DNA from: an uncultured Opitutia bacterium
GTDB lineage: Bacteria > Verrucomicrobiota > Verrucomicrobiia > Opitutales > Opitutaceae
Reading direction: 5' to 3'
Assembly: GCA_903834135.1 (NCBI GenBank)
Contig: CAILHZ010000007.1
Location: forward strand, 1 to 64,000
DNA length: 64,000 bases
Under the pieces are notes generated by a model. That model was not told the origin of the DNA, ran no database searches, and was given only the letters and a program-made list of their open reading frames with translations. How positions within the stretch are numbered: position 1 is the first letter of the stretch; each line of letters opens with the position of its first letter. Position numbers and translations under genes: made by a program. Below, piece by piece: positions 1 to 64,000 of the stretch.

Positions 1-968
1 CAGCCAATCCAAGTATTGACGAAACTACTCTTAAAATTAAAGAACTAGTAAACGAATATCATGACATTTCATCACGAGATGATCAGACAGCTGCAGCGTT
101 TATCAGGAGTAAAAAAATCGATATACTCATAGATCTATCAGGTCATACAGGCCATAATAGATTAGGCATCTTTGCGCTTAGGGCTGCAAAAAAACAAGTT
201 ACTTGGCTAGGTTACCCAAATACAACAGGTCTGTCAGAAATCGACTACCGTATTACAGACGCTGCAACAGATCCTGAAGAAGTTAATGATGTAAACTATT
301 CAGAGAAGCTCATACGACTTCCAAAATGCTTTCTAACGTATCAACCCTTTAAAAATGCTCCACCTGTTGTAAACACTCCTGCCTTAAAGAATAATTACAT
401 AACCTTCGGATCATTTAATAATATAGCTAAAGTAAATCCACAGCTTGTTAAAGTATGGTCTAAGATTTTATCTGCCATACCTAATTCCAGATTATTGATT
501 CACTCGAAGGGCTTACATCATGATAATAACTCAGCTTATATTTTAAAATTATTTACTGATAATGCAATAACCCCAGATAGAATCTCATTTAGTGGTGAGA
601 TTCTATCCCGTGAAGATCATTTTAAAAAATACAGTTTAGTGGATATAGCTTTAGACACTTTCCCCTATAACGGAACGACGACTACCTGTGAGTGCTTATG
701 GATGGGCATCCCTGTGATTACCTTCTGTGGAATACCTCATAGGTCCCGTGTTGGTGCTAGTCTTTTAGGTCAATTAAATCATCCAGATTGGATAACGCAT
801 TCAATTTCTGATTATATTAACCAAGTTGTAAGACTAGCGAGTGACATATCCCATATTAATTCAATTCGTAAAAACTTAAGATTAGAAATGAGTAATAGTG
901 CATTATGTGACAGTAAGGATTTCGCATTAAGATTTGAACATGCACTAAATACTATACTAAGTACCTAA
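1..968 (+). CDS. SPINDLY/OGT-type glycosyltransferase (GT41), C-terminal part, 5' truncated by window
   Basis: The reading frame is open from base 3 to the stop at 966-968, so the gene starts before the window. The visible part is the GT41 catalytic half: DILIDLSGHTGHNR, then WLGYPNTTGL, then FGSFNNIAKVNP with the conserved Lys, then LDTFPYNGTTTTCE and MGIPVITF near the end. The GTTTT motif is of SPINDLY (SPY) type, where human OGT has a His. The family transfers a nucleotide-activated sugar to Ser/Thr of proteins in the cytosol. Donor and target cannot be read from sequence. Three full-length paralogues lie at 3381-9237 on the other strand, so this is part of a GT41 cluster. Any TPR region lies outside the window. 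Confidence 0.9.
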   Translation, partial: ANPSIDETTLKIKELVNEYHDISSRDDQTAAAFIRSKKIDILIDLSGHTGHNRLGIFALRAAKKQVTWLGYPNTTGLSEIDYRITDAATDPEEVNDVNYSEKLIRLPKCFLTYQPFKNAPPVVNTPALKNNYITFGSFNNIAKVNPQLVKVWSKILSAIPNSRLLIHSKGLHHDNNSAYILKLFTDNAITPDRISFSGEILSREDHFKKYSLVDIALDTFPYNGTTTTCECLWMGIPVITFCGIPHRSRVGASLLGQLNHPDWITHSISDYINQVVRLASDISHINSIRKNLRLEMSNSALCDSKDFALRFEHALNTILST

Positions 969-1099
969 GTTTTAACTCTAGTGATGCGCTCTACCTTTAC
1001 CGGTACTGTACGCGATCTATTTATCCTAACTAAGCCTGTTTCATTCAAAATTAGTCTTACTCGAAGCTACAGTTAGCTCTTAAAGCCTCATATTTAAAC

Positions 1100-2317
1100 A
1101 TGCTTATTTCGTTAATTACACCAACTCATAAGCCTTCTCACCTGCTTAGACTGTATGAATCACTCAAGGTACAGACGTGTAAGGATTTCGAATGGGTTAT
1201 TGTACCCAATAATGGAGCAGATACATCATTTCTACCCCAAGAAGACTGGATAATAAGTGTAATAGATACATCAGGTAACAAAAATATTGGTGCTATTAAA
1301 AATTTCGCCTTCAAACAAGGTAAAGGCGATTGGCTAGCAGAGGTAGATCATGACGATACGCTCATGCCGAACTGCATAGAGGAGTTAATTAAGGTAGCAC
1401 GTGAAGACATCTGTGACTTCATATATTCAGACACGATCGATCTACTGCCTAATAATAAATCGATGCTTTTCTCGATTAAACACGGATGGTCTCACTACCC
1501 ATTTCAGAACGATACTGCAGAGTATACGATAAATAAGACATTCCTACCTACACCTCAATCTGTAGCACGCATTTGGTATGCACCTAATCATATTCGTGTG
1601 TGGAAGAAGTCTTTCTACCTAGCTGTAGGGGGTCATGACACTACCCTAATTGCACTCGATGATGAAGACTTGCTGTGCAGAACCTATATTCATGGCAGAA
1701 TGCATAAAATCGATAAGGTTTTATACATCTACTACTACCATGAAAATAACACCTTTTCTCATGCAGAAACCAATCAATGGATCAGGGATAATTCAGATGT
1801 CATTTATGAGAAATATATACACAGTATGATGCGAAAGTGGTGCCAGCTTAATAATCTTTTAATAATAGACATAGGTAAACGAGGCACGCTTAAGCCTGAT
1901 GCGCAAAGAGTTGATCTAGATACAAGTAACCTCAAAAACGATTCAGTGGGACTGATTTTTGCAGATAATTGTCTTCAGCTCTACAAACACCCTGTAGAGC
2001 TTATGCAGAAAATATGGAAAGCCTTAAGTCATGGAGGAATGCTCATTTCCAATACCCTATCTACAGATGGAAGAGGCGCGTTCCAAGATCCCACCTACCA
2101 GTCCTACTGGAATGCTAACTCATTTTGGTATTATACGAAATCTAACCTAGCTGCTTATCATGGCTCTCACTTACGGTTTCAGTCTACATTCATTAAAGAC
2201 TGGTTTCCTTCAGACTATCACAAGGACATGAAGCTAAATTACGTTATAGCTCACTTAACCGCTTTAAAAAAAGATAATTCATTTAATTCAGCTGTACCAG
2301 GCATCATAGAAATTTAG
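1100..2317 (+). CDS. GT2 glycosyltransferase fused to a methyltransferase-like domain
   Basis: 405 aa. Residues 1 to about 230 form a GT-A (family 2) domain: LISLITPTHK at the start, WLAEVDHDDTLMP as the DXD-like metal/nucleotide site, and DDEDLLCR near residue 190. Residues 250-390 resemble the C-terminal half of a class I SAM methyltransferase: DSVGLIFADNCLQLY, LSHGGMLI, then STDGRGAFQDPTYQSYWN, a signature I know from small SAM-dependent methyltransferases. The usual glycine-rich SAM-binding motif I is not evident, so methyl transfer is doubtful. No membrane segment is seen. It lies 131 bp after a GT41 gene, suggesting a role in building a glycan or decorating a glycoprotein; the substrate is unknown. 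Confidence 0.8.
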   Translation: MLISLITPTHKPSHLLRLYESLKVQTCKDFEWVIVPNNGADTSFLPQEDWIISVIDTSGNKNIGAIKNFAFKQGKGDWLAEVDHDDTLMPNCIEELIKVAREDICDFIYSDTIDLLPNNKSMLFSIKHGWSHYPFQNDTAEYTINKTFLPTPQSVARIWYAPNHIRVWKKSFYLAVGGHDTTLIALDDEDLLCRTYIHGRMHKIDKVLYIYYYHENNTFSHAETNQWIRDNSDVIYEKYIHSMMRKWCQLNNLLIIDIGKRGTLKPDAQRVDLDTSNLKNDSVGLIFADNCLQLYKHPVELMQKIWKALSHGGMLISNTLSTDGRGAFQDPTYQSYWNANSFWYYTKSNLAAYHGSHLRFQSTFIKDWFPSDYHKDMKLNYVIAHLTALKKDNSFNSAVPGIIEI

Positions 2318-2373
2318 CAATCCTTATGCGCTGTCTTAAGGCAAATCAGTCAAAGACTATAACTAATCTCTAT

Positions 2374-3300
2374 TTACCTATTATAGATAAATTTATTATA
2401 CTCTGCGCATAACTTGAGTAAAAACTGATCAAACGCCTTAATCGTATTATCCCGTCTAAGAGTTTTGAGTTCTATACGATCTGCCGGATGACCAATTTTA
2501 ATATCATAATTAAAGTCATTTATCTGATCCTGCTTAAATGAACAGTAATTCATAGCAATGGACTTAAGCGACTCTTCGTCTATCTTATAATCAAGTTCAC
2601 GAATCCTTTTGGCCATCAAGGTATAATGAAAGGCCTCTATAGGGCTTTCTAATTTAGGTTTAATGGACTGCCTATGACTAGTGAGGATAGTCTTTTGTAC
2701 AATTTGCCTACTGCTTCGCACAGGTACGTGCTGAATAGACAAAGGTAGTACTACACGTTTCAAGTCCGAACCACCCAATAGATCATGATTACCTTGTTTG
2801 ATCGCGCACGTTTTAGCAATTTCACAAGGTAAGATAAGTTTATAGTTAGGTAGTGGCTCCCTACTCCTCATCACAAAGCTTTCATACAAGGTCGAATCTA
2901 AGTCATCCCAATTAGCATTCAAAGGAACATAGGTTTGCCACGCTACTAGCCCAACTGTTTTAGCTGGATCAACTGCAGTAAGCACCTCTTCTAGATATTC
3001 TCTAGGCTTAGATATAAATTCATCCGCATCAAGAAGCACAATGAAATCATACTCATTACTTGCTGCAATTTCGTTTACTAACTGAGTCATTAATTGACCT
3101 TGAAAGTAATGAAGACCGTTTTCTACAAGTACGGTTAGCTTATATGTTTTCTCAAGCTGCTTTAGCATTTCAAATGTTCCATCATCTGAGGAGCCATCTA
3201 CAACATACATGTGATCACATATACGTGAATTAATCTTAACAAATAATTCTATGATATCAGCTTCGTTTTTAACGATAGAGATAACTGCAATTTTCATCAT
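2374..3300 (-). CDS. GT2-like glycosyltransferase (Glyco_tranf_2_4 type)
   Basis: 308 aa. It starts with KIAVISIVKNEADIIE, has YVVDGSSDDGT near residue 35 and FIVLLDADEFI near residue 85-95, the DXD-type metal site. This pattern fits the GT2 subfamily annotated Glyco_tranf_2_4. The C-terminal 150 residues are charged and lack membrane segments, so the enzyme is probably cytosolic. Two ATG codons open the frame (3300 and 3297). It lies downstream of three GT41 genes on the same strand and converges with the GT2 fusion at 1100-2317. Its acceptor sugar or protein is unknown; a part in a shared glycosylation pathway is inferred from position only. Confidence 0.78.
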   Translation of the reverse strand: MMKIAVISIVKNEADIIELFVKINSRICDHMYVVDGSSDDGTFEMLKQLEKTYKLTVLVENGLHYFQGQLMTQLVNEIAASNEYDFIVLLDADEFISKPREYLEEVLTAVDPAKTVGLVAWQTYVPLNANWDDLDSTLYESFVMRSREPLPNYKLILPCEIAKTCAIKQGNHDLLGGSDLKRVVLPLSIQHVPVRSSRQIVQKTILTSHRQSIKPKLESPIEAFHYTLMAKRIRELDYKIDEESLKSIAMNYCSFKQDQINDFNYDIKIGHPADRIELKTLRRDNTIKAFDQFLLKLCAEYNKFIYNR

Positions 3301-3380
3301 TTAATCCTAGAATGTATTTTTTAAAGTACTCAGATTTTAGCTAGTACGAATGTCTTTAGGCAATGTAGCCATGAACTGAT

Positions 3381-5252
3381 TTAGCATTTCTCATTTTTTA
3401 CTAAAGTCGTAATAGCTTTACCAAAATTTTCTGCCTGCTTAGACCCGCTGCAAATAATCGAATCTAGTAAAGTCTCCCTAAGTGACGTCCTAAGTTTACC
3501 TCTTAGCTCTACATCATGAGCGTACTTTTCACAAATACTTACATACTCTAAGGGTGAGTAAGCAATACAATCACTTAGCCCAAGTGACTGAAGAAGACTA
3601 AGCCCAACTCGTGAAGCATGCCTATCCCCTGCCAAGGTTATAACAGGTACACCCATAGAAATAGCCTCAAGAGTGGTTGTAGTTCCGTTATAAGGGAAAG
3701 GGTCTAATGCTATATCCACTAATGAGTACAATGAAAGATGCTCAAGATGAGTTGCTGTAGATTCCAGAAATAAGACCCTATCAAGTGGCATTCCTAATTC
3801 GTGTAGTTTAACTCTTAGACTAGTCTTAATTAAACTGCTGCACTTAAGAACCAACTTAGAATTATTAACTTTTGCTAGTACATCAGTCCAAAGCTTCAAA
3901 GTAGCCGTGTTTAATTTAGAGATAGAATTAAAAGAACCGAACGTAATCCACTCATCTGGACTCTGCCTTTTTGTAGATAAAGTACTCAAACTCTTATCAG
4001 GCAAATACGACCAAGCACACTGCGAAAACCGTACTAATTTTTCAGTATAAAAGTGGTCACTTACCCCAGTAGGATCGACAAACTCATCTGTAAAGCGGTA
4101 GTCCATATTTCTGACTCCCGTAGTGTTAGGATACCCTAAATAAGCCACCTGAATTGGTGATGCTCTTAAAAAGAACAGATCCATACGGTTCATTCCTGTA
4201 TGGCCTGCTAGATCAACTAAAACATCGATACAATCGCTTAAAATAACGTCCTTTAGCTTGTGCGAATCAATACCCGCTACATGCCTAAATATCTCAGCAT
4301 ATCCTTTAAGTCTTAAAGTAACATCATCTATTATATTATAGTCATAATAGAGAATAATTTCAAAAATAGACCGATCTAAATACTTAAGTATTGGCTCAAT
4401 AAAATAGGCAACTGAATGCCTTCTAAAGTCAGGAGAGATAAAAGCTAATCTAATTTTACTCTCCCTTTTTTTAATAGGACTGGGTTTACTCTCTGTTTTA
4501 AACTTACCTAAACAAGCCTCTATCATTGCTGCATACTCTACGTGCTCTTTAAATAGCGCCTCGCTTGAGACATAATCCAAATAATTTAGAATAAATAAAC
4601 GGTTACTCTTCGCAGCATGGTTTAGCCCATCTAGCTTAATGAGGTAGTCTAAATCTGCTAATGCTTCCTTAACAAAGTGCCCACCCTGAAAAGCAATGGC
4701 TCGCGCAAGGTAAGAGCTATGATCACTTGAATCTAAACTTATAGCCTTTGTTTGACAGTTGATTGCCTCAGAAAATTTTCCATTTAAGGTAAATAAAGAG
4801 CCCAGTAATGACCAATGCTTAGCTTTATTTGGATTGAGTAAAATGGCAGTCTCTAGTGCCATCTTAGCTAGGTCAAGTGACCCCTTAAGTAAATAAATAG
4901 AACCTAAACAGGCCCAACTATCCTCATTATTCTTATTAATTTTAAGCGCTTTATTTACATGTAATAAAGCTTCCTCGTGTTTAGCATGACCACTTAAAAC
5001 ACTAGCAATAGTGATATAGTCCTTACTTTCTACATGCTTTACGAGTAAAGCATTCCCCAAATACACAAGAGCATCATTTACTTTACCTAATTCACATTTA
5101 AGTAACCCTAGCTGAAAATTTAAATTAAAATTTTCAGGTCTTTGACTAATCAAAGCTTCAAGTATAACTACAGCTTTAGCTAACTCACCCTTTGATTTAT
5201 AATCAAGTGCAAGAGCTAATTGCTGGTTTAAAGAGAGATTGGACTGAGTCAC
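3381..5252 (-). CDS. TPR + GT41 SPINDLY-type O-glycosyltransferase (paralogue C)
   Basis: 623 aa. Residues 13-215 form tetratricopeptide repeats (for example YLGNALL, ALLHVNKAL, LETAILLNPNK). The catalytic GT41 half runs from about 265 to 615. SPDFRRHS places a His near residue 279, at the position of the OGT active-site His; DVLVDLAGHTGMNR and FGSFNSISKLN (conserved Lys) follow; LDPFPYNGTTTTLE and MGVPVITLAG contain the GTTTT motif of SPY rather than the OGT His-Thr-Thr. SPY is a protein O-fucosyltransferase in plants; whether this enzyme uses GDP-fucose or UDP-GlcNAc is open. Third of a tandem minus-strand array, 39 bp after the next copy, probably co-transcribed. Confidence 0.9.
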   Translation of the reverse strand: MTQSNLSLNQQLALALDYKSKGELAKAVVILEALISQRPENFNLNFQLGLLKCELGKVNDALVYLGNALLVKHVESKDYITIASVLSGHAKHEEALLHVNKALKINKNNEDSWACLGSIYLLKGSLDLAKMALETAILLNPNKAKHWSLLGSLFTLNGKFSEAINCQTKAISLDSSDHSSYLARAIAFQGGHFVKEALADLDYLIKLDGLNHAAKSNRLFILNYLDYVSSEALFKEHVEYAAMIEACLGKFKTESKPSPIKKRESKIRLAFISPDFRRHSVAYFIEPILKYLDRSIFEIILYYDYNIIDDVTLRLKGYAEIFRHVAGIDSHKLKDVILSDCIDVLVDLAGHTGMNRMDLFFLRASPIQVAYLGYPNTTGVRNMDYRFTDEFVDPTGVSDHFYTEKLVRFSQCAWSYLPDKSLSTLSTKRQSPDEWITFGSFNSISKLNTATLKLWTDVLAKVNNSKLVLKCSSLIKTSLRVKLHELGMPLDRVLFLESTATHLEHLSLYSLVDIALDPFPYNGTTTTLEAISMGVPVITLAGDRHASRVGLSLLQSLGLSDCIAYSPLEYVSICEKYAHDVELRGKLRTSLRETLLDSIICSGSKQAENFGKAITTLVKNEKC

Positions 5253-5291
5253 ACAGTGATAATTTTAAAAATAATATCTTAAAATAAGATA

Positions 5292-7259
5292 CTATGTACT
5301 TTTACTACACCACGTGATCCAAAGTTGAGTTAACGCCTCACTAAATCGCTTACTCTGCTCTTTATTTTGACATATTATACTGGATTTAAATTCACTGCTT
5401 AACGTTTCTCGCATGGCCTTAGTCCTTGGCCTTGTTTGAGCAGTAAGTGCTGCACACTGTAAGTAGTCATTCACATTGTTTGCTATCCACTCAGGATGCC
5501 CAATTGCAGTGAGTAAACTTACTCCAACACGGCTAATGTGTAAATCACCTGCTAGGGTAATAACAGGTACTCCCATAAGCAGTGCTTCACACGTTGTAGT
5601 CGTCCCGTTATAAGGACTTGTATCAAGTGCTATATCCACTTGGTTGTAGCCTGCCATATGGTCATTATAGGTTGCAGTCCTAGGCCATAGTTCAACTCTA
5701 TGCGCCGGTATTTCACAGGTTGTTAATCGTAATTTAAAGCGCTCAAGTAAGGCGTTACTTTTAAAGCCCTCAGCCTTGAATACAATTTTAGACTCTGGGA
5801 TAGCCTTCAGTAAAATACTCCAATTTAAAAGAGTACTGTCAGTTACTTTTTCAATGTTATTAAAACAGCCAAATACGATTGGCCCTGTCCTATCAGATCC
5901 TAAATCAGGTAAATCTAGTTTAGGTAAGTAGTTCCAAGCGCAGCTTGAAAACCTCACAAGCTTTTCAGTAAACATTTCATCAGCTCTACCTACTGGGTCT
6001 GTGTAAGAATCAACAAAACGGTAGTCGAGTGTACCTAAGCCCGTAGTCTCAGGATAGCCGAGGTAAGCAATTTGAATAGGCGCTAGTCTTTTTGCTATTA
6101 AAGGTAATCTATTAAAACCAGTATGACCTGCTAGATCAAAAAGAATGTCTAAATTATCATCTAAGATTAATTTCTCACACACATCATCAGATATCCCCTG
6201 AATAGTTGTAAACTTTGTAGCAATAGCCTTATAGCGCTCAGTGACAGTATCAATCACACTATCATTATAGTATAAATAAATTGAGAACCGATCTGCTGCT
6301 AGATTCTCAAGCATTGGAATTAAAAAATAGGATACTGAGTGGTTTCTAAAATCTGGAGATACAAAACCAAGCCTTAAGTGTTTACCTTTTTCTTTGGAAT
6401 GACCCTGAAAACTATTTTCAGCTATCTTTTCTCTAATCTTTTCTCCAAATGTGCGGTAAGCCTCTAGTCTTTGTTTATCTTCAAATTCTGAAAACAGTTT
6501 TGAATATAAATAATTACTGTGCGCTTCGTAATTATAAGGATCCAACTGGATGGCATGCTTATAAGCGACTAAAGCATGGCTTAAGCGGTGAGCTTTTTGT
6601 AAGGCAAACCCAAGTGCAGACCACCCTTGAGCTAATTTAGGTTCAATTTCTACAGCCTTATACAGATAGCTCACAGCTTCACTGATATTACCCTGATAGA
6701 GTACACAGATACCTAAATTGCATAAAGCGGCAGGTCTGTTAGGGTCAAGTTCGAGCGCTTTACGTGAATAGAATTCACCTTTTTTATACCCATCTGATTT
6801 TGCACATAAAGCGCCCAGCACTTCAAAACTCTCCGCATATAAAGGCTTAAGAGTTATGCCATACTCAAGCAGTTCAGCTGCCTTCTTTAATTCACCTTCC
6901 CTCCACGCCAGTTTACCTAATTCAAGCAGCGCCTCTGGATTATTAGGCTCCAACTCTAAAGACTTTTCAAATGATTGCTTAGCTTCAGTTAACCTACCCC
7001 ATGCTAAATACGTTAACCCAATACTTATAAAAATAATTCTAGACTTAGGATTAACTTCCTTAGCTTTATTTAGTTCATCTATAGACTTCTGAAATGCTCC
7101 TAGCCTCATATTTGCTAGTCCACACAAATGCAGTAATTCAAAATTCCTAGGTACATGTTTACACAGTCTTGAATAGATTTTTTCAGCCTCTAGCCATTTG
7201 CCTTCATTTTGAAGAGCAATGCCCCGGTTTAACTCTAAGCTTATGGATTTAGGATTCAT
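5292..7259 (-). CDS. TPR + GT41 SPINDLY-type O-glycosyltransferase (paralogue B)
   Basis: 655 aa, the same length as its upstream neighbour. Residues 8-265 hold about seven TPRs (LELDPNRPAALCNLG, AVEIEPKLAQGWSALG, AIQLDPYNYEAHSN). The catalytic half has SPDFRNHSVSYF with the presumed catalytic His, DILFDLAGHTGFNR, FGCFNNIEKVTD with the conserved Lys, and LDTSPYNGTTTTCE. No signal peptide, so it should act in the cytosol. The TPR superhelix of GT41 enzymes selects protein acceptors, and this part differs more between the paralogues than the catalytic part by eye, so the copies may serve different targets. Only 10 bp separate it from the upstream copy at 7270-9237, indicating one transcript. 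Confidence 0.9.
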   Translation of the reverse strand: MNPKSISLELNRGIALQNEGKWLEAEKIYSRLCKHVPRNFELLHLCGLANMRLGAFQKSIDELNKAKEVNPKSRIIFISIGLTYLAWGRLTEAKQSFEKSLELEPNNPEALLELGKLAWREGELKKAAELLEYGITLKPLYAESFEVLGALCAKSDGYKKGEFYSRKALELDPNRPAALCNLGICVLYQGNISEAVSYLYKAVEIEPKLAQGWSALGFALQKAHRLSHALVAYKHAIQLDPYNYEAHSNYLYSKLFSEFEDKQRLEAYRTFGEKIREKIAENSFQGHSKEKGKHLRLGFVSPDFRNHSVSYFLIPMLENLAADRFSIYLYYNDSVIDTVTERYKAIATKFTTIQGISDDVCEKLILDDNLDILFDLAGHTGFNRLPLIAKRLAPIQIAYLGYPETTGLGTLDYRFVDSYTDPVGRADEMFTEKLVRFSSCAWNYLPKLDLPDLGSDRTGPIVFGCFNNIEKVTDSTLLNWSILLKAIPESKIVFKAEGFKSNALLERFKLRLTTCEIPAHRVELWPRTATYNDHMAGYNQVDIALDTSPYNGTTTTCEALLMGVPVITLAGDLHISRVGVSLLTAIGHPEWIANNVNDYLQCAALTAQTRPRTKAMRETLSSEFKSSIICQNKEQSKRFSEALTQLWITWCSKST

Positions 7260-7269
7260 TAGTTAGTCT

Positions 7270-9237
7270 TTATTCTCCTGATCTGCACCACGTTTGCCAC
7301 ACCTCTTGTACAGATTGACCAAAATTTGCTCCTTGAGTGCTGTAATTACATAATAGACTTTGCCTAACCTTATCTCGTAGCTGTTTACGTTTATCCAAGC
7401 TTCTATCTAGTCCACGAGCAACTTCAGCAGCAAGTGCTACATAGTCCTGCGGAGTTTTAGCAACCCACATAGGATGTCCAACTGCAGTTAATAAACTCTG
7501 CCCCACTCGGTTAATATGCCTATCACCAGCCAGTGTAATTACAGGTACTCCCATCCAAAGTGTATCGCACGTTGTGGTAGTTCCATTGTAAGGAAAGGTA
7601 TCTAGTGCTATATCAATCTTAGAAAACGATTCAAAGTACTCTTCAAAACCAACTGTTCTATCCCAGGTATCTACACGCTCTACAGGAATTTTTAGTTTTA
7701 TAAGTCTCTCAGTGAGTCTATTTTTAATCAGCGGATCTGAAAAGTGCTCTCCCTTAATGACAAGCCGAGATTCAGGCACTACTTCAAGTAAAAGTGCCCA
7801 AAGACTAAGCATAAAATCAGTCACCTTAGAATAATTGTTTATGCACGCAAAGGTAATAGGCCCCTGGGTCTGAACTTTTAGTTCACCCGCAGCTTTGGGT
7901 GGCAGATAACTCCATGCACAGGTTGAAAACCTGACTCGTTTTTCTGAATAAAAGTTTAAGGTATCTTCTTGTGGATCCGTAATACAATCCACAAAGCGGT
8001 AATCCATAGCAGCTAACCCTGTTGTATCCGGATAGCCTAAATAAGAAATTTGAACAGGCGCTACTCTTTTAGCAAAAATAGGCAGTCTATTATAGCCCGT
8101 GTGTCCTGCTAAATCGATTAGGACATCAATTTCATCCTCCTTAATCTTTTTTATAACAAAGTCATTTTGAAGCCCTGTAAAATTAGTGTACTTATCTGCT
8201 AAGTGCTTAAGCCTTTCAGTAGTCTCATCCACAATCACTAAATCGTGATATAAAAAGATCTCAAATTTAGCCTTATCTAAAGACTGCAGGATTGGCTCCA
8301 TGAAAACCGAAACTGCGTGTGTTCTAAAATCAGGAGAAATAAAAGCTAACTTAATTTTACGATTAATATCTCGGCTATAATTAAACTTAACCTTAAGCGC
8401 TTCCTCTGGATTAAAGAGACTCCCAAATTCACGGTGTGCTAGATCTAGCTCACTTCTAGGTCTACCTAGGTACTGCATAAGTAGAAGCATCGAACTTCTT
8501 ACTTCCGTATTTGTAGGCTGCAGTTGAATCGCTGTTAAATATGCTTCGTAGGCATGATTAAGCCTAAAGCATTTCTCAAGCGCTAAACCAAACGCCGCAT
8601 GAGCCTGTGCAAATTTACCATCTAAATTAATCGAATTCGCTAAGTGAGTAAGCGCTTCCCCAATATAACCCATGTAGTAGCGGCAAACCCCTAAGTAAAA
8701 CCAACTCCTTGAGCGATTAGGATCTAGTTTTACGGCTTCCCTAAAATAAACTTCTGAAGGTCCATAGCCTTGTTTAACTGTAATTAAGGCTCCTAAGGTT
8801 TCATACGCTTCAGCAAGCGGCTTATTAACAGTAGTTGCCTGAATTAATATTTTTTCAGCTTCGTCTAGTTTTCCTAGTTTCCATAGCACTTTCCCTAATT
8901 CGATAAGTGTTGGCGAAAAAAGAGGATCCACCGCAAGCGTAGCCCTAAGCACTGCCTCAGCTTCGTGTAAGTTACCTGCATTATTATAAGCTACTCCAAG
9001 GCGAACCCCACATAGAGATGATTTCTGATTTAAACTGAAAGCGCGTGCTAGCTTTTCAATAGCCTCTTTATAATGACCAAGTTTTAAGGAGGCAGTACCG
9101 CACAAATGAAAGATATCGAAGTGATAAGGCGCTAATTCACAGAGTTTCACATAAGCTGCCTCAGCTTTAGCCCACTGGCCCGACTCCTGAAGAGCAACCG
9201 CTTTCCTGAAATCTAGTTCCCACCTTTTAGATATCAT
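7270..9237 (-). CDS. TPR + GT41 SPINDLY-type O-glycosyltransferase (paralogue A)
   Basis: 655 aa, first gene of the minus-strand GT41 array. TPRs cover about residues 8-265 (LAVDPLFSPTLIELGK, AVKLDPNRSRSWFYLG, AIQLQPTNTEVRSS). The catalytic half shows SPDFRTHAVSVFME (presumed catalytic His), DVLIDLAGHTGYNR, ACINNYSKVTDF (conserved Lys), LDTFPYNGTTTTCD and MGVPVITLAGDRHINR. The promoter for the array should lie in 9238-9567. The likely job is O-glycosylation of cytosolic proteins, or of flagellin or adhesins before export. The latter is inferred from the chemotaxis operon and the giant Ser/Thr-rich secreted proteins in this window, not shown by sequence. Confidence 0.9.
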   Translation of the reverse strand: MISKRWELDFRKAVALQESGQWAKAEAAYVKLCELAPYHFDIFHLCGTASLKLGHYKEAIEKLARAFSLNQKSSLCGVRLGVAYNNAGNLHEAEAVLRATLAVDPLFSPTLIELGKVLWKLGKLDEAEKILIQATTVNKPLAEAYETLGALITVKQGYGPSEVYFREAVKLDPNRSRSWFYLGVCRYYMGYIGEALTHLANSINLDGKFAQAHAAFGLALEKCFRLNHAYEAYLTAIQLQPTNTEVRSSMLLLMQYLGRPRSELDLAHREFGSLFNPEEALKVKFNYSRDINRKIKLAFISPDFRTHAVSVFMEPILQSLDKAKFEIFLYHDLVIVDETTERLKHLADKYTNFTGLQNDFVIKKIKEDEIDVLIDLAGHTGYNRLPIFAKRVAPVQISYLGYPDTTGLAAMDYRFVDCITDPQEDTLNFYSEKRVRFSTCAWSYLPPKAAGELKVQTQGPITFACINNYSKVTDFMLSLWALLLEVVPESRLVIKGEHFSDPLIKNRLTERLIKLKIPVERVDTWDRTVGFEEYFESFSKIDIALDTFPYNGTTTTCDTLWMGVPVITLAGDRHINRVGQSLLTAVGHPMWVAKTPQDYVALAAEVARGLDRSLDKRKQLRDKVRQSLLCNYSTQGANFGQSVQEVWQTWCRSGE

Positions 9238-9567
9238 ACAGTCACAGCTAATTGATCTTAATTTAACACGGCTTCAACAAACAAAGCCAATTTTAAGCAT
9301 TATAAACCATCATGGCAAAAAGACCTAGAAGCACTTAACTGCCTTTTTAGTTATAACCCTATTAAAGCGACCATAATTCTTAAATCTTAAGTAAAATATT
9401 ACACTAAAAAAGCCCTTTATGCGTTCATTAATGTTTAAATGGTACGATTACTAAGTGTTGTAAGACTGCCAGTTACATAGCTGGCACGAATTATTATCAA
9501 AAGCTGTATTTAACCTGTTAAGATTGTTCAAAAAAACACGTTAATAGTATACTTCAGCTGTTATTTA
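9238..9567. other. 330-bp intergenic region between divergent GT41 array and 9568 operon
   Basis: This gap must hold the promoters of two divergent transcripts: the minus-strand GT41 array and the plus-strand genes from 9568. No convincing coding frame is visible. A small inverted repeat TGCCAG/CTGGCA with an 8-base loop lies at 9467-9486. The stretch is AT-rich with several TAAAAT-like hexamers, none with a clear partner at the right spacing. Confidence 0.4.
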
Positions 9568-10200
9568 ATGACTGTACCACACACTCAATTTATTAGAGGC
9601 CTTAAGGCTTGGAAATTACCAAGTCGTAAGCTGTGCAGTGCCTTAGTCACAGTGGTTACTCTTTCAAGCGGTAGTGTATTTGGTAAATTCTCACTCCCAA
9701 CGTTTCGTAAAGACGAAGTACTTCCCTATCTCGAGGCAGTTGCGGCCGAGCCAATGCGCTTTGAAGAACCGGAATTGACTCACTACTTCACTGGTAAACC
9801 AAGTGCATCTAATTCGAGTTCAGAAGATGCTAAGTCTGAATCTAAGCTATCTAACCACGCCTATGGCCAGTCGATGTCGCCTGAGGCTCAAAAATTAAGC
9901 CGCCAGACTGAAAAAATATCGAGTTCTAGTACCGAATACAGTCCACAAAGCTCACAAATTAAATCTTCAGAGCAAAGTGCTACTGCAGTATCAAGCCCTG
10001 GTTCTATTTTAGCGGTACCTGTTTACGTTTCCCCAATTCTTACTGATGATTGTGCTCCTAAAGCAAAACCAGAAGATTTAATGCCTTTCTTTCAGTACCC
10101 AACTCCGCCTCAAGTCATTATTGAAACGACTGTAGGAGCACCCCTGCAAAATGGTTCTATCGCGGTACCTCCAAGTTCAGCAACCTACAAGCTACAATGA
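9568..10200 (+). CDS. Hypothetical secreted or anchored Ser/Pro-rich protein
   Basis: 210 aa, not recognised. A basic N-terminus (RGLKAWKLPSRK) is followed by a hydrophobic stretch at about residues 24-38 (LVTVVTLSSGSVFG), compatible with a signal peptide or anchor. Residues 80-140 are low-complexity and rich in Ser, Gln and Glu; the C-terminus is Pro-rich (FFQYPTPPQ). One Cys is in the hydrophobic segment and one near residue 168. Its TGA stop overlaps the ATG of the next gene in an ATGA, so the two are translationally coupled and probably work together. The composition suggests a disordered envelope or linker protein; no enzymatic motif is seen. Confidence 0.6.
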   Translation: MTVPHTQFIRGLKAWKLPSRKLCSALVTVVTLSSGSVFGKFSLPTFRKDEVLPYLEAVAAEPMRFEEPELTHYFTGKPSASNSSSEDAKSESKLSNHAYGQSMSPEAQKLSRQTEKISSSSTEYSPQSSQIKSSEQSATAVSSPGSILAVPVYVSPILTDDCAPKAKPEDLMPFFQYPTPPQVIIETTVGAPLQNGSIAVPPSSATYKLQ

Positions 10201-11531
10201 GGGGTATGAGAAAACTAGTCCTTTTTACATTCACTCTGCTAAGTCTTACTGCGCTTAATATTAAAGCTGAAGAGAAAGAGCCAATCAGTAAGCAAGTAGA
10301 GCCTACCAGTAAGAAAGAAGCGGGAGAAGTTAAGCGTGCGCCGCTTCACTTAGATAAGCCCAATGTGATCATCACACTGGCTGATAAGCTTGTTAAAAAA
10401 GATCAATTTGTAGAGGCAGAAAATGCATACTGGGCAATACTGCATTCTGAGGAACTTTCTATTGAAGATGAAAAAACAGCTCTTTTAGGGGTAGCTCATT
10501 TATATCGTAAGGAAGCATCCCAAAAAGCAGAGGACTCTATTGCACTCACCAAAGCTGTAGCTATTTATGAAAAATTCTTAAAGGAATTTCCTGATGATGA
10601 ACGCTTGCCTGATGTACTGCTAGACCTAGGAAGAACACAGCGCCAAATGGGAGCCTACGCGATTGCAATTAACCGCTTCTACAGCGTCATTAATTCGACA
10701 CTCAAATTCCCTAAGCAAGACTTTGATCACTATCAATCCCTAGCGAAAACAGCCCAATTTGAAATTGCTCAAACGTACTTCGAATCAGGGGACTACACCG
10801 AAGCTGCACGCTTTTTTAAGCGTGTAGAAATGCTTGAACTCTCACAAACAGATGCAGCACATGCCTCCTTTATGGTTGCCTATGCAGACCAGCAAATCGG
10901 TGACCTAGAGGCAGCTGTTGCTGCTCTAAAGACCTACATTCATAAGTTTCCTAATGACGGCAATGTCCCTCAAGCTCGCTACTTACTTGCTACAACACTT
11001 AAGAAACTCAATAAAGATGACGAAGCACTAGGAGCTACCCTTCTTCTATTAGACGAAATCAATAAGCAAAGTACCGCTAACCCAAAACTCTGGTCTTACT
11101 GGAAGAGAAAAGCGGGTAATGCCTTAGCTAATAACTTCTTCCAAGGCGGTAATTTTAACGATGCGTTAAAGATCTATCAAAGTTTAAACAAAATTGACCC
11201 AGATTCTATCTGGCAAAATCCCGTTAGCTATCAACTTGGCTTGTGCTACTTACGCCTCGGCAAAAAGGATCAAGCAAAAGCTGAATTTTCTAAAATAATT
11301 GAGGCCTCAAAGAAAAGTGCTTCCAGTGGAAAGACAGATCCTGAACTCACTCAATTAGTTACCCTATGCAACTGGCACTTATCTAATATTAATTGGAATA
11401 AAGATACCACTTATCAAATTGACTCTTATTTTAGCCGTCCTGATCCTGTAGTTCAACAAGCAGCCCAAGCTGCGCAAACTGAAGCTCAAGCTCCAAAACA
11501 GTCAGAACTACCGCAGCCGCTTAATCCATGA
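10197..11531 (+). CDS. Periplasmic TPR-repeat protein
   Basis: 444 aa. A clear signal peptide covers about residues 1-24 (basic RGMRK, then LVLFTFTLLSLTALNIKA). Several TPR/helical-repeat units follow from about residue 58 to 385: FVEAENAYWAIL, IYEKFLKEFPDDERLPDV, FEIAQTYFESGDYTEAARFF, LKTYIHKFPNDGNVPQAR and YQLGLCYLRLGKKDQAKAEF. The spacing and the FPDD/FPND turns resemble BamD/CpoB-like outer-membrane-assembly TPR proteins, but no lipobox is present. The last 30 residues are Ala/Gln/Pro-rich. It overlaps both neighbours by 4 bp (ATGA on each side), forming a tight three-gene operon. The partner is unknown; the fold suggests a scaffold. Confidence 0.75.
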   Translation: MRGMRKLVLFTFTLLSLTALNIKAEEKEPISKQVEPTSKKEAGEVKRAPLHLDKPNVIITLADKLVKKDQFVEAENAYWAILHSEELSIEDEKTALLGVAHLYRKEASQKAEDSIALTKAVAIYEKFLKEFPDDERLPDVLLDLGRTQRQMGAYAIAINRFYSVINSTLKFPKQDFDHYQSLAKTAQFEIAQTYFESGDYTEAARFFKRVEMLELSQTDAAHASFMVAYADQQIGDLEAAVAALKTYIHKFPNDGNVPQARYLLATTLKKLNKDDEALGATLLLLDEINKQSTANPKLWSYWKRKAGNALANNFFQGGNFNDALKIYQSLNKIDPDSIWQNPVSYQLGLCYLRLGKKDQAKAEFSKIIEASKKSASSGKTDPELTQLVTLCNWHLSNINWNKDTTYQIDSYFSRPDPVVQQAAQAAQTEAQAPKQSELPQPLNP

Positions 11532-11902
11532 GGTTTAAAGATATAATTCTTCAGCACCAAGTCATTTGCGATGAATTATATGCTCTGTACCTTGAAGAAA
11601 ATAAGCTCCTTCAGAAAAATCAGCAAATAGCTGATCCTGTTATCTTAGAGAGAAAAAAAGCACTGTTAGTGCAGTTAGATGAAAATCTAACCTTAATCCA
11701 AACCACAGATAAAGTTGATAAGCGTGATCCCTCTTCTCGCGACGTGCTAGATAAGACGCGCTCACGTATTTTACAGATTCTTCAATTAGATAGGGAAAAC
11801 GAACAACTCATTCTTAAATTGAGCATTACCAAAGGTCCTGAAAAACCTGAGGAGCAGATTAATACGACCCTACTAAAGCGTATTTATTCAAGGCAAAGTT
11901 AA
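11528..11902 (+). CDS. Small helical coiled-coil protein (FlgN/FliT-like in shape)
   Basis: 124 aa, almost entirely predicted helical, with many Leu, Gln, Glu and Lys (LYLEENKLLQKNQQ, LLVQLDENLTLIQ, ILQILQLDRENEQLIL). Size, helix content and heptad-like pattern resemble FlgN/FliT-type export chaperones, but no diagnostic motif is visible, so this is a shape comparison only. It overlaps the TPR gene by 4 bp (ATGA) and ends at a stem-loop with a T tract (11895-11925). Position between a glycosylation cluster and a chemotaxis operon would fit a flagellar accessory role; this is inference. Confidence 0.6.
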   Translation: MRFKDIILQHQVICDELYALYLEENKLLQKNQQIADPVILERKKALLVQLDENLTLIQTTDKVDKRDPSSRDVLDKTRSRILQILQLDRENEQLILKLSITKGPEKPEEQINTTLLKRIYSRQS

Positions 11903-11925
11903 AGCTTATCTTTTTAACTTTTTTT
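11895..11925 (+). terminator. Intrinsic terminator of the 9568-11902 operon
   Basis: A 9-bp perfect stem AAAGTTAAA/TTTAACTTT (11895-11903 with 11913-11921) has a 9-base loop and runs into a T tract at 11919-11925. It overlaps the last bases of the upstream gene and touches the stop codon of the converging MBL gene. The stem is AT-rich, so strength may be modest. Confidence 0.55.
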
Positions 11926-12775
11926 ATAGAGAAACGACTGCACCTTCACGGGCAGCATCTACTTCTAAAGTAGATTTTAATTCCACAACATCTGCCTTAG
12001 CTCTTAGCACAAAATTATCCATAAACGTATCATCATGCATAGGATCATGGTGAAAGAGGTACAGACGCTTTACATTGGCTTTAACTGCCATACTAACAAC
12101 TGTATCTACACAGCCGTGACCCCAGCCCTTACGAGACGCCATTTCGGTTGCATCATACTGGGAATCAGCAACGACAACATCAGCATCTTTGATAAATTGA
12201 TAGATATTGATATCATGGTCACCACCCGTTTCGTGATCAGAAAGATAAACAACAGATTTACCCGCATACTCTAAGCGGTATGCCGTACACCCACCCGGGT
12301 GACTTGTGATACTTGTCGTAATAGTTACATCTCCAACCTTAAAGCCAGTATCCTCGTACGTGTTAAACGTAGGTTTACTGCCCATCATGGAGAGTTTAAT
12401 TGGAAAATATTGCCCGCCGTCCATTTGACCCTCGAGTGCCTCTTTCAGGCCAGGCCTTCCATAAAAAGCGATCTTATTACCCGGTATAAAAGCTGGAGCA
12501 AAGAAAGGAAACCCCTGAATATGATCCCAGTGGGTATGACTAATCAGTATAGAAAGATCTAAGGAAGTCTTCCCAAATTCACGTAACAGGGCTCCTCCTA
12601 ATCCACGAATACCTGAGCCACAATCGATAATAAAATGCTTACCACCTAGGCGTATTTCAACACACGAAGTATTACCCCCGTACCGTAAGGTACTAGGCCC
12701 AGGTGAAGGGATAGATCCCCTTACACCCCAAAACTTAAGAGTCGAAGATAACTCGACGTTAGGTGTGGCGTGCAT
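11924..12775 (-). CDS. MBL-fold metallohydrolase, last gene of the chemosensory operon
   Basis: 283 aa from the ATG at 12775; a TTG at 12805 is an alternative start. The PF12706-type lactamase-B fold starts with LKFWGVRGSIPSPG. The two-metal site looks complete: SHTHWDH (HxHxDH), TSHPGGC, YLSDHE and LFHHDP. This LKFWGVRGSIP subgroup is often annotated as cyclic-nucleotide phosphodiesterase-like and is close to class II PDE and ElaC-like hydrolases; the substrate here is not proven. It follows, by 69 bp, a gene for a predicted adenylate cyclase, and so could be the hydrolase that resets a cyclic-nucleotide signal. No signal peptide, hence cytosolic. Other substrates (RNA, phosphonates) remain possible. 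Confidence 0.85.
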   Translation of the reverse strand: MHATPNVELSSTLKFWGVRGSIPSPGPSTLRYGGNTSCVEIRLGGKHFIIDCGSGIRGLGGALLREFGKTSLDLSILISHTHWDHIQGFPFFAPAFIPGNKIAFYGRPGLKEALEGQMDGGQYFPIKLSMMGSKPTFNTYEDTGFKVGDVTITTSITSHPGGCTAYRLEYAGKSVVYLSDHETGGDHDINIYQFIKDADVVVADSQYDATEMASRKGWGHGCVDTVVSMAVKANVKRLYLFHHDPMHDDTFMDNFVLRAKADVVELKSTLEVDAAREGAVVSL

Positions 12776-12844
12776 GATCAATTTAACAGAAACACTTCTG
12801 CCCAAAAGACTATGCAGTCTTGCCCCATGAGCTCCAGAATAAAC

Positions 12845-13990
12845 TTAAGGGTTTTTACCGTTTACAAAGTATGTCTTAACTGGCCCAAGACCCTTACATT
12901 CTACCATACCTCTTTCTTCTAAAATGAAGTGATCGCCTAGGAGGACTTTGGTTTGCTCGGATATATTAATACGTCCTGGTTGTCCTGAAGATTCCATACG
13001 ACTAGCTACATTGACTGTATCACCCCACAGGTCATACGTGAACTTAATCTTACCAATAACGCCTGCAACGACTGGTCCTGAATGCATACCCATACGCATC
13101 TTAAGATCAGTTCCATTTCTTTCATTAAGTTTCGCTAGAGCGTCCATCATCTCTAAAGCAGAATTAACCACAGCTTGAGCGTGGTCATCACGGTGAGTGG
13201 GTAGTCCACCTACAAGCATGTAGCAGTCACCAATAGTCTTAATTTTTTCAACTTTGTTTTTCTCTACAATTAAATCAAAGGCTGTGAAAATACCGTTTAA
13301 AATAGCAACAAGATCAGCTGGATCTGTCTTGCGTGACATAGCTGTGAAGCCCACTAAGTCAGCAAACATAACAGTCACAACACTGTGTCCATTAGCGATT
13401 GTCTTTTCTCCGCCCTTTAAGCGGCCTGCAATAGCCCCAGGTAAAATATTAAGTAAAAGTCTCTCGGACTTTTCTTTTTCAAGTTCTACTAATTCTTTTT
13501 CAGCCTTTAATTGAGCAAATCGAATACGGTCTAAATCCCTGAAACGCTTCTTTTCTAAGGAGGTAGTAACACGTGCTCTTAAAAGTGTTGGATTTGGCGG
13601 CTTAGGTAAATAATCCTCCGCTCCTGCTTCAATACACTGCACTACTTTTTCAATTTGATCAGCGCCTGAAATTACAATGACTGGTACTTGGCTTGTCTTT
13701 GGGCTAAGCCGCATTGCTGTTAAGACTTCAATGCCATTTAAAATCGGCAGCTCCATTGACATAAGCATTAAGTCAAAGTCCTGCTCAAGCAGCATGGTCA
13801 TTGCCGCTTTACCATCACCAGCTTCAGAAATATGTGTAAAGCCAAGTTCATTGAGTGAGCGAGTCAGTGCAGCACGCATCATACGACTTCCATCAACCAC
13901 AAGAACACGCGCTGATTTAAGTGAGTTAGACACCTCTTCAGGTTTCAACTCTGCGATGGCTGCTATGTCTACAGGTGAGAGTTCGCTCAT
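12845..13990 (-). CDS. Pseudo-receiver fused to class III adenylate cyclase
   Basis: 381 aa. Residues 28-140 form a CheY-like receiver: VLVVDGSR instead of VVDDSR, conserved K130 (LPKPP), but LMSMELP puts Ser78 where the phospho-accepting Asp should be. A helical linker (145-180) leads to a class III cyclase domain (203-375): MFADLVGF with metal Asp211, KTIGDCY with Lys251 and metal Asp255, YDLWGDTVN with Asp320, and Arg331 in VASRMES. Lys plus Asp at the two base-recognition positions is the adenylate cyclase pattern (guanylate cyclases have Glu/Cys). So cAMP synthesis is predicted, with a receiver that should not be phosphorylated in the normal way. It sits 37 bp after cheY and upstream of the MBL gene. 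Confidence 0.92.
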   Translation of the reverse strand: MSELSPVDIAAIAELKPEEVSNSLKSARVLVVDGSRMMRAALTRSLNELGFTHISEAGDGKAAMTMLLEQDFDLMLMSMELPILNGIEVLTAMRLSPKTSQVPVIVISGADQIEKVVQCIEAGAEDYLPKPPNPTLLRARVTTSLEKKRFRDLDRIRFAQLKAEKELVELEKEKSERLLLNILPGAIAGRLKGGEKTIANGHSVVTVMFADLVGFTAMSRKTDPADLVAILNGIFTAFDLIVEKNKVEKIKTIGDCYMLVGGLPTHRDDHAQAVVNSALEMMDALAKLNERNGTDLKMRMGMHSGPVVAGVIGKIKFTYDLWGDTVNVASRMESSGQPGRINISEQTKVLLGDHFILEERGMVECKGLGPVKTYFVNGKNP

Positions 13991-14027
13991 AAGGTCAAAA
14001 GGTGTTACGTGTTATACTATCTAAAAA

Positions 14028-14426
14028 TTAGGCAGCAGGAGGTGCAGCTGGACGTGGCACGAGCTGCACTGTGCGACCAATCTTAGCAATCAAATCAGCG
14101 TCCTTGAAAGGTTTGGTAATATAGTCCTTAACACCTAGACGAGCTACTGTAGCAATAATCTGAGGATTAGCATCTGCTGTGAGCATGATTACGGGAATAG
14201 ACTTAGTACTCTCATTTTCTCTCATTTTAGTGAGCATGGTGACACCGTCCATCACAGGCATATTGTAATCCAAAATGATAACGTTAGGAAGCTTCTCTGT
14301 AGCGATAGCTAGGCCTATTTCTCCATTTTCAGCTTCGAGGAGCTCGACCTCAAACGGCTTTAGTAGACGTGAAATAACACTGCGTACCATTCTGCTATCA
14401 TCGACACTCAATATTTTAGCACTCAT
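14028..14426 (-). CDS. cheY: CheY-type response regulator
   Basis: 132 aa, single receiver domain. The acidic pocket is SVDDSRMV (Asp9, Asp10), the phosphorylation site is IILDYNMPVMDG (Asp53), and the conserved Thr and Lys are in VIMLTAD and YITKPF. The C-terminal tail is Ala/Pro-rich and has no output domain. It overlaps cheX by an ATGA at 14423-14426, linking the regulator to its putative phosphatase. As the only intact stand-alone receiver in the operon it is the likely CheA target and could act on the flagellar switch or on the next gene product, the cyclase. Confidence 0.93.
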   Translation of the reverse strand: MSAKILSVDDSRMVRSVISRLLKPFEVELLEAENGEIGLAIATEKLPNVIILDYNMPVMDGVTMLTKMRENESTKSIPVIMLTADANPQIIATVARLGVKDYITKPFKDADLIAKIGRTVQLVPRPAAPPAA

Positions 14427-14914
14427 GAGGTTATTAGCTTTTTCTGAACAGTTAGTGAAATTAAGTTACCATCACACAGCCAGTAAGTCTGAGACAGTTC
14501 GGCTGAATCTTTGGCTTCGTGCTTAACACGTGTGACTATAGATTTATCTGGGGGTACAAGTGTACAAGTAAGTCCTTCTGCGAGTAACTCTGCTGCAACT
14601 CTTCCACCAATCATGTTAGAGAGCTCTCCAACAACGTCTTTTAAGTCAGCATCTTGAACATCAGCAGGATTTTCGAATCCGAAGATTTGCTGCGCTACTG
14701 AGCGAACAAAAGGAACAGGAATCTCAAGGAAAATATCGCCCGTGAATTGAGGGCCGTGCATAGCAACATGCCCCTTTACACACAAAGTATCGTGATCAGC
14801 CAAGGAGTACTTCTCTGTCTCTACACCAGGTAAATGAAGCTGGGTATCCAGCACTTCAGCCATCGCTAAAGCAGCCATCTTATGTAGTTTTAATCTTTCT
14901 TGATCTGAGGACAT
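14423..14914 (-). CDS. cheX: CheX-type CheY-P phosphatase
   Basis: 163 aa, matching the CheC/CheX/FliY family. The signature DVVGELSNMIGGR gives the catalytic pair Glu97 and Asn100 (E-x2-N). The single such motif and the size fit CheX rather than CheC, which has two. CheX dephosphorylates CheY-P and thereby ends the signal. It overlaps cheY by 4 bp. A second CheX domain with the same E-x2-N motif is in the divergent gene at 23253, inside a CheD-like protein. No cheZ or cheC is seen in the window. Confidence 0.88.
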   Translation of the reverse strand: MSSDQERLKLHKMAALAMAEVLDTQLHLPGVETEKYSLADHDTLCVKGHVAMHGPQFTGDIFLEIPVPFVRSVAQQIFGFENPADVQDADLKDVVGELSNMIGGRVAAELLAEGLTCTLVPPDKSIVTRVKHEAKDSAELSQTYWLCDGNLISLTVQKKLITS

Positions 14915-14988
14915 GAATTGAAAATTGGATTGGTAAATAACGACACAGTCGTCGTGGGTATTTAAAGCTAAAAGTGATGATAAAGTTA

Positions 14989-16044
14989 TTAAATAGGTTT
15001 TAAAAGTTCCTCCATGATGGCAGCAGGCATAGCTTCAAGAGATTCAATACGTTCCACTGCACCAATCTCGATAGCAGCTTTAGGCATACCATACACAACA
15101 CAGCTCTCTTCGTTTTGAGCTAATGTCCTAGCCCCTGCATTTCTCATTTCTAATAGGCCACGTGCCCCATCTTGCCCCATACCTGTAAGCATTACACCTA
15201 CTGCCTTCCTCTTTGCATTACGGGCAACCGAAAGCATCATAACTTCAACAGAGGGCCTACAATGATGTACGGGAGGTGACTGATTAAGTCGTATGGAATA
15301 CCCCATCCCCTTGGGAATTAAGCTTAGATGGTAGTCACCAGGGGCTATGTAGCAGGTATTAGGCTTAAGCTCCTCACCGTCTATAGCTTCATGAACTTCA
15401 AACTGGCAAATTGTATTTAGATTTTCAGACATCAGCCTAGAAAAATTAGGCGGAATATGTTGTACGACTACAATAGGTGGAAGCCCTGCAGGTAATCGAG
15501 GAAGTAGGTAACGCAAGGCTTCTACTCCACCCGTTGATGAGCCAATAGCGATGATACGACCAAGCCCCAAATTAAACTGATTAAAGTCTTTTGGTTTAAC
15601 TACTACAGGCTCTTTAGCAACAGGCTTAAACTGCTTTTTAGAGGTTGCTGCTGCCTTAATTTGTCGAATGAGCAACCTACCCACTTCAGCCATGGTTCTA
15701 TTCCCATCTGGCTTACCTATCGCATCGATCGCTCCTTCTGATAACGATTCCAAGGCTTTGGCAGAACCTGCCTGAGTAAGGGAACTTACAACGATAACTG
15801 GTGCAGAATGATGCTTTTTTAAGAGTTTTAAAAAGGTAAGCCCATCCATTCTAGGCATTTCTAAATCAAGCGTGATAACATCAGGCTCTAACTCTAAAAT
15901 CTTATCTCTACCATCATAGGCATCAACTCCAAAGCCGACCACTTCAATATGAGGGTCCTTAGTAATAGCGTCAGCAATAGCTCTGCGTGCGAGAGCAGAA
16001 TCATCTATGACGACAACTCGAATTTTTTTAACTTCGTTAGTAAT
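14989..16044 (-). CDS. cheB: CheB protein-glutamate methylesterase, probable ATT start
   Basis: 351 aa if it begins at the ATT at 16044-16042. Receiver domain 1-125: VVVIDDSALARRAI for the acidic pocket, ITLDLEMPRMDG with Asp60. CheB esterase domain 160-350: IAIGSSTGG with Ser170, VVQHIPP with His196 and TGMGQDGARG with Asp292, a complete Ser-His-Asp triad. The first conventional start in frame is GTG at 15942, but this would cut off the first 34 residues, including the acidic pocket. The frame opens after a TGA at 16059-16057 and contains no ATG, GTG or TTG before 15942. AAGGAGG lies 5 bases before the ATT. It demethylates MCPs in adaptation, opposing CheR encoded just upstream. Confidence 0.9.
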   Translation of the reverse strand: MTNEVKKIRVVVIDDSALARRAIADAITKDPHIEVVGFGVDAYDGRDKILELEPDVITLDLEMPRMDGLTFLKLLKKHHSAPVIVVSSLTQAGSAKALESLSEGAIDAIGKPDGNRTMAEVGRLLIRQIKAAATSKKQFKPVAKEPVVVKPKDFNQFNLGLGRIIAIGSSTGGVEALRYLLPRLPAGLPPIVVVQHIPPNFSRLMSENLNTICQFEVHEAIDGEELKPNTCYIAPGDYHLSLIPKGMGYSIRLNQSPPVHHCRPSVEVMMLSVARNAKRKAVGVMLTGMGQDGARGLLEMRNAGARTLAQNEESCVVYGMPKAAIEIGAVERIESLEAMPAAIMEELLKPI

Positions 16045-16049
16045 AAGAA

Positions 16050-16056
16050 CCTCCTT
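16050..16056 (-). promoter_or_regulatory. Strong Shine-Dalgarno that decides the cheB start
   Basis: AAGGAGG on the minus strand, followed by TTCTT and then ATT. It is the best Shine-Dalgarno match I noticed in the che operon, and its position makes the ATT at 16044 the natural initiation codon. Confidence 0.7.
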
Positions 16057-16087
16057 TCAGTTGAAAAATGCGTATGGGTTGCTTAAG

Positions 16088-16111
16088 GTAAGCCTCAATC
16101 TTGAGGCTTAC
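16088..16111 (-). other. Perfect 11-bp inverted repeat between cheR and cheB
   Basis: GTAAGCCTCAA pairs with TTGAGGCTTAC across a 2-base loop (in practice a 10-bp stem with a 4-base loop). It begins 2 bases after the cheR stop on the minus strand. No T tract follows, so it is not a classic terminator. It may protect the 3' end of the upstream message, be a processing site, or reduce read-through into cheB. Confidence 0.55.
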
Positions 16112-16113
16112 TG

Positions 16114-16986
16114 CTAAGCACCGAGTTGATACACCCCTTGCTGTATTGAGTTTAGCCCATGATCCATACCTAGTAAACTTTCTGTGTGACCTACAATGAG
16201 ATAACCACCAACTGCAAGGTGCCGTGATAAATGCCTCACTAATTCCAATCGTGATTTTTCGTTGAAGTAAATCATCACATTTCGGCAGAATATGATGTTC
16301 TGTTTGTTAGGAATTGGAAATGCCGTTTCAAACAGGTTAATCCGGTCGTACACAACATGGGATTGAATCTCAGGAGAGATCCGCACATAGCCTGCGTTAT
16401 CATCAACACCTTTTTCGATATAAGGCTTGATCATATCTTGAGGGATATGCTGCAAGATCTGATCTCGGTATATACCACGGCGCGCTGTCTCCAGTACGCG
16501 TTTAGATATATCGGATGCCGTAACCTTCCACTTGACCATAGAATATGGCCTTAAAGCACGGGCTAAAGTAAGCGCAATGGAGTAAGGCTCTTCACCTGTC
16601 GAACAAGCAGATGACCAAATATTAATCGGAATACCTGAAGTTGCTACTTTAGGTAGAACCTCTGGGATAAACGTATTTTCAAGGAACGAGAAATGACTTT
16701 CCTCACGGAAAAATCGGGTATGGTTTGTTGAAACCATATCCAAGAGTTCTTCTATTTCTGACTCTCCGTCATGGGACTCAAGTATGGTCAGATACTCTTC
16801 AAAACTCTCAATACCGAGATAAAATATACGTTTTCTAAGACGATTAGAAAACAGTACTCTTTTATCGTCTCCGAATTGGATACGACTGTGCTGGTAGACA
16901 ATGTCTACCAGCCTGTGAAATGTAGAAGTACTTAGATTTAGGTCTCTATAGGTACGTTTTAAATCTGAGAACGATGGCTCATCCAC
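16114..16986 (-). CDS. cheR: CheR MCP methyltransferase
   Basis: 290 aa. The N-terminal helical CheR domain (about 15-75) is followed by the SAM-binding domain with INIWSSACSTGEEPYS (motif I), WKVTASDISK, IIFCRNVMIYF and GGYLIVGHTESL, all standard CheR landmarks. It methylates glutamates on MCPs with S-adenosylmethionine. It starts at a GTG 1 bp after the mcp stop; an out-of-frame ATG overlaps that stop (TAATG). No pentapeptide-binding partner motif is seen at the MCP C-terminus. Followed by a hairpin at 16088-16111 and then cheB. Confidence 0.93.
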   Translation of the reverse strand: MDEPSFSDLKRTYRDLNLSTSTFHRLVDIVYQHSRIQFGDDKRVLFSNRLRKRIFYLGIESFEEYLTILESHDGESEIEELLDMVSTNHTRFFREESHFSFLENTFIPEVLPKVATSGIPINIWSSACSTGEEPYSIALTLARALRPYSMVKWKVTASDISKRVLETARRGIYRDQILQHIPQDMIKPYIEKGVDDNAGYVRISPEIQSHVVYDRINLFETAFPIPNKQNIIFCRNVMIYFNEKSRLELVRHLSRHLAVGGYLIVGHTESLLGMDHGLNSIQQGVYQLGA

Positions 16987-16987
16987 A

Positions 16988-18598
16988 TTAGAATTTTTTG
17001 AAACTATCAGACTTTGCTAATGCAGTACTTGATGAATCATCAGGCATAGGAATAGCAGCTGCTTTACGCTTTGGCGCTGATAAAGCTGAGCCAGAGTGAC
17101 TCTTCTTGTGACTCTGCGCTGTAGCACGAGCACGTGGACGCTCAGTATGATGAGTTCCTTCACCTGCAGTTGCTTTTCCTGTGACTAACATCACTAGGCG
17201 GCTGACCAATTCATTAAGGTTGGAAGCTTGAGCATCCAATTGTTCAGCTGCTGCAGCACTTTCTTCTGCGTTAGAAGAATTGCTTTGTGAAATCTTATCC
17301 ATGTTAGCAAGAGCAGTGTTGATTTGCTCAATACCTTGAGCTTGTTCACGTGCTGCAGTTGCGATTTCAGCAACAATGCCATCCGTAGCTGTAACTTTTT
17401 GAGTGATTTGAGTAAGTGCGACATTAACGCGCTCACTGCATTGTGAACCCTTCTTACTATTAGTGATAGCTGCTTCAATCTTTTCTGCCGTTTCTTTAGC
17501 AGCAGCAGCACTACGTTGAGCAAGTGAGCGGACTTCGTCAGCAACAACTGCGAATCCAGCACCAGCTTCACCAGCACGAGCAGCTTCAACCGCTGCATTA
17601 AGAGCAAGAATGTTAGTTTGGAATGCGATTTCGTCGATGTTCTTAACGATCTTTGCAACTTCACCACTGGAGGAATCAATTAAGTGCATGGCCTGACTCA
17701 TTTCAGACATAGCTGATGAACCACTTTCTGCAACAGAACGAGCTTCAGAAGCAAGAGACTTTGCTTTTTGAGCATTTTCTGCAGTTGTACGAATCATCGT
17801 AGAGATTTCTTCTAAAGCGGTACTTGTCTCTTCAATCGAAGCAGCTTGCTCGCTTGAGCCAGTAGATAGGCTTTGGCTTGAGCTTGAAATTTGACCTGCA
17901 GCAGATGCTGTTTGTTGTGCACCGTCATCAAGACTTGTTGAAATATCACCAAGTGCTTTGTTAACAGCTCTGATGATTTGGAATGCAAGTAAGCAACCAA
18001 TAATTACAGCTGCACCTACGCCAATTGAAATGAGTGTTAAGCTCATCGTAGCAGTAGATTTACCACTATTTCCAGAAGTAGAACCTAATGACTCATTGTA
18101 ATCGATATCAGATTGAACTGATTCAACTTCTTTTTGATAAGCAGGGAGTACCTGGTCTACAAAGAACTTGTTTTCATCATCAAATTTACCGGCCTTAAAT
18201 AAATCTATGGCTTGAGTGCGAAGAGCAGTGAGAGCATCGCGGTTACGGACCATCTCAGTCCAGATACCTCTGTCTTTTTCATCTGAAAGAAGACCTTCGT
18301 ACTTTTTGATGCCTTCATCTGCTTTGGCTTGAAATTCAGCTACGGTCTTTAAAATTCTTTCGCGGTCATCTGCAGATGTTTTTGCAGTGATCGACTCAAA
18401 GCTCACCATTGCATCACGTGTTGCATTACCAACACCGAATAAACACGTGAAGCTAGGTATTGTATTGTCAACGATATCGATGATATTCGCTTTCATTGTG
18501 CTTACACGTAAGAGCGCGAAGCCACCAATACCTACAGTCAATACAACTATTGAGATAAAGCCGACAAGAATTCGGCGTGAGATAGTCCAGTTATTCAT
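16988..18598 (-). CDS. Methyl-accepting chemotaxis protein
   Basis: 536 aa. Membrane segment 1 at about 10-30 ([21 protein letters not shown]), a helical periplasmic domain of about 150 residues resembling the 4HB_MCP four-helix bundle, and membrane segment 2 at about 186-208 ([20 protein letters not shown]). Only a short or degenerate HAMP follows. The signalling hairpin tip is canonical: [20 protein letters not shown] then [16 protein letters not shown]. The last 60 residues are basic and disordered, with no NWETF-like CheR tether. It is the only MCP in the operon, so the cluster probably serves this receptor; the ligand is unknown. Confidence 0.93.
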
Positions 18599-18622
18599 AA
18601 TGATTAATTAAGCAGTTTGTGT

Positions 18623-19132
18623 TTATTTATCTAATTTGGGATTCGAAGAAATCGCAATAGTGCCTTCTTCGAGGAAAATTTTCTGAATATCGAGGAGTGT
18701 CTTAACACCACCACGGATTGTTGCTACACCAAGTATATATTGTGTATCTGTGCCAGATCCGAAATCAGGAGTAGCTTCGAGTTCGGCTTGAGTTAATTGA
18801 ACAACTTCTTCTACGGCATCTACCATAGCGCCCATCATTGTAGAGTTACTTCCTGGAATGTTAACTTGGACAATGATAATGCATGTCCTCTCACCCATCT
18901 CAGCGTGATCTAGTCTAAATTTTGCACGTAAATCAAGGACAGCCATAACCGTTCCACGCAAATTGATTACTCCCTTAATATGGGATGGCATGCGTGGTAC
19001 TGGCGTGATTGGGCAAAGCCTGATGATTTCACGCACACTTGCTAATTGTACACCGTAAGATTCAGTCCCTAGACGGAATGTCAGGTATCTGCCTGCTGTT
19101 GCAGTGGCTGTATGTTCTATAGTTTGTGCCAT
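18623..19132 (-). CDS. cheW: CheW coupling protein
   Basis: 169 aa, one CheW domain: YLTFRLGTESYGVQLASVRE at the start, PITPVPRMPSHIKGVINLRG in the middle and VRE/VVQLTQ contacts further on. It couples CheA to the MCP in the signalling array. It lies 15 bp after cheA and 24 bp before mcp on the same strand, so it belongs to the same transcript. No fused receiver, so it is not CheV. Confidence 0.93.
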   Translation of the reverse strand: MAQTIEHTATATAGRYLTFRLGTESYGVQLASVREIIRLCPITPVPRMPSHIKGVINLRGTVMAVLDLRAKFRLDHAEMGERTCIIIVQVNIPGSNSTMMGAMVDAVEEVVQLTQAELEATPDFGSGTDTQYILGVATIRGGVKTLLDIQKIFLEEGTIAISSNPKLDK

Positions 19133-19147
19133 AAGATTATAATTTAA

Positions 19148-21397
19148 TTAAGCTGCAGCTACTGTTTTTATTGGAGGAGGTGTAAGACGTACTAGAGTAT
19201 CTACATCCAAAATAAGACCGACCCAGCCGTCACCAAGTACGGCTGATCCAGCAAGCAAGTTTTGGTGTTCAAAGGTCTTACCAAGACTCTTAATAACAAC
19301 TTCCTGTTTACCGATCAGTTCGTCTACCAAAATACCGCGAGCTGCGTCTCCAGATTCAACAACGATAATAATGCCTTCTTCTGGGTTAACTGCACGTACA
19401 GGACGTCCGAGGTGATTACCCAATCGTAAGATTGGAGTTTGCTTACCACGCACATTAACCACTTCTTGGCGTTGTTGCACAGTGTAAATTGTACCCGCAC
19501 GAGGACGGAACGATTCACGAATTGCAAGCGTTGGAATAATATATCGGTCTGTACCTATTCCAACAATTAAGCCTTCGATAATCGCAAGGGTGAGTGGAAG
19601 CACGATTGTAAAGGTAGTTCCTTTACCTGGGGTTGAAGTAATCTCAACCTTACCGCGTAAACTGTCGATATTACGCTGTACTACGTCCATACCTACACCA
19701 CGACCAGAAAGATCTGTGATTATATCTGCTGTAGAAAAGCCTGGTAAAAATACCAAGGAGTGAATTTCAGAATCAGAAAGCACGGCTCCTGGTTTAACAA
19801 GACCGCGTTCTGTGGCTTTAGCTAAAATCTTTTCAGTATTAAGTCCCTTACCGTCATCTTGTACACGAATAACAATACCACCGCGTTGATGCGCAGCAGA
19901 TAAGTGAATCACGCCTACGGGTGGCTTTCCTGCAGCTGCACGGTCAGTAGGATTTTCGATACCATGATCACATGAATTGCGTATCATATGAATCAAGCAA
20001 TCGCCTAATTTCTCTACGATATTACGATCTAGTTCAGTATCTTCACCATCTAAAATTAAAGTAAGTTGCTTTTGAGTAGAGGACCCTAGGTCGCGAACCA
20101 AACGGCTCATCTTATGGAATACGCCCCGAATAGGCACCATTCTAAGAGACATAGCATTACGCTGTAATTCTGTGGTGATACGGCTAAGTTGGCGCAAGCA
20201 GCGTGCAAGCTGTAAGCTATTAATTTTTTGCACATCAGGGTTTTGCACAACCATGGATTGCGCAATGACGAGCTCACCAACCAAGTCTACCATGCTGTCT
20301 AGTTTACCTGTATCTAATTTAACAAATCCAGTAGCTCCACCTTCACCACCACCACCACCACCAGCACCAGCACCAGCAGCAGCAGCCTTAACAGGAGCTT
20401 TCGCAGGAGGTGTTGCAGAGGCAGGCTTTGCAGCAGCAGGTGCTGCTGCTGGAGCGGCAGGCTTTGCTGCGGGTGCTGCCTCAGCTTTAGGAGCAGCAGC
20501 TACAGGTGCTGCTGCTGGAGCTTTAGCTTTCCCTAATGGAGCTGCAGAACCACCCTTGGTTGCGCTCTTTGCACGTTCACGTAATTCTAAAGTAGGAACT
20601 AATATTGGAGTACCTGCTCCAACGCCGCGCAGCTGCGCTGTTATTTCACGGCTAAATGACTTAAGGGCGTCTGTACCAGCCAAAATTAAATCTGTAATAT
20701 CAGAATTTATACGTAATTCTTTTTTACGTATAGCATCTAACATGGACTCCAAATCGTGAGCCAAGTCACGAATTGCGCCTAAATGTAAAAATGCAGCGCC
20801 ACCCTTGAAAGTGTGAAACGCTCTAAAAATAGAGTCGATTGTTCCACTATCATCTGGATTCTCTTCAAAAACTAGAATTCCCTGCTCAATGTTTGCCAAG
20901 AGTTCAGCGGACTCACCGTTGAATTCATTGATGAGATCACGATCTGAATCTAAATTAAGAGTAATAGCAGGCTCTTCGCCTAAATCTTTTGCAGCCTCTG
21001 GCTCTTGCGCAACTTTAGTAGCAATTTTACCAGGTATAGCACCAGCATCTTTACTCGACCATTCTGGTAACACATCTGGGCATTTTTCCCCAAGACGCGT
21101 TGCTTCCATCGCTGCATCCATCCAACCATGCCACTTACCTAAACTTTCAATCGTAGCTGCAGATAATTTACAGCCATTATCTAAACTTGAATCCATCCAA
21201 CCTTTAGCTGCTAAAACAGCAGCTTTGATAGGTTCAGGAGTTTCTGGATGGATTAAATCACTTAACTCCATTACTGACCTGTTGATACTCAATAAACCGG
21301 TGTCCTCATTAGGAGCGACGAACGCAAGTTCTTCAGCAATCAGGCCTAGATGTTCAACCGCAGACGCAACGTTGGAAAATGAGCTAATTACAGACAT
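19148..21397 (-). CDS. cheA: CheA chemotaxis histidine kinase
   Basis: 749 aa from the ATG at 21397 (a GTG at 21403 also fits). N-terminal extension of about 145 residues with no clear domain; HPt/P1 domain with FRAFHTFKGGAAF (His195); Ala/Pro-rich linker at about 285-350 in place of a P2 CheY-docking domain; dimerisation segment; kinase domain with MIRNSCDHGIENP (N box), VQDDGKGL (G1), FLPGFSTA (F) and SGRGVGMDVV (G2); and a C-terminal CheW-like P5 domain. It passes phosphate from His195 to CheY and CheB. First gene of the minus-strand che operon; its leader holds a 14-bp perfect inverted repeat. CheY must be recruited without a recognisable P2. Confidence 0.95.
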   Translation of the reverse strand: MSVISSFSNVASAVEHLGLIAEELAFVAPNEDTGLLSINRSVMELSDLIHPETPEPIKAAVLAAKGWMDSSLDNGCKLSAATIESLGKWHGWMDAAMEATRLGEKCPDVLPEWSSKDAGAIPGKIATKVAQEPEAAKDLGEEPAITLNLDSDRDLINEFNGESAELLANIEQGILVFEENPDDSGTIDSIFRAFHTFKGGAAFLHLGAIRDLAHDLESMLDAIRKKELRINSDITDLILAGTDALKSFSREITAQLRGVGAGTPILVPTLELRERAKSATKGGSAAPLGKAKAPAAAPVAAAPKAEAAPAAKPAAPAAAPAAAKPASATPPAKAPVKAAAAGAGAGGGGGGEGGATGFVKLDTGKLDSMVDLVGELVIAQSMVVQNPDVQKINSLQLARCLRQLSRITTELQRNAMSLRMVPIRGVFHKMSRLVRDLGSSTQKQLTLILDGEDTELDRNIVEKLGDCLIHMIRNSCDHGIENPTDRAAAGKPPVGVIHLSAAHQRGGIVIRVQDDGKGLNTEKILAKATERGLVKPGAVLSDSEIHSLVFLPGFSTADIITDLSGRGVGMDVVQRNIDSLRGKVEITSTPGKGTTFTIVLPLTLAIIEGLIVGIGTDRYIIPTLAIRESFRPRAGTIYTVQQRQEVVNVRGKQTPILRLGNHLGRPVRAVNPEEGIIIVVESGDAARGILVDELIGKQEVVIKSLGKTFEHQNLLAGSAVLGDGWVGLILDVDTLVRLTPPPIKTVAAA

Positions 21398-21710
21398 TGT
21401 CACATATAACGGCCTAATTTTAGTTAGCTTTAGTAAAAAAAGTATTTTTTTACTAAAGTATTATTAAAATGCGACGACATCCACGGATTCGTAGCATGTG
21501 AATAGGCTATTAAGAAGGACGGGGAAGTCTGTTATTAGCTTAATGCATGCGCTTTATTAACTTACGACACAAAGCTGCATTACTTATTCAATTTTTCAGG
21601 ATTTATTGATCCTCTAAGCCATGCTTCGTGAATCTTACTTTAAGTTATTCCCCGATGATCCGATCTATTTACCTACTTCTATATAGTTATAGATTAAATT
21701 TTGTATACCA
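21398..21710. other. Divergent control region between cheA operon and channel gene
   Basis: This 313-bp gap separates the minus-strand che operon from the plus-strand cNMP channel gene, so it should carry both promoters. No coding frame is supported. It holds the hairpin at 21428-21458. I found no clear CRP-like or sigma-28/sigma-54 site by eye. Confidence 0.4.
21428..21458. other. 14-bp perfect inverted repeat in the cheA leader
   Basis: CTTTAGTAAAAAAA pairs with TTTTTTTACTAAAG across a 3-base loop. The inner half is a pure A/T run. It ends 30 bases upstream of the cheA ATG, so it lies in the leader or over the promoter of the che operon. It could be an operator, an RNA hairpin affecting translation, or a cruciform. 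On neither strand is it placed as a terminator after a gene. Confidence 0.55.
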
Positions 21711-23069
21711 ATGGGAGATAAAACGTTCCGCGAGCGCTTAATCATAAGCCATAAATCGCATATAAAAAACATCTGGGATGATTTTGTATTGTTTACGACG
21801 ACTGCTGCTACAATAGAAATCCCACTTCGTTTAGCTCTTCATTATCCCATCAAAGGTTGGATATACTATTTTGATATAGCTCTGATAAGTATTTTCGGAT
21901 TAGACCTGATCCTAAATTTTATAACGTCTTATCAAGTAGGTAATAGTGAGATTACCGATCCCTCTAAAATAGCATCCCGCTACCTCAAGGGGTGGTTTAT
22001 TTTAGATCTACTTTCTACACTGCCTTTAGATGTTATGTTGGCGTCATATATTGTGGGCTATAGCGCCCTAATTAGGTCAACTCGCCTAATAAGGCTATTC
22101 CGGCTGGTCAGAATTGCACAGTTCATGCAGAAACTGTCCAAGGCGAATATTTTTAACCCAGCTATATTGCGCATGGTTTTCCTAGGCTTTTGGGTAATGA
22201 TAGTCGCGCACTGGGCAGCCTGTGGATGGATAGCAGTGGGTGGCGGTAACATTGGTCCTGAATGGACCGCGAATGGGTACTTATTTTACATAAGAAGTTT
22301 GTACTGGTCTATTACAACGATGACAACAATCGGGTACGGTGACGTAACACCAGTAACTTCCACACAAACCATTTTTGCCATGATAATGGAGCTTATTGGT
22401 GCAGGTCTATATGGTTACGTCGTGGGTTCAGTAGCTAATTTAATCGCTAAACTGGATGTAGCACGCAGTCATTTCAATGAGCGCTTAGAAAAAATAAGTA
22501 CGTTTATGCGCTTTCGGAAGATTCCGATTGAAATGCAACACAGAGTGCAGGGCTACTACTCAAATCTGTGGGACTTACGCCGTGGCTATACCGAGCAAGA
22601 TGTTTTAGCTGAGCTACCCCCCTCCTTAAAACTTCAAATATCCCTTCATTTGAATAAGGATATTATAGCTAAAGTACCTATCTTCAAAGGAGCAAGCGAA
22701 AGTCTGATCGAGCAAATCGTAATCAATTTAGAATCCATTGTCTTCACACCTGGAGACTATGTATTCAAACAAGGTGATGTTGGAGATAGCATGTATTTTA
22801 TCAGTAGGGGTAGTGTTGAAGTTGTCTCTAAAGATGGTAAAACAGTCTATGCGACACTCGCTGAGGGCAATTTCTTCGGTGAAATTGCACTACTGCTAAG
22901 TATGCCTAGAACTGCTAGCATACGTGCAGTCGACTACATAGACGTGTACACATTAAGTAAAAATAAGTTGGAGCATGTCCTGGATAATTTCCCAGAGTTC
23001 AAAGAGCACATTCATGACCTTGCCAATAAACGCCAAATTGAACTCAATACACCTAAACCTGCTCAGTAA
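21711..23069 (+). CDS. Cyclic-nucleotide-gated K+ channel, SthK-like, with full S4
   Basis: 452 aa. Six membrane segments at about 25-240. S4 has Arg at every third position (R122, R125, R128, R131, R134), a full voltage sensor. The pore carries TTIGYGD (205-211), the K+ selectivity filter. Residues 250-325 match the helical C-linker of CNG/HCN channels and SthK rather than the short linker of MloK1. The cyclic-nucleotide domain (about 330-435) has the binding cassette FFGEIALLLSMPRTAS with Glu391, Arg400 and Thr401. It should open or modulate K+ flux on cAMP or cGMP binding in the inner membrane. Divergent from a che operon that encodes a predicted adenylate cyclase, its likely ligand source. 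Confidence 0.93.
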   Translation: MGDKTFRERLIISHKSHIKNIWDDFVLFTTTAATIEIPLRLALHYPIKGWIYYFDIALISIFGLDLILNFITSYQVGNSEITDPSKIASRYLKGWFILDLLSTLPLDVMLASYIVGYSALIRSTRLIRLFRLVRIAQFMQKLSKANIFNPAILRMVFLGFWVMIVAHWAACGWIAVGGGNIGPEWTANGYLFYIRSLYWSITTMTTIGYGDVTPVTSTQTIFAMIMELIGAGLYGYVVGSVANLIAKLDVARSHFNERLEKISTFMRFRKIPIEMQHRVQGYYSNLWDLRRGYTEQDVLAELPPSLKLQISLHLNKDIIAKVPIFKGASESLIEQIVINLESIVFTPGDYVFKQGDVGDSMYFISRGSVEVVSKDGKTVYATLAEGNFFGEIALLLSMPRTASIRAVDYIDVYTLSKNKLEHVLDNFPEFKEHIHDLANKRQIELNTPKPAQ

Positions 23070-23252
23070 TTGTAAAGAGTAACAAATAATTTACCCATTG
23101 ATGCTAGGGACCGTTTATATAAGAAATCTTAACAATGAACAATAATCTGGTATATAGGCATAACGGATGCAGCTTTCTTCTTGGAACAACTGCTCACGTT
23201 TTAGTATAACCTTTGTTCGCTTTAATTCTGCCCCACTGATATATTACTTAAG

Positions 23253-24224
23253 ATGTGTGCTCAACGTACCATTATTCATCCCAGCTCATCTTTTGTAACT
23301 AACAAGGAGGACGCAGAACTTGCGTGCGAAAATATTGGGTCTGGAGTTTGTTTAGTCATGCGCGATCCAGTTTCTAAAACAACTGGCGTTGCTCATGTAA
23401 TCCTTCCCGATTCACGGCTTAATAAGATCGTTAAAACAAATAATCAGTTCATCTACGGAGATACCGCTCCGAAAGGATTACTAGATAAGATTCAGGATTT
23501 TGCAAAAACCCTTCCAGGCTCGCCTGTTTTAAACGCAAGTCAGATAAGTACATATCTGATTGGTGCTTCCGAGACGATGGACTCAAAAACAGATATTAGG
23601 TTAATGGCAGTACCTGCCTTAACCGCAGTGCTTAACACTCAGCTAAGATTTACCGCATTTGAATTTCCTAAAACGGAAGTAATTCCACAAGGAGGCCCTT
23701 GTATTCAAGCGCATATTAATTTTACAGGAGAGCGAATTGACGGAGAAGTTATCATACAATTTACTCCAGAATTAGTCGCAATTGCAGGAAGACGCTTAAT
23801 GGGAATGGAAGATGGGGCAGAATTAAGTGAAGCAGACATGACTGATATCGTGGGTGAATTGTGTAACATGATAGCTGGACGTGTGACTAACAATTTTGCA
23901 GCTGAGGGCATGTCGAATAAACTTTCCACACCTCGTACTTTTTCAGGACCAAGACAGCTACTAGAGCCGGATGAAAACTTTGAATATTCACAGACCGACT
24001 GGTCATGTGAAAAACAGCACTTAACTCTTCTAGTCAGAAAAACACGCGCTCAGCTCAATTTAGGACCTAAAATAAGAAATACACTACGCACTTCTCTTAA
24101 GTCGCGCGGAATAAATGTAAAAGCCGAAGTCCTAGGAGGGCAATCACAGCGCGCTGTTATTGTGAACGTGGCCAATGGATCAATCGTTGTAAAAGAAAAT
24201 GGCCATCCTGATAAGCGATTATGA
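23253..24224 (+). CDS. CheD-like protein with a CheX domain inserted in the middle
   Basis: 323 aa. Residues 10-105 read as the CheD N-terminal half: IGSGVCLVMRDPVSK, GVAHVILPDS, then YGDTAPKGLLDKI. Residues 110-265 are a complete CheX domain with DIVGELCNMIAGR (Glu202, Asn205). Residues 272-318 return to CheD: IRNTLRTSLKSRGINVKAEV then GGQSQRAVIVNV. So CheD appears split by CheX. The CheD deamidase Cys position holds Gly31, the catalytic Thr position holds Cys25, and His48 is kept; deamidase activity is doubtful while the phosphatase motif is intact. In Bacillus CheD binds CheC, a CheX relative, so fusion of the pair makes biological sense. It overlaps the HDOD gene by ATGA. Confidence 0.85.
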   Translation: MCAQRTIIHPSSSFVTNKEDAELACENIGSGVCLVMRDPVSKTTGVAHVILPDSRLNKIVKTNNQFIYGDTAPKGLLDKIQDFAKTLPGSPVLNASQISTYLIGASETMDSKTDIRLMAVPALTAVLNTQLRFTAFEFPKTEVIPQGGPCIQAHINFTGERIDGEVIIQFTPELVAIAGRRLMGMEDGAELSEADMTDIVGELCNMIAGRVTNNFAAEGMSNKLSTPRTFSGPRQLLEPDENFEYSQTDWSCEKQHLTLLVRKTRAQLNLGPKIRNTLRTSLKSRGINVKAEVLGGQSQRAVIVNVANGSIVVKENGHPDKRL

Positions 24225-25147
24225 TCACCGATAAATACGCTGCTCAGTTTGCTAATCTGACCAATTCAATCGATGTTGTTGTGCGGCTGATGTTTATGCT
24301 AAAGGACCGTGATATCGAAAATAGCGATATAGCGAATGTGGTAGCGACTGATAAGGTATTATCCAATACGTTACTTAAAAAATTAGAGAAAATAAGTAAT
24401 AAAGAAAGTGGCTATACTCCTCCTGAACTAGATCCGTCAGAAAAAGAACCTGTTTTATCCAATCAAGAAATTTTTGAGAATTTAGAGATGGCAATCATGC
24501 GTCTTGGACATGGAGAAATCTTAAAGCAAGTCTCAGGAATAAGTTTCGGCAAGATTTTAGGAGGTGAATGTAAAGGTTACGGTATAGCGAAAAATGAACT
24601 ATGGGTTCACTCTGTGACTGTCGCACTAATATCCCAGGAGTTAGCTAAATTAATCAATACGATAGAACTAGCCCAAGACGAGAATGCCGTTAAAATTGAT
24701 ACCACAATTGCATTTGTAAGTGGACTGCTACATGATTTAGGTAAGACAGCGCTAAGCGGGGACTTGGCTGCGAAGTCATCAACCTTTAGGACGAAAATAG
24801 ATTCTCGGTCTAATTCATGGATCGAAGTAGAAAAGCACATTTGCAATATCGACCATGCCGCCTACGGAGCTGAATTGACTAAAAAATGGAAGCTAAGTGA
24901 TGAAATATCCACTGCAATAGCTGGCCATCATACTCCACCTGCTAATGAGCGGCTCACAGCTATTGTACATTTAGCCGATTGCGGCTCACGCATACTAGGA
25001 TCGGCTCCTGGCATTGGTGGCTTTGCATTTAGATCTGACCCGCGTGCGCTACAAACAGTTAATTTAACTATGGATAACATAGAACAGGTTCTTATGCATG
25101 TAGCTGCCAATCAGGATACAATAGCCAATTACTGCGCTACTAGCTAG
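24221..25147 (+). CDS. HDOD-domain signalling protein
   Basis: 308 aa. The HDOD/HD fold is visible from about residue 10 to 290: SIDVVVRLMFMLKDRDIENS at the start, VSGLLHDLGKTAL near 165 with the HD pair, KWKLSDEISTAIAGHH near 225-240, and IVHLADCGSRILG after it. HDOD proteins are often non-enzymatic regulators in chemotaxis and c-di-GMP settings; here an HD pair is present, so hydrolysis cannot be ruled out. It overlaps the CheD/CheX gene by 4 bp, indicating coupled translation and a shared pathway. No signal peptide or membrane segment. Confidence 0.85.
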   Translation: MITDKYAAQFANLTNSIDVVVRLMFMLKDRDIENSDIANVVATDKVLSNTLLKKLEKISNKESGYTPPELDPSEKEPVLSNQEIFENLEMAIMRLGHGEILKQVSGISFGKILGGECKGYGIAKNELWVHSVTVALISQELAKLINTIELAQDENAVKIDTTIAFVSGLLHDLGKTALSGDLAAKSSTFRTKIDSRSNSWIEVEKHICNIDHAAYGAELTKKWKLSDEISTAIAGHHTPPANERLTAIVHLADCGSRILGSAPGIGGFAFRSDPRALQTVNLTMDNIEQVLMHVAANQDTIANYCATS

Positions 25148-25174
25148 TTTCTGTGTTATAGATTTGGGAGAGCG

Positions 25175-25196
25175 ATCCTATGAAGTTTCATAGGAT
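25175..25196 (+). other. Perfect 10-bp inverted repeat after the HDOD gene
   Basis: ATCCTATGAA pairs with TTCATAGGAT with 2 bases between. It lies 27 bases after the HDOD stop and 63 bases before the histidine kinase start. No T tract follows. It may be an operator for the kinase genes or a 3'-end stabilising hairpin. Confidence 0.5.
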
Positions 25197-25259
25197 GATT
25201 ACTGATCACAGGCTGACTATTTAGTTGGCTGATTGTATTTTGTAAGGCTAATTACCTGT

Positions 25260-27551
25260 ATGATAAGCTCATACCCTATCAGCATAGTACTTACCGCTGG
25301 GATATCAGCTTTTTATCTGTTGAGTGACTTATTCACAAAGCAGACACGCAGTAAGCCATATATTACCTGCAAATCGATATTCCTAGTCACACTAGCGATT
25401 AGCTGCTGCTTACAACTCGTTCGCATACACTGCTCGAATCAAGATCTGAGTACACTTTTGCTACACAGCATCATTTTTCTTAATTTTACGTCATTACTGT
25501 TTTTTATACACAGTTACGCAATAATCTCAGAAAACTACGGTGATCAAAATACTAACCCCTGGAGTTTTGAACACATATTCAAATTATTCGCCGAGATCTC
25601 AGTATTAATAACCGGTGTTATATCACTGATATACTATAAAGAAGGCTTTTTCTATGATTTCGATTTAATTGCCTTAATTAAAACTGATCCGAGTGGGCAT
25701 CATTATTGGCATACTTTGGATATCGAGAAATCGGTTTCTATTTTTTTATACGCCGTCATTTTTACCCAACTAACAATCAGTAGCTTCAAAGCATATAAAA
25801 ATAAAGATCACTGGATAAGCTACATCATAATCTGCACTGCCTTAGCACAGATATTAAACTATACTTGGAATTCAAATATATTGGCAGATAGATATCCTCG
25901 CCAGCCAATATCAAGTCTAACTGGGTTAATATGGATGTTGTTTTTCGTTATGATAGATAAACGGGATATATTCTTAAAGGAATTCTCTGAAAGAAATTTG
26001 CTAAAGCAAATGACAGAGAAAGAGTCGGCAATAAATGCTTATCTCTCAAATATATCAGTCCTAGGAGCTTTAGTAACACAAGACGGAAGAATAATAGCAT
26101 CGAATACACTCTTTAACGAAACATTTGAGTTAGAAGAATCAAATCCAACAATATTTCTGAAAAAAGAAGTGAGTAAATGTAAATCTCTGACTACAAGATC
26201 AGAATTTATTGAGGCTCTTGAACTTGCTGCGATTGGAGAAAATAACAAAGCACAAATTAAATTCCTAAATAAAGAAGGATTTGTGAAATATTACGAATTT
26301 CACTTCACAAGAAGTACATCTCTTTATCAAAATTCACTTTCAATATTTATTGAAGGGCAAGACATCACAGATATTATAGCTAAAATTCAAGAGATCGAGT
26401 CAGCAAAGAGATTACAATCTATAGGAAAACTAGCATCAGGAGCAGCACACGATTTTAACAATATTATGACTGCTGTAAGCGGTCTTGCAGAAATTTCAAT
26501 ACAAGAGCACCCCACTTCACCCAGTCGTCATAATTTAGAGCTCATTTTTAAAGCTGCAAAAAGAGGTAATAATATCACTAAAAATCTTCTGGCTTTTTCA
26601 CGTCATAACGAAGCAAGTAATATTAGTTTCAATTTAGTCCAAATATTGGATGAAAGTATTATACTTCTCAAAAGTACTGGGAGCAAATTAGTTCAAATTG
26701 AACAGAACTACATTTTAAAAGAGGCTTTTATAGCAGGCAACCCATCAGATATTCATAATTTAATTATTAACCTTTTAATTAATGCATACGATGCCATCAA
26801 AGGTGCAGGTACTATTACTGTTTCCTTAGAAGAAGAGATAGTGCGCAATGAAACCGTGCTAGACGACAATCAGACTATATCTAAAGGCACCTATTATTTA
26901 TTAAGTATAACCGATACCGGTAAAGGTATACCAAAGACTATTTTAGCTAAAGTCTTCGAACCGTTTTTTACTACTAAAACGATAGGCAAAGGAACAGGTC
27001 TAGGTTTAGCGGCTGCACGGGAGACCGCAGAAAACCATAACGGTGTGATCACGCTAGAAAGTGAAGAGAATAAAGGAACCACTGTCTATGTATACCTACC
27101 GAAATCACTGAGCACTAAGAATAAAGAAGATGATACCCCACATATCGCAAGTGAACCCGCTACCGCTGATATACAGAAAATAGTCGCCATTCTAGACGAT
27201 GATGAGATGGTGCTCACCTCAGTTGATAAGATGGTAAAGAGTATGGGTATAAAGACGTTCCCATTCAGCAATGCTGATTTATTTCTGGATTGGATGCGCG
27301 CTCAAAGCCATTATCCAAATTGTATATTACTGGATCTAAATATGCCACATATGAGCGGCATTGAAGTGTATACTAAACTGAGAGCAGATTTTCAGAATTT
27401 AAATATTATAATAATGACCGGCTATTATGAAAATATGGCTAACTCTGATCTCGAAAAAGACATCAATGTTAGAATTTTAATGAAACCGTTTGGAATTGAT
27501 AAATTGCAACATTCTTTAAATAGCTATTTAGATTCTAAGAGTCAGTCTTAA
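25260..27551 (+). CDS. Membrane hybrid histidine kinase with C-terminal receiver
   Basis: 763 aa from the ATG at 25260. A TTG at 25233 is in frame, but the downstream paralogue aligns exactly from this ATG: both have 49 residues before the shared LQLVR. About seven membrane helices in 1-230, then a PAS-like region (about 260-385), HisKA with AAHDFNNIMTAV (His397), N box NLLINAYDAI, G1 ITDTGKGIP, and G2 GKGTGLGLAAA, then a receiver at about 640-755 with ILDDDEMV and LLDLNMPHMSG. The N-terminal 7-helix sensor is unlike common families I can name. It sits after the CheD/CheX-HDOD pair on the same strand; the signal is unknown. Confidence 0.9.
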   Translation: MISSYPISIVLTAGISAFYLLSDLFTKQTRSKPYITCKSIFLVTLAISCCLQLVRIHCSNQDLSTLLLHSIIFLNFTSLLFFIHSYAIISENYGDQNTNPWSFEHIFKLFAEISVLITGVISLIYYKEGFFYDFDLIALIKTDPSGHHYWHTLDIEKSVSIFLYAVIFTQLTISSFKAYKNKDHWISYIIICTALAQILNYTWNSNILADRYPRQPISSLTGLIWMLFFVMIDKRDIFLKEFSERNLLKQMTEKESAINAYLSNISVLGALVTQDGRIIASNTLFNETFELEESNPTIFLKKEVSKCKSLTTRSEFIEALELAAIGENNKAQIKFLNKEGFVKYYEFHFTRSTSLYQNSLSIFIEGQDITDIIAKIQEIESAKRLQSIGKLASGAAHDFNNIMTAVSGLAEISIQEHPTSPSRHNLELIFKAAKRGNNITKNLLAFSRHNEASNISFNLVQILDESIILLKSTGSKLVQIEQNYILKEAFIAGNPSDIHNLIINLLINAYDAIKGAGTITVSLEEEIVRNETVLDDNQTISKGTYYLLSITDTGKGIPKTILAKVFEPFFTTKTIGKGTGLGLAAARETAENHNGVITLESEENKGTTVYVYLPKSLSTKNKEDDTPHIASEPATADIQKIVAILDDDEMVLTSVDKMVKSMGIKTFPFSNADLFLDWMRAQSHYPNCILLDLNMPHMSGIEVYTKLRADFQNLNIIIMTGYYENMANSDLEKDINVRILMKPFGIDKLQHSLNSYLDSKSQS

Positions 27552-27557
27552 TACAGT

Positions 27558-27581
27558 TAAGTGCACCCTATCATGCACTTA
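27558..27581 (+). terminator. Weak stem-loop after the hybrid kinase
   Basis: TAAGTGCA pairs with TGCACTTA across an 8-base loop, 6 bases after the stop codon. The following GCATTATTTACT is only partly T-rich, so termination may be leaky into the paralogous kinase 85 bp further on. Confidence 0.4.
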
Positions 27582-27666
27582 GCATTATTTACTCTCTGTA
27601 ATATTGAATAACTCCTCTGTTAGTGAGTATTGTAACTAGCACTATTAACTAAGAGCGCCACCGCTT

Positions 27667-29490
27667 ATGATTCCAACCTACGAATGGTCTCTATTAATCA
27701 CGATAGGAGTAACCCTGTCTTACATCTATAACGCGAATGTATTTCATACACATTTAAGTACGCCTTACAGAAGACATAGTAATTATCTTTGTATTGCCAT
27801 ATTAACACACACATCACTTCAACTCGTTAGGTACTACTCCTATAGCTATGAAACAATCGATGTGTTACTGCGTATCATAGCGCCAGTAACTATGATAACG
27901 TTTTATTTGCAAATTAAGTTATACAAAATTGCAGCTAATGAACCAAGTAAAGCAATAGATAGGGTCTTAGATTACTGTTTTGCATTAGGAATAATATGCA
28001 GCCCCTTTTTAAACGGAGGTGGCCTTTGGTATAATTTTACCCTAAGCACATCGAATTACATCGATGGTGCGATGCATACAGGGCTTAAAATTAAATTTTC
28101 ATATTTCAGATTTTATTTCTTAATACTTGGTACCGTAGCATCAGCGCGTTTTCTTAAAATTGTTTTGAAACCTCACGATAACCGTATGCAAGGTGCTGGT
28201 ATAGCAATCATTGGCTCAATGATTGCTTACGCTATAATGGTTGCCTGGAATTCTAAGGCGATGAGTGTGAACCACCATTCCTTCACTATTGCTGGGCTAT
28301 TTGGCTTAATCTCTGTTATATATCTTATCTATATAGATAAAATTCAAAAAAACTTACAGGATGCTGACGAACGTAAAATAAGAAGCGAATTGGTTGTAAA
28401 AGACAATCTAATCGATTCATACCTATCTAATACTTCTATAGCTGCAGCACTTACTAATAGTGCCGGGAAAGTCATAAAGACTAACAAAACTTTCGAATCT
28501 CTTTTTGCTTTAGATAATACAGCAAATAGTTCTTTGGAATTCTTAACACAGCTAAAATCAATTCCAGATTACACAAGTGCATATGATTTCAGAGAAGCCT
28601 TCAATAAAGCTAAATTAGGAACAATTTCTAAAACGATCGTTTTATTTTCAAATCAATTAGAGAGTGATTGTTTTTACGAATTTTACTTCAAACCAAATAT
28701 TGATAATAGTGGTTTAGTAAATTCAATATATATTGAAGGACATGATACGACTGATATTATTCGTAGAAATAAAGCGCTTGATAGTGAAAAACAAATTCAG
28801 TCCCTGGGTAAAATGGCTGGTGGAATATCCCATGATTTTAATAATATTCTAACCTCTATAATAGGTATTACAGAACTAACTAAAGAGGATCTAAAAGACA
28901 CTTCTCACGTTGCCAATTTAGATTTAATCTTAAAAGCAGCTTATCGTGGAACTGATTTTACTAAAAACTTATTAGGTTTTGCACGCAAAAGTGAATCTAA
29001 GTATATAGACTTTGACTTAGCTTTAGTGAGTAACGAAAGTCTAAGATTGATCAATCGTGCTGGAGCTAAATTAGTACAATATAGTACCAATTTTAAGACA
29101 ACCAAAGCTCTCATCCATGGGGATCCATCAGAAATTTACAGTGTCATCATGAACCTGCTTATTAATGCAGGTGAATCCATAAAGCACACAGGCGAGGTAG
29201 CACTTATATTAGATCAAATAAGTATCAAAACTGAATTACAGCTTCCCTATAATCAAAACCTAGATGAAGGCTCTTACTATATTCTTACTGTAACAGACAC
29301 TGGTGCAGGTATTAAAAATGAAGATTTAGCACACATATTCACTCCTTTCTATACAACTAAAAGTACGGGCACTGGGTTTGGCTTATCTCAGGCGCTTTCA
29401 ATCCTAAGGGCGCATAAAGGCGCTATACAGGTAAAAACTCAACTTGGTCAAGGTACAGAATTTAGCATCTATTTACCTGCTATTTCTTAG
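27667..29490 (+). CDS. Membrane sensor histidine kinase, paralogue without receiver
   Basis: 607 aa. Same architecture as the preceding gene: about seven membrane helices in 1-230, a PAS-like region (about 255-375), HisKA with GISHDFNNILTSI (His389), N box NLLINAGESI, G1 VTDTGAGIK, and KSTGTGFGLSQAL. It stops after the ATPase domain and has no receiver. The two genes are probably a tandem duplication followed by loss or gain of the receiver. The receiver of the first kinase or CheY-like proteins elsewhere may take its phosphate. It converges with the large Big_2-like gene. Confidence 0.9.
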   Translation: MIPTYEWSLLITIGVTLSYIYNANVFHTHLSTPYRRHSNYLCIAILTHTSLQLVRYYSYSYETIDVLLRIIAPVTMITFYLQIKLYKIAANEPSKAIDRVLDYCFALGIICSPFLNGGGLWYNFTLSTSNYIDGAMHTGLKIKFSYFRFYFLILGTVASARFLKIVLKPHDNRMQGAGIAIIGSMIAYAIMVAWNSKAMSVNHHSFTIAGLFGLISVIYLIYIDKIQKNLQDADERKIRSELVVKDNLIDSYLSNTSIAAALTNSAGKVIKTNKTFESLFALDNTANSSLEFLTQLKSIPDYTSAYDFREAFNKAKLGTISKTIVLFSNQLESDCFYEFYFKPNIDNSGLVNSIYIEGHDTTDIIRRNKALDSEKQIQSLGKMAGGISHDFNNILTSIIGITELTKEDLKDTSHVANLDLILKAAYRGTDFTKNLLGFARKSESKYIDFDLALVSNESLRLINRAGAKLVQYSTNFKTTKALIHGDPSEIYSVIMNLLINAGESIKHTGEVALILDQISIKTELQLPYNQNLDEGSYYILTVTDTGAGIKNEDLAHIFTPFYTTKSTGTGFGLSQALSILRAHKGAIQVKTQLGQGTEFSIYLPAIS

Positions 29491-29531
29491 TACGATTAGA
29501 AGACTCAGTTAAAATCAGAGTTGTATTTTGC

Positions 29532-32500
29532 TTAGTAAGGATATGGCTGCTTTTCATAACCATTTCTCACGTAATACTGCCCTTGGTAAACGAATCCGCA
29601 AATTGCGTTATTGCAAGCTATGAGCGTAAATACACCAGGAGCACCAACTGCGACTAAAGTTCCTGCAGTATAAATAGGTGATGTAGTATTCATTAGGGTT
29701 TGAAGTGCTGTTAAGTCACTGCAAGCACTCAAAACATGTGTAGAAGTATAATTAGGTATTAACGTCCAGTATACTTGCGCACCATTTATCCATTTAAGCA
29801 TATCTCCTGATGTAGGAAGTGTATTTAAACTAATTGTACCAGTAGCCCAAGACGTAGAAACACTTAGAGGTAATCTAGAATTACCCACAGCTATATAACT
29901 ACCATTTACTACATCGTTAGGTACATAAGTAGAAATCAATGTAGCAATTGAACTACTCCCTAGCCCAGTATCCGTGCCCGAACCAGTATAGTTACTTGCT
30001 TTTACAATCACGGAGTAGCTTGTATTAACATTTAACCCATTAAGTACAATTGATGTACATGGAGCATTCACAGTCGTCGTTAGAACACTACCCCCTCCAC
30101 TTGGAATCGCTGTGACTGTATAGTGAGTAATTGCTGGAAGAGTAGCATACAAGGGAGATGTAAAATTTACCTGAACAGAACCTACCCCAGGGATAACACT
30201 TGTTACCTGAGGAGCCGCAGGTATAGAAGTGGCAACATTTACAGTGTAAGACTTAGAATAAGTACCGTACGACAATGTGACATTTGTCGTTATAGTTGCT
30301 GAACCTGGAGCTATCGCTGTAACAAGGCCTGTATTTGGATCTACAGTAGCAACAGCAGCATTGCTGCTGCTAAACGTGAAATATCCAGCAATCGACGAAC
30401 TAGGTACAACGTTACAGGTAGCGCCAATAGGCAATGTAACAAACGATACAGAGCCACTTGTAACTGTAGCTTGAGCACTACCAGGGATAGTAGAAATACT
30501 TTGATCAAAGACAATCGCCGGAGTTATTGGCGCAGCAACAGCTATATTTACATTTTGTGTGACTGTCGTATTAGCAATATTTGTTACACTAAGTGTGTAA
30601 ACAGCAGTACCGGGAGGACCACTACCGTTAATCGTGGGATAAATTGTATACGAATGCCCTGTGTAAATAGGGCCAGTTGTATTAGTAAGAGTTGCTGTGC
30701 CACCGCTAAAAACCCCTACAACTGTTGTAGATTGACCCTGTATTAAGGATGAGCTACCTGCAACAAACGAGGTGATTACAGGAGCAGCTATAACATTAAC
30801 TGCATAACTTTGAGATGAATATGAGTTCTTCCCGACTGACGCTAATTGTGTAGCAGTAATAATTGCACTACCTGGCGATACGCCGGTGACAGCACCAGTA
30901 GTGCTATTTACTGTAGCGATAGCAGTATTACTTGTGCTGTAGGTAATGGCACCAAATCCACTACCAGTGAGAGATGCTGTTGCTACATTTGTTGCCGTAG
31001 CATTTCGCGTTAGATTAAATGAACCCGTTGCAAAGCTTATGGTACCAGCTGGCGGTGGAGTTACGGTGAGGTATAAAAGCTTAGTGCTCTTTGCACCAGC
31101 TGCATTTGTTACTGTTAGAAAATAGTATGCTGAACTAGTCGGAGTAATTGTATAACTTGTTCCTGATGTGATAGTGCCTGTTACCCCGGTGAGTGTTGCC
31201 GTTCCACCAGTAAAGACTGGTGTAATTGTAGTCGAAGTACCCAGAACAACCGTATTAGAGCCAAGAGTAATTGAGCTAGCTACAGGTAAGTTTACTACAG
31301 TAACTGTATATGAACCTGTAGCAGAATTGTTCCATAAAGCGCGTGCTGCCTGAGTCGCAGTAATCGTAGCAGTCCCGACTGTACTGGCGGTCAGCAAACC
31401 TGACCCAGAACCAACCGTTGCGACACTCGTATTACTCGATGCATAAGTAATACCACCATAGTTAATTCCGGGAGAAGTCGAAAGTGCAGTATTTAATAGT
31501 GTATCTCCCACAGACAACGTAACTGCAGTAGGTCTAATAAATGTTAACGTTGGCGAAGCTAATGGAATAACTGTTGTTGTTGCACTGGTTGTAGCCGTCC
31601 TACCTAAACTATTTGTGACGATAAGTGTGTAGGTAGTAGAAGCTGTAGGAGAAATCACATAAGCCTGACCAGATACTACAGTACCAATATCGGCGATATA
31701 ACCAGTACCATTGAGAAATGAAGGGATAACAACACCTTGTTGTCCTAAGATTAAATCATGTGTAGATACTACTGATTGAGCAATTGGATTAGCAACTACT
31801 GTGATATTATAGGATTTACTAACAGCAGCATTATAACCAACTGAAGCCACCTGAGTGGCAGTAATCGTTACTGTACCCTGAAGATATGTAGTCACTACGC
31901 CAGTTAATTGGTCTACTGAGGCAACAGCTGTATTACTACTAGAATATTTGATAATGCCGTAATTAGGTCCTGTGTAATTCGTAGTCGCTGTATTTGTAAA
32001 TGTAGAAAAGGCACCCAAAGAGAATGAAGTAGCACTTACTGGGTAGGTTTGATTAAAAGCAAGTGTCGGAATCGGTATAGCATTAACTGTAATCGGTAAA
32101 CTCTGTGTGACTGTAGAGCTAACAGCTAATGCAGAATTTGTAACCGTAAGGGTGTATGTAGTAGATGCACTAGGAGCTACAGTGTAACTAGTTCCCGAAT
32201 AAACGGTTCCTAGAGTATTGATTGTACCCGTTCCATTACTAAACACTGGGGTCAATCTAGTCGATGCACCTGCTGTAAGTGAGCTCGATGATGCCGTGAA
32301 AGAAGTAATCACTGGGCTTGGCACAACCTGAAGGGTACTCGACTGGCTCGAAGATGAATTAAATCCACCTGCAGCAGCCTGAGAAGCCGTAATTGTTGTA
32401 TACCCAGGTGCAACAGCCGTGATGGCACCTGTAGTTGCATTAACTGTAGCTATAGCAGTATTGCTACTTGAGTATGTTATAGCTCCGTAACTACCGCCAG

Positions 32501-34154
32501 AAAGTGAAGAACTGGCCGTGTTTGTAAAAGTCGAACCAGGACTTAGGCTAAAGAAAGTAGGTCTAAGGAAGGTTAGTACTGGAGTTGTCGCCACATTAAT
32601 CGTCACAGGCCTGGTGACGGTCGTACCTGCAAGATTAGTAACACTTAGTGTGTAGTTAGTAGTAGTCAGAGGATAAACTGTATACGCTGTATTTGAAGTA
32701 ACAGTACCCAGCGTAGCAATACTGCCAATACCATTACTAAATACTGGAGTAATTGAAGACGAGCCACCTACAAGAATTGAACTAGCAGAAGCATTTAGAC
32801 TTGTGATAACAGGCGCTGGTATAACTGTCACAGTAAAGCTTTGTGATGCTGAAGCATTCACATTTGCCTTTAGTGCTTGGTTGGCAGTTATAACAGCAGT
32901 CCCAAGTGCACAACCAGTCACAAGTCCGTTCGTTGTATTTACTGCTGCAGTCAAACTATTATTTGATGTGTATGCTATAGCACCATAACTATTACCACTG
33001 AGTGAAGTAGTCAGCGTGTCGGTAGTCGTTCCATTCAAAGTCACGTAAACACCTGAAGTTTTAGCGAAGCTAAGTACTGGCGCTGGATAAACGGTTACTT
33101 GTGTTCCGGTAGTTGTTGCAACCCTGTTTGCTAAGTTAACAACTGTTAAAACATAATTAGTCGTTACTGCTGGAGTCACAGTGTAGGAATTACCAGAAAT
33201 AACAGCTCCAACCGTATTTACTGAGCCTGTGCCTTTAGAAAAATTAGGTGTTAGAATTGCCGACTGGCCCGCGTAGATTGCAGTAGCATTCGTGTTTAAT
33301 GAAGTGGCGACTGGAGCGGCAACAACACTTAAGTTATAGCTGGTACTTGCCTGTGCATTGTAGCCAAGTGCTGCTGCTTGGTTTGCTGTAATAAGTGATG
33401 ATCCAACATTTAATGTTACTACTGCCCCGTTTGCTGTATTAACAGTAGCAATCGAGTTATTACTGCTTGAATAACTTACCGTTCCAAAACCGGAGCCATT
33501 ATAATTTGAAACAGCTGGTATAGTTACTTTGTCTCCAACTGTAGCATAGACGATAGATGAATTCGTAGCAAACGTGATTATGGGCTGAGGTGGAGCAGAA
33601 ACACCAATCGTGACACTTTTAGTCATCGGGTTTGGAACTCCACCAGTGATGGTCATCGTGTAGGTCGTAGTGGTTGTAGGTGAAACTACGTACTGATTTC
33701 CAGAAACCAAGGGTCCAGACAAACCTGGTATAGCGGGTAAAACTGTTGCCGTAACAACAGCGGGCGATTGTCCCGTAGCGAAAATTGGCGTGAGTGTAGT
33801 CGATGTCCCCGTATAAATAGATGTTTTAGCAGCCGTTAACGAAGCCGTTGCAACTGTAATTGTAACGGATTGCCTAGCATAAGTAGGTACAGTCCCTGAG
33901 CCTACAACTGTAAGCGTATAGGTGGTAGTAGTTGTGGGTGTTACTGTGTAAGTTGCCCCAGAGCTAACAGCACCGATACCAGATATACTTCCCGTTCCTA
34001 ATGTAAATGTTGGAGTAATTGTAACAGAGCCGCCCAAATAAATATACGATGAGCTGGGTGTTAATGAATTTATAACAGGAGTCTGCGCGTGTAACGCGGT
34101 ACACATAAACCCAAGAACAATAAGTGGGTATATAAATATGTGCCTTAAATTCAT
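29532..34154 (-). CDS. Giant secreted protein with Big_2-like repeats and FN3 domain
   Basis: 1540 aa from the ATG at 34154 (a TTG at 34172 is possible). Signal peptide with IFIYPLIVLGFMCTALHA then cleavage near Ala-Gln. About ten repeating units of 120-140 residues follow, alternating an Ig-like half (ITSLNASASSILVGGSSSIT and variants, ending in TTTYTLTV) with a Big_2-like half (YSSSNTAIATVN then VSPGSAIITATQ). Near residues 1320-1415 an FN3-like domain appears (SVQVNFTSP, NTSYSVIVKAS). The unique C-terminus has paired Cys (IACNNAICGFV). Ser/Thr content is very high. Probably a surface adhesin or matrix protein; no sorting signal is recognised. The Thr/Ser richness would suit O-glycosylation. 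Confidence 0.85.
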   Translation of the reverse strand: MNLRHIFIYPLIVLGFMCTALHAQTPVINSLTPSSSYIYLGGSVTITPTFTLGTGSISGIGAVSSGATYTVTPTTTTTYTLTVVGSGTVPTYARQSVTITVATASLTAAKTSIYTGTSTTLTPIFATGQSPAVVTATVLPAIPGLSGPLVSGNQYVVSPTTTTTYTMTITGGVPNPMTKSVTIGVSAPPQPIITFATNSSIVYATVGDKVTIPAVSNYNGSGFGTVSYSSSNNSIATVNTANGAVVTLNVGSSLITANQAAALGYNAQASTSYNLSVVAAPVATSLNTNATAIYAGQSAILTPNFSKGTGSVNTVGAVISGNSYTVTPAVTTNYVLTVVNLANRVATTTGTQVTVYPAPVLSFAKTSGVYVTLNGTTTDTLTTSLSGNSYGAIAYTSNNSLTAAVNTTNGLVTGCALGTAVITANQALKANVNASASQSFTVTVIPAPVITSLNASASSILVGGSSSITPVFSNGIGSIATLGTVTSNTAYTVYPLTTTNYTLSVTNLAGTTVTRPVTINVATTPVLTFLRPTFFSLSPGSTFTNTASSSLSGGSYGAITYSSSNTAIATVNATTGAITAVAPGYTTITASQAAAGGFNSSSSQSSTLQVVPSPVITSFTASSSSLTAGASTRLTPVFSNGTGTINTLGTVYSGTSYTVAPSASTTYTLTVTNSALAVSSTVTQSLPITVNAIPIPTLAFNQTYPVSATSFSLGAFSTFTNTATTNYTGPNYGIIKYSSSNTAVASVDQLTGVVTTYLQGTVTITATQVASVGYNAAVSKSYNITVVANPIAQSVVSTHDLILGQQGVVIPSFLNGTGYIADIGTVVSGQAYVISPTASTTYTLIVTNSLGRTATTSATTTVIPLASPTLTFIRPTAVTLSVGDTLLNTALSTSPGINYGGITYASSNTSVATVGSGSGLLTASTVGTATITATQAARALWNNSATGSYTVTVVNLPVASSITLGSNTVVLGTSTTITPVFTGGTATLTGVTGTITSGTSYTITPTSSAYYFLTVTNAAGAKSTKLLYLTVTPPPAGTISFATGSFNLTRNATATNVATASLTGSGFGAITYSTSNTAIATVNSTTGAVTGVSPGSAIITATQLASVGKNSYSSQSYAVNVIAAPVITSFVAGSSSLIQGQSTTVVGVFSGGTATLTNTTGPIYTGHSYTIYPTINGSGPPGTAVYTLSVTNIANTTVTQNVNIAVAAPITPAIVFDQSISTIPGSAQATVTSGSVSFVTLPIGATCNVVPSSSIAGYFTFSSSNAAVATVDPNTGLVTAIAPGSATITTNVTLSYGTYSKSYTVNVATSIPAAPQVTSVIPGVGSVQVNFTSPLYATLPAITHYTVTAIPSGGGSVLTTTVNAPCTSIVLNGLNVNTSYSVIVKASNYTGSGTDTGLGSSSIATLISTYVPNDVVNGSYIAVGNSRLPLSVSTSWATGTISLNTLPTSGDMLKWINGAQVYWTLIPNYTSTHVLSACSDLTALQTLMNTTSPIYTAGTLVAVGAPGVFTLIACNNAICGFVYQGQYYVRNGYEKQPYPY

Positions 34155-34303
34155 TCTATAGGTACGGCTCAAAAAATGAGTTATTTAGTAAGATCCAATC
34201 TATTATACAAGTAAGGCTAAAATATACTAAAAATGCATTGAATTCTAAGAATAATATCTTAAAAAAAGGGTACCAATTAATCATTAAGCCTTAGTAATTA
34301 GTT

Positions 34304-34636
34304 ATGATTATACAGCCAATATCTGCTAGCGTCTCATTATCAACGGTATACGTACCTTCTCCCGGCAACATCAGTAAGTTACAGCTGGACGAGAAAATAA
34401 ACTGGCTAAAGCAAGCAATAGAGCTCGAGAAACGAAGCGAAGATGATTCGACGACCCAAGCAACCGTCGTTCAAAACATTCAAAAGGTCATTGAGCAGCT
34501 GAAACTCAAAGCTCAGCACGTTGAACCACAAGTTGATACAAAAAATCAGACAAAAAGTAATATTTCGCTAAAGCCAGCAGAAGATGTGTCGATTACAGAA
34601 GGTTATACAAATTACTTGTTGAATGCTAAAGTTTAA
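34304..34636 (+). CDS. Small coiled-coil protein (FlxA-like), paralogue 1
   Basis: 110 aa. The N-terminus IIQPISASVS matches SIVPISAAVP of the protein at 37451-37777; both have a central helix with Gln/Leu heptads (ATVVQNIQKVIEQLKLKAQ here) and end in a short A/S-K-V tail. The shape is that of FlxA-like proteins, small coiled-coil proteins whose E. coli founder is flagellum-associated. No signal peptide. It is the first of a plus-strand series running to the giant Ig-like protein. Function unknown. Confidence 0.55.
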   Translation: MIIQPISASVSLSTVYVPSPGNISKLQLDEKINWLKQAIELEKRSEDDSTTQATVVQNIQKVIEQLKLKAQHVEPQVDTKNQTKSNISLKPAEDVSITEGYTNYLLNAKV

Positions 34637-34794
34637 TTTTGAGAAGTAGTGGTCACCGAGTATTTTACAAAGTACGCATTTTAGCATGTAAGAATTTAAA
34701 GAGGTAGTCTAGTTTACCAGCTCATGAATCTGAGCTACGATATCTTTACTCCCGAAGTATCCTCATATTTCATCTGCGTTTACGGACTTAAATT

Positions 34795-36567
34795 ATGAGC
34801 GATGAAGCAAAAGTCCCGGGATTAAATTGCCCAAGCTGCGGAAAAGTAAATGCAGCTCAGCTTGCATTTTGCGGACATTGTGGAGCACCCATGTCGATTG
34901 CACTCATCAATTCAGATACGTCCCTAGCTATAGTAGAAAAACCTCTTAAACGCGTTAGCAAAGCAAAGAAGCCGGGTCGTTTTATAACCTGGAGCTTTGA
35001 AGAAGGTGAACTCGCTCGTAAACTTTTACCTGAAGAAATTCTCGAAGCCTCTACTAGCGGCTCTAAAGGTTATATTGTTCCAGACGGCCTTTATTCACTC
35101 GTATTTGAGGAAGGAGTTTTAATCTCCGAATCAGGTCCGGGCAAGTATTCGTTTTTAAGCGAGGAAGACGAAAAAAAATTAAGCGAAGTATATACGCGAA
35201 GGACTGATGGAGTCATCAATTCTATCGGTAATTCAGGCCGCGCAATAAAGAAATTCTTACTGGGTGTATCTCCACAAGATATCGAAGAAGAGAAGTTAAA
35301 AGATTACGACTACCTACTCAATCATATAGCAAGCAACCGCTCGCTAAGTATGGTAATCGCACGAACTTCTCCCTTTATCGTTAAACAAGCCCTAAACGCA
35401 ATTGAAGCTAAGGATACACGCATTGATGTAAGTATATCTCTACAAGTCACAATCACCGATATTAAGTTACTCTACGAAGAACTCCTATTCGATCGGTTGA
35501 TGATTTCTATTGGCCAATTACAGGGCATGCTCTTTGAGGCAGACAACGGAGTTGGAGGCTACTTCACGCAGTTAATTCAGTCTTTCAGAAAATATCCTCT
35601 GGAAGAGTTGCAAAAGTTTGACGCTATTAAGCAAAGTTTACTCGCATCTCTAAAGCAGTACTGCCCTAGCTATCTAGAGATTAAAGATATTATTAGTTGT
35701 TCAATTTCTAAAACTCGAGAGGTCGAATACAATCAACCACAACTGATAGCACCTAAGATCGAGGATAGTTCAGCCACTGCTGAGGTAAAACAACTGCAAG
35801 AGCCTAAGCAGGTGTCAGAATCAATTAATGTCGTTGAACAACCGACCCAGACGCCTGTTGCAGAAGTTAATATTTTAGATCCAAACAACTCAGCACAAAG
35901 CAAAGATCCAGAGATTAATCCTATCGAATTTTTATTCTATAAGGGACTAGCTTGTGAAAAAGGAGACGGCGTACCTCTGGATATACCTCTTGCCCTTGAG
36001 TGGTACCGTCAAGCAGCAGATTTAGGCCATGAGGAAGCACACGCTAAAGTTCTATTATTACAGCCTGTTCACCCGACTGGTGTTGTGAAGGAATATCCTG
36101 GTTATACGAGTGAAAGTTTAGATCTACTCAAAAAGGCCCACGACGGTGATTCCGCCGCACAGTTCAAAATAGGGTTACGTTATTCAAACGGAAAAGGCGT
36201 ACCAAAAGATAGTAAAGAAGCAGTCAGTTGGTATCTAAAATCAGCCGAGCAAGGTGAGCCAGCAGCGATGAACAATCTCGCTTTAAAATACAAATCGGGA
36301 GACGGCGTAGCCAAAAATATAACCGAAGCCTTCAAGTGGTGTCTTAAATCTGCTAACAAGGGTTTTGGAATAGCCCAATTCAATCTCGCTGATTTCTATG
36401 AAAAAGGAATCGGTGTAGATGCGGACCAAACTATTGCGATTGATTGGCTTAAAAAGGCTGCTGCTCAAGGAGAAAAAGATTCAATCCTTAAGCTTAAGAA
36501 ATTAGGCGCTACACCTAAGCCAGTTTTCCAGAACTATCTAGATCAAGCAAAGAGTGCATTTAACTAA
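34795..36567 (+). CDS. Zinc-ribbon / SPFH-like / Sel1-repeat protein
   Basis: 590 aa. An N-terminal zinc ribbon has Cys12, Cys15, Cys26 and Cys29 (CPSCG...CGHCG). Residues 60-300 hold a mixed domain with YIVPDGLYSLVFEEGVLI and GPGKYSF, reminiscent of the SPFH/virion-core-like domains found with zinc ribbons; this match is tentative. After a Gln/Glu/Pro linker (310-370), four Sel1 repeats occupy about 375-570: YKGLACEKGDGVPLDI, IGLRYSNGKGVPKDSKEAV, LALKYKSGDGVAKNITEAF, LADFYEKGIGVDADQTIAI. Sel1 repeats bind proteins, so this looks like a cytosolic scaffold. It is followed after about 30 bp by a lipoprotein gene. Confidence 0.75.
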   Translation: MSDEAKVPGLNCPSCGKVNAAQLAFCGHCGAPMSIALINSDTSLAIVEKPLKRVSKAKKPGRFITWSFEEGELARKLLPEEILEASTSGSKGYIVPDGLYSLVFEEGVLISESGPGKYSFLSEEDEKKLSEVYTRRTDGVINSIGNSGRAIKKFLLGVSPQDIEEEKLKDYDYLLNHIASNRSLSMVIARTSPFIVKQALNAIEAKDTRIDVSISLQVTITDIKLLYEELLFDRLMISIGQLQGMLFEADNGVGGYFTQLIQSFRKYPLEELQKFDAIKQSLLASLKQYCPSYLEIKDIISCSISKTREVEYNQPQLIAPKIEDSSATAEVKQLQEPKQVSESINVVEQPTQTPVAEVNILDPNNSAQSKDPEINPIEFLFYKGLACEKGDGVPLDIPLALEWYRQAADLGHEEAHAKVLLLQPVHPTGVVKEYPGYTSESLDLLKKAHDGDSAAQFKIGLRYSNGKGVPKDSKEAVSWYLKSAEQGEPAAMNNLALKYKSGDGVAKNITEAFKWCLKSANKGFGIAQFNLADFYEKGIGVDADQTIAIDWLKKAAAQGEKDSILKLKKLGATPKPVFQNYLDQAKSAFN

Positions 36568-36596
36568 ACAGATACGATCTTACACCTGTATTGGAT

Positions 36597-37316
36597 ATGT
36601 TATTTCGAGTATTCTATTTTTTTGGCTCTAGTTTTCTCTGTTTGGTTCTACTTGTATTACAAGGCTGTGATGATCAATACAGTACACGTTTTAATAAATT
36701 GGAGAGTAAAGTAAGCACACTCCAAAACGATCTAAAGCAAGAAACAAACTACACTAAATTGCTTGAGGCTGAAATTAAGCGTATTGGATCCAAATCAACA
36801 TTAGATAAAAACGATAACCACGAGGGATCACGTCTTACTTTACAGATCGGTCTTGCTATGACACGGCTTGTTTTAGGAACAACAAAAACAGGTGAGGAAA
36901 TATTAGGTGACGCAGTACCTGTAAAGAATACGAAAGTTTATCTCCTTAGAAAAAGCTGCCTTAAATTTTTTGAAGGCATGGAGGGCAACTATATTTCGCC
37001 AAACCACAAAGACAGCATGCAATTAGCGTGGATTAGAAGCTTAACACCAAATGCTTATGCAGGTCCCCGCTCCCTTGCTCAGGCAGCGATCAAGGCTCGC
37101 ACTATTTTAGAGCAAAATGCTGTTGCCGTTGGTTTCACGGATTTCTCAGGCAAGGTAGAATTTACCAATCTAACACCGGGCGCGTATGTGGTTTGCTGTG
37201 CTACCTACCTAGATGCAGGTGCTATTCTTGAGAAAAATATTAGTCAAACAACTGTAGACCAATATGTTAACCTATCTAATGATGATGTTGTACTCGATAG
37301 TAAAGAGAGGCCCTAA
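36597..37316 (+). CDS. Lipoprotein with coiled coil and carboxypeptidase-regulatory-like domain
   Basis: 239 aa from the ATG at 36597 (a TTG at 36591 is in frame). The N-terminus ends in the lipobox VLQGC, giving a lipidated Cys24. Residues 35-65 form a short coiled coil (LESKVSTLQNDLKQE). Residues 90-235 resemble a secreted beta domain of the carboxypeptidase-regulatory type: an adaptin-like AVGFTDFSGKVEFTNL then PGAYVVCCATY. Probably inner- or outer-membrane anchored, facing the periplasm. It lies between the zinc-ribbon/Sel1 gene and a FlxA-like gene on the same strand. No enzymatic residues identified. Confidence 0.65.
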   Translation: MLFRVFYFFGSSFLCLVLLVLQGCDDQYSTRFNKLESKVSTLQNDLKQETNYTKLLEAEIKRIGSKSTLDKNDNHEGSRLTLQIGLAMTRLVLGTTKTGEEILGDAVPVKNTKVYLLRKSCLKFFEGMEGNYISPNHKDSMQLAWIRSLTPNAYAGPRSLAQAAIKARTILEQNAVAVGFTDFSGKVEFTNLTPGAYVVCCATYLDAGAILEKNISQTTVDQYVNLSNDDVVLDSKERP

Positions 37317-37450
37317 AGCTACTCACATCACAGAATCATCAGCTACCAAGTCCATATAATAAACGCTCGGGTTTGTAATCCGGTATTTTTACAGCCAATA
37401 GCTTAAGCTAAGCTCTTTTGGTCCGTTATAGTGGTAAGCATAAAAATACC

Positions 37451-37777
37451 ATGAGTATCGTACCTATATCAGCCGCAGTTCCTTCAGGTAAAAAACCATA
37501 TTCACCTACTGGTGCAATAAGTCAGGCACAAATCCCTCAAGAAATCATGAAACTTGAGGCTCAGATCCAAGCTGAACGTTTCAGTAAAGACGGCTATGCA
37601 ACTCAGCAAGCTGTAATTCAATCGCTGCAAATGCAAATTCAGCAGCTCCAGCAGCAAACAGAAACAAATTCAGACGCAACAAACGTTGCTAAACAGACCG
37701 CTGCAAATTTGGATCAACCAACCATAACACCTTGGAGTGCAACTCCAACGACACGCTTTCTAAGCGTGAAAGTATAA
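37451..37777 (+). CDS. Small coiled-coil protein (FlxA-like), paralogue 2
   Basis: 108 aa from the ATG at 37451; a TTG at 37418 would add 11 residues, but the paralogue at 34304 begins at the equivalent Met. The N-terminal SIVPISAAVP is followed by a Gln-rich helix (QSLQMQIQQLQQQTE) and a Thr/Pro-rich tail ending LSVKV. This is a FlxA-like layout. The duplication around the Sel1/lipoprotein pair suggests that the four genes form one functional set. It ends before a strong terminator at 37835. Confidence 0.6.
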   Translation: MSIVPISAAVPSGKKPYSPTGAISQAQIPQEIMKLEAQIQAERFSKDGYATQQAVIQSLQMQIQQLQQQTETNSDATNVAKQTAANLDQPTITPWSATPTTRFLSVKV

Positions 37778-37834
37778 ATCGCAGGCGATTTATACCATAG
37801 TTTTATACTGTCTATTTTTTAAAATTACGAAATT

Positions 37835-37862
37835 AAAGCCTCCTACATCGGGAGGCTTTTTT
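37835..37862 (+). terminator. Intrinsic terminator after FlxA-like paralogue 2
   Basis: AAAGCCTCC pairs with GGAGGCTTT (37835-37843 with 37851-37859), loop of 7 bases, followed directly by a run of six T. This is the clearest Rho-independent terminator in the window and separates the 34304-37777 genes from 37888. Confidence 0.85.
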
Positions 37863-37887
37863 GTGAAAAAATAGCTAACCCAATAAC

Positions 37888-38382
37888 ATGCCAATCTTAT
37901 CTCTTAGTGTCGATGAAGTCGTACTGGAGAATAGGTATGTACTACAGCCGGCATCGCTTAGGCAAAATAGCTTAAGCCTTAAGGTTAAGCTTGTTACAGA
38001 ATCTGCTCAAATAATTGTATTAAACCCTAATGGAAGATTACGTGATTTTCCGATAGTTCTGACCATTAGCGGCTCGGATCCACTCACTGCAGGGCAAGAT
38101 TCTAGCTCTGGATCACTGGAATTTACATATAACGATTTTAAGCCGAGCGAGAATTACTATATTATTAAAATTGAGGTAAAATTATCTAGGCTGGATTTCG
38201 ATTATTTAACACACCAAATCCAAATAGGCCAAAAGTTAGATAGGATTAGTATAAACATTAAAGAAGGCTTTGTCTCAAAAGGAGAATTGGACACCGTGTG
38301 GGATATACATCTAAACCCAAAGGTCACACTCAACGACTTTCGAGTATTTACGAAAATCCAAGCTAAAAACAGGTCCAAGTAA
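37888..38382 (+). CDS. Hypothetical protein
   Basis: 164 aa, not recognised. It starts at an ATG 26 bases after the terminator. Sequence is beta-rich with alternating hydrophobics (SLSLKVKLVTES, IIVLNPNGRL, YIIKIEVKLSRLDF) and no signal peptide or Cys. The pattern suggests a small beta sandwich of cytosolic location. Downstream, 144 bp away, is the giant Ig-like protein gene on the same strand; whether they share a transcript is unclear. Confidence 0.5.
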   Translation: MPILSLSVDEVVLENRYVLQPASLRQNSLSLKVKLVTESAQIIVLNPNGRLRDFPIVLTISGSDPLTAGQDSSSGSLEFTYNDFKPSENYYIIKIEVKLSRLDFDYLTHQIQIGQKLDRISINIKEGFVSKGELDTVWDIHLNPKVTLNDFRVFTKIQAKNRSK

Positions 38383-38526
38383 ATAGGGCTAATTAGCCTA
38401 GAGAATTTGAGTGAGTTGTACTTGTTAGGTCTCTAAATTTCGTCTACTTTGAGGGCCATTTCTACAGTGCATATATTACTACAAAATAACGATCTATATA
38501 TGCACAAACAGGTGCACACTTTTTTC

Positions 38527-41500
38527 ATGAAATTTAAGTTTATACTGCTTATATTTTTTTTAGCCTTCGTTAATTTGGGTAATGCTCAAAGCATATTAAC
38601 CCCACCCTATTCAGCGACAATAGGAGACCGCGTCACATTCAAAATCGATTCCAGATTTGCAAGCCCATCGGATAAAATTGAAGCTACGTTTTATACAAGT
38701 GGAAAGAATGCGAGTTTTAATGCAATCGCTGCAACTTATGTATCGAACAATCAGGTATATGTTTTATTACCGGATACCTTAATAGGTAATACAATATATT
38801 CATTTTATATAAAAAACAGATCTACTTCTAGCCATAATGTAACAACACCGCCGATTAAAGTATTAGTCAGAGGCGGGTCACCGAGTTCGAGTAGTGTTGT
38901 AGTTAAAACAACTTCAGTAGCTCCTGTAGTTTCAGAAAAGAAACCTAACGAATTAGAAAATACAAATAAACCTAAAACAACTCTAGTTGAAAAAGATGCT
39001 ACTGCTCCAGCAGTTAAATCTGAAGTTGTAACACCAAAACCTGCGACTTCAGAAATTAAAGCAGTTGCAGTAGTCGAACCTGCTTTGCAGCCAAAAGAAA
39101 ATAAGGTGGAGAAAGTAGCTGAGCCTCAGGTGAAAAAATCTGAAGTTATAGCTGCTAAGTTTACAGAAACTACAAAAGAAGCTGCAGCACCTCAAACTAC
39201 TGCAGAAATTAAGCCACGTGTAAGTGAAGCTACTTCACCAAGCACAGTAAGTACTCCAGTCGCTACTAAGCCAGAGTTAACACCTATAGCACTTATACAC
39301 GAGCCGGAATCAATAAGTGTTGTAAGTGGAAATGCTGCGACTTTCCAAATAACTGTAAGCGGTACGTCTCCTCATTACCAGTGGCTATTCAATACACATC
39401 CTATCGCTGGAGCAAATGCTTCATCCTACACAATCAGTGCAGCTACTGATGCTAACGCCGGCTTCTATACATGTACTGTTTCAAATAGCCTTGGCTCAAA
39501 AACAACCTCTCCATTTACTTTAACTGTAACTGCTGCAGTTATCATTACAGCACAACCAGAGTCTTCAGTGAGCGTTAAGGCAGGCTCATCAACTACTCTA
39601 TCCGTAGCAGCAAGCGGCCAAGCTTTGCATTATCAATGGTACCTAGGCTCTAGTGCAATTAAGGCAGCAACAAATGCATCTTATACGATTACATCTGCAA
39701 CACCAGATGCACAAGGTTCGTATACATGCTACATCAGTAATGATGCAGGTAATACAACATCATCAGCAGCAGTTGTAACTGTAATTCCTGCAGAGCAAAC
39801 TGTTACCTTCGCAGAACTGCCTAAACTTAAGGTTGGCACTGCTTCTACTCTCTCTGCTTTAGCAACAAGTAATGGTCCTATCACCTACACACTCGTATCT
39901 GGTAACGCTAAGCTTGTTGATTCCACTCTCACTGCATTAGATACAAATCCAATTGTTATTGAGGCTACTCAAGCTGGTAATTCTAGTTTTGTTTCAGCAA
40001 CTGCTAAAGCGACACTTCAAGCATCTGCAGCTGAACAAACTGTTAGCTTTGCAGAACTGCCTAAACTTAAGGTTGGAACTACTTCTACTCTATCCGCTTC
40101 AGCTACAAGTAATGGTCCTATCACCTACACACTCGTATCTGGTAACGCTAAGCTTGTTGATTCAACTCTTACTGCACTAGACACAAAACCAATCGTTGTT
40201 AAAGCTACACAATCTGGCTCATCTAGTTTCGCCTCCGCTACTGCAGAGGCTACGCTTGAAGCCTCTCCTGCAGAGCAAACTGTTACTTTCGCAGCTCTTC
40301 CTAAACTTAAAGTTGGCACAGCGTCTACTCTATCAGCTTCAGCTACAAGTAATGGTCCTATCACCTACACACTTGTCTCTGGTAATGCTAAACTTGTTGA
40401 GGCTACTCTTACTGCACTAGATACAAAACCAATCGTTGTTGAAGCTACTCAATCCGGCTCTTCAAGCTTTGCTTCTGCTTCTGCTAAAGCGACACTAGAA
40501 GCATCTGCAGCTGAGCAAACTGTTACCTTCGCAGAACTGCCTAAACTTAAGGTTGGAACTGCTTCTACTCTATCCGCTTCAGCTACAAGTAATGGTCCTA
40601 TCACCTACACACTTGTATCTGGTAACGCTAAGCTCGTTGATTCCACTCTTACTGCTTTAGACACAAAGCCAATCGTTGTTGAAGCCTCCCAGTCTGGTAC
40701 AACTAGTTTTGCCTCAGCCTCTACAAAAGCTACTCTTGAAGCCTCTCCTGCAGATCAAACTATTACCTTCGCAGAAATTCCTAAACTAAAAGTAGGAACT
40801 GCTTCTACTCTCTCCGCTTCAGCTACAAGTAATGGTCCTATCACGTATACACTTGTATCTGGTAACGCTAAACTCGTTGATGCAACTCTTACTGCGCTGG
40901 ATACAAAACCAATCGTTGTTAAAGCTACACAATCTGGCTCATCTAGTTTCGCTTCCGCTACTGCAGAGGCTACGCTTGAAGCCTCTCCTGCAGATCAAAC
41001 AGTCACTTTCGCAGAAATCTCTGAACTTAAAGTGGGCATACCTACTGCCCTATCAGCAACAGCGACAAGTAAAGGACCAATCACATACACGCTGGTTTCA
41101 GGAAACGCTAAGCTTGTTGATTCTACTCTCACTGCACTAGACACAAAACCAATTGTTATTGAAGCCTCCCAGTCTGGCCTAAGTAACTATTCTGCGGCGT
41201 CTTCTACACTGAAGCTTACGGCTTCGTTAAATGCTATTGCAATAACTCATCAACCACAGTCGGTATCTATTGTAAGTGGGGGTTCAGCAAACTTTGAAGT
41301 AAGTGCAACTGGTACTTCCCCTACCTATCAATGGCTTTACAATGATAGCCCTATATCTGGAGCTACATCGTCCTCATTCAGCCTAAGTACTGCGACTTCT
41401 GCAAATGCAGGTAGTTATTCCTGTAAAGTATCTAATGATGCTGGTTCAAAAACCTCTTCAATCGCTAAGCTTACAGTAACTCCTGCTGTTATCATTACTG

Positions 41501-44500
41501 CTCAACCAACAGCTGCTACTACAATTAAAGTAGGCTCACCTGTAACACTCTCAGTAACAGCTACAGGAAATAATCTTTCTTATCAGTGGTACGTTGGCTC
41601 AAAAGCAATTTCTGAAGCCACAGCTTCTAGCTTCACAATCGCTTCAGCCTCTACCTCAAACGAAGGTTCTTATACCTGCTTAGTCAGCAATAACGCAGGC
41701 AAAGCTATCTCATCAGCTGCAATTGTATCCGTACAACCAGTTCAGCAAACCTTAACCTTTGATACACTGCCTCAACTCAAAGTGGGAGTTCCTGGAACAC
41801 TTTCAGCGACTGCAACAAGTAAAGGAGAAATACGTTTCTCTGTTGTATCTGGAAACGCGACTCTTTCTGGATCTGCACTTACAGCCTTGGACACAAAGCC
41901 TATTGTAATTCAAGCCACTCAACCTGGTTCGAGCGACTATCTAGAGGGCTCCACAACTACAACAATTAAGGCATCCCTAGAACCGATCATACTTACCCAT
42001 CAACCTGAATCTCTAACAGTAGTGGGTGGTGATGCTGCAAGTTTTGATGTAACAGCTACAGGCACATCGCCTACGTATCAGTGGCTTTATAATGATAGTC
42101 CTATATCAGGAGCTACATCATCCTCTTACAGCCTAAGTACTGCGACTTCTGCAAATGCAGGGAATTATTCTTGCAAAGTTTCTAACGGTGAAAACTTCGT
42201 AGTCTCTAACCAAGCAACTCTCACTGTAAGCCCTGCAGTTATTATTACAGCACAACCTACAAGTGCCTTAACTGTTAAAGTTGGATCATCTCCAACACTT
42301 TCAGTAACAGCAAAAGGTAAAGCACTCAGCTATCAGTGGTATCTTGGATCAAAGATGATAGATGGAGCAACGCAGTCGACTTACACAATAGCTTCCGCGT
42401 CTTACGAGAGCGAAGGAACGTACACCTGCTACGTTAGTAATTCAGGAGGTAATGCCACAACAACTCCTACTCTTATAAACGTAATTCCTGCGCGCCAAAG
42501 TGTTACTTTCGATAGCATACCTAAACTTAAAGTTGGAAAACCAGTAACACTTTCAGCTACTGCAACAAGTAATGGACCAATCACGTATTCAGTTGTCTCG
42601 GGTAACGCAAAATTAGTTGATTCGACGTTAACTGCATTCGATACAAAACCAATTATTGTTCAAGCAACTCAAGCTGGCTCAGCTAACTTTCTAGTAGCTT
42701 CTACAACAGCTACAATTTCTGCTTCCCTTGAGGCGATAGTACTCACACAACAACCTCAGTCATTAACTATAGTCAGCGGAAGCCCAGCGAATTTCGAGGT
42801 AGCAGCCTTAGGTACTGCACCTAAGTATCAGTGGTACTTTAATGATTCAGTAATTGCTGAAGCTACTTCACCAACCTTTACACTCAGTACAGCCACAGCA
42901 GCCGATGCTGGTAATTATACGTGTAAAGTATCCAATGATTCTGGCTCTCAAATTTCCTCTACAGCAAAACTAACTATCACTCCAGCAAAGCAGACAATCA
43001 CCTTTGATGCTATTTCTGAGTTTAAAGTAAATATTCCAGCAACTCTTTCAGCTGTAGCGACAAGCAAGGGTGCGGTCACTTATACCCTGATATCTGGAAA
43101 TGCTAAACTTGTTGATGGAACACTGACACCACTGGATACAAAACCAATTATTGTTGAAGCAAAACAGTCAGGTTCGAGTAACTTTGCTGCAGAGTCTACA
43201 AGGACGACTCTTTACGCATCCTTAGACCCTATCGAATTCATACGCCAACCTGAATCAGTCACAGTAGTCTGCGGACGTTCAGCAACCTTCGAAGCCATAG
43301 CAAAAGGCACTGCACCAAGTTATCAGTGGTACTTTAATGATAGTGCGATACCTACAGCTACAGTATCATCGTTCACACTCAATTCAGTTACGACAGCTAA
43401 TGCAGGCACTTATACCTGCAAAGTATCCAATAGCGCAGGAACAAAAACTTCTACTGCAGTAACACTCAGTGTAACTCCTGCTGCACAAACAGTCAGCTTC
43501 GATACGCTGCCCGAACTTAAAGTAGGCGTACCTGCAACTATTTCAGCAACAGCAACGGGTAACGGACCTGTCACGTATTCAGTAGTATCTGGAAATGCTA
43601 CCCTAGTTGGTTCAACTCTGACTGCATTAGATACGAAGCGAATTGTTATTCAAGCTACTCAGTCTGGCTCAGGAAATTATTCCCCAGCATCTACTACAAC
43701 TAATCTGACAGCGTCCCTTGATTCTATTAATCTTACTCAACAACCTGAATCGATCAAGGTAGTCAGTGGTAACCCAGCAAACTTTGAAGTCATAGCAAAA
43801 GGAACTTCACCTACCTACCAGTGGCTCTTCAACGGTAAACCAATATCTGGAGCAGTATCACCGTCTTATACTCTTACGTCTGCATCAGCAGAAAATGCCG
43901 GAAACTATAGTTGTATTGTTTCAAATGCAATTAGCTCGAAAACATCGGCTGCTGCTACACTGACAATTAATCCTGCTCAGCAGACTATTACTTTTGATGC
44001 ACTACCTCAACTTAAGGTTGGAGTACCTAGTCAAGTCACCGCTACTGCAACAAGTAAGAGTACTGTAACTTACTCCCTTGTTACAGGCAATGCCACCTTG
44101 GTTGATTCTACACTCACAGCCCTGGATATAAAACCAATTGTTATCCAAGCAATCCAAGCAGGATCAAGTAACTATTTGCCTGCAACTGCAACTACAGCTC
44201 TGACAGCAGCATTTGAGGCAATCACATTCACTCATCAACCCGATGCCCAAACTGTAGTCAGTGGTAATTCAGCTAGTTTCGAAGTTACCGCAACGGGTAC
44301 TTCACCTAGCTATCAATGGTTATTCAATGATAAGCCAATCGAATCAGCTACATCAGCATCGTACACACTCACAGCAGTGACAGCAGACAACGCTGGTATC
44401 TATACGTGTATGGTTTCAAATAGCATGGGTTCGAAAACAACGGCTCCTGCTGTACTCACAGTAACTCCAGCAAATCAAACCGTTACGTTTGATCATCTAC

Positions 44501-46278
44501 CTAAGTTCAAAGTTGATGTACCGGCCTCACTCTCAGCAATTGCTTCAAGTAATGGTCCTATCACTTATGCACTCGTATCAGGGAATGCTACTCTCACTGA
44601 GTCTACCCTAACTATCTTAGATACAAAGCCTATCGTAATTAAAGCTACACAGGCTGGCTCAAGTAACTTCGCTCCTGGCTCTACAACAAAGACAATAACA
44701 GCAGTGCTGGAAGCTATTACACTTACCCATCAACCTGATACATTAAAGATTGTCAGTGGTAATCCAGCTACCTTTGAAGTAACTGCAACTGGTACAGCCC
44801 CAACTTATCAGTGGTACTTTAACGAAAACCCTATCGCTTCAGCTAATGCTTCTACCTACACAATCAATTCTGTCACCTCAGCTAATCAGGGAGCCTATAA
44901 GTGCACTGTTTCAAACAGTATCAGCAGTAAAACTTCTGACGTAGCTGCCCTGACAGTAACGCCTGCTGTTGTCATTACTACTCAGCCAATAGCTGCTGTA
45001 ACAGTTAAGGTAGGTACTGCAACTACACTTAGTTTAGCTGCAACAGGTAAAGAGCTAACCTATCAGTGGTTCCTAGGCTCTACCCCGATAGAATCAGCTA
45101 CAAACGCTTCGTACACGATCGCCTTTGCTACCTCAGCAAACGAGGGCTCTTATACTTGTGTGGTAAGTAACGCTGCAGGAAATGTTACCTCTACTCCAGC
45201 TGTAGTCACAGTACTATCACCTCCAATCATTACTTTACCACCTGCTTCTCAAGCAGTTTCGTTAAATACGACTACACGCTTCACAATCAAAGCTACTGGA
45301 ACAAATCTAATCTATCAGTGGTACTTTAATGACACAGCGATTATTGGAGCTACTACAGACGCCTACACAATTGGAGCTGTAGCCCCTGCAGATATTGGAA
45401 ACTACACCTGCAGTGTAACTAATGCTGTTGGCTCCACAATGAGTGCAGTTGCTAAACTTTCCTTAAATTCAACCCACATACAAAATCTAACGATAAGGTC
45501 CGTTGTAGGATCTTCTAATTTAGTCGTAGGCTTTGGCTCAGCGGGTACAGGACCTAAGTCACTTGCAATACGCTGCAATGTACCGAGTGTAATCCGCACT
45601 CTATCGGGTGGCTCAGGTGGGGCTATTCCTAATCCAACACTTTCACTGTACGCAAATCCTGGCATTACAGCAGAATCAATGATCGCACTGTCTGAAGAAG
45701 CCGCTCTTTCAAATGACATTAAACAAGTGGGTTCCTTCCCACTGACTGCGTCCTCATCCAATACAATTCCAACCCAGAACTTTTTACCAGGAACCTACTC
45801 TGCAGTATTAGGTGGAGCTACGAATACCTCTGAATCAGCTATGTTAGAAATCTACGATTCAGATAACGCTAATAGCACCTCACGTATAAACCGGTTCTCT
45901 GCACTTGGCTTAGTAAGCATAGGCTCACCCGTTATATCCTGTGGATTTGTTGTCATTGGTGATGCTACTGAAACTCTATTAATCCGGGCTGTAGGCCCAA
46001 GCCTCTCAACCTTCGGCCTAACTGGTGTATTAGCACAGCCTTCTCTGACAGTCTATGATTCATCGATTAACCCAATTGCATCCAATACAGTTTGGGACGG
46101 TGGCCATAAATTATCCAGTGCTATGACTCAAGTAGGTGCATTTACGATTCCTGCTGATTCAGCCGATTCAGCAGTCATCGTAAAAGTTCCAGCAGGTGCT
46201 TATACCGTTCAAGTTTCTGGCTTAAACGGTAGTATCGGTAACGTAATGCTTGAAGTTTACGAGCTCAACAGTCCTTAA
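38527..46278 (+). CDS. Giant secreted Ig-like repeat protein, about 2580 aa
   Basis: 2583 aa from the ATG at 38527, which places a good signal peptide first (KFILLIFFLAFVNLGNAQS); a TTG at 38449 or ATG at 38500 would put extra residues before it. An N-terminal beta domain and a Lys/Pro/Glu-rich linker (about 120-250) lead to 13 Ig-like domains (pattern YQWLFN...YTCKVSN) and 12 copies of an 80-residue unit starting QTVTFxxLPKLKVG. Six of those units are in direct tandem at 39790-41229. Each Ig unit keeps the late Cys but not the early one, so no intradomain disulfide. The C-terminus (ETLLIRAVGPSL...MLEVYEL) resembles a module common in Opitutus-type proteins. Likely a surface adhesin. Confidence 0.88.
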   Translation: MKFKFILLIFFLAFVNLGNAQSILTPPYSATIGDRVTFKIDSRFASPSDKIEATFYTSGKNASFNAIAATYVSNNQVYVLLPDTLIGNTIYSFYIKNRSTSSHNVTTPPIKVLVRGGSPSSSSVVVKTTSVAPVVSEKKPNELENTNKPKTTLVEKDATAPAVKSEVVTPKPATSEIKAVAVVEPALQPKENKVEKVAEPQVKKSEVIAAKFTETTKEAAAPQTTAEIKPRVSEATSPSTVSTPVATKPELTPIALIHEPESISVVSGNAATFQITVSGTSPHYQWLFNTHPIAGANASSYTISAATDANAGFYTCTVSNSLGSKTTSPFTLTVTAAVIITAQPESSVSVKAGSSTTLSVAASGQALHYQWYLGSSAIKAATNASYTITSATPDAQGSYTCYISNDAGNTTSSAAVVTVIPAEQTVTFAELPKLKVGTASTLSALATSNGPITYTLVSGNAKLVDSTLTALDTNPIVIEATQAGNSSFVSATAKATLQASAAEQTVSFAELPKLKVGTTSTLSASATSNGPITYTLVSGNAKLVDSTLTALDTKPIVVKATQSGSSSFASATAEATLEASPAEQTVTFAALPKLKVGTASTLSASATSNGPITYTLVSGNAKLVEATLTALDTKPIVVEATQSGSSSFASASAKATLEASAAEQTVTFAELPKLKVGTASTLSASATSNGPITYTLVSGNAKLVDSTLTALDTKPIVVEASQSGTTSFASASTKATLEASPADQTITFAEIPKLKVGTASTLSASATSNGPITYTLVSGNAKLVDATLTALDTKPIVVKATQSGSSSFASATAEATLEASPADQTVTFAEISELKVGIPTALSATATSKGPITYTLVSGNAKLVDSTLTALDTKPIVIEASQSGLSNYSAASSTLKLTASLNAIAITHQPQSVSIVSGGSANFEVSATGTSPTYQWLYNDSPISGATSSSFSLSTATSANAGSYSCKVSNDAGSKTSSIAKLTVTPAVIITAQPTAATTIKVGSPVTLSVTATGNNLSYQWYVGSKAISEATASSFTIASASTSNEGSYTCLVSNNAGKAISSAAIVSVQPVQQTLTFDTLPQLKVGVPGTLSATATSKGEIRFSVVSGNATLSGSALTALDTKPIVIQATQPGSSDYLEGSTTTTIKASLEPIILTHQPESLTVVGGDAASFDVTATGTSPTYQWLYNDSPISGATSSSYSLSTATSANAGNYSCKVSNGENFVVSNQATLTVSPAVIITAQPTSALTVKVGSSPTLSVTAKGKALSYQWYLGSKMIDGATQSTYTIASASYESEGTYTCYVSNSGGNATTTPTLINVIPARQSVTFDSIPKLKVGKPVTLSATATSNGPITYSVVSGNAKLVDSTLTAFDTKPIIVQATQAGSANFLVASTTATISASLEAIVLTQQPQSLTIVSGSPANFEVAALGTAPKYQWYFNDSVIAEATSPTFTLSTATAADAGNYTCKVSNDSGSQISSTAKLTITPAKQTITFDAISEFKVNIPATLSAVATSKGAVTYTLISGNAKLVDGTLTPLDTKPIIVEAKQSGSSNFAAESTRTTLYASLDPIEFIRQPESVTVVCGRSATFEAIAKGTAPSYQWYFNDSAIPTATVSSFTLNSVTTANAGTYTCKVSNSAGTKTSTAVTLSVTPAAQTVSFDTLPELKVGVPATISATATGNGPVTYSVVSGNATLVGSTLTALDTKRIVIQATQSGSGNYSPASTTTNLTASLDSINLTQQPESIKVVSGNPANFEVIAKGTSPTYQWLFNGKPISGAVSPSYTLTSASAENAGNYSCIVSNAISSKTSAAATLTINPAQQTITFDALPQLKVGVPSQVTATATSKSTVTYSLVTGNATLVDSTLTALDIKPIVIQAIQAGSSNYLPATATTALTAAFEAITFTHQPDAQTVVSGNSASFEVTATGTSPSYQWLFNDKPIESATSASYTLTAVTADNAGIYTCMVSNSMGSKTTAPAVLTVTPANQTVTFDHLPKFKVDVPASLSAIASSNGPITYALVSGNATLTESTLTILDTKPIVIKATQAGSSNFAPGSTTKTITAVLEAITLTHQPDTLKIVSGNPATFEVTATGTAPTYQWYFNENPIASANASTYTINSVTSANQGAYKCTVSNSISSKTSDVAALTVTPAVVITTQPIAAVTVKVGTATTLSLAATGKELTYQWFLGSTPIESATNASYTIAFATSANEGSYTCVVSNAAGNVTSTPAVVTVLSPPIITLPPASQAVSLNTTTRFTIKATGTNLIYQWYFNDTAIIGATTDAYTIGAVAPADIGNYTCSVTNAVGSTMSAVAKLSLNSTHIQNLTIRSVVGSSNLVVGFGSAGTGPKSLAIRCNVPSVIRTLSGGSGGAIPNPTLSLYANPGITAESMIALSEEAALSNDIKQVGSFPLTASSSNTIPTQNFLPGTYSAVLGGATNTSESAMLEIYDSDNANSTSRINRFSALGLVSIGSPVISCGFVVIGDATETLLIRAVGPSLSTFGLTGVLAQPSLTVYDSSINPIASNTVWDGGHKLSSAMTQVGAFTIPADSADSAVIVKVPAGAYTVQVSGLNGSIGNVMLEVYELNSP
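39790..41229 (+). repeat. Six tandem 240-bp repeats in the Ig-like protein gene
   Basis: CAAACTGTTA-type unit starts recur at 39796, 40036, 40276, 40516, 40756 and 40996 (the last four positions with 1-3 base changes), exactly 240 bp apart, that is 80 codons. Units 1-5 are near-identical over long stretches (for example AATGGTCCTATCAC recurs in all five); unit 6 is more diverged. Six more diverged copies are scattered between Ig domains to 44700. High DNA identity suggests recent expansion or conversion, and copy number may vary between strains. Confidence 0.9.
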
Positions 46279-46301
46279 CAAAGGTACTGTTAGAATCGAA
46301 T

Positions 46302-46333
46302 TACTCTGCTAGCAGATTAGCTGCCGCAGAGTA
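46302..46333. other. Stem-loop between convergent genes
   Basis: TACTCTGC pairs with GCAGAGTA across a 16-base loop, 23 bases after the Ig-like gene stop and 23 bases from the end of the converging gene at 46356. No T tract on the plus side, so a terminator role is uncertain. Confidence 0.35.
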
Positions 46334-46355
46334 CGATTATAAAAATTGCATAAAA

Positions 46356-46820
46356 TTATCTACCAAACTGCTGGTTATGGGTATGGTAATCTTTAAGCGC
46401 ACGAATGATGCTAAAATAAGCATCTGACTTATACTGATTCAAGGCTTCCTCGATTTGATCGTGGAAAGTAAAACCGGTGCATTCTTTTTCTTTACCGTAC
46501 TTTAAATCATCAGCTGTTTCTTTTACAACATAGCCGATAACATCTCCATTTTTATTTAAGGAGATATACACATCCTTGCATAAATTAATTTCTTCTAACC
46601 CTATATCTTCATCGCTACGCGCTGCATAAGATTCAGACTCATTGCCAGCATTCGAGGTCGAGAAATCAGTCGTCCAGTTGTCTTCATTAGTCACATCCTC
46701 AGCAGGAGTCATACTTAGAATCATATTTAAATAAATCCGACTGACTTTCTTCTTACTAAATTCAGGGATTTCAACGAGTTTGATCTGATCTACTAAAATT
46801 TTTGGGATAGTGTACTTCAT
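46356..46820 (-). CDS. Hypothetical protein
   Basis: 154 aa, not recognised. The N-terminal 35 residues are basic and helical (YTIPKILVDQIKLVEIPEF), residues 45-80 are acidic and Ser/Asn-rich, and residues 85-110 look like a beta hairpin (VYISLNKNGDVIGYVV). The last 30 are helical. No signal peptide. It lies 145 bp downstream of a lone receiver gene on the same strand, so a shared transcript is possible. Confidence 0.45.
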   Translation of the reverse strand: MKYTIPKILVDQIKLVEIPEFSKKKVSRIYLNMILSMTPAEDVTNEDNWTTDFSTSNAGNESESYAARSDEDIGLEEINLCKDVYISLNKNGDVIGYVVKETADDLKYGKEKECTGFTFHDQIEEALNQYKSDAYFSIIRALKDYHTHNQQFGR

Positions 46821-46965
46821 AAAGGTATTACTTCAGAATATATAATCGGCAAAAGCCGAGTCAAATTCACGATTATTTAATATTGTTTATAAATGATCTG
46901 TTAAAATAGATCTAATTCACCTCATAAACAGAGTCCTGAGGTCTTAAAGCGGCACCCGATTGTAA

Positions 46966-47334
46966 TCAACCAAGACGCGCACAGACTTTACGGATAACAC
47001 CTGCGACATCATCTTTAGAAAATGGCTTTTTCATAAAAGCGGTCGCTCCTGCTTTAAGTGCACGGTCCTCACAATCTGCTTCACCAGAGACAACCACAAT
47101 AATTGGTTTATAATTGATCTGTTTTTGAAGTTCAAAACACGTCTGATTGTCCCATATTTGAACATCTAAAAAAAGCACTTTAGGCTTTAATTCATCTATC
47201 TGCTGCAGTGCTTCTTGATATGAATTTGCATTACCAATAAGCTCAATCTCGTCATGCAGCAGTAGTGCTCGTGACACTAGAAAACGCCAAATTTCCTCAT
47301 CATCTACAATAAGAGTAGAAATTTTGGTATTCAT
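46966..47334 (-). CDS. Single-domain response regulator
   Basis: 122 aa, one receiver domain. Acidic pocket LIVDDEEIW, phosphorylation site VLFLDVQIWD (Asp57), then VVSGEA and FMKKPFS with the conserved Lys. The residues after the Asp differ from the usual MP motif (VQIWDN). No output domain. It is an orphan, about 25 kb from the che operon and 17.5 kb from the kinases; a phosphate sink or a partner of the receiver-less kinase at 27667 are options that sequence cannot decide. Confidence 0.85.
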   Translation of the reverse strand: MNTKISTLIVDDEEIWRFLVSRALLLHDEIELIGNANSYQEALQQIDELKPKVLFLDVQIWDNQTCFELQKQINYKPIIVVVSGEADCEDRALKAGATAFMKKPFSKDDVAGVIRKVCARLG

Positions 47335-47533
47335 CTAACTTTCTACTCCTTGGGTATAAAAAACGCTTCCTAACATACATGACGGGGGGTGGGCCTTCAC
47401 GAAAGAATCAACTTGTACTAACAAGTCAACGACGTACTTCAGATAAGCACCTTTCGATTCTTGTCTTAATACAGAGTCATAACAGCTCTATGCCACACTT
47501 GAATATTTCAGAAATGCTCCAATACTTATACCT

Positions 47534-48001
47534 ATTAACAAGCAGCTTATACGTACCGCTATTCTCGCAGAGCTAACACAAGAGCTCAATATATTGGTCG
47601 CTGCTGCCGAAACATCAAAGAGTGAAGCAACTGATCAAGACAGCCGTCAGGAAGGTAAGTATGATATGCGTGCACAATCTGCAGCCTACCTAGCCGAGGG
47701 ACAAGCTAAGCTTGCAACAGAACTCGCCGCTGCAATCGAAGCATACCGGACAATGAAATTTCCAGACCCAGAATTAGCAGGCTTAGCAACTGTGGGTAGC
47801 CTTATCACACTTAAATTTAATTCAGTCGAAAGCCTATACTTTATAGGCCCTACACGAGGAGGACTGGAATTAGAAATTGAAGGTAAATCAGTCACAGTCA
47901 TAACCGCAAGTTCACCCGTAGGTCGCCAGCTCTTAGATAAAAAAATAGGTCACGTGCTCCTACTTGGTAAGAATATGTGGAGCTTAGCTGCGATCAGTTA
48001 A
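47534..48001 (+). CDS. GreA/GreB C-terminal-domain-like protein, probable ATT start
   Basis: About 155 aa. Residues 1-75 form a helical coiled coil (AILAELTQELNILVAAAETS, then EGKYDMRAQSAAYLAEGQAK), residues 80-155 match the GreA/B C-terminal domain (VGSLITLKF, YFIGPTRGG, SSPVGRQLLDKKIGH). This short Gre-like family acts on RNA polymerase; the acidic tip of true GreA is not obvious. The only regular start codon is the TTG at 47594, which would remove the first 20 residues of the coiled coil. The frame is open back to a TAA at 47480 and has no ATG or GTG; ATT at 47534 gives M-N-K-Q-L. No Shine-Dalgarno is seen there. Ends 4 bp from the converging polymerase gene. Confidence 0.7.
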   Translation: MNKQLIRTAILAELTQELNILVAAAETSKSEATDQDSRQEGKYDMRAQSAAYLAEGQAKLATELAAAIEAYRTMKFPDPELAGLATVGSLITLKFNSVESLYFIGPTRGGLELEIEGKSVTVITASSPVGRQLLDKKIGHVLLLGKNMWSLAAIS

Positions 48002-48005
48002 GCAT

Positions 48006-49304
48006 TCACTGCTCAGACTCACTCTCACTAGGATTCTCGACTTTAGGTCTTAATCTACGTTTTCTATTAGGATCAATCTGCTCAATTTCTGGTTCAGGAA
48101 TTCGAGTAAATGAAATACGCATGGGTGCATTATCAGTCACCCCAAAAGCACCGCCAAAATAAACGCTACTATTTCCAAATGTTTGATTGAGCGTGTCCAT
48201 TGCATGCAAGAGCCGATCTCTATCTTCTTGTTGCTTATGATTAAATAAATCAAGGGTGCACCCCCGCATAGGAAGTAATCGGCTAAGCACCACTCCAACT
48301 TGCACAGGCACCATTGTCTTAAGACAGCTATGCCTTCTCTGCCATAATAGCATGAAAGCTTCCGTTAATTTCAAGGTATCCTGCGTTTCATTGAACACGA
48401 TTTCATCACTCCATTTCTTGTCATTTCTGTACGTGACATAAACTGAAAGTGCTCCTGCATAATGACCAATACTACGTAGCCGCATGGCTGCTTTTTGAAG
48501 TAACCGGTGAAGCACGGCATGAGACTTAGCCTCACTGCGGAGCATAGGAGGCAAAACATGTGAATGCCCAATTGTTTTATTTTTCTCACAGGGAGTAGGA
48601 ATATTTTCTCCCCTTAGTCTGCCATACATGCGCTCTCCTTCTACTCCACCCCATACGCCACGCAGTTCGTTACGTGTGGCTTTATAAAGACCTTCAACAG
48701 TTGAAATACCCCTCTGCCTTAAGCGCTCATCCATGCGCTCACCAATCCCTAAAAAGTCAGTTAATTCTAGGCCTAAGAGTTTTTGCGGGATATCCTCGTC
48801 CTCAAGCACGACTAAACCATCTGGCTTTTGCATATCTGTTGCCATCTTTGCGAGTAGCCAATTCGGAGCTATCCCAATTGAACTAGTCATACAAGGTCCT
48901 ACCTGCTTATGCACCTTAGCCTTAATCTGACGCGCTACGACTAACGCTTTTTCCCTAGGAGCAAATGTCCCTGTTAAGTCACACTCTACTTCATCAATAG
49001 ACCTAATTTCAGTTACATGAATACATGATTCAATGATTTCTAAAAGGCGGCGGTGGTAACTAATATATAGACTTGGACGTGCCTCAACTAACTCAATTCC
49101 AGGACAAAGTAGTTTTGCATCCGTAACACGTGTTCCTGTTTTAACTCCCTTACTTTTAGCCGAATAACTTGCAGCGATACAGCAGCTCGAATCAGCCATC
49201 ACAGGCACAACCCCTATGGGTTTACCTCTAAGCTTAGGGTTTTCTTGCTGTTCACACGATGCAAAGAACGAATTAAAATCAACTGCGAGTGTTCTTAGCG
49301 GCAT
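48006..49304 (-). CDS. Y-family DNA polymerase (DinB/Pol IV-like)
   Basis: 432 aa. Catalytic palm motifs: LAVDFNSFFASCEQ with metal Asp9 and aromatic steric-gate position, SYSAKSKGVKTG, and IRSIDEVECDLTG with the Asp-Glu pair. The fingers/thumb region has SIGIAPNWLLAKMATDMQKPDG and the helix-hairpin-helix LGIGERMDERLRQRGISTV. The little-finger domain follows (260-390). The C-terminus is basic and ends in an acidic tail. It performs translesion synthesis. Family-typical DinB has 350-360 residues, so the tail is longer than usual. No LexA-type box was evident upstream by eye. It has no lesion-bypass operon partners such as ImuA. Confidence 0.88.
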   Translation of the reverse strand: MPLRTLAVDFNSFFASCEQQENPKLRGKPIGVVPVMADSSCCIAASYSAKSKGVKTGTRVTDAKLLCPGIELVEARPSLYISYHRRLLEIIESCIHVTEIRSIDEVECDLTGTFAPREKALVVARQIKAKVHKQVGPCMTSSIGIAPNWLLAKMATDMQKPDGLVVLEDEDIPQKLLGLELTDFLGIGERMDERLRQRGISTVEGLYKATRNELRGVWGGVEGERMYGRLRGENIPTPCEKNKTIGHSHVLPPMLRSEAKSHAVLHRLLQKAAMRLRSIGHYAGALSVYVTYRNDKKWSDEIVFNETQDTLKLTEAFMLLWQRRHSCLKTMVPVQVGVVLSRLLPMRGCTLDLFNHKQQEDRDRLLHAMDTLNQTFGNSSVYFGGAFGVTDNAPMRISFTRIPEPEIEQIDPNRKRRLRPKVENPSESESEQ

Positions 49305-49620
49305 CGTTCGCGGACAGTGAGTCTTGATTTAATGAAGGTCAAAAGATCAATTTAAAACTTACCGTACTTGCGCATAGTGCGTAGGTTAACACCTAAATTA
49401 TCCTTTAAAAGCAGCGCTAAAATCAGCTTAGGCTACGCATCCCTTGAACCTTAAGTTTAGATTCAGCATAACTTTTGCTTTGCAAGTCGGCCCATCCACT
49501 CGCTCAAAACAGTCCTTACACACAAGTACAAGATTCGGCCGCGCTACCTGATTGTTAGAGGCTGCATTATCCGTAGGTGCTCAATCCATAAGCCGCTAAT
49601 CTGCTCATTTAATATACCGA
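49305..49620. other. 316-bp gap with a possible small broken frame
   Basis: Between the Y-family polymerase and the 84-aa gene. On the minus strand, 49589-49428, an ATG GAT TGA is followed in the same frame by about 50 sense codons (APTDNAASNNQVARPNLV, LVCKDCFERVDGPTC and so on) to a TAA. The composition looks protein-like with a CKDC pair, but codon 3 is a stop. It may be a decayed gene or chance. No promoter is assigned. Confidence 0.3.
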
Positions 49621-49875
49621 CTATTTTTTCTTAAACGGCACCTTAGGCGGTGCCTTCTTACTTAGCTGCTTTAATAAGTCGTTTTTTAATTTCATCTTTA
49701 TAGCAAGTAGCCGATCTGTCGTAACTGCCTCAATGCCTTCTTCTAAGGCTACGTCTTCTACTTCATTTAATGCTTTAGTGATGAGCGCCTCATCATACGA
49801 GGTGAGTTCAGGCCAGTGGGTTTCAATCACACCCCTGAGCTGTTCCATTTGTTCTTCAGTTAAACTTTTTGGCAT
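49621..49875 (-). CDS. Small hypothetical helical protein
   Basis: 84 aa, not recognised. Predicted helical and charged (LTEEQMEQLRGVIETHWPEL, LITKALNEVEDVALEEG), ending in a Lys/Pro-rich basic tail (KKAPPKVPFKKK). No signal peptide, no Cys. Coding potential is suggested by a clear ATG start, an even hydrophobic pattern and lack of overlap with other genes. It lies between the polymerase and the lyase genes on the same strand. Confidence 0.5.
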   Translation of the reverse strand: MPKSLTEEQMEQLRGVIETHWPELTSYDEALITKALNEVEDVALEEGIEAVTTDRLLAIKMKLKNDLLKQLSKKAPPKVPFKKK

Positions 49876-49954
49876 AGAATTGAGTGTTTTCTGGATAACC
49901 CAAGCAACGCCTAAGGTCTAATTTAAAATCATAGCTCTTATCTAACAACTTCAA

Positions 49955-52780
49955 TCAACTCCCTGGAGTTCTTCTATCTCCATACACTCCACCAGGTACT
50001 CGTTCGCGACTACGCTCATTACCCCGCATGGTTGGCTTGGGTGGATTTTCAGGAAGTTTATCTGCACACATACTTAAAACTTCAATTGCTGTAAGTGACG
50101 TTTGCGCTGCTCCATTTGTACCCACACTAGGGGCTTCATCAATTGGATTTAGAACATCTGAGCCTTCCACATGTACAGTGGAGAATAGATGCGCTCTTAG
50201 GCCACCAAACCCACCAAATGCTAAGGCAATGGCTTTATCGGCGTAGGCTTTGTTACCTGTCTTTAAGTAGGCATAGGCAGCAAGGCGTGCTCCACCCTGA
50301 CCTCGACCTACGTATTGAGCCTTATCTCCTTCTACTGAAGTCTGCATGTCTTTAACAATAACTTCTTCAGGAGCTCCTTCGAGTCGGCAGTACTGAAGCC
50401 AGGTCTTTTGCCATTTAGCATTATCTACTAGCGTATTAAGTTCGAATACAACTTCGGCTCCGCCCTGAATAGTCATGAGATTGTAATCTCCTAATTCGTC
50501 TGAGACTTTTGAAAGTTTTCCTGTCTGTGGATCATAGCCAAATACGAGATTTCTACCGGAGCGAATTCCAAGTGGCATGGCAGATAAACAATCCATTCCA
50601 ACATAAATCTTGTCACGCCATTTTGTATCCCCTGTTCTTTCCCACTCAGTCATCCAATTGCCAATAAAGGCGAGCCAATCAGGACCTACGCGAACACGTG
50701 ATGGAAACTTGAGCTCATTTTCGGTCGGTGGCTGTGCAAGCCGCATCGAATCAATCTCTAGAGCTTTATAATCCACATTTGCTACCTCATGCATTAAATC
50801 TCCAACGCGTTCATCTGTTGTTAAATAGTAATAATACCTCTTCCATGCGGCTTGGCTAATACGTGCTTCTTTTGCGCCACACCCCCAAGGGACAACATTA
50901 TGGCGAGAGCCTAAACCTGCAAAGCGGCCTAAATGATATACATCTACTTCACTGGTATTACGTGTTTCAGCTTCTGCTAAACGGAAAATGTCTGCTCTAC
51001 CTGTTCTTAGAAAACTGTACCAAAGCCACATATCACTAGCTAGTTCAGTGTTATCCCAAGCCATACCACCTAAGTCGTAGCGCCATACATGACGCACACT
51101 GTCGTAGGAATGCATCACATTTCCGAAGTACCAAAATCCGTACCAGTGACGCTGCTCAACTTCTTTTTCATAAAGAGTAATTCCTGCATCTAATTGCTCT
51201 TCTGCCATTTTTTTAAGTGGTGTAGAACGATCCGGTAAACTCCATATCCCAAATACACCGGCTGCATGAAGTGTTTGAGGTGTTGCAATTAATAAAGGCG
51301 GTTTCTGACCTGCCTTAGCCATCAAAGCACTTTCTAATTTTGTAGGTATTGAAGCAGTAGCATACAAGGTTAGTTCACTGGTTCGTGCAATTCCTGTAGC
51401 TGTACTAAAGCCAGGTTGAACATCTTCGTATACCGCATCTAAACCGTGCGACTTAATATCATAATGTCTTAAGTCCATCGCACTACCATAAGGAGACCAA
51501 AGCCATACACAGAGTTTAGCTTCAGACTGTGAAGCATGCTGTACTTCTAAAGTCGCTGGATAAGATTGCCAAAAGTTTTTAAGGCTAACTGCTAAGCCAC
51601 CGCTTACATCTCCCGTAAATACATAGCCTGAACTGCGCTTACCAGCACCTGCCTGAATCCAGGCACTATTAGGGTTGGTACGTTTTATAATCGTGAAGCC
51701 ATCTGCATTGGACTGCTCTAAGCGGAAATCATCCCACACAGCCCAATCATCCATAAGGGCTTGATCACGCTTTGAAACTTCAGATCGGTTAGGCACACGC
51801 TTTCCTGTAATTTGAGTGGGATATACATCTCCAGAACGTCTTTCTTGGTAGGCTAAATTTGCAGCGGATTGCTCCTTAGGATCACGCTTAAAGGAAGGAT
51901 CAACTACAGCTCGCCCTTGGCGACCTACCAGAGGCTGCACAGGTTCAGACCATAAGCCGTCTGCTTCTCCAGAAAAACGCACAGCACGGTTTTGAACCTC
52001 TTCTGTATAAGGGACTGCAAATTCGATTCCCAAACCCTTGATAAAATCTTTATCCTGATTTCCATCAAAAATAAAACTGTGTATAAGTTTTACAGTTTCC
52101 TGACCTGCGTAAAAATAGAGCCTAACAGTAAACGGAAGCCACAAGCGTCCTGTTTTAGCACCATACTGCTTTCCTTCAATACGAACAACGGCACGCACTG
52201 GCCCTTCTTGTTCAACAGTAACTTTCTCAATACGCCCTACTTGATTTTCACGACTAGGAGCCTCTGAAGTCGCTTCATCTTGTCCTTCTTGCAAGATACA
52301 GACTAAGCGTCCGCTGCGTGCCACTTGCTTACCAGCAACTTTTATCCAATCAATAAAGGTGTCACCGAGTAAAGGAATTCGGCAACTTAAAATACCCGTA
52401 TCTACTACGACACCGCTTTCTGTTGTATGAACAGTAAGTTTTGGACTAGTTAAGTCTGAACTTACTGTACCTGATTTTATAACAAATGATCCCTCAGTCG
52501 CTGCTAGCGTTGCATAACCACTCCACTTAATTGATCCATCTGGCCAGTACGCAAGCGGCCAATGCTGAAGAGGTAACTGATGACCTGACTGGTCTACTAT
52601 ACTAAAAGCATCGGATGTATGAACAGTGCCTTTAGGCCACGGTATTCCAAAGCTTACCCCTGCGTCATTTGTAGGGGCAGTGGTATCTAGCCAATGCAGC
52701 GTTGTTTCGACGGCTTGAGTTTTTACAACTACTCCAAGCATTAAAAGACACACAAACACAGTACGAGGGGATGGCATCAT
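49955..52780 (-). CDS. Exo-rhamnogalacturonan lyase-like secreted protein (PL26 / YetA-like)
   Basis: 941 aa. Signal peptide at 1-24 (FVCLLMLGVVVKTQA). The N-terminal beta domain has GVSFGIPWPKG and LAYWPDGSIKWSGYA, a signature of the PcRGLX/YetA-like family (PL26). The central and C-terminal parts contain GFWYFGNVMHSYD, RYDLGGMAWDNTE and the WLWYSFLRTGR helices of an alpha/alpha-barrel, ending in a short basic tail. PL26 cleaves rhamnogalacturonan I from the non-reducing end. It implies use of pectin from plants or algae. No neighbouring sugar transporter, sulfatase or SusCD-like gene, so it is not in an obvious polysaccharide locus. Confidence 0.8.
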   Translation of the reverse strand: MMPSPRTVFVCLLMLGVVVKTQAVETTLHWLDTTAPTNDAGVSFGIPWPKGTVHTSDAFSIVDQSGHQLPLQHWPLAYWPDGSIKWSGYATLAATEGSFVIKSGTVSSDLTSPKLTVHTTESGVVVDTGILSCRIPLLGDTFIDWIKVAGKQVARSGRLVCILQEGQDEATSEAPSRENQVGRIEKVTVEQEGPVRAVVRIEGKQYGAKTGRLWLPFTVRLYFYAGQETVKLIHSFIFDGNQDKDFIKGLGIEFAVPYTEEVQNRAVRFSGEADGLWSEPVQPLVGRQGRAVVDPSFKRDPKEQSAANLAYQERRSGDVYPTQITGKRVPNRSEVSKRDQALMDDWAVWDDFRLEQSNADGFTIIKRTNPNSAWIQAGAGKRSSGYVFTGDVSGGLAVSLKNFWQSYPATLEVQHASQSEAKLCVWLWSPYGSAMDLRHYDIKSHGLDAVYEDVQPGFSTATGIARTSELTLYATASIPTKLESALMAKAGQKPPLLIATPQTLHAAGVFGIWSLPDRSTPLKKMAEEQLDAGITLYEKEVEQRHWYGFWYFGNVMHSYDSVRHVWRYDLGGMAWDNTELASDMWLWYSFLRTGRADIFRLAEAETRNTSEVDVYHLGRFAGLGSRHNVVPWGCGAKEARISQAAWKRYYYYLTTDERVGDLMHEVANVDYKALEIDSMRLAQPPTENELKFPSRVRVGPDWLAFIGNWMTEWERTGDTKWRDKIYVGMDCLSAMPLGIRSGRNLVFGYDPQTGKLSKVSDELGDYNLMTIQGGAEVVFELNTLVDNAKWQKTWLQYCRLEGAPEEVIVKDMQTSVEGDKAQYVGRGQGGARLAAYAYLKTGNKAYADKAIALAFGGFGGLRAHLFSTVHVEGSDVLNPIDEAPSVGTNGAAQTSLTAIEVLSMCADKLPENPPKPTMRGNERSRERVPGGVYGDRRTPGS

Positions 52781-52943
52781 GGGGTATATGAAAAGACGTA
52801 TCCCAACATATAAAGAAACGCAAAAGCTAAAGAATAAGTCATATTTTAATCACTTACTCGGCCTACATACTAAACTAAACTAAAACCATAGAATTACTAC
52901 CTAGATAAACACTACACATTAATTCATCGAGCACGTAACGCAT

Positions 52944-53972
52944 TTAAACTTTTAAGTTTAAACCTAAGATAGCAATTAAGGAACCTATACTGATAAACAC
53001 CCAGAGAATAATTCCACTGAGCATCGCTCTCCAACCCACATTCCTGATACTTGCGACTGAAATAGATGCTCCGATTAAGAATAGAAGAAGCACCATGCCT
53101 AAGCGTGCAATATGTGAAGCTAGTCCAGAATAGGTAGCAATGATAGGAACATAGCTACGCAAAAGTGACGCAAGTAGGAAAAATCCAATAAACCAAGGAA
53201 TATAAATACTAGTCTTTTTATTTATGCCTTCATTAGTTGCATTCAATGAAGCTTTCTTTGCATACATATAGGCAATACCGAGTGTTAAGGGAATAATCCA
53301 AAGTGTCCGGGATAACTTTATCGCCATAGCACTTTGTAAAGCATCAGGCCCGTAATTAATTGTTGCTGCGACAACTGATGAAATATCATGAATTGCGATA
53401 CCAGCCCAAAGTCCAAAATCTAATTGACTGAGATGTAAAAGATGTCCCGCTAATGGGAATAGATAAAGAGCTACGGTATTTAATAAAAATATTGTACCTA
53501 TAGAGACTGCAACTTCAGCTTCCGTTGCACCAATCACGGCACTCACCGCTGCTATTGCTGAGCCACCACAGATTGCTGTTCCAACTGAAATCAAAAGACT
53601 CGTGCGTGCACCTATGCGCAGTCTAGCACCTAACCAAGTCCCTAAGATTAAAATTCCTACAATAGTAATCAATGTAAACAAGATCCCATGATAGCCTACT
53701 CTCAATACAAGCGGTAGATCCATACTAAAGCCAAGGAGCACAACACAGCCCTGCAAGAGCCATTTCGTTATCTTTCGATTTTTATTTAAAAAAGGATGCC
53801 CAATAACTGCTGCAAATAAAACGCCCACAAATAAAGCAATAGGCGCAGAGGCCCAAATCAATAACCCTAGCGAAACAGCACCAAATACAACCACCTTACC
53901 CCTGTTACCGAATATCCCAGACTTTGATTGTCCGAGCATTTCAGCATTATGCGTAGAGTTAGGTTCATTCAT
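52944..53972 (-). CDS. UPF0324 (YeiH-type) membrane protein, putative sulfate exporter family
   Basis: 342 aa, about ten membrane helices from residue 28 on. Family motifs: KWLLQGCVVLLGFSMDL, SVGTAICGGSAIAAVSAVIG, LFPLAGHLLHLS and WAGIAIHDISSVVAA. The family is labelled putative sulfate exporter (PSE) and its real substrate is uncertain. It lies between a lyase gene and a rhodanese/RND block on the same strand, with 137 bp to the rhodanese gene, so it may belong to that sulfur-linked group or stand alone. Confidence 0.88.
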   Translation of the reverse strand: MNEPNSTHNAEMLGQSKSGIFGNRGKVVVFGAVSLGLLIWASAPIALFVGVLFAAVIGHPFLNKNRKITKWLLQGCVVLLGFSMDLPLVLRVGYHGILFTLITIVGILILGTWLGARLRIGARTSLLISVGTAICGGSAIAAVSAVIGATEAEVAVSIGTIFLLNTVALYLFPLAGHLLHLSQLDFGLWAGIAIHDISSVVAATINYGPDALQSAMAIKLSRTLWIIPLTLGIAYMYAKKASLNATNEGINKKTSIYIPWFIGFFLLASLLRSYVPIIATYSGLASHIARLGMVLLLFLIGASISVASIRNVGWRAMLSGIILWVFISIGSLIAILGLNLKV

Positions 53973-54109
53973 ACAATATTACAAAGATTCAATCTAAATG
54001 AATCGTGTCACCGACCTTATATCAGATCTTTGAGTAAGTAATATACGGCTAGTCGAGCAAAACGTCACGTTTTTAAACTAACACCATAGCATCTCATACA
54101 AAGTTAATC

Positions 54110-54469
54110 TTATTTCTTAGTAGGCCAGCCACTGGTAACCCAGTCCTTATAACCACCCGTATTAAATGCCAGAAAACCTTCAGCATTTAAAATCTTAGTT
54201 GCCATGCCTGAACGAGCTCCTGCGGCACAATGTAAAAAAAGTTCTTTGCCCCTAGCCTTTTCTAACGCTGCATTCCAATGAGTTCTTGAGCCATTTAGAT
54301 CACTTAATGGAAGCAATAGTGCTAATTCAGCAACTCCTGCCTCCCACTCTCTAGGTTCACGCACATCAATTAGAAGGGCCTTACCCTGCTTAACCATAAG
54401 ATGACAGTCTTTAGCGGACCGCTTGGGCGCAGAAGCAAACATCGTTTTAAGCACTTTAAGAATACGCAT
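54110..54469 (-). CDS. Rhodanese-like sulfurtransferase
   Basis: 119 aa, one rhodanese domain: ALLIDVREPREWEAGVAE, then LFLHCAAGARSGMA with the active Cys81 in a six-residue CAAGAR loop, then GGYKDW. A six-residue loop is typical of sulfur-transferring rhodaneses. An N-terminal 20-residue helix (KVLKTMFASAPKRS) has no membrane segment. It is last in the minus-strand operon DUF2892-TolC-HlyD-RND-rhodanese, 26 bp after the RND gene. It probably handles persulfide or thiosulfate sulfur. Confidence 0.88.
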   Translation of the reverse strand: MRILKVLKTMFASAPKRSAKDCHLMVKQGKALLIDVREPREWEAGVAELALLLPLSDLNGSRTHWNAALEKARGKELFLHCAAGARSGMATKILNAEGFLAFNTGGYKDWVTSGWPTKK

Positions 54470-54495
54470 TAGTTTAAGAAATTTAGTGAAGGTTA

Positions 54496-57400
54496 TTATT
54501 TAGAATTTATCTTTGGCTTATGAGCCATAAAATAGATCAGCGGAACTGCAATAGGACTAATCACAAGTGAGGCAATTGCGCCAAATAGTAAGGATATTGC
54601 AAGACCTTGAAATATAGGATCCGTAAGGATAACAATCCCTCCTACAACAACAGCAAACGCTGTTAACATCATAGGACGAAACCTAACTGCACCAGACTGA
54701 ATACAGGCTTCTGCAAGTGTACATCCACGGCTTAAGCGTAATTCAATAAAATCAACGAGGATAATAGAATTACGAATCACGATACCTGCTCCTGCCATAA
54801 ATCCTATCATCGAGGTTGCCGTAAAAAATGCCCCCATTATGGCATGTGCAGGCATGATACCTACTAGCGAGAAAGGGATAACTGTCATCACAATTAAAGG
54901 AGTGATATAGTTCTTAAACCATCCAACCATAAGCATATAAATCAGAATACAGACTGCAGCAAAGGCGAGGCCAAGATCACGAAATACCTCTAAGGTAACT
55001 TGCCATTCTCCATCCCACTTAATAGCAGGCTCACGGTCATCCGTAGGCATGGAGGCATTATAAAGACGAACTCCCTGTTGGGTTCCCCCAAAGTCGTGCC
55101 CGCGCAACTGAGCAAGTGCTTTATTCATAGCAAAGATTGCATAGACGGGACTCTCCACTACCCCTGCCACATCTGCAGTAACATAGATTACATTTTGTAA
55201 ATTTTTATGATAAATATTTCTCTCTTCGTGGGTAAGCTCAACCGTGACTAACTCACGCAGAGAAGTAAGTGGTCCCTGAGGATTCATATCAGAGCGAATA
55301 CCTAAATTTAGAATTGATTGCACTTTGGCTCGTTCACTAACCGGCAATTCTAAGACTATATTTTGAGCCTCCCTGTTATTTTCCCCATGCAGAACTGTAA
55401 CAGGATAGCCTTGCGTAGCAATTTGCACAACACGAGCAATCGCCTCTTCAGAAATCCCACTTAAGGCGGCTTTAGCACGATCTACATGTAAGATTGTTTT
55501 AGATTGTTCTTTTTCAACGTACCAATCGACATCTACAACCCCCAAAGATGAGGATAATATTGATTTCACCTGAGTCGCTAATGCGAGTCTTGCTTGCCGT
55601 GTAGGCGCATAAATTTCGGCAACAATTGTCTGCAATACCGGTGGACCAGGAGGTACTTCAGCAACCGCGATTGACGCTCCGTAGTGTTGAGCGATTAAAG
55701 CAAGTCGTGGTCTAATCCGACGGGCAATATCATGACTCTGTGCTTTACGTTCATCCTTAGGTAATAAATTAATTTGAAGATCTGCTACAGCACTTCCACT
55801 GCGCATAAAGTAATGTCTGACAAGGCCATTGAAATTGAATGGGGAAGCCGTTCCTACATAGACTTGATAATCACGCACCTCCGGTTCTACTCGAATGGAA
55901 GCCGCCATCTCTTTTGCAACACGCGCTGTCTGCTCTAAGGTACTACCCTCAGGCATATTAATAATCACCTGAAATTCAGATTTATTATCAAACGGTAACA
56001 TCTTCACCTTAACTGCACCAATGCCAACTAAGGCCATTGAAGCAAGTGTAGCTAAAATTATAATTCCAAGAAAAATATACCTCAAATTACGCTTCTCAAT
56101 CAAAGGACGCATTACACGTTCATAAAGACGAGTGAATACAGTTGCTGGCATTGCTTCCTCCAAAGCATCCTCTTCATCTGTGAGTGGAGCATCAATAAAA
56201 GCCTGCGAAGATGGATCATGATGCACATGGCCTTTCAGTATCTTTAGTGCTGCCCAAGGTGTAACAGCAAAAGCAACAATGAGTGAAAAAAGCATAGCTG
56301 CACTTGATCCAACTGGAATTGGTCTCATGTAAGGCCCCATAAGCCCACTCACAAAAGCCATAGGTAAGACTGCAGCGATCACAGCCCACGTAGCCAATAT
56401 CGTTGGGTTACCTACTTCATCGACTGCTTCAACAGCAATCTGCAGTAGTCGCTTACGTCTACAACTAGGCAGCCCCATGTGTCGCACAATATTTTCGACG
56501 ACAACAATCGCGTCGTCTACTAGAATACCAATAGAGAAAATCAGTGCGAAAAGAGTTATCCTATTTAATGTATATCCATAGAGATAAAAAATAAGTAACG
56601 TAAGCCCTAGTGTCACAGGAATAGCGAGCAGCACGATAAGTGATTCCCTCCACCCTAAGAAAAGTAAAATGAGCACTGCTACACCAAATACAGCAAATCC
56701 CATGTGCAACAAAAGTTCGTTCGATTTCTCACTCGCAGTTGCTCCATAATTACGCGTCACCGTTACATCTATGTCTGCAGGTATAACGATTCCCTTGTAA
56801 CTGTTTACTTTAGCAAGCACTGCATTTACGACATCGACTGCATTTGCTCCCGGTCTTTTAGCAATACTAAGAGTAACTGCTGCAGATTCTAGGCCGCTGT
56901 GGGGATCGCCGTATAAAACATAATTCGAAGGTTCTCCTGGACCATCACTCACAACTGCAACATCACGCAGATAAATAGGCTTCCCCTGAAAGACTCCAAC
57001 AACGACATTTTCTACATCGTGCACATCTTTGAAAAAGCTGCCTGTTTGAAGTAGCGTTTCTTGATTATTCTCTGAAATTACAGAAGGCATACTCTGTACA
57101 TTAGCCTGACTAAGCATAGGGACTAACATGGTAACACTTATTCCACGTGAGCTAAGTTTTGCTGGATCTAAATAGACATGAACTTGTTTTCTTTCTGCAC
57201 CAATTAACGTTGTTTCTGCGACTAAAGGTAATTGCTTAATAGCATCGTCTACTTGAACCGCTAGACGGCGTAATGTCTCCTGATCATAGCGTGTGCTATG
57301 AAAAGTAAGGGCAAGTATAGGAACGTCATCGATCGTACGTGGCTTAACTAGAGGTGCATACACACCTAGCGGAATTCGATCAGCATTAGCCTGTAATTTC

Positions 57401-57780
57401 TGATTAAGTCTAACCAATGCTGCTTCTAGATCCGTACCTACCTTAAAACGAACAATTGTCATATTCGCTCCAGGCCTTGCAGTTGAGTACAAGTACTCTA
57501 CTCCAGGAATCTCCCACAACAATTTCTCCATAGGACGAGTGACTAGATTTTCAACTTCATGACTACTCGCCCCCGGCATACCAACCATAATATCGACCAT
57601 CGGAACTTTAATCTGAGGCTCCTCTTCACGAGGTAGCATAAGCACCGCAAAAAGCCCCAGGATCAGTGATGCTATAATAGCAATTGGGGTTAATTTAGAA
57701 TCAATAAATAGCGATGCTAGTCTACCCGCAAAGCCGTACTGAGATGATTGCAAACCTTGAGGTGACTGACTTGTACTCAC
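54496..57780 (-). CDS. RND efflux pump permease (AcrB/CusA superfamily)
   Basis: 1094 aa with the two-fold RND layout: membrane segment 1 at about 28-48 (IAIIASLILGLFAVLML), a large periplasmic loop, helices 2-6 at about 355-490, a second loop and helices 7-12 at the C-terminus. Proton-relay Asp pair is in SIGILVDDAIVVVENI (TM4). LVTRPMEKLLWEIPGVEYL is in the first porter domain. It exports hydrophobic, cationic or metal-linked substrates through the adjacent adaptor and TolC-like pore. Its ATG overlaps the HlyD stop by 4 bp. The CusA methionine relay cannot be judged by eye, so substrate is open. Confidence 0.93.
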   Translation of the reverse strand: MSTSQSPQGLQSSQYGFAGRLASLFIDSKLTPIAIIASLILGLFAVLMLPREEEPQIKVPMVDIMVGMPGASSHEVENLVTRPMEKLLWEIPGVEYLYSTARPGANMTIVRFKVGTDLEAALVRLNQKLQANADRIPLGVYAPLVKPRTIDDVPILALTFHSTRYDQETLRRLAVQVDDAIKQLPLVAETTLIGAERKQVHVYLDPAKLSSRGISVTMLVPMLSQANVQSMPSVISENNQETLLQTGSFFKDVHDVENVVVGVFQGKPIYLRDVAVVSDGPGEPSNYVLYGDPHSGLESAAVTLSIAKRPGANAVDVVNAVLAKVNSYKGIVIPADIDVTVTRNYGATASEKSNELLLHMGFAVFGVAVLILLFLGWRESLIVLLAIPVTLGLTLLIFYLYGYTLNRITLFALIFSIGILVDDAIVVVENIVRHMGLPSCRRKRLLQIAVEAVDEVGNPTILATWAVIAAVLPMAFVSGLMGPYMRPIPVGSSAAMLFSLIVAFAVTPWAALKILKGHVHHDPSSQAFIDAPLTDEEDALEEAMPATVFTRLYERVMRPLIEKRNLRYIFLGIIILATLASMALVGIGAVKVKMLPFDNKSEFQVIINMPEGSTLEQTARVAKEMAASIRVEPEVRDYQVYVGTASPFNFNGLVRHYFMRSGSAVADLQINLLPKDERKAQSHDIARRIRPRLALIAQHYGASIAVAEVPPGPPVLQTIVAEIYAPTRQARLALATQVKSILSSSLGVVDVDWYVEKEQSKTILHVDRAKAALSGISEEAIARVVQIATQGYPVTVLHGENNREAQNIVLELPVSERAKVQSILNLGIRSDMNPQGPLTSLRELVTVELTHEERNIYHKNLQNVIYVTADVAGVVESPVYAIFAMNKALAQLRGHDFGGTQQGVRLYNASMPTDDREPAIKWDGEWQVTLEVFRDLGLAFAAVCILIYMLMVGWFKNYITPLIVMTVIPFSLVGIMPAHAIMGAFFTATSMIGFMAGAGIVIRNSIILVDFIELRLSRGCTLAEACIQSGAVRFRPMMLTAFAVVVGGIVILTDPIFQGLAISLLFGAIASLVISPIAVPLIYFMAHKPKINSK

Positions 57781-58805
57781 GGCAGCACCTCCACATGTTG
57801 GCCTTCCCTTAATCCAACTGTCGGTGAAAGCACAACATTCTCACCTGCATCTACACCAGCAAGAATTTCAGTTTTATTACCACTGATTTGACCGATTTTA
57901 ACTAATCTAAGAACAACACTGTGATCGTCCCTTACAACAAAAACACGCTCCATTTGGCCCTCACGAGTAACCGCTTCACTTGCAACATAAAGTTTAGTAT
58001 TTTCAATGCTGGGAACTTTAATAGTAGCGTAACGTCCAGAAAGAAGTCCCTCTGTGTCTACAAGTTTAAATTTAGCGAACACGGCGTGTGTTTGCATATC
58101 TGACTCAGAGGATACTTCACTCAGTTTAGCATCAAGTGATCTATTCAGATTTGAAATTTGGACTTTATATGTAGCCCCGATCTTTAATCCATGAGCAAGA
58201 ACTTCAGGAATATTTGCCTCAACACTATACGAGCCAACCTGCTCGATCTCAATGAGTGGCACACCTGGAGATACCCAAGTACCACGATCTATATTTTTTT
58301 TCGCTATGACACCTTCAAACGGAGCGCGTATCTGCAAATAACTTAAATAGGCTTTTGCCTCTTCAAGGATACCTTCAGCTATGTGCACGCGAGTTGTGAG
58401 ATTTCGCACAAGATCTGCAGTACTAGCCCCCTTCAACAAGAGTCCCTGTTCACGCGACAAATCAAACTTTGCTTGGCTGAGTTGTGCTTTGGCTTGGCTA
58501 TAGCGAGCACTTACTTCACCAGATTGAATCTTCACGAGTAGTTCATTTGGATGTACCCTCTCCCCTAAATGAACAGGTACAGCATCAACTGTACCCATAA
58601 GTTGCGCAGAGAGTATAGCACTATGCTCAGGCCTAACTACACCGGATATATCTATCATATCGGATCCAGAAATCGCAATCACTTGGCCTGTTGCAACTGC
58701 GAGAGAGTCTTTATTCGTTGATGACAACTCGCGTATTTCAGGGCGAGTACATCCAACCACAAGCAAGAGGGCAAAACTACTACTCAATAATAAACGCGTA
58801 TTCAT
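57777..58805 (-). CDS. RND periplasmic adaptor (HlyD/AcrA family), lipoprotein
   Basis: 342 aa. Lipobox LLVVGC with the lipidated Cys19. Barrel-sandwich halves: LSAQLMGTVDAVPVHLGERV and IRAPFEGVIAKKNIDRGTWV around a short helical hairpin (AKAQLSQAKFDLSREQ). Then beta-barrel and membrane-proximal regions to GQHVEVLP. It links the RND permease to the outer-membrane TolC-like protein. 4-bp overlap with the permease gene and 10 bp to TolC indicate one transcript. Confidence 0.92.
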   Translation of the reverse strand: MNTRLLLSSSFALLLVVGCTRPEIRELSSTNKDSLAVATGQVIAISGSDMIDISGVVRPEHSAILSAQLMGTVDAVPVHLGERVHPNELLVKIQSGEVSARYSQAKAQLSQAKFDLSREQGLLLKGASTADLVRNLTTRVHIAEGILEEAKAYLSYLQIRAPFEGVIAKKNIDRGTWVSPGVPLIEIEQVGSYSVEANIPEVLAHGLKIGATYKVQISNLNRSLDAKLSEVSSESDMQTHAVFAKFKLVDTEGLLSGRYATIKVPSIENTKLYVASEAVTREGQMERVFVVRDDHSVVLRLVKIGQISGNKTEILAGVDAGENVVLSPTVGLREGQHVEVLP

Positions 58806-58815
58806 AGAATAAAAA

Positions 58816-60147
58816 CTAAGGGTTTGAAAGTACAGGTAGACCTAAAGCACTACGATAAGAGGCAAGGGCAATACGCTCATCAGATGATGCGAAAGTTCTA
58901 CGCATTTGTGCCTCAATATAGCGACTTTCCACTCCAATGAGATCTGCTGTTGCTAGAAGTCCTTGGTCAAAACGAGCACGTGTTAATTCGACACTCTCTT
59001 TAGCTTGATCAACTGATTGCACACTTACCTCTAAGCGTTCTTTTGCATTTTCATAGCTAAGACGAGCCTGCTCAGCTTCAAGAGCAATACCTTGCTGAAG
59101 TTTGCGCATCATCTCTTTAACTTGGCCAAGTTCAGCCGCACTTTGACTAATGCCTGCTTTTATTTTACCCCCATCAAAAATATTCAAGTCAAGGGCTAGA
59201 CCCGCACTCCAACTATTACCCTGATGATTTAGCTTAAAGCCTTGATCAACTTGATAAGTAGCGAATGCATTTACGCTTGGCTGCCGAGCTCCACGTGCTA
59301 CACGCACCATCTCTTCTGCTGCAATCAAGCGCTCACGCAAACTAGCAAGTTCGGGACGCAAAGATGTATTAATTGATTGAGGCTCGAGGAGTCGCTGCAG
59401 TGAGGTATCCTCTGCTTGTAATTGAATAAGTCCGGGTGCGTTCTGTATTCCAAGCACGTAGCAGAATGATCGTTCACTGAGAAGTACTCCACTGCGCGCA
59501 GAACTTAACTGCTCTTTTGTTTGAGCAAGCTGCACTTTCAAACTGAGTAAATCAGCTTTAAATAACTGTCCGGCCTCATAGCGTGCCTGCGCATTTACTA
59601 CAGCAGCTTCATAAGCATTCACTCCAGAATCTAAAGCGAGTACACTTTGCCTAGCCTTAATAATTTCAAAATACGATTTAACTACAATCAAAGAAAGCTG
59701 ATTTTGTGCTGCACGCAGATCTTCTAAGGCAGCACGAGATCCTGCTCGTGCAGCGCTTACGCCTGCCTTCACACGACCTCCGCTATACAAATTATAAGCG
59801 ACTGTTCCTGTCCCATTTAAATTATCAATTTGCCCAGGATGATTGAAATTGAGTCCAAAATTAAAGGCACGTTGATTGAGAATAGAACCAAAAGCCATCA
59901 TTGGACTATTTGTCTGCATATAACTACCTTGTAGAGATACTTGAGGGTACCAATTAGACTGCGCACTGTTTACAATTGCCTCTGCCTCAGTAGCACGCTG
60001 TCTTGCGATCAAAGCATCGGGGCTCTGCTTGAGTGCGACTAAGATCGCACGCTCCAATGTCCAAACTTCAGCTCTACTGGGTGACACTAGAAAGTCTACC
60101 ACTATGACTAAGCTACAAATACCCCGCATGAGTATACTTAAATTCAT
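58816..60147 (-). CDS. TolC-family outer-membrane efflux protein
   Basis: 443 aa from the ATG at 60147. A GTG at 60183 is in frame but would overlap the DUF2892 gene by 20 bp. Signal peptide with MRGICSLVIVVDFLVSPSRA. The two outer-membrane efflux repeats have VWTLERAILVALKQSPDALI at the start, ARYEAGQLFKADLLSLK in the first, and VELTRARFDQGLLATADLI in the second, with long helical hairpins between. Forms the exit channel of the RND system encoded downstream. Confidence 0.92.
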   Translation of the reverse strand: MNLSILMRGICSLVIVVDFLVSPSRAEVWTLERAILVALKQSPDALIARQRATEAEAIVNSAQSNWYPQVSLQGSYMQTNSPMMAFGSILNQRAFNFGLNFNHPGQIDNLNGTGTVAYNLYSGGRVKAGVSAARAGSRAALEDLRAAQNQLSLIVVKSYFEIIKARQSVLALDSGVNAYEAAVVNAQARYEAGQLFKADLLSLKVQLAQTKEQLSSARSGVLLSERSFCYVLGIQNAPGLIQLQAEDTSLQRLLEPQSINTSLRPELASLRERLIAAEEMVRVARGARQPSVNAFATYQVDQGFKLNHQGNSWSAGLALDLNIFDGGKIKAGISQSAAELGQVKEMMRKLQQGIALEAEQARLSYENAKERLEVSVQSVDQAKESVELTRARFDQGLLATADLIGVESRYIEAQMRRTFASSDERIALASYRSALGLPVLSNP

Positions 60148-60163
60148 ACTAGTGCTTAATGAA

Positions 60164-60391
60164 TTAAAGCTTTGTTTGCCCACCCCAGTGAATTACACCC
60201 GAATCATCGAGCCATCCAAGTTTACGTAAGACAATACTTGGAGGACAAAAGCCTGTGAAACTCGACTGCACAAGATTAAGTCCCACAAACAAAGGAAGTA
60301 ACAGCCACCAGACATTGACTGTGTGCGTTAGAACAACGCCTACCACAACAAATGTGCCAGCAATAAGACGAACTAGGGTTTCAATTTTCAT
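60164..60391 (-). CDS. DUF2892 (YgaP-like) small membrane protein
   Basis: 75 aa from the ATG at 60391; the ATG at 60424 would lie inside the 22-bp palindrome. Two membrane helices (IAGTFVVVGVVLT and VNVWWLLLPLFVGLNLVQSSF), then FTGFCPPSIVLRKLGW, the family motif with Pro-Pro and one Cys. DUF2892 is the membrane part of E. coli YgaP, which is fused to a rhodanese. Here the rhodanese is a separate gene at the end of the same operon. First gene of the operon and divergent from the ArsR-type regulator. Confidence 0.85.
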   Translation of the reverse strand: MKIETLVRLIAGTFVVVGVVLTHTVNVWWLLLPLFVGLNLVQSSFTGFCPPSIVLRKLGWLDDSGVIHWGGQTKL

Positions 60392-60405
60392 ATGTTTATT
60401 GACTT

Positions 60406-60427
60406 TATATGCGTATATACGCATATA
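60406..60427. promoter_or_regulatory. Perfect 22-bp palindrome, likely operator of the ArsR-type regulator
   Basis: The sequence from 60406 to 60427 equals its own reverse complement over all 22 bases, with core ATGCGTATATACGCAT. It lies between the divergent DUF2892 (60391) and ArsR-type (60464) starts, where it could repress both promoters. ArsR-family dimers bind such imperfect or perfect palindromes. The tie to this regulator is inference from position. Confidence 0.75.
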
Positions 60428-60463
60428 CTTGAACAGATGTCAAGTTACTGCTCTATTTTTCGT

Positions 60464-60808
60464 ATGGCTAAACAAGTCACACTGACACCTGAAGCGATCG
60501 AACTGATTTCGCGCAGGTTTGCCGTGCTAGCAGAGCCAATGCGTCTGCGATTAATTCATGCGCTATTTGAAGGTGAGAAAAACGTAAATGCTTTAGTCGA
60601 TGAAGTTGGCGGCACCCAAGCAAACGTATCACGTCACTTACAAAGTCTAACTCTTGCCCATATTTTAAGTCGTCGTAAAAAAGGTTTACAGGTTTTCTAC
60701 ACAATTGCTGATCCAGGTATTATTAAACTGTGTGAAATCGTATGCGGCAGTCTTCAAGAGCAATTCTCTAAACATGCAGGGGCTTTAAGTTCTACAACGA
60801 AGCGCTAG
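60464..60808 (+). CDS. ArsR-family transcriptional regulator
   Basis: 114 aa from the ATG at 60464; upstream ATGs at 60392 and 60437 would lie over or next to the palindrome. Winged helix-turn-helix: RFAVLAEPMRLRLIHALFEG, VNALVDEVGG, ANVSRHLQSLTLAHILSRRKKG, QVFYTI. The only Cys are Cys90 and Cys94 in the last helix (LCEIVCG). BigR/SqrR persulfide sensors have a Cys in the second helix where this has His (RLIHAL) and one in the last helix, so a different redox or metal sensing mode is likely. Divergent from a rhodanese/DUF2892/RND operon, which it probably controls. Confidence 0.9.
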   Translation: MAKQVTLTPEAIELISRRFAVLAEPMRLRLIHALFEGEKNVNALVDEVGGTQANVSRHLQSLTLAHILSRRKKGLQVFYTIADPGIIKLCEIVCGSLQEQFSKHAGALSSTTKR

Positions 60809-60872
60809 ATCTGAATTTTCGCTAGTGCGTTTAAGGCTTGCGAGCTAGTCTTAGTTTAAGCGATTTTTACTT

Positions 60873-63077
60873 GTGCACTATCCCCTAGCACCGAAATCGC
60901 AGGTACTGTTACTGATTGGCATTCTTAGTATGTCTTTAGTCACTGCTCTTAGAGCAGATCAATCTGGCACGTCAGCCATGTCTATAGAAGATCGAGCACT
61001 GCGATCACAGCTACCTGAGTTCAAATACATACCCGCTGCAAAACCTGCAGAACTTGCCTCAACGTTAGATCCTAAAGCAGATACCTTTACTAGTTGGACA
61101 CGCTCGCAGGGCGATTCTGGTTCACGACGCTACACGGCCCTAAGCCAAATTAATCGCACAAATATAAAAGATCTCGTGCCCGCTTGGACGTTTCATTCTA
61201 AGGACACACTCAACACGATTGAATGCACACCTATTATTGTTAAAGGAGTACTGTATGCTCCTACCTCAGGACGAGCAATCGTAGCCCTAGATGCAGCCAC
61301 GGGTATACAGAAATGGAGATACCAAGTTGAACTCCCCCTTCATCCAGGTCTAGAAGATGAACCTGCAAGACGAGGCTTAGTCTACTGGCAGGGAAATAAT
61401 GAAGCACAAGAGAGAATCATCTTTGGTTCGGGCTACTGGATTTACGCACTTAACCCAGTCACTGGAAAACTTATTTCTAGTTTTGGTACTGATGGTCGTG
61501 CCCCTATTGAAACAGGTGCCACAGCTGGAGGTGTTATCTATAAGGATATCTACGCTACTACTGGCCTTTATGGAGACGTCTATGGTTTTAATATTAAATC
61601 CGGTAAACTACTCTGGCATTTCCATACTGTTGCACAAGCTGGTGAGTTTGGCGCTAATACGTGGCAAGGAAACGGGAAAAATTGGCAGGCTAATTGTTGG
61701 GGTGGCCTCTCACTGGATGAAAAACGCGGAATGGCTTTTGTTGCAGTAGGTGCAGCACAACCTAATTTCATAGGCGTTAACAGAAAAGGAGATAACCTAT
61801 TTAGTAACTGCGTTGTAGCACTTGATATTTCCAGCGGCAAACTACTGTGGCACTATCAAAATATTCATCATGACATTTGGGATTTAGATACGTGCGCTCC
61901 TCCAAATTTAGTAACTATTACTCGTGAGGGGAAACAAGTTGATGCTGTAACATCTATTGCAAAGGCAGGTACTTTGGTACTACTGGACCGAGTTTCAGGA
62001 AAGCCTATATTTCCAATACGCTTAAGAAGAGCTCCCACCTCACAATTACCAGGTGAAACGACAGCTCCATATCAGCCCGATTACGAACTGCCTGAACTCA
62101 TTTCATCTGAAGCCTTCTCTATTTCAGATATTACAAATCGCACTCAAGCTGCTCACGACTATGTAGCTAAAATTGTAGAGCGCTCATCGTATGGATGGTT
62201 TCAGCCTTTCGTAGAAGGAAAAGCAAATATCTTTATAGGTACACGAGGCGGTGCAGAATGGTCTGGAGCAGCAGTAGATGTTCCAACAGGACGTTTGTAT
62301 GTGACCTCAAACAGGATCCCTTCAATTATTACTGTCTTCACCCCTGAAAATGAAGAACGAGATCCCCATTATGCAGCCTCAAAGGGAGAAACTCTATACC
62401 TTCAAAATTGTGCACCCTGCCATGGAGCATCGCGTTTAGGTACAGGTATGGTACCACCATTAATTTCACTGCATAAACGCATGACAGACACTGAAGTAAT
62501 GACGCTTTTAAAAACAGGCAGAGCTGCAATGCCAGCAGCTCTTACGCTCGATGATCAAGCAAAGAGAGATGTGATAGACTTTCTATTTCATAGAAATCAG
62601 CCACCTGTTCGCAAGGTCAAAGCAACTGGAAAAAAAGACGGAGGCATCTATTCATTTACTGGCTACAATTTCTTACTGGATAACGAAGGCTACCCTGGAA
62701 TCAAACCACCCTGGGGACTACTTAATTGCTACGACCTAAGTACAGGTAAAGTATTATGGCGTGTTCCTTTAGGTGAGTATCCTGAACTTACCGCACAAGG
62801 TGTTCCTAAAACGGGTTCTCAAAATTTAGGCGGAGCTAGCGTTACAGCAGGTGGACTTGTTTTTTGTGCAGGTACACAAGACAATAAAATCAGAGCTTTT
62901 GATACCGATACAGGTGAAGAACTCTGGTCGAGTACTCTTCCCTTCGCAGGTTACGCAGCACCTGCAATATATGAAGTTAACGGTAAGGAATATGTTGTGA
63001 TTGCTGCCAGTGGTGGAGGGAAAGTCGGGGGTACTTTAGGTGACACCTATGTCGCATTCACACTTAAGAATAATTGA
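60873..63077 (+). CDS. PQQ-dependent dehydrogenase with an inserted cytochrome c domain
   Basis: 734 aa, GTG start at 60873. Signal peptide about 1-28 (LLLIGILSMSLVTALRA). Beta-propeller with tryptophan-docking motifs: GVLYAPTSGRAIVALDAATG, GSGYWIYALNPVTGK, VALDISSGKLLWHY, then IFIGTRGGAEWSG. A c-type cytochrome domain (about 505-575) with NCAPCHG (C513-x2-C516-H517) sits in front of the last blades (YDLSTGKVLWRVPL, FDTDTGEELWSS). So propeller, cytochrome, propeller. Oxidises an alcohol or sugar in the periplasm and passes electrons to the heme. The substrate is unknown; neither PQQ synthesis genes nor a methanol-dehydrogenase-type disulfide was seen. Confidence 0.9.
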   Translation: MHYPLAPKSQVLLLIGILSMSLVTALRADQSGTSAMSIEDRALRSQLPEFKYIPAAKPAELASTLDPKADTFTSWTRSQGDSGSRRYTALSQINRTNIKDLVPAWTFHSKDTLNTIECTPIIVKGVLYAPTSGRAIVALDAATGIQKWRYQVELPLHPGLEDEPARRGLVYWQGNNEAQERIIFGSGYWIYALNPVTGKLISSFGTDGRAPIETGATAGGVIYKDIYATTGLYGDVYGFNIKSGKLLWHFHTVAQAGEFGANTWQGNGKNWQANCWGGLSLDEKRGMAFVAVGAAQPNFIGVNRKGDNLFSNCVVALDISSGKLLWHYQNIHHDIWDLDTCAPPNLVTITREGKQVDAVTSIAKAGTLVLLDRVSGKPIFPIRLRRAPTSQLPGETTAPYQPDYELPELISSEAFSISDITNRTQAAHDYVAKIVERSSYGWFQPFVEGKANIFIGTRGGAEWSGAAVDVPTGRLYVTSNRIPSIITVFTPENEERDPHYAASKGETLYLQNCAPCHGASRLGTGMVPPLISLHKRMTDTEVMTLLKTGRAAMPAALTLDDQAKRDVIDFLFHRNQPPVRKVKATGKKDGGIYSFTGYNFLLDNEGYPGIKPPWGLLNCYDLSTGKVLWRVPLGEYPELTAQGVPKTGSQNLGGASVTAGGLVFCAGTQDNKIRAFDTDTGEELWSSTLPFAGYAAPAIYEVNGKEYVVIAASGGGKVGGTLGDTYVAFTLKNN

Positions 63078-63193
63078 TAAGCACTGGTTAAGTAACCCAA
63101 TTAAAATCAGTAAGTAATGCAATTATTGAGAAGTAATAAGTTTCATCACTCTGGCGTTGGACTTTTAGATAATTGCGCATAAGTTTATTTTCT

Positions 63194-63880
63194 ATGTCGA
63201 AAACAATTTTAGTATGTGGCTATGGAACAGGAATATCAGCGGCTGTTGCTAAACACTTCGGCTCACACGGCTTTTCAGTCGCTCTTATTGCTCGTGACGA
63301 AAAGAAATTAACTGCTGCTGCAGCAGAACTAAATAAACAGGGAATTAAAGCTCACGCATTCCCAACAGATGTAGGCAATACAAACGCAGTTACTGAAATG
63401 ATTGCTCATGTGCGAAAGACCTTGGGATCAGTTACTGTCATTCACTGGAATGCTTACTCAGGCTTAGCAGGTGATGTGACGACAGCTCCCCTATCTGAGC
63501 TTCAAACTAATTTTAATGTCGGTGTAACTGGTCTAGTTGCTGCCGTTCAGGCAGCACTCCCTGATTTAAAAGCTTCAAAACAATCAGCTGTCTTAGTTAC
63601 AGGCGGAGGCTTTGCATATTACGGTCCTGAAACTGATTCGCTTATTTCACAGTGGAATGCAATGGGGCTCTCAATCACAAAAGCAGCTCAGCACAAATTA
63701 ACAGGTATTCTCACTGCTAAACTCAGCCAAGAAGGAATCTATGTTGGTGAGGTTGTTGTTACAGGTATGGTCAAAGGAACAGCCTTCGATTCTGGTAATG
63801 CAAAACTGGAGGCCTCTGCTATAGCAGCAAAATTCTATGAACTGTATACAGCTCGCACTGTAAACACAGTTAATATCTAA
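63194..63880 (+). CDS. SDR-family protein without the catalytic Tyr
   Basis: 228 aa from the ATG at 63194 (TTG at 63173 possible). Rossmann motif KTILVCGYGTGISAAVAKHF, ALIARDEKK after the second strand, HWNAYSG where SDRs have NNAG, and a Lys in NAMGLSITKAAQ. In SDRs the motif is Y-x3-K; here the Tyr position is Leu, so a normal reduction mechanism is unlikely. It may still bind NAD(P). I recall related proteins sharing this feature, so it may be a family trait. It follows the PQQ dehydrogenase by 117 bp and faces a cytochrome c gene. Confidence 0.8.
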   Translation: MSKTILVCGYGTGISAAVAKHFGSHGFSVALIARDEKKLTAAAAELNKQGIKAHAFPTDVGNTNAVTEMIAHVRKTLGSVTVIHWNAYSGLAGDVTTAPLSELQTNFNVGVTGLVAAVQAALPDLKASKQSAVLVTGGGFAYYGPETDSLISQWNAMGLSITKAAQHKLTGILTAKLSQEGIYVGEVVVTGMVKGTAFDSGNAKLEASAIAAKFYELYTARTVNTVNI

Positions 63881-63900
63881 ACTCAATAACGAGTTTAGAT
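63875..63900. terminator. Likely bidirectional terminator stem-loop
   Basis: ATCTAAACTC pairs with GAGTTTAGAT (10 bp) across a 6-base loop, at the end of the SDR gene and followed by TATATTCTTAATT. It lies between convergent genes; the T content on the plus side is moderate. Confidence 0.5.
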
Positions 63901-63927
63901 TATATTCTTAATTACCTGTAAAAGCAC

Positions 63928-64000
63928 TTACTTCTTAAGTGTTCTGACATAAGCGACTAAGTCTTTTATATCTGAATCTGAAAGTGTTTCCGCAAATGCC
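63928..64000 (-). CDS. c-type cytochrome, C-terminal end only (cut by window)
   Basis: The minus strand from 64000 reads AFAETLSDSDIKDLVAYVRTLKK then a stop at 63930-63928. This is the usual last helix of small cytochrome c domains, where an MPxF motif with the heme Met precedes LSD. The rest is outside the window. It converges with the SDR gene; it could accept electrons from the PQQ dehydrogenase at 60873, but that is inference. Confidence 0.75.
   Translation of the reverse strand, partial: AFAETLSDSDIKDLVAYVRTLKK

Follow-up and report, generated by a model that had tools for sequence, protein, structure and literature searches.

A CheD homologue interrupted by a complete CheX domain in the genome of an uncultured Opitutia bacterium

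The nested gene and the surrounding chemotaxis genes

The window, a stretch of 64,000 nucleotides, is derived from a 185-kb contig of a 2.65 Mb genome which is 94 % complete. It includes a chemotaxis (che) operon on the minus strand and, on the plus strand, a gene coding for a CheD protein with a CheX domain nested within it, the stop codon of which overlaps the start of a gene for an HDOD protein. The features on which the analysis is centred are as follows:

12845..21403, minus strand: che operon encoding a REC-cyclase, a CheY-like REC, CheX, CheB, CheR, MCP, CheW and CheA (family searches; CheR by eye and by synteny with genome G278)
14423..14914, minus strand: stand-alone CheX of the che operon, the nearest relative of the insert in its own genome (search and tree)
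23253..24224, plus strand: nested CheD-CheX-CheD gene (323 aa; ATG start; stop codon at 24222-24224)
23253..23585, plus strand: N-terminal half of CheD, residues 1-111 (custom CheD profile, 2F9Z stretch and block pLDDT)
23586..24047, plus strand: inserted complete CheX domain, residues 112-265 (Pfam, tree, model of the insert and fold search)
24048..24221, plus strand: C-terminal half of CheD, residues 266-323 (Pfam, custom profile, 2F9Z stretch and block pLDDT)
24221..25147, plus strand: HDOD protein, the start of which overlaps the CheD stop (ATGA); the same pair occurs in eight sister genomes

Searches of the genome identified one MCP, one CheD and two CheX proteins, one of the latter being the nested one. 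Neither a further CheD nor a CheC (0 matches to PF04509) was found in the 94 % complete assembly, and five matches to flagellar rod families are located on its contig C14. The last gene of the che operon codes for a response regulator joined to an adenylate/guanylate cyclase (12845-13990, minus strand), and a cyclic-nucleotide-binding ion channel is encoded divergently, adjoining cheA (21711-23069, plus strand). Together, the cyclase fusion and the channel may form a branch of the chemosensory system based on cyclic nucleotides. In the corresponding position, G278 encodes a REC-SpoIIE protein. The frame of the CheB receiver domain stays open, and its sequence conserved, ahead of the listed GTG start (15943-16113, minus strand); no ATG, GTG or TTG codon was found before this start, and an uncommon start codon is possible. 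Also encoded in the window are a 2609-aa protein with thirteen immunoglobulin-like stretches (Pfam; 38449-46278, plus strand) and three adjacent, similar-looking proteins of 623-655 aa, which by eye resemble TPR and O-linked GlcNAc transferase proteins (3381-9237, minus strand).

Domain layout and predicted fold

The reading frame at 23253-24224 is open over 323 codons, with no frame break. Pfam assigns residues 153-238 to CheX (E 1.8e-13) and residues 265-314 to CheD (profile positions 58-107 of 108; E 2.4e-6; 28.1 bits with a cut-off of 25, and 22.7 bits, below this cut-off, in the genome-wide scan). No Pfam match was seen on residues 1-112, and only the second half of CheD is thus recognised by this database. 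A custom profile constructed from 32 CheD ORFs of related genomes, with the nested protein and the sister protein of genome G264 left out, matches the nested protein twice, at residues 3-110 (profile positions 33-132) and 265-320 (profile positions 134-189), so that the two matches are contiguous in the profile and 154 residues apart in the protein. Comparison with PDB sequences using phmmer likewise aligned the Thermotoga maritima CheD (2F9Z chain C; whole-sequence E 1.5e-9) in two stretches, residues 20-83 and 268-318, the second of which is weak when taken alone (i-Evalue 0.47), with seven CheX/CheC-like entries matching between them (E 1.4e-5 to 0.27). The NCBIfam matches, all of which fall below the equivalog cut-offs, comprise CheD_Thtga (NF041119) in two stretches and CheX_Thtogales at residues 152-232.

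An earlier note on this DNA, made from the letters and open reading frames, had proposed that about 155 residues of CheX are nested within a CheD, and that searches with the CheD (PF03975) and CheX (PF13690) families should reveal CheD in two segments. Two CheD segments do flank a single CheX match with the custom profile, phmmer and NCBIfam, with Pfam seeing the C-terminal half only, and the insert comprises 154 aa. The nested protein is a CheD interrupted by one complete CheX domain. Its outer domain is, by homology, a CheD, and any deamidase role of it would be putative.

The whole chain was modelled with AlphaFold2 from an alignment of the nested protein and 57 CheD rows, with CheX rows absent, giving a mean pLDDT of 76. 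When averaged over blocks of ten residues, the pLDDT ranges from 85 to 98 for residues 1-110 and from 95 to 98 from residue 271 onwards, with values of 33 to 79 over the insert (residues 111-270), for which the alignment held no CheX rows. In a Foldseek search with this model, 2F9Z chain C aligned over 320 columns with an rmsd of 9.5 Å (E 2.6e-10; TM 0.87, taken on its 154 residues), ahead of CheX entries. A separate model of the insert, flanked by three or four residues on each side and built from seven aligned CheX rows, reached a pLDDT of 84 and a pTM of 0.82, and its best fold matches are CheX or CheX-like structures (TM 0.65-0.81), including the Borrelia CheX in complex with CheY (3HZH). 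The two halves of CheD are thus predicted, with high confidence, to fold as one CheD across the insertion, and the insert to fold as CheX, as the earlier note had anticipated. Its assignment of both ends of the protein to CheD is likewise upheld, for the C-terminal 50 or so residues by the Pfam match (265-314), the custom profile (134-189) and the confident fold from residue 271, and for the N-terminal part by the custom profile (33-132), the 2F9Z stretch (20-83) and the block pLDDT (85-98).

Insert-free sisters, altered active site and origin of the insert

Of the 200 genomes of the family searched, eight, which belong to two genera, encode a CheD of 180 aa without the insert (loci L003, L064-L068, L083 and L084; one of these copies corresponds to that on the public contig CANHAH010000121.1 of an 'Opitutae bacterium', L087). 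Each encodes one CheD, and seven of the copies share 83-92 % identity with that of G264. In two alignments, covering six and eight copies, these sister proteins match the host CheD without the insert, and their variable loop is the place that the insert occupies in the nested protein, just after the GAS strand and a few residues past the equivalents of Met101 and Phe102 of Bacillus subtilis CheD. The eight sister genes represent the empty site of the insertion. In a CheD tree (102 rows thinned from 123) the nested protein, a row flagged as long, joins the eight sisters at 100/100, and the grouping is backed independently of the tree by a shared Gly in the active site and the shared HDOD gene. 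The CheD stop and HDOD start overlap by four bases in all nine cases, and the eight sister HDOD proteins share 36-39 % identity with the HDOD protein of the window in alignments of 303-307 columns. Upstream of CheD, flgF is encoded divergently in 8/8 sisters. The sister CheD genes show dN/dS values of 0.056-0.27 over 28 pairs, which indicates purifying selection. No CheX was found in any of the eight genomes (completeness 80-96 %, with four of them at least 90 % complete), so that the CheD module of the sisters seems to work without one.

The residues considered in the CheD active site and the CheX phosphatase pair are:

23325..23327, plus strand: Cys25, at the CheD Thr position (CheD alignment)
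23343..23345, plus strand: Gly31, at the CheD catalytic Cys position (CheD alignment)
23349..23351, plus strand: Cys33, invariant in the nine-gene lineage, two residues past the canonical Cys (alignments of the lineage)
23394..23396, plus strand: His48, the kept catalytic His (CheD alignment)
23856..23858, plus strand: Glu202 of the CheX ExxN phosphatase pair (CheX alignment)
23865..23867, plus strand: Asn205 of the CheX ExxN phosphatase pair (CheX alignment)

Of 123 distinct CheD rows in which the catalytic Cys and His positions are both occupied, 114 have Cys and nine have Gly at the former, the nine being the nested protein and its eight sisters. The catalytic His is present in 123/123 rows. 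A profile based on Cys-type CheDs had been used to collect the rows, and the named loci were picked by a pattern containing this His, so that the His count holds partly by construction. The positions of Gly31, Cys25 and His48 given in the earlier note all hold in the alignments. In the ungapped alignment the canonical catalytic Cys of CheD thus appears to be lost in the nested protein and replaced by Gly31, and loss of the deamidase function from its CheD half is likely. The note had proposed this loss; the absence of the canonical Cys stands, and the loss of activity falls short of proof because the Cys two residues further on is invariant in all nine genes.

This Cys33 could, with His48, form the shifted active site of an altered yet active deamidase to which CheX was added as a regulatory unit. 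Besides the invariance of Cys33 (9/9) and the retention of His in the nine, such an arrangement would be in line with a gapped HMMER alignment, in which a two-residue gap pairs Cys34 of a sister protein with the catalytic Cys of T. maritima CheD, and the neighbouring Cys and this pairing leave some doubt about the loss of the catalytic Cys. It is opposed by the ungapped register, in which IGS-Gly31 lies over LGS-Cys, the spacing from Asp38 to His48 is equal, and modelled strands at residues 21-28 and 32-38 flank a turn at 29-31 around Gly31 (the model lends no independent support to this register, as it was built on the same ungapped alignment), and also by the replacement of the CheD Thr with Cys in the nested protein and Ala in the sisters. 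We therefore consider an active deamidase improbable.

All nine genes carry Gly and the eight sisters are free of the insert, from which it follows that the Cys was most likely lost ahead of the CheX insertion. The change from Cys to Gly is accordingly a trait of the host lineage and no consequence of the fusion. The earlier note had anticipated neither this nor the HDOD gene that overlaps the CheD stop codon in 9/9 cases. The sister lineage, with Gly in place of the catalytic Cys, an HDOD partner gene and flgF nearby, probably consists of pseudo-deamidases.

The phosphatase pair that had been noted in the insert, Glu202 and Asn205, is confirmed and is invariant in 8/8 aligned CheX rows, the insert included. 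Over its entire length, the insert can be aligned with the 163-aa operon CheX encoded 9 kb away in its own genome (48 identical positions in 163 columns) and with that of G278 (53 in 164), and it is only 31-34 % identical to the nearest relatives found. In a CheX tree of 37 rows, the insert groups with its own and the G278 operon CheX at 100/99, and with its own at 97/77, with long-branch warnings on all three. By its grouping with operon CheX proteins, the insert is of the che-operon type, and descent from the copy in its own genome is one candidate origin. The three segments of the nested gene are similar in GC content (0.42, 0.41 and 0.43) and no direct repeats of at least 12 bases were found in 23400-24300, so that the route of insertion leaves no visible trace. 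As the occupied loop is the variable one in the sisters, CheX may have entered a tolerant site in a passive fusion, where both parts work as before and their linkage has no role. This, too, we regard as improbable, considering that CheX and its CheD host are components of one pathway, that the gene lies near cheA, and that both parts and the frame have been kept although the insert has diverged to this extent from its nearest relatives found.

Full-protein searches located the nested form in 1/273 genomes of the order (26 with any match), 1/387 of the phylum (28 with any match) and 1/13 of the genus (4 with any match), these genome sets being overlapping. No other split CheD was seen in the match tables of a CheD-family search of the class (matches in 69 of 384 genomes), in which a partial match in G212 has an internal stop and several long ORFs match in one contiguous piece, nor in those of a sister-protein search of the family (matches in 77 of 200 genomes). 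The nested form is absent from the named loci (0/80), which are the best 80 of at least 239 relatives on at least 592 stretches. No relative was found in a single-protein scan of genome contigs or a scan of viral contigs with the CheD alignment, and tblastn against plasmids gave no match. Restriction to one genome might be taken to indicate an assembly artefact or a degenerate pseudogene, which we consider scarcely credible given the 323-codon open frame, the similar GC content of the three segments, the 185-kb contig, the conserved HDOD overlap and the confident CheD fold spanning the insertion. Furthermore, the sequence of the insert differs widely from that of the second CheX in this genome, which excludes a misjoin at a repeat. 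Assembly error was rejected on these grounds.

Proposed function and comparison with known systems

The residues of B. subtilis CheD next to the corresponding insertion point have known roles. Met101 and Phe102 lie at the CheC interface, the M101A and M101E variants have little deamidase activity, and F102E is left with about 10 % of the binding to CheC and a third of that to receptors (PMC3513319). Their equivalents in the nested protein are Glu107 and Thr108 in the ungapped alignment, with mostly Val, Ile, Leu or Met in other CheDs of the class, and docking in the known mode is consequently doubtful. Given these residues and the apparent lack of CheX among the sisters, the CheD platform may bind a non-classical partner, for which the HDOD protein is the first candidate.

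The explanation we favour, to which we give an even chance, is that of a single-chain regulator in which a pseudo-deamidase CheD scaffold carries a CheY-P phosphatase CheX and works with an HDOD partner, in a flagellated genome with one receptor. The host belongs, as the sequences show, to an older Gly-type CheD lineage with an overlapping HDOD gene. A CheX of the che-operon type would later have been inserted into the variable loop directly behind the GAS strand, slightly beyond the positions through which B. subtilis CheD contacts CheC and receptors. The outer pseudo-deamidase with the CheD fold would serve as a docking platform, and the inserted CheX, with its intact fold and phosphatase pair, would bind CheY-P and remove the phosphate via Glu202 and Asn205. 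The likely effect would be to place a CheY-P phosphatase wherever the CheD/HDOD module sits, whether at the receptor array or a flagellar module, with the signal cleared locally at that module. Binding of CheY-P to CheX may also affect the binding partners of the CheD face.

The last step is central to the switch suggested in the earlier note, a CheC/CheD-like device in one chain. In such a device, CheY-P on CheX would make the CheD face accessible or inaccessible to the receptor, and a single protein would provide the feedback for which B. subtilis uses CheC and CheD. The insertion starts only a few residues past the CheC-contacting positions in the alignments, and the catalytic Cys is lost, binding being the role of CheD that counts in B. 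subtilis (PMC3513319). The genome also encodes a single MCP, with CheC not found. Against this, the insert is a CheX and not a CheC, and Glu107 and Thr108 occupy the contact positions. CheX is not known to bind CheD. A CheY-P-responsive device in which the nested CheX moves the pseudo-CheD face, or the HDOD partner, on or off the single receptor is plausible, though rather unlikely. If it does exist, output sensing, signal removal and receptor tuning would be combined in one polypeptide that replaces the CheC/CheD pair.

The preferred scaffold-and-phosphatase arrangement would likewise bear on the role of CheD in adaptation. For B. subtilis chemotaxis, the binding of CheD to CheC is described as mattering more than the deamidase activity, itself of minor importance, and CheY-P tightens the CheC-CheD complex about 7-fold; the two proteins bind reversibly and with micromolar affinity (PMC3513319), so that the contribution of this contact to adaptation is difficult to single out. 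A natural covalent CheX-CheD chain with an altered CheD enzyme site separates binding from deamidation, and allows the importance of CheD as a binder to be put directly to the test. The nested gene also leads to a group of CheDs that are probably pseudo-deamidases and whose genes are linked with one for an HDOD protein. Among the papers listed in a search of freely accessible literature, none was found to describe a CheX within a CheD, and CheD and/or CheX are treated as separate proteins in the available text of PMC2577667, PMC9239204, PMC8235581, PMC3447774 and PMC2666748. The domains are thus known, and their nesting is new and found in one genome.

When compared with the CheD deamidase (PF03975; 2F9Z chain C), the nested protein is alike in its fold, in both halves and in the catalytic His, but is split by 154 residues and differs in the changes of Cys to Gly and Thr to Cys and in the Glu and Thr at the Met and Phe positions of the partner loop. 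The insert resembles the CheX phosphatases (PF13690; 1SQU, 1XKO and 3HZH) in its full-length fold and ExxN pair. However, stand-alone CheX is a homodimer (PMC8235581), whereas the insert has no free termini and is enclosed in another protein. The eight Gly-type sister CheDs share with the nested protein the replacement of Cys by Gly, the Cys two residues on and the overlapping HDOD gene, but lack the insert, have a divergent flgF upstream (8/8) and occur in genomes in which no CheX was found (8/8). In the CheC-CheD complex of T. maritima and B. subtilis (2F9Z; PMC3513319), a protein of the CheC/CheX family likewise associates with CheD, close to the loop that carries the insert in the nested protein. 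That complex is formed reversibly from two chains, CheC and an active CheD, whereas the nested protein is one covalent chain with CheX, from a genome in which no CheC was found, and its second domain is inserted within CheD rather than joined end to end.
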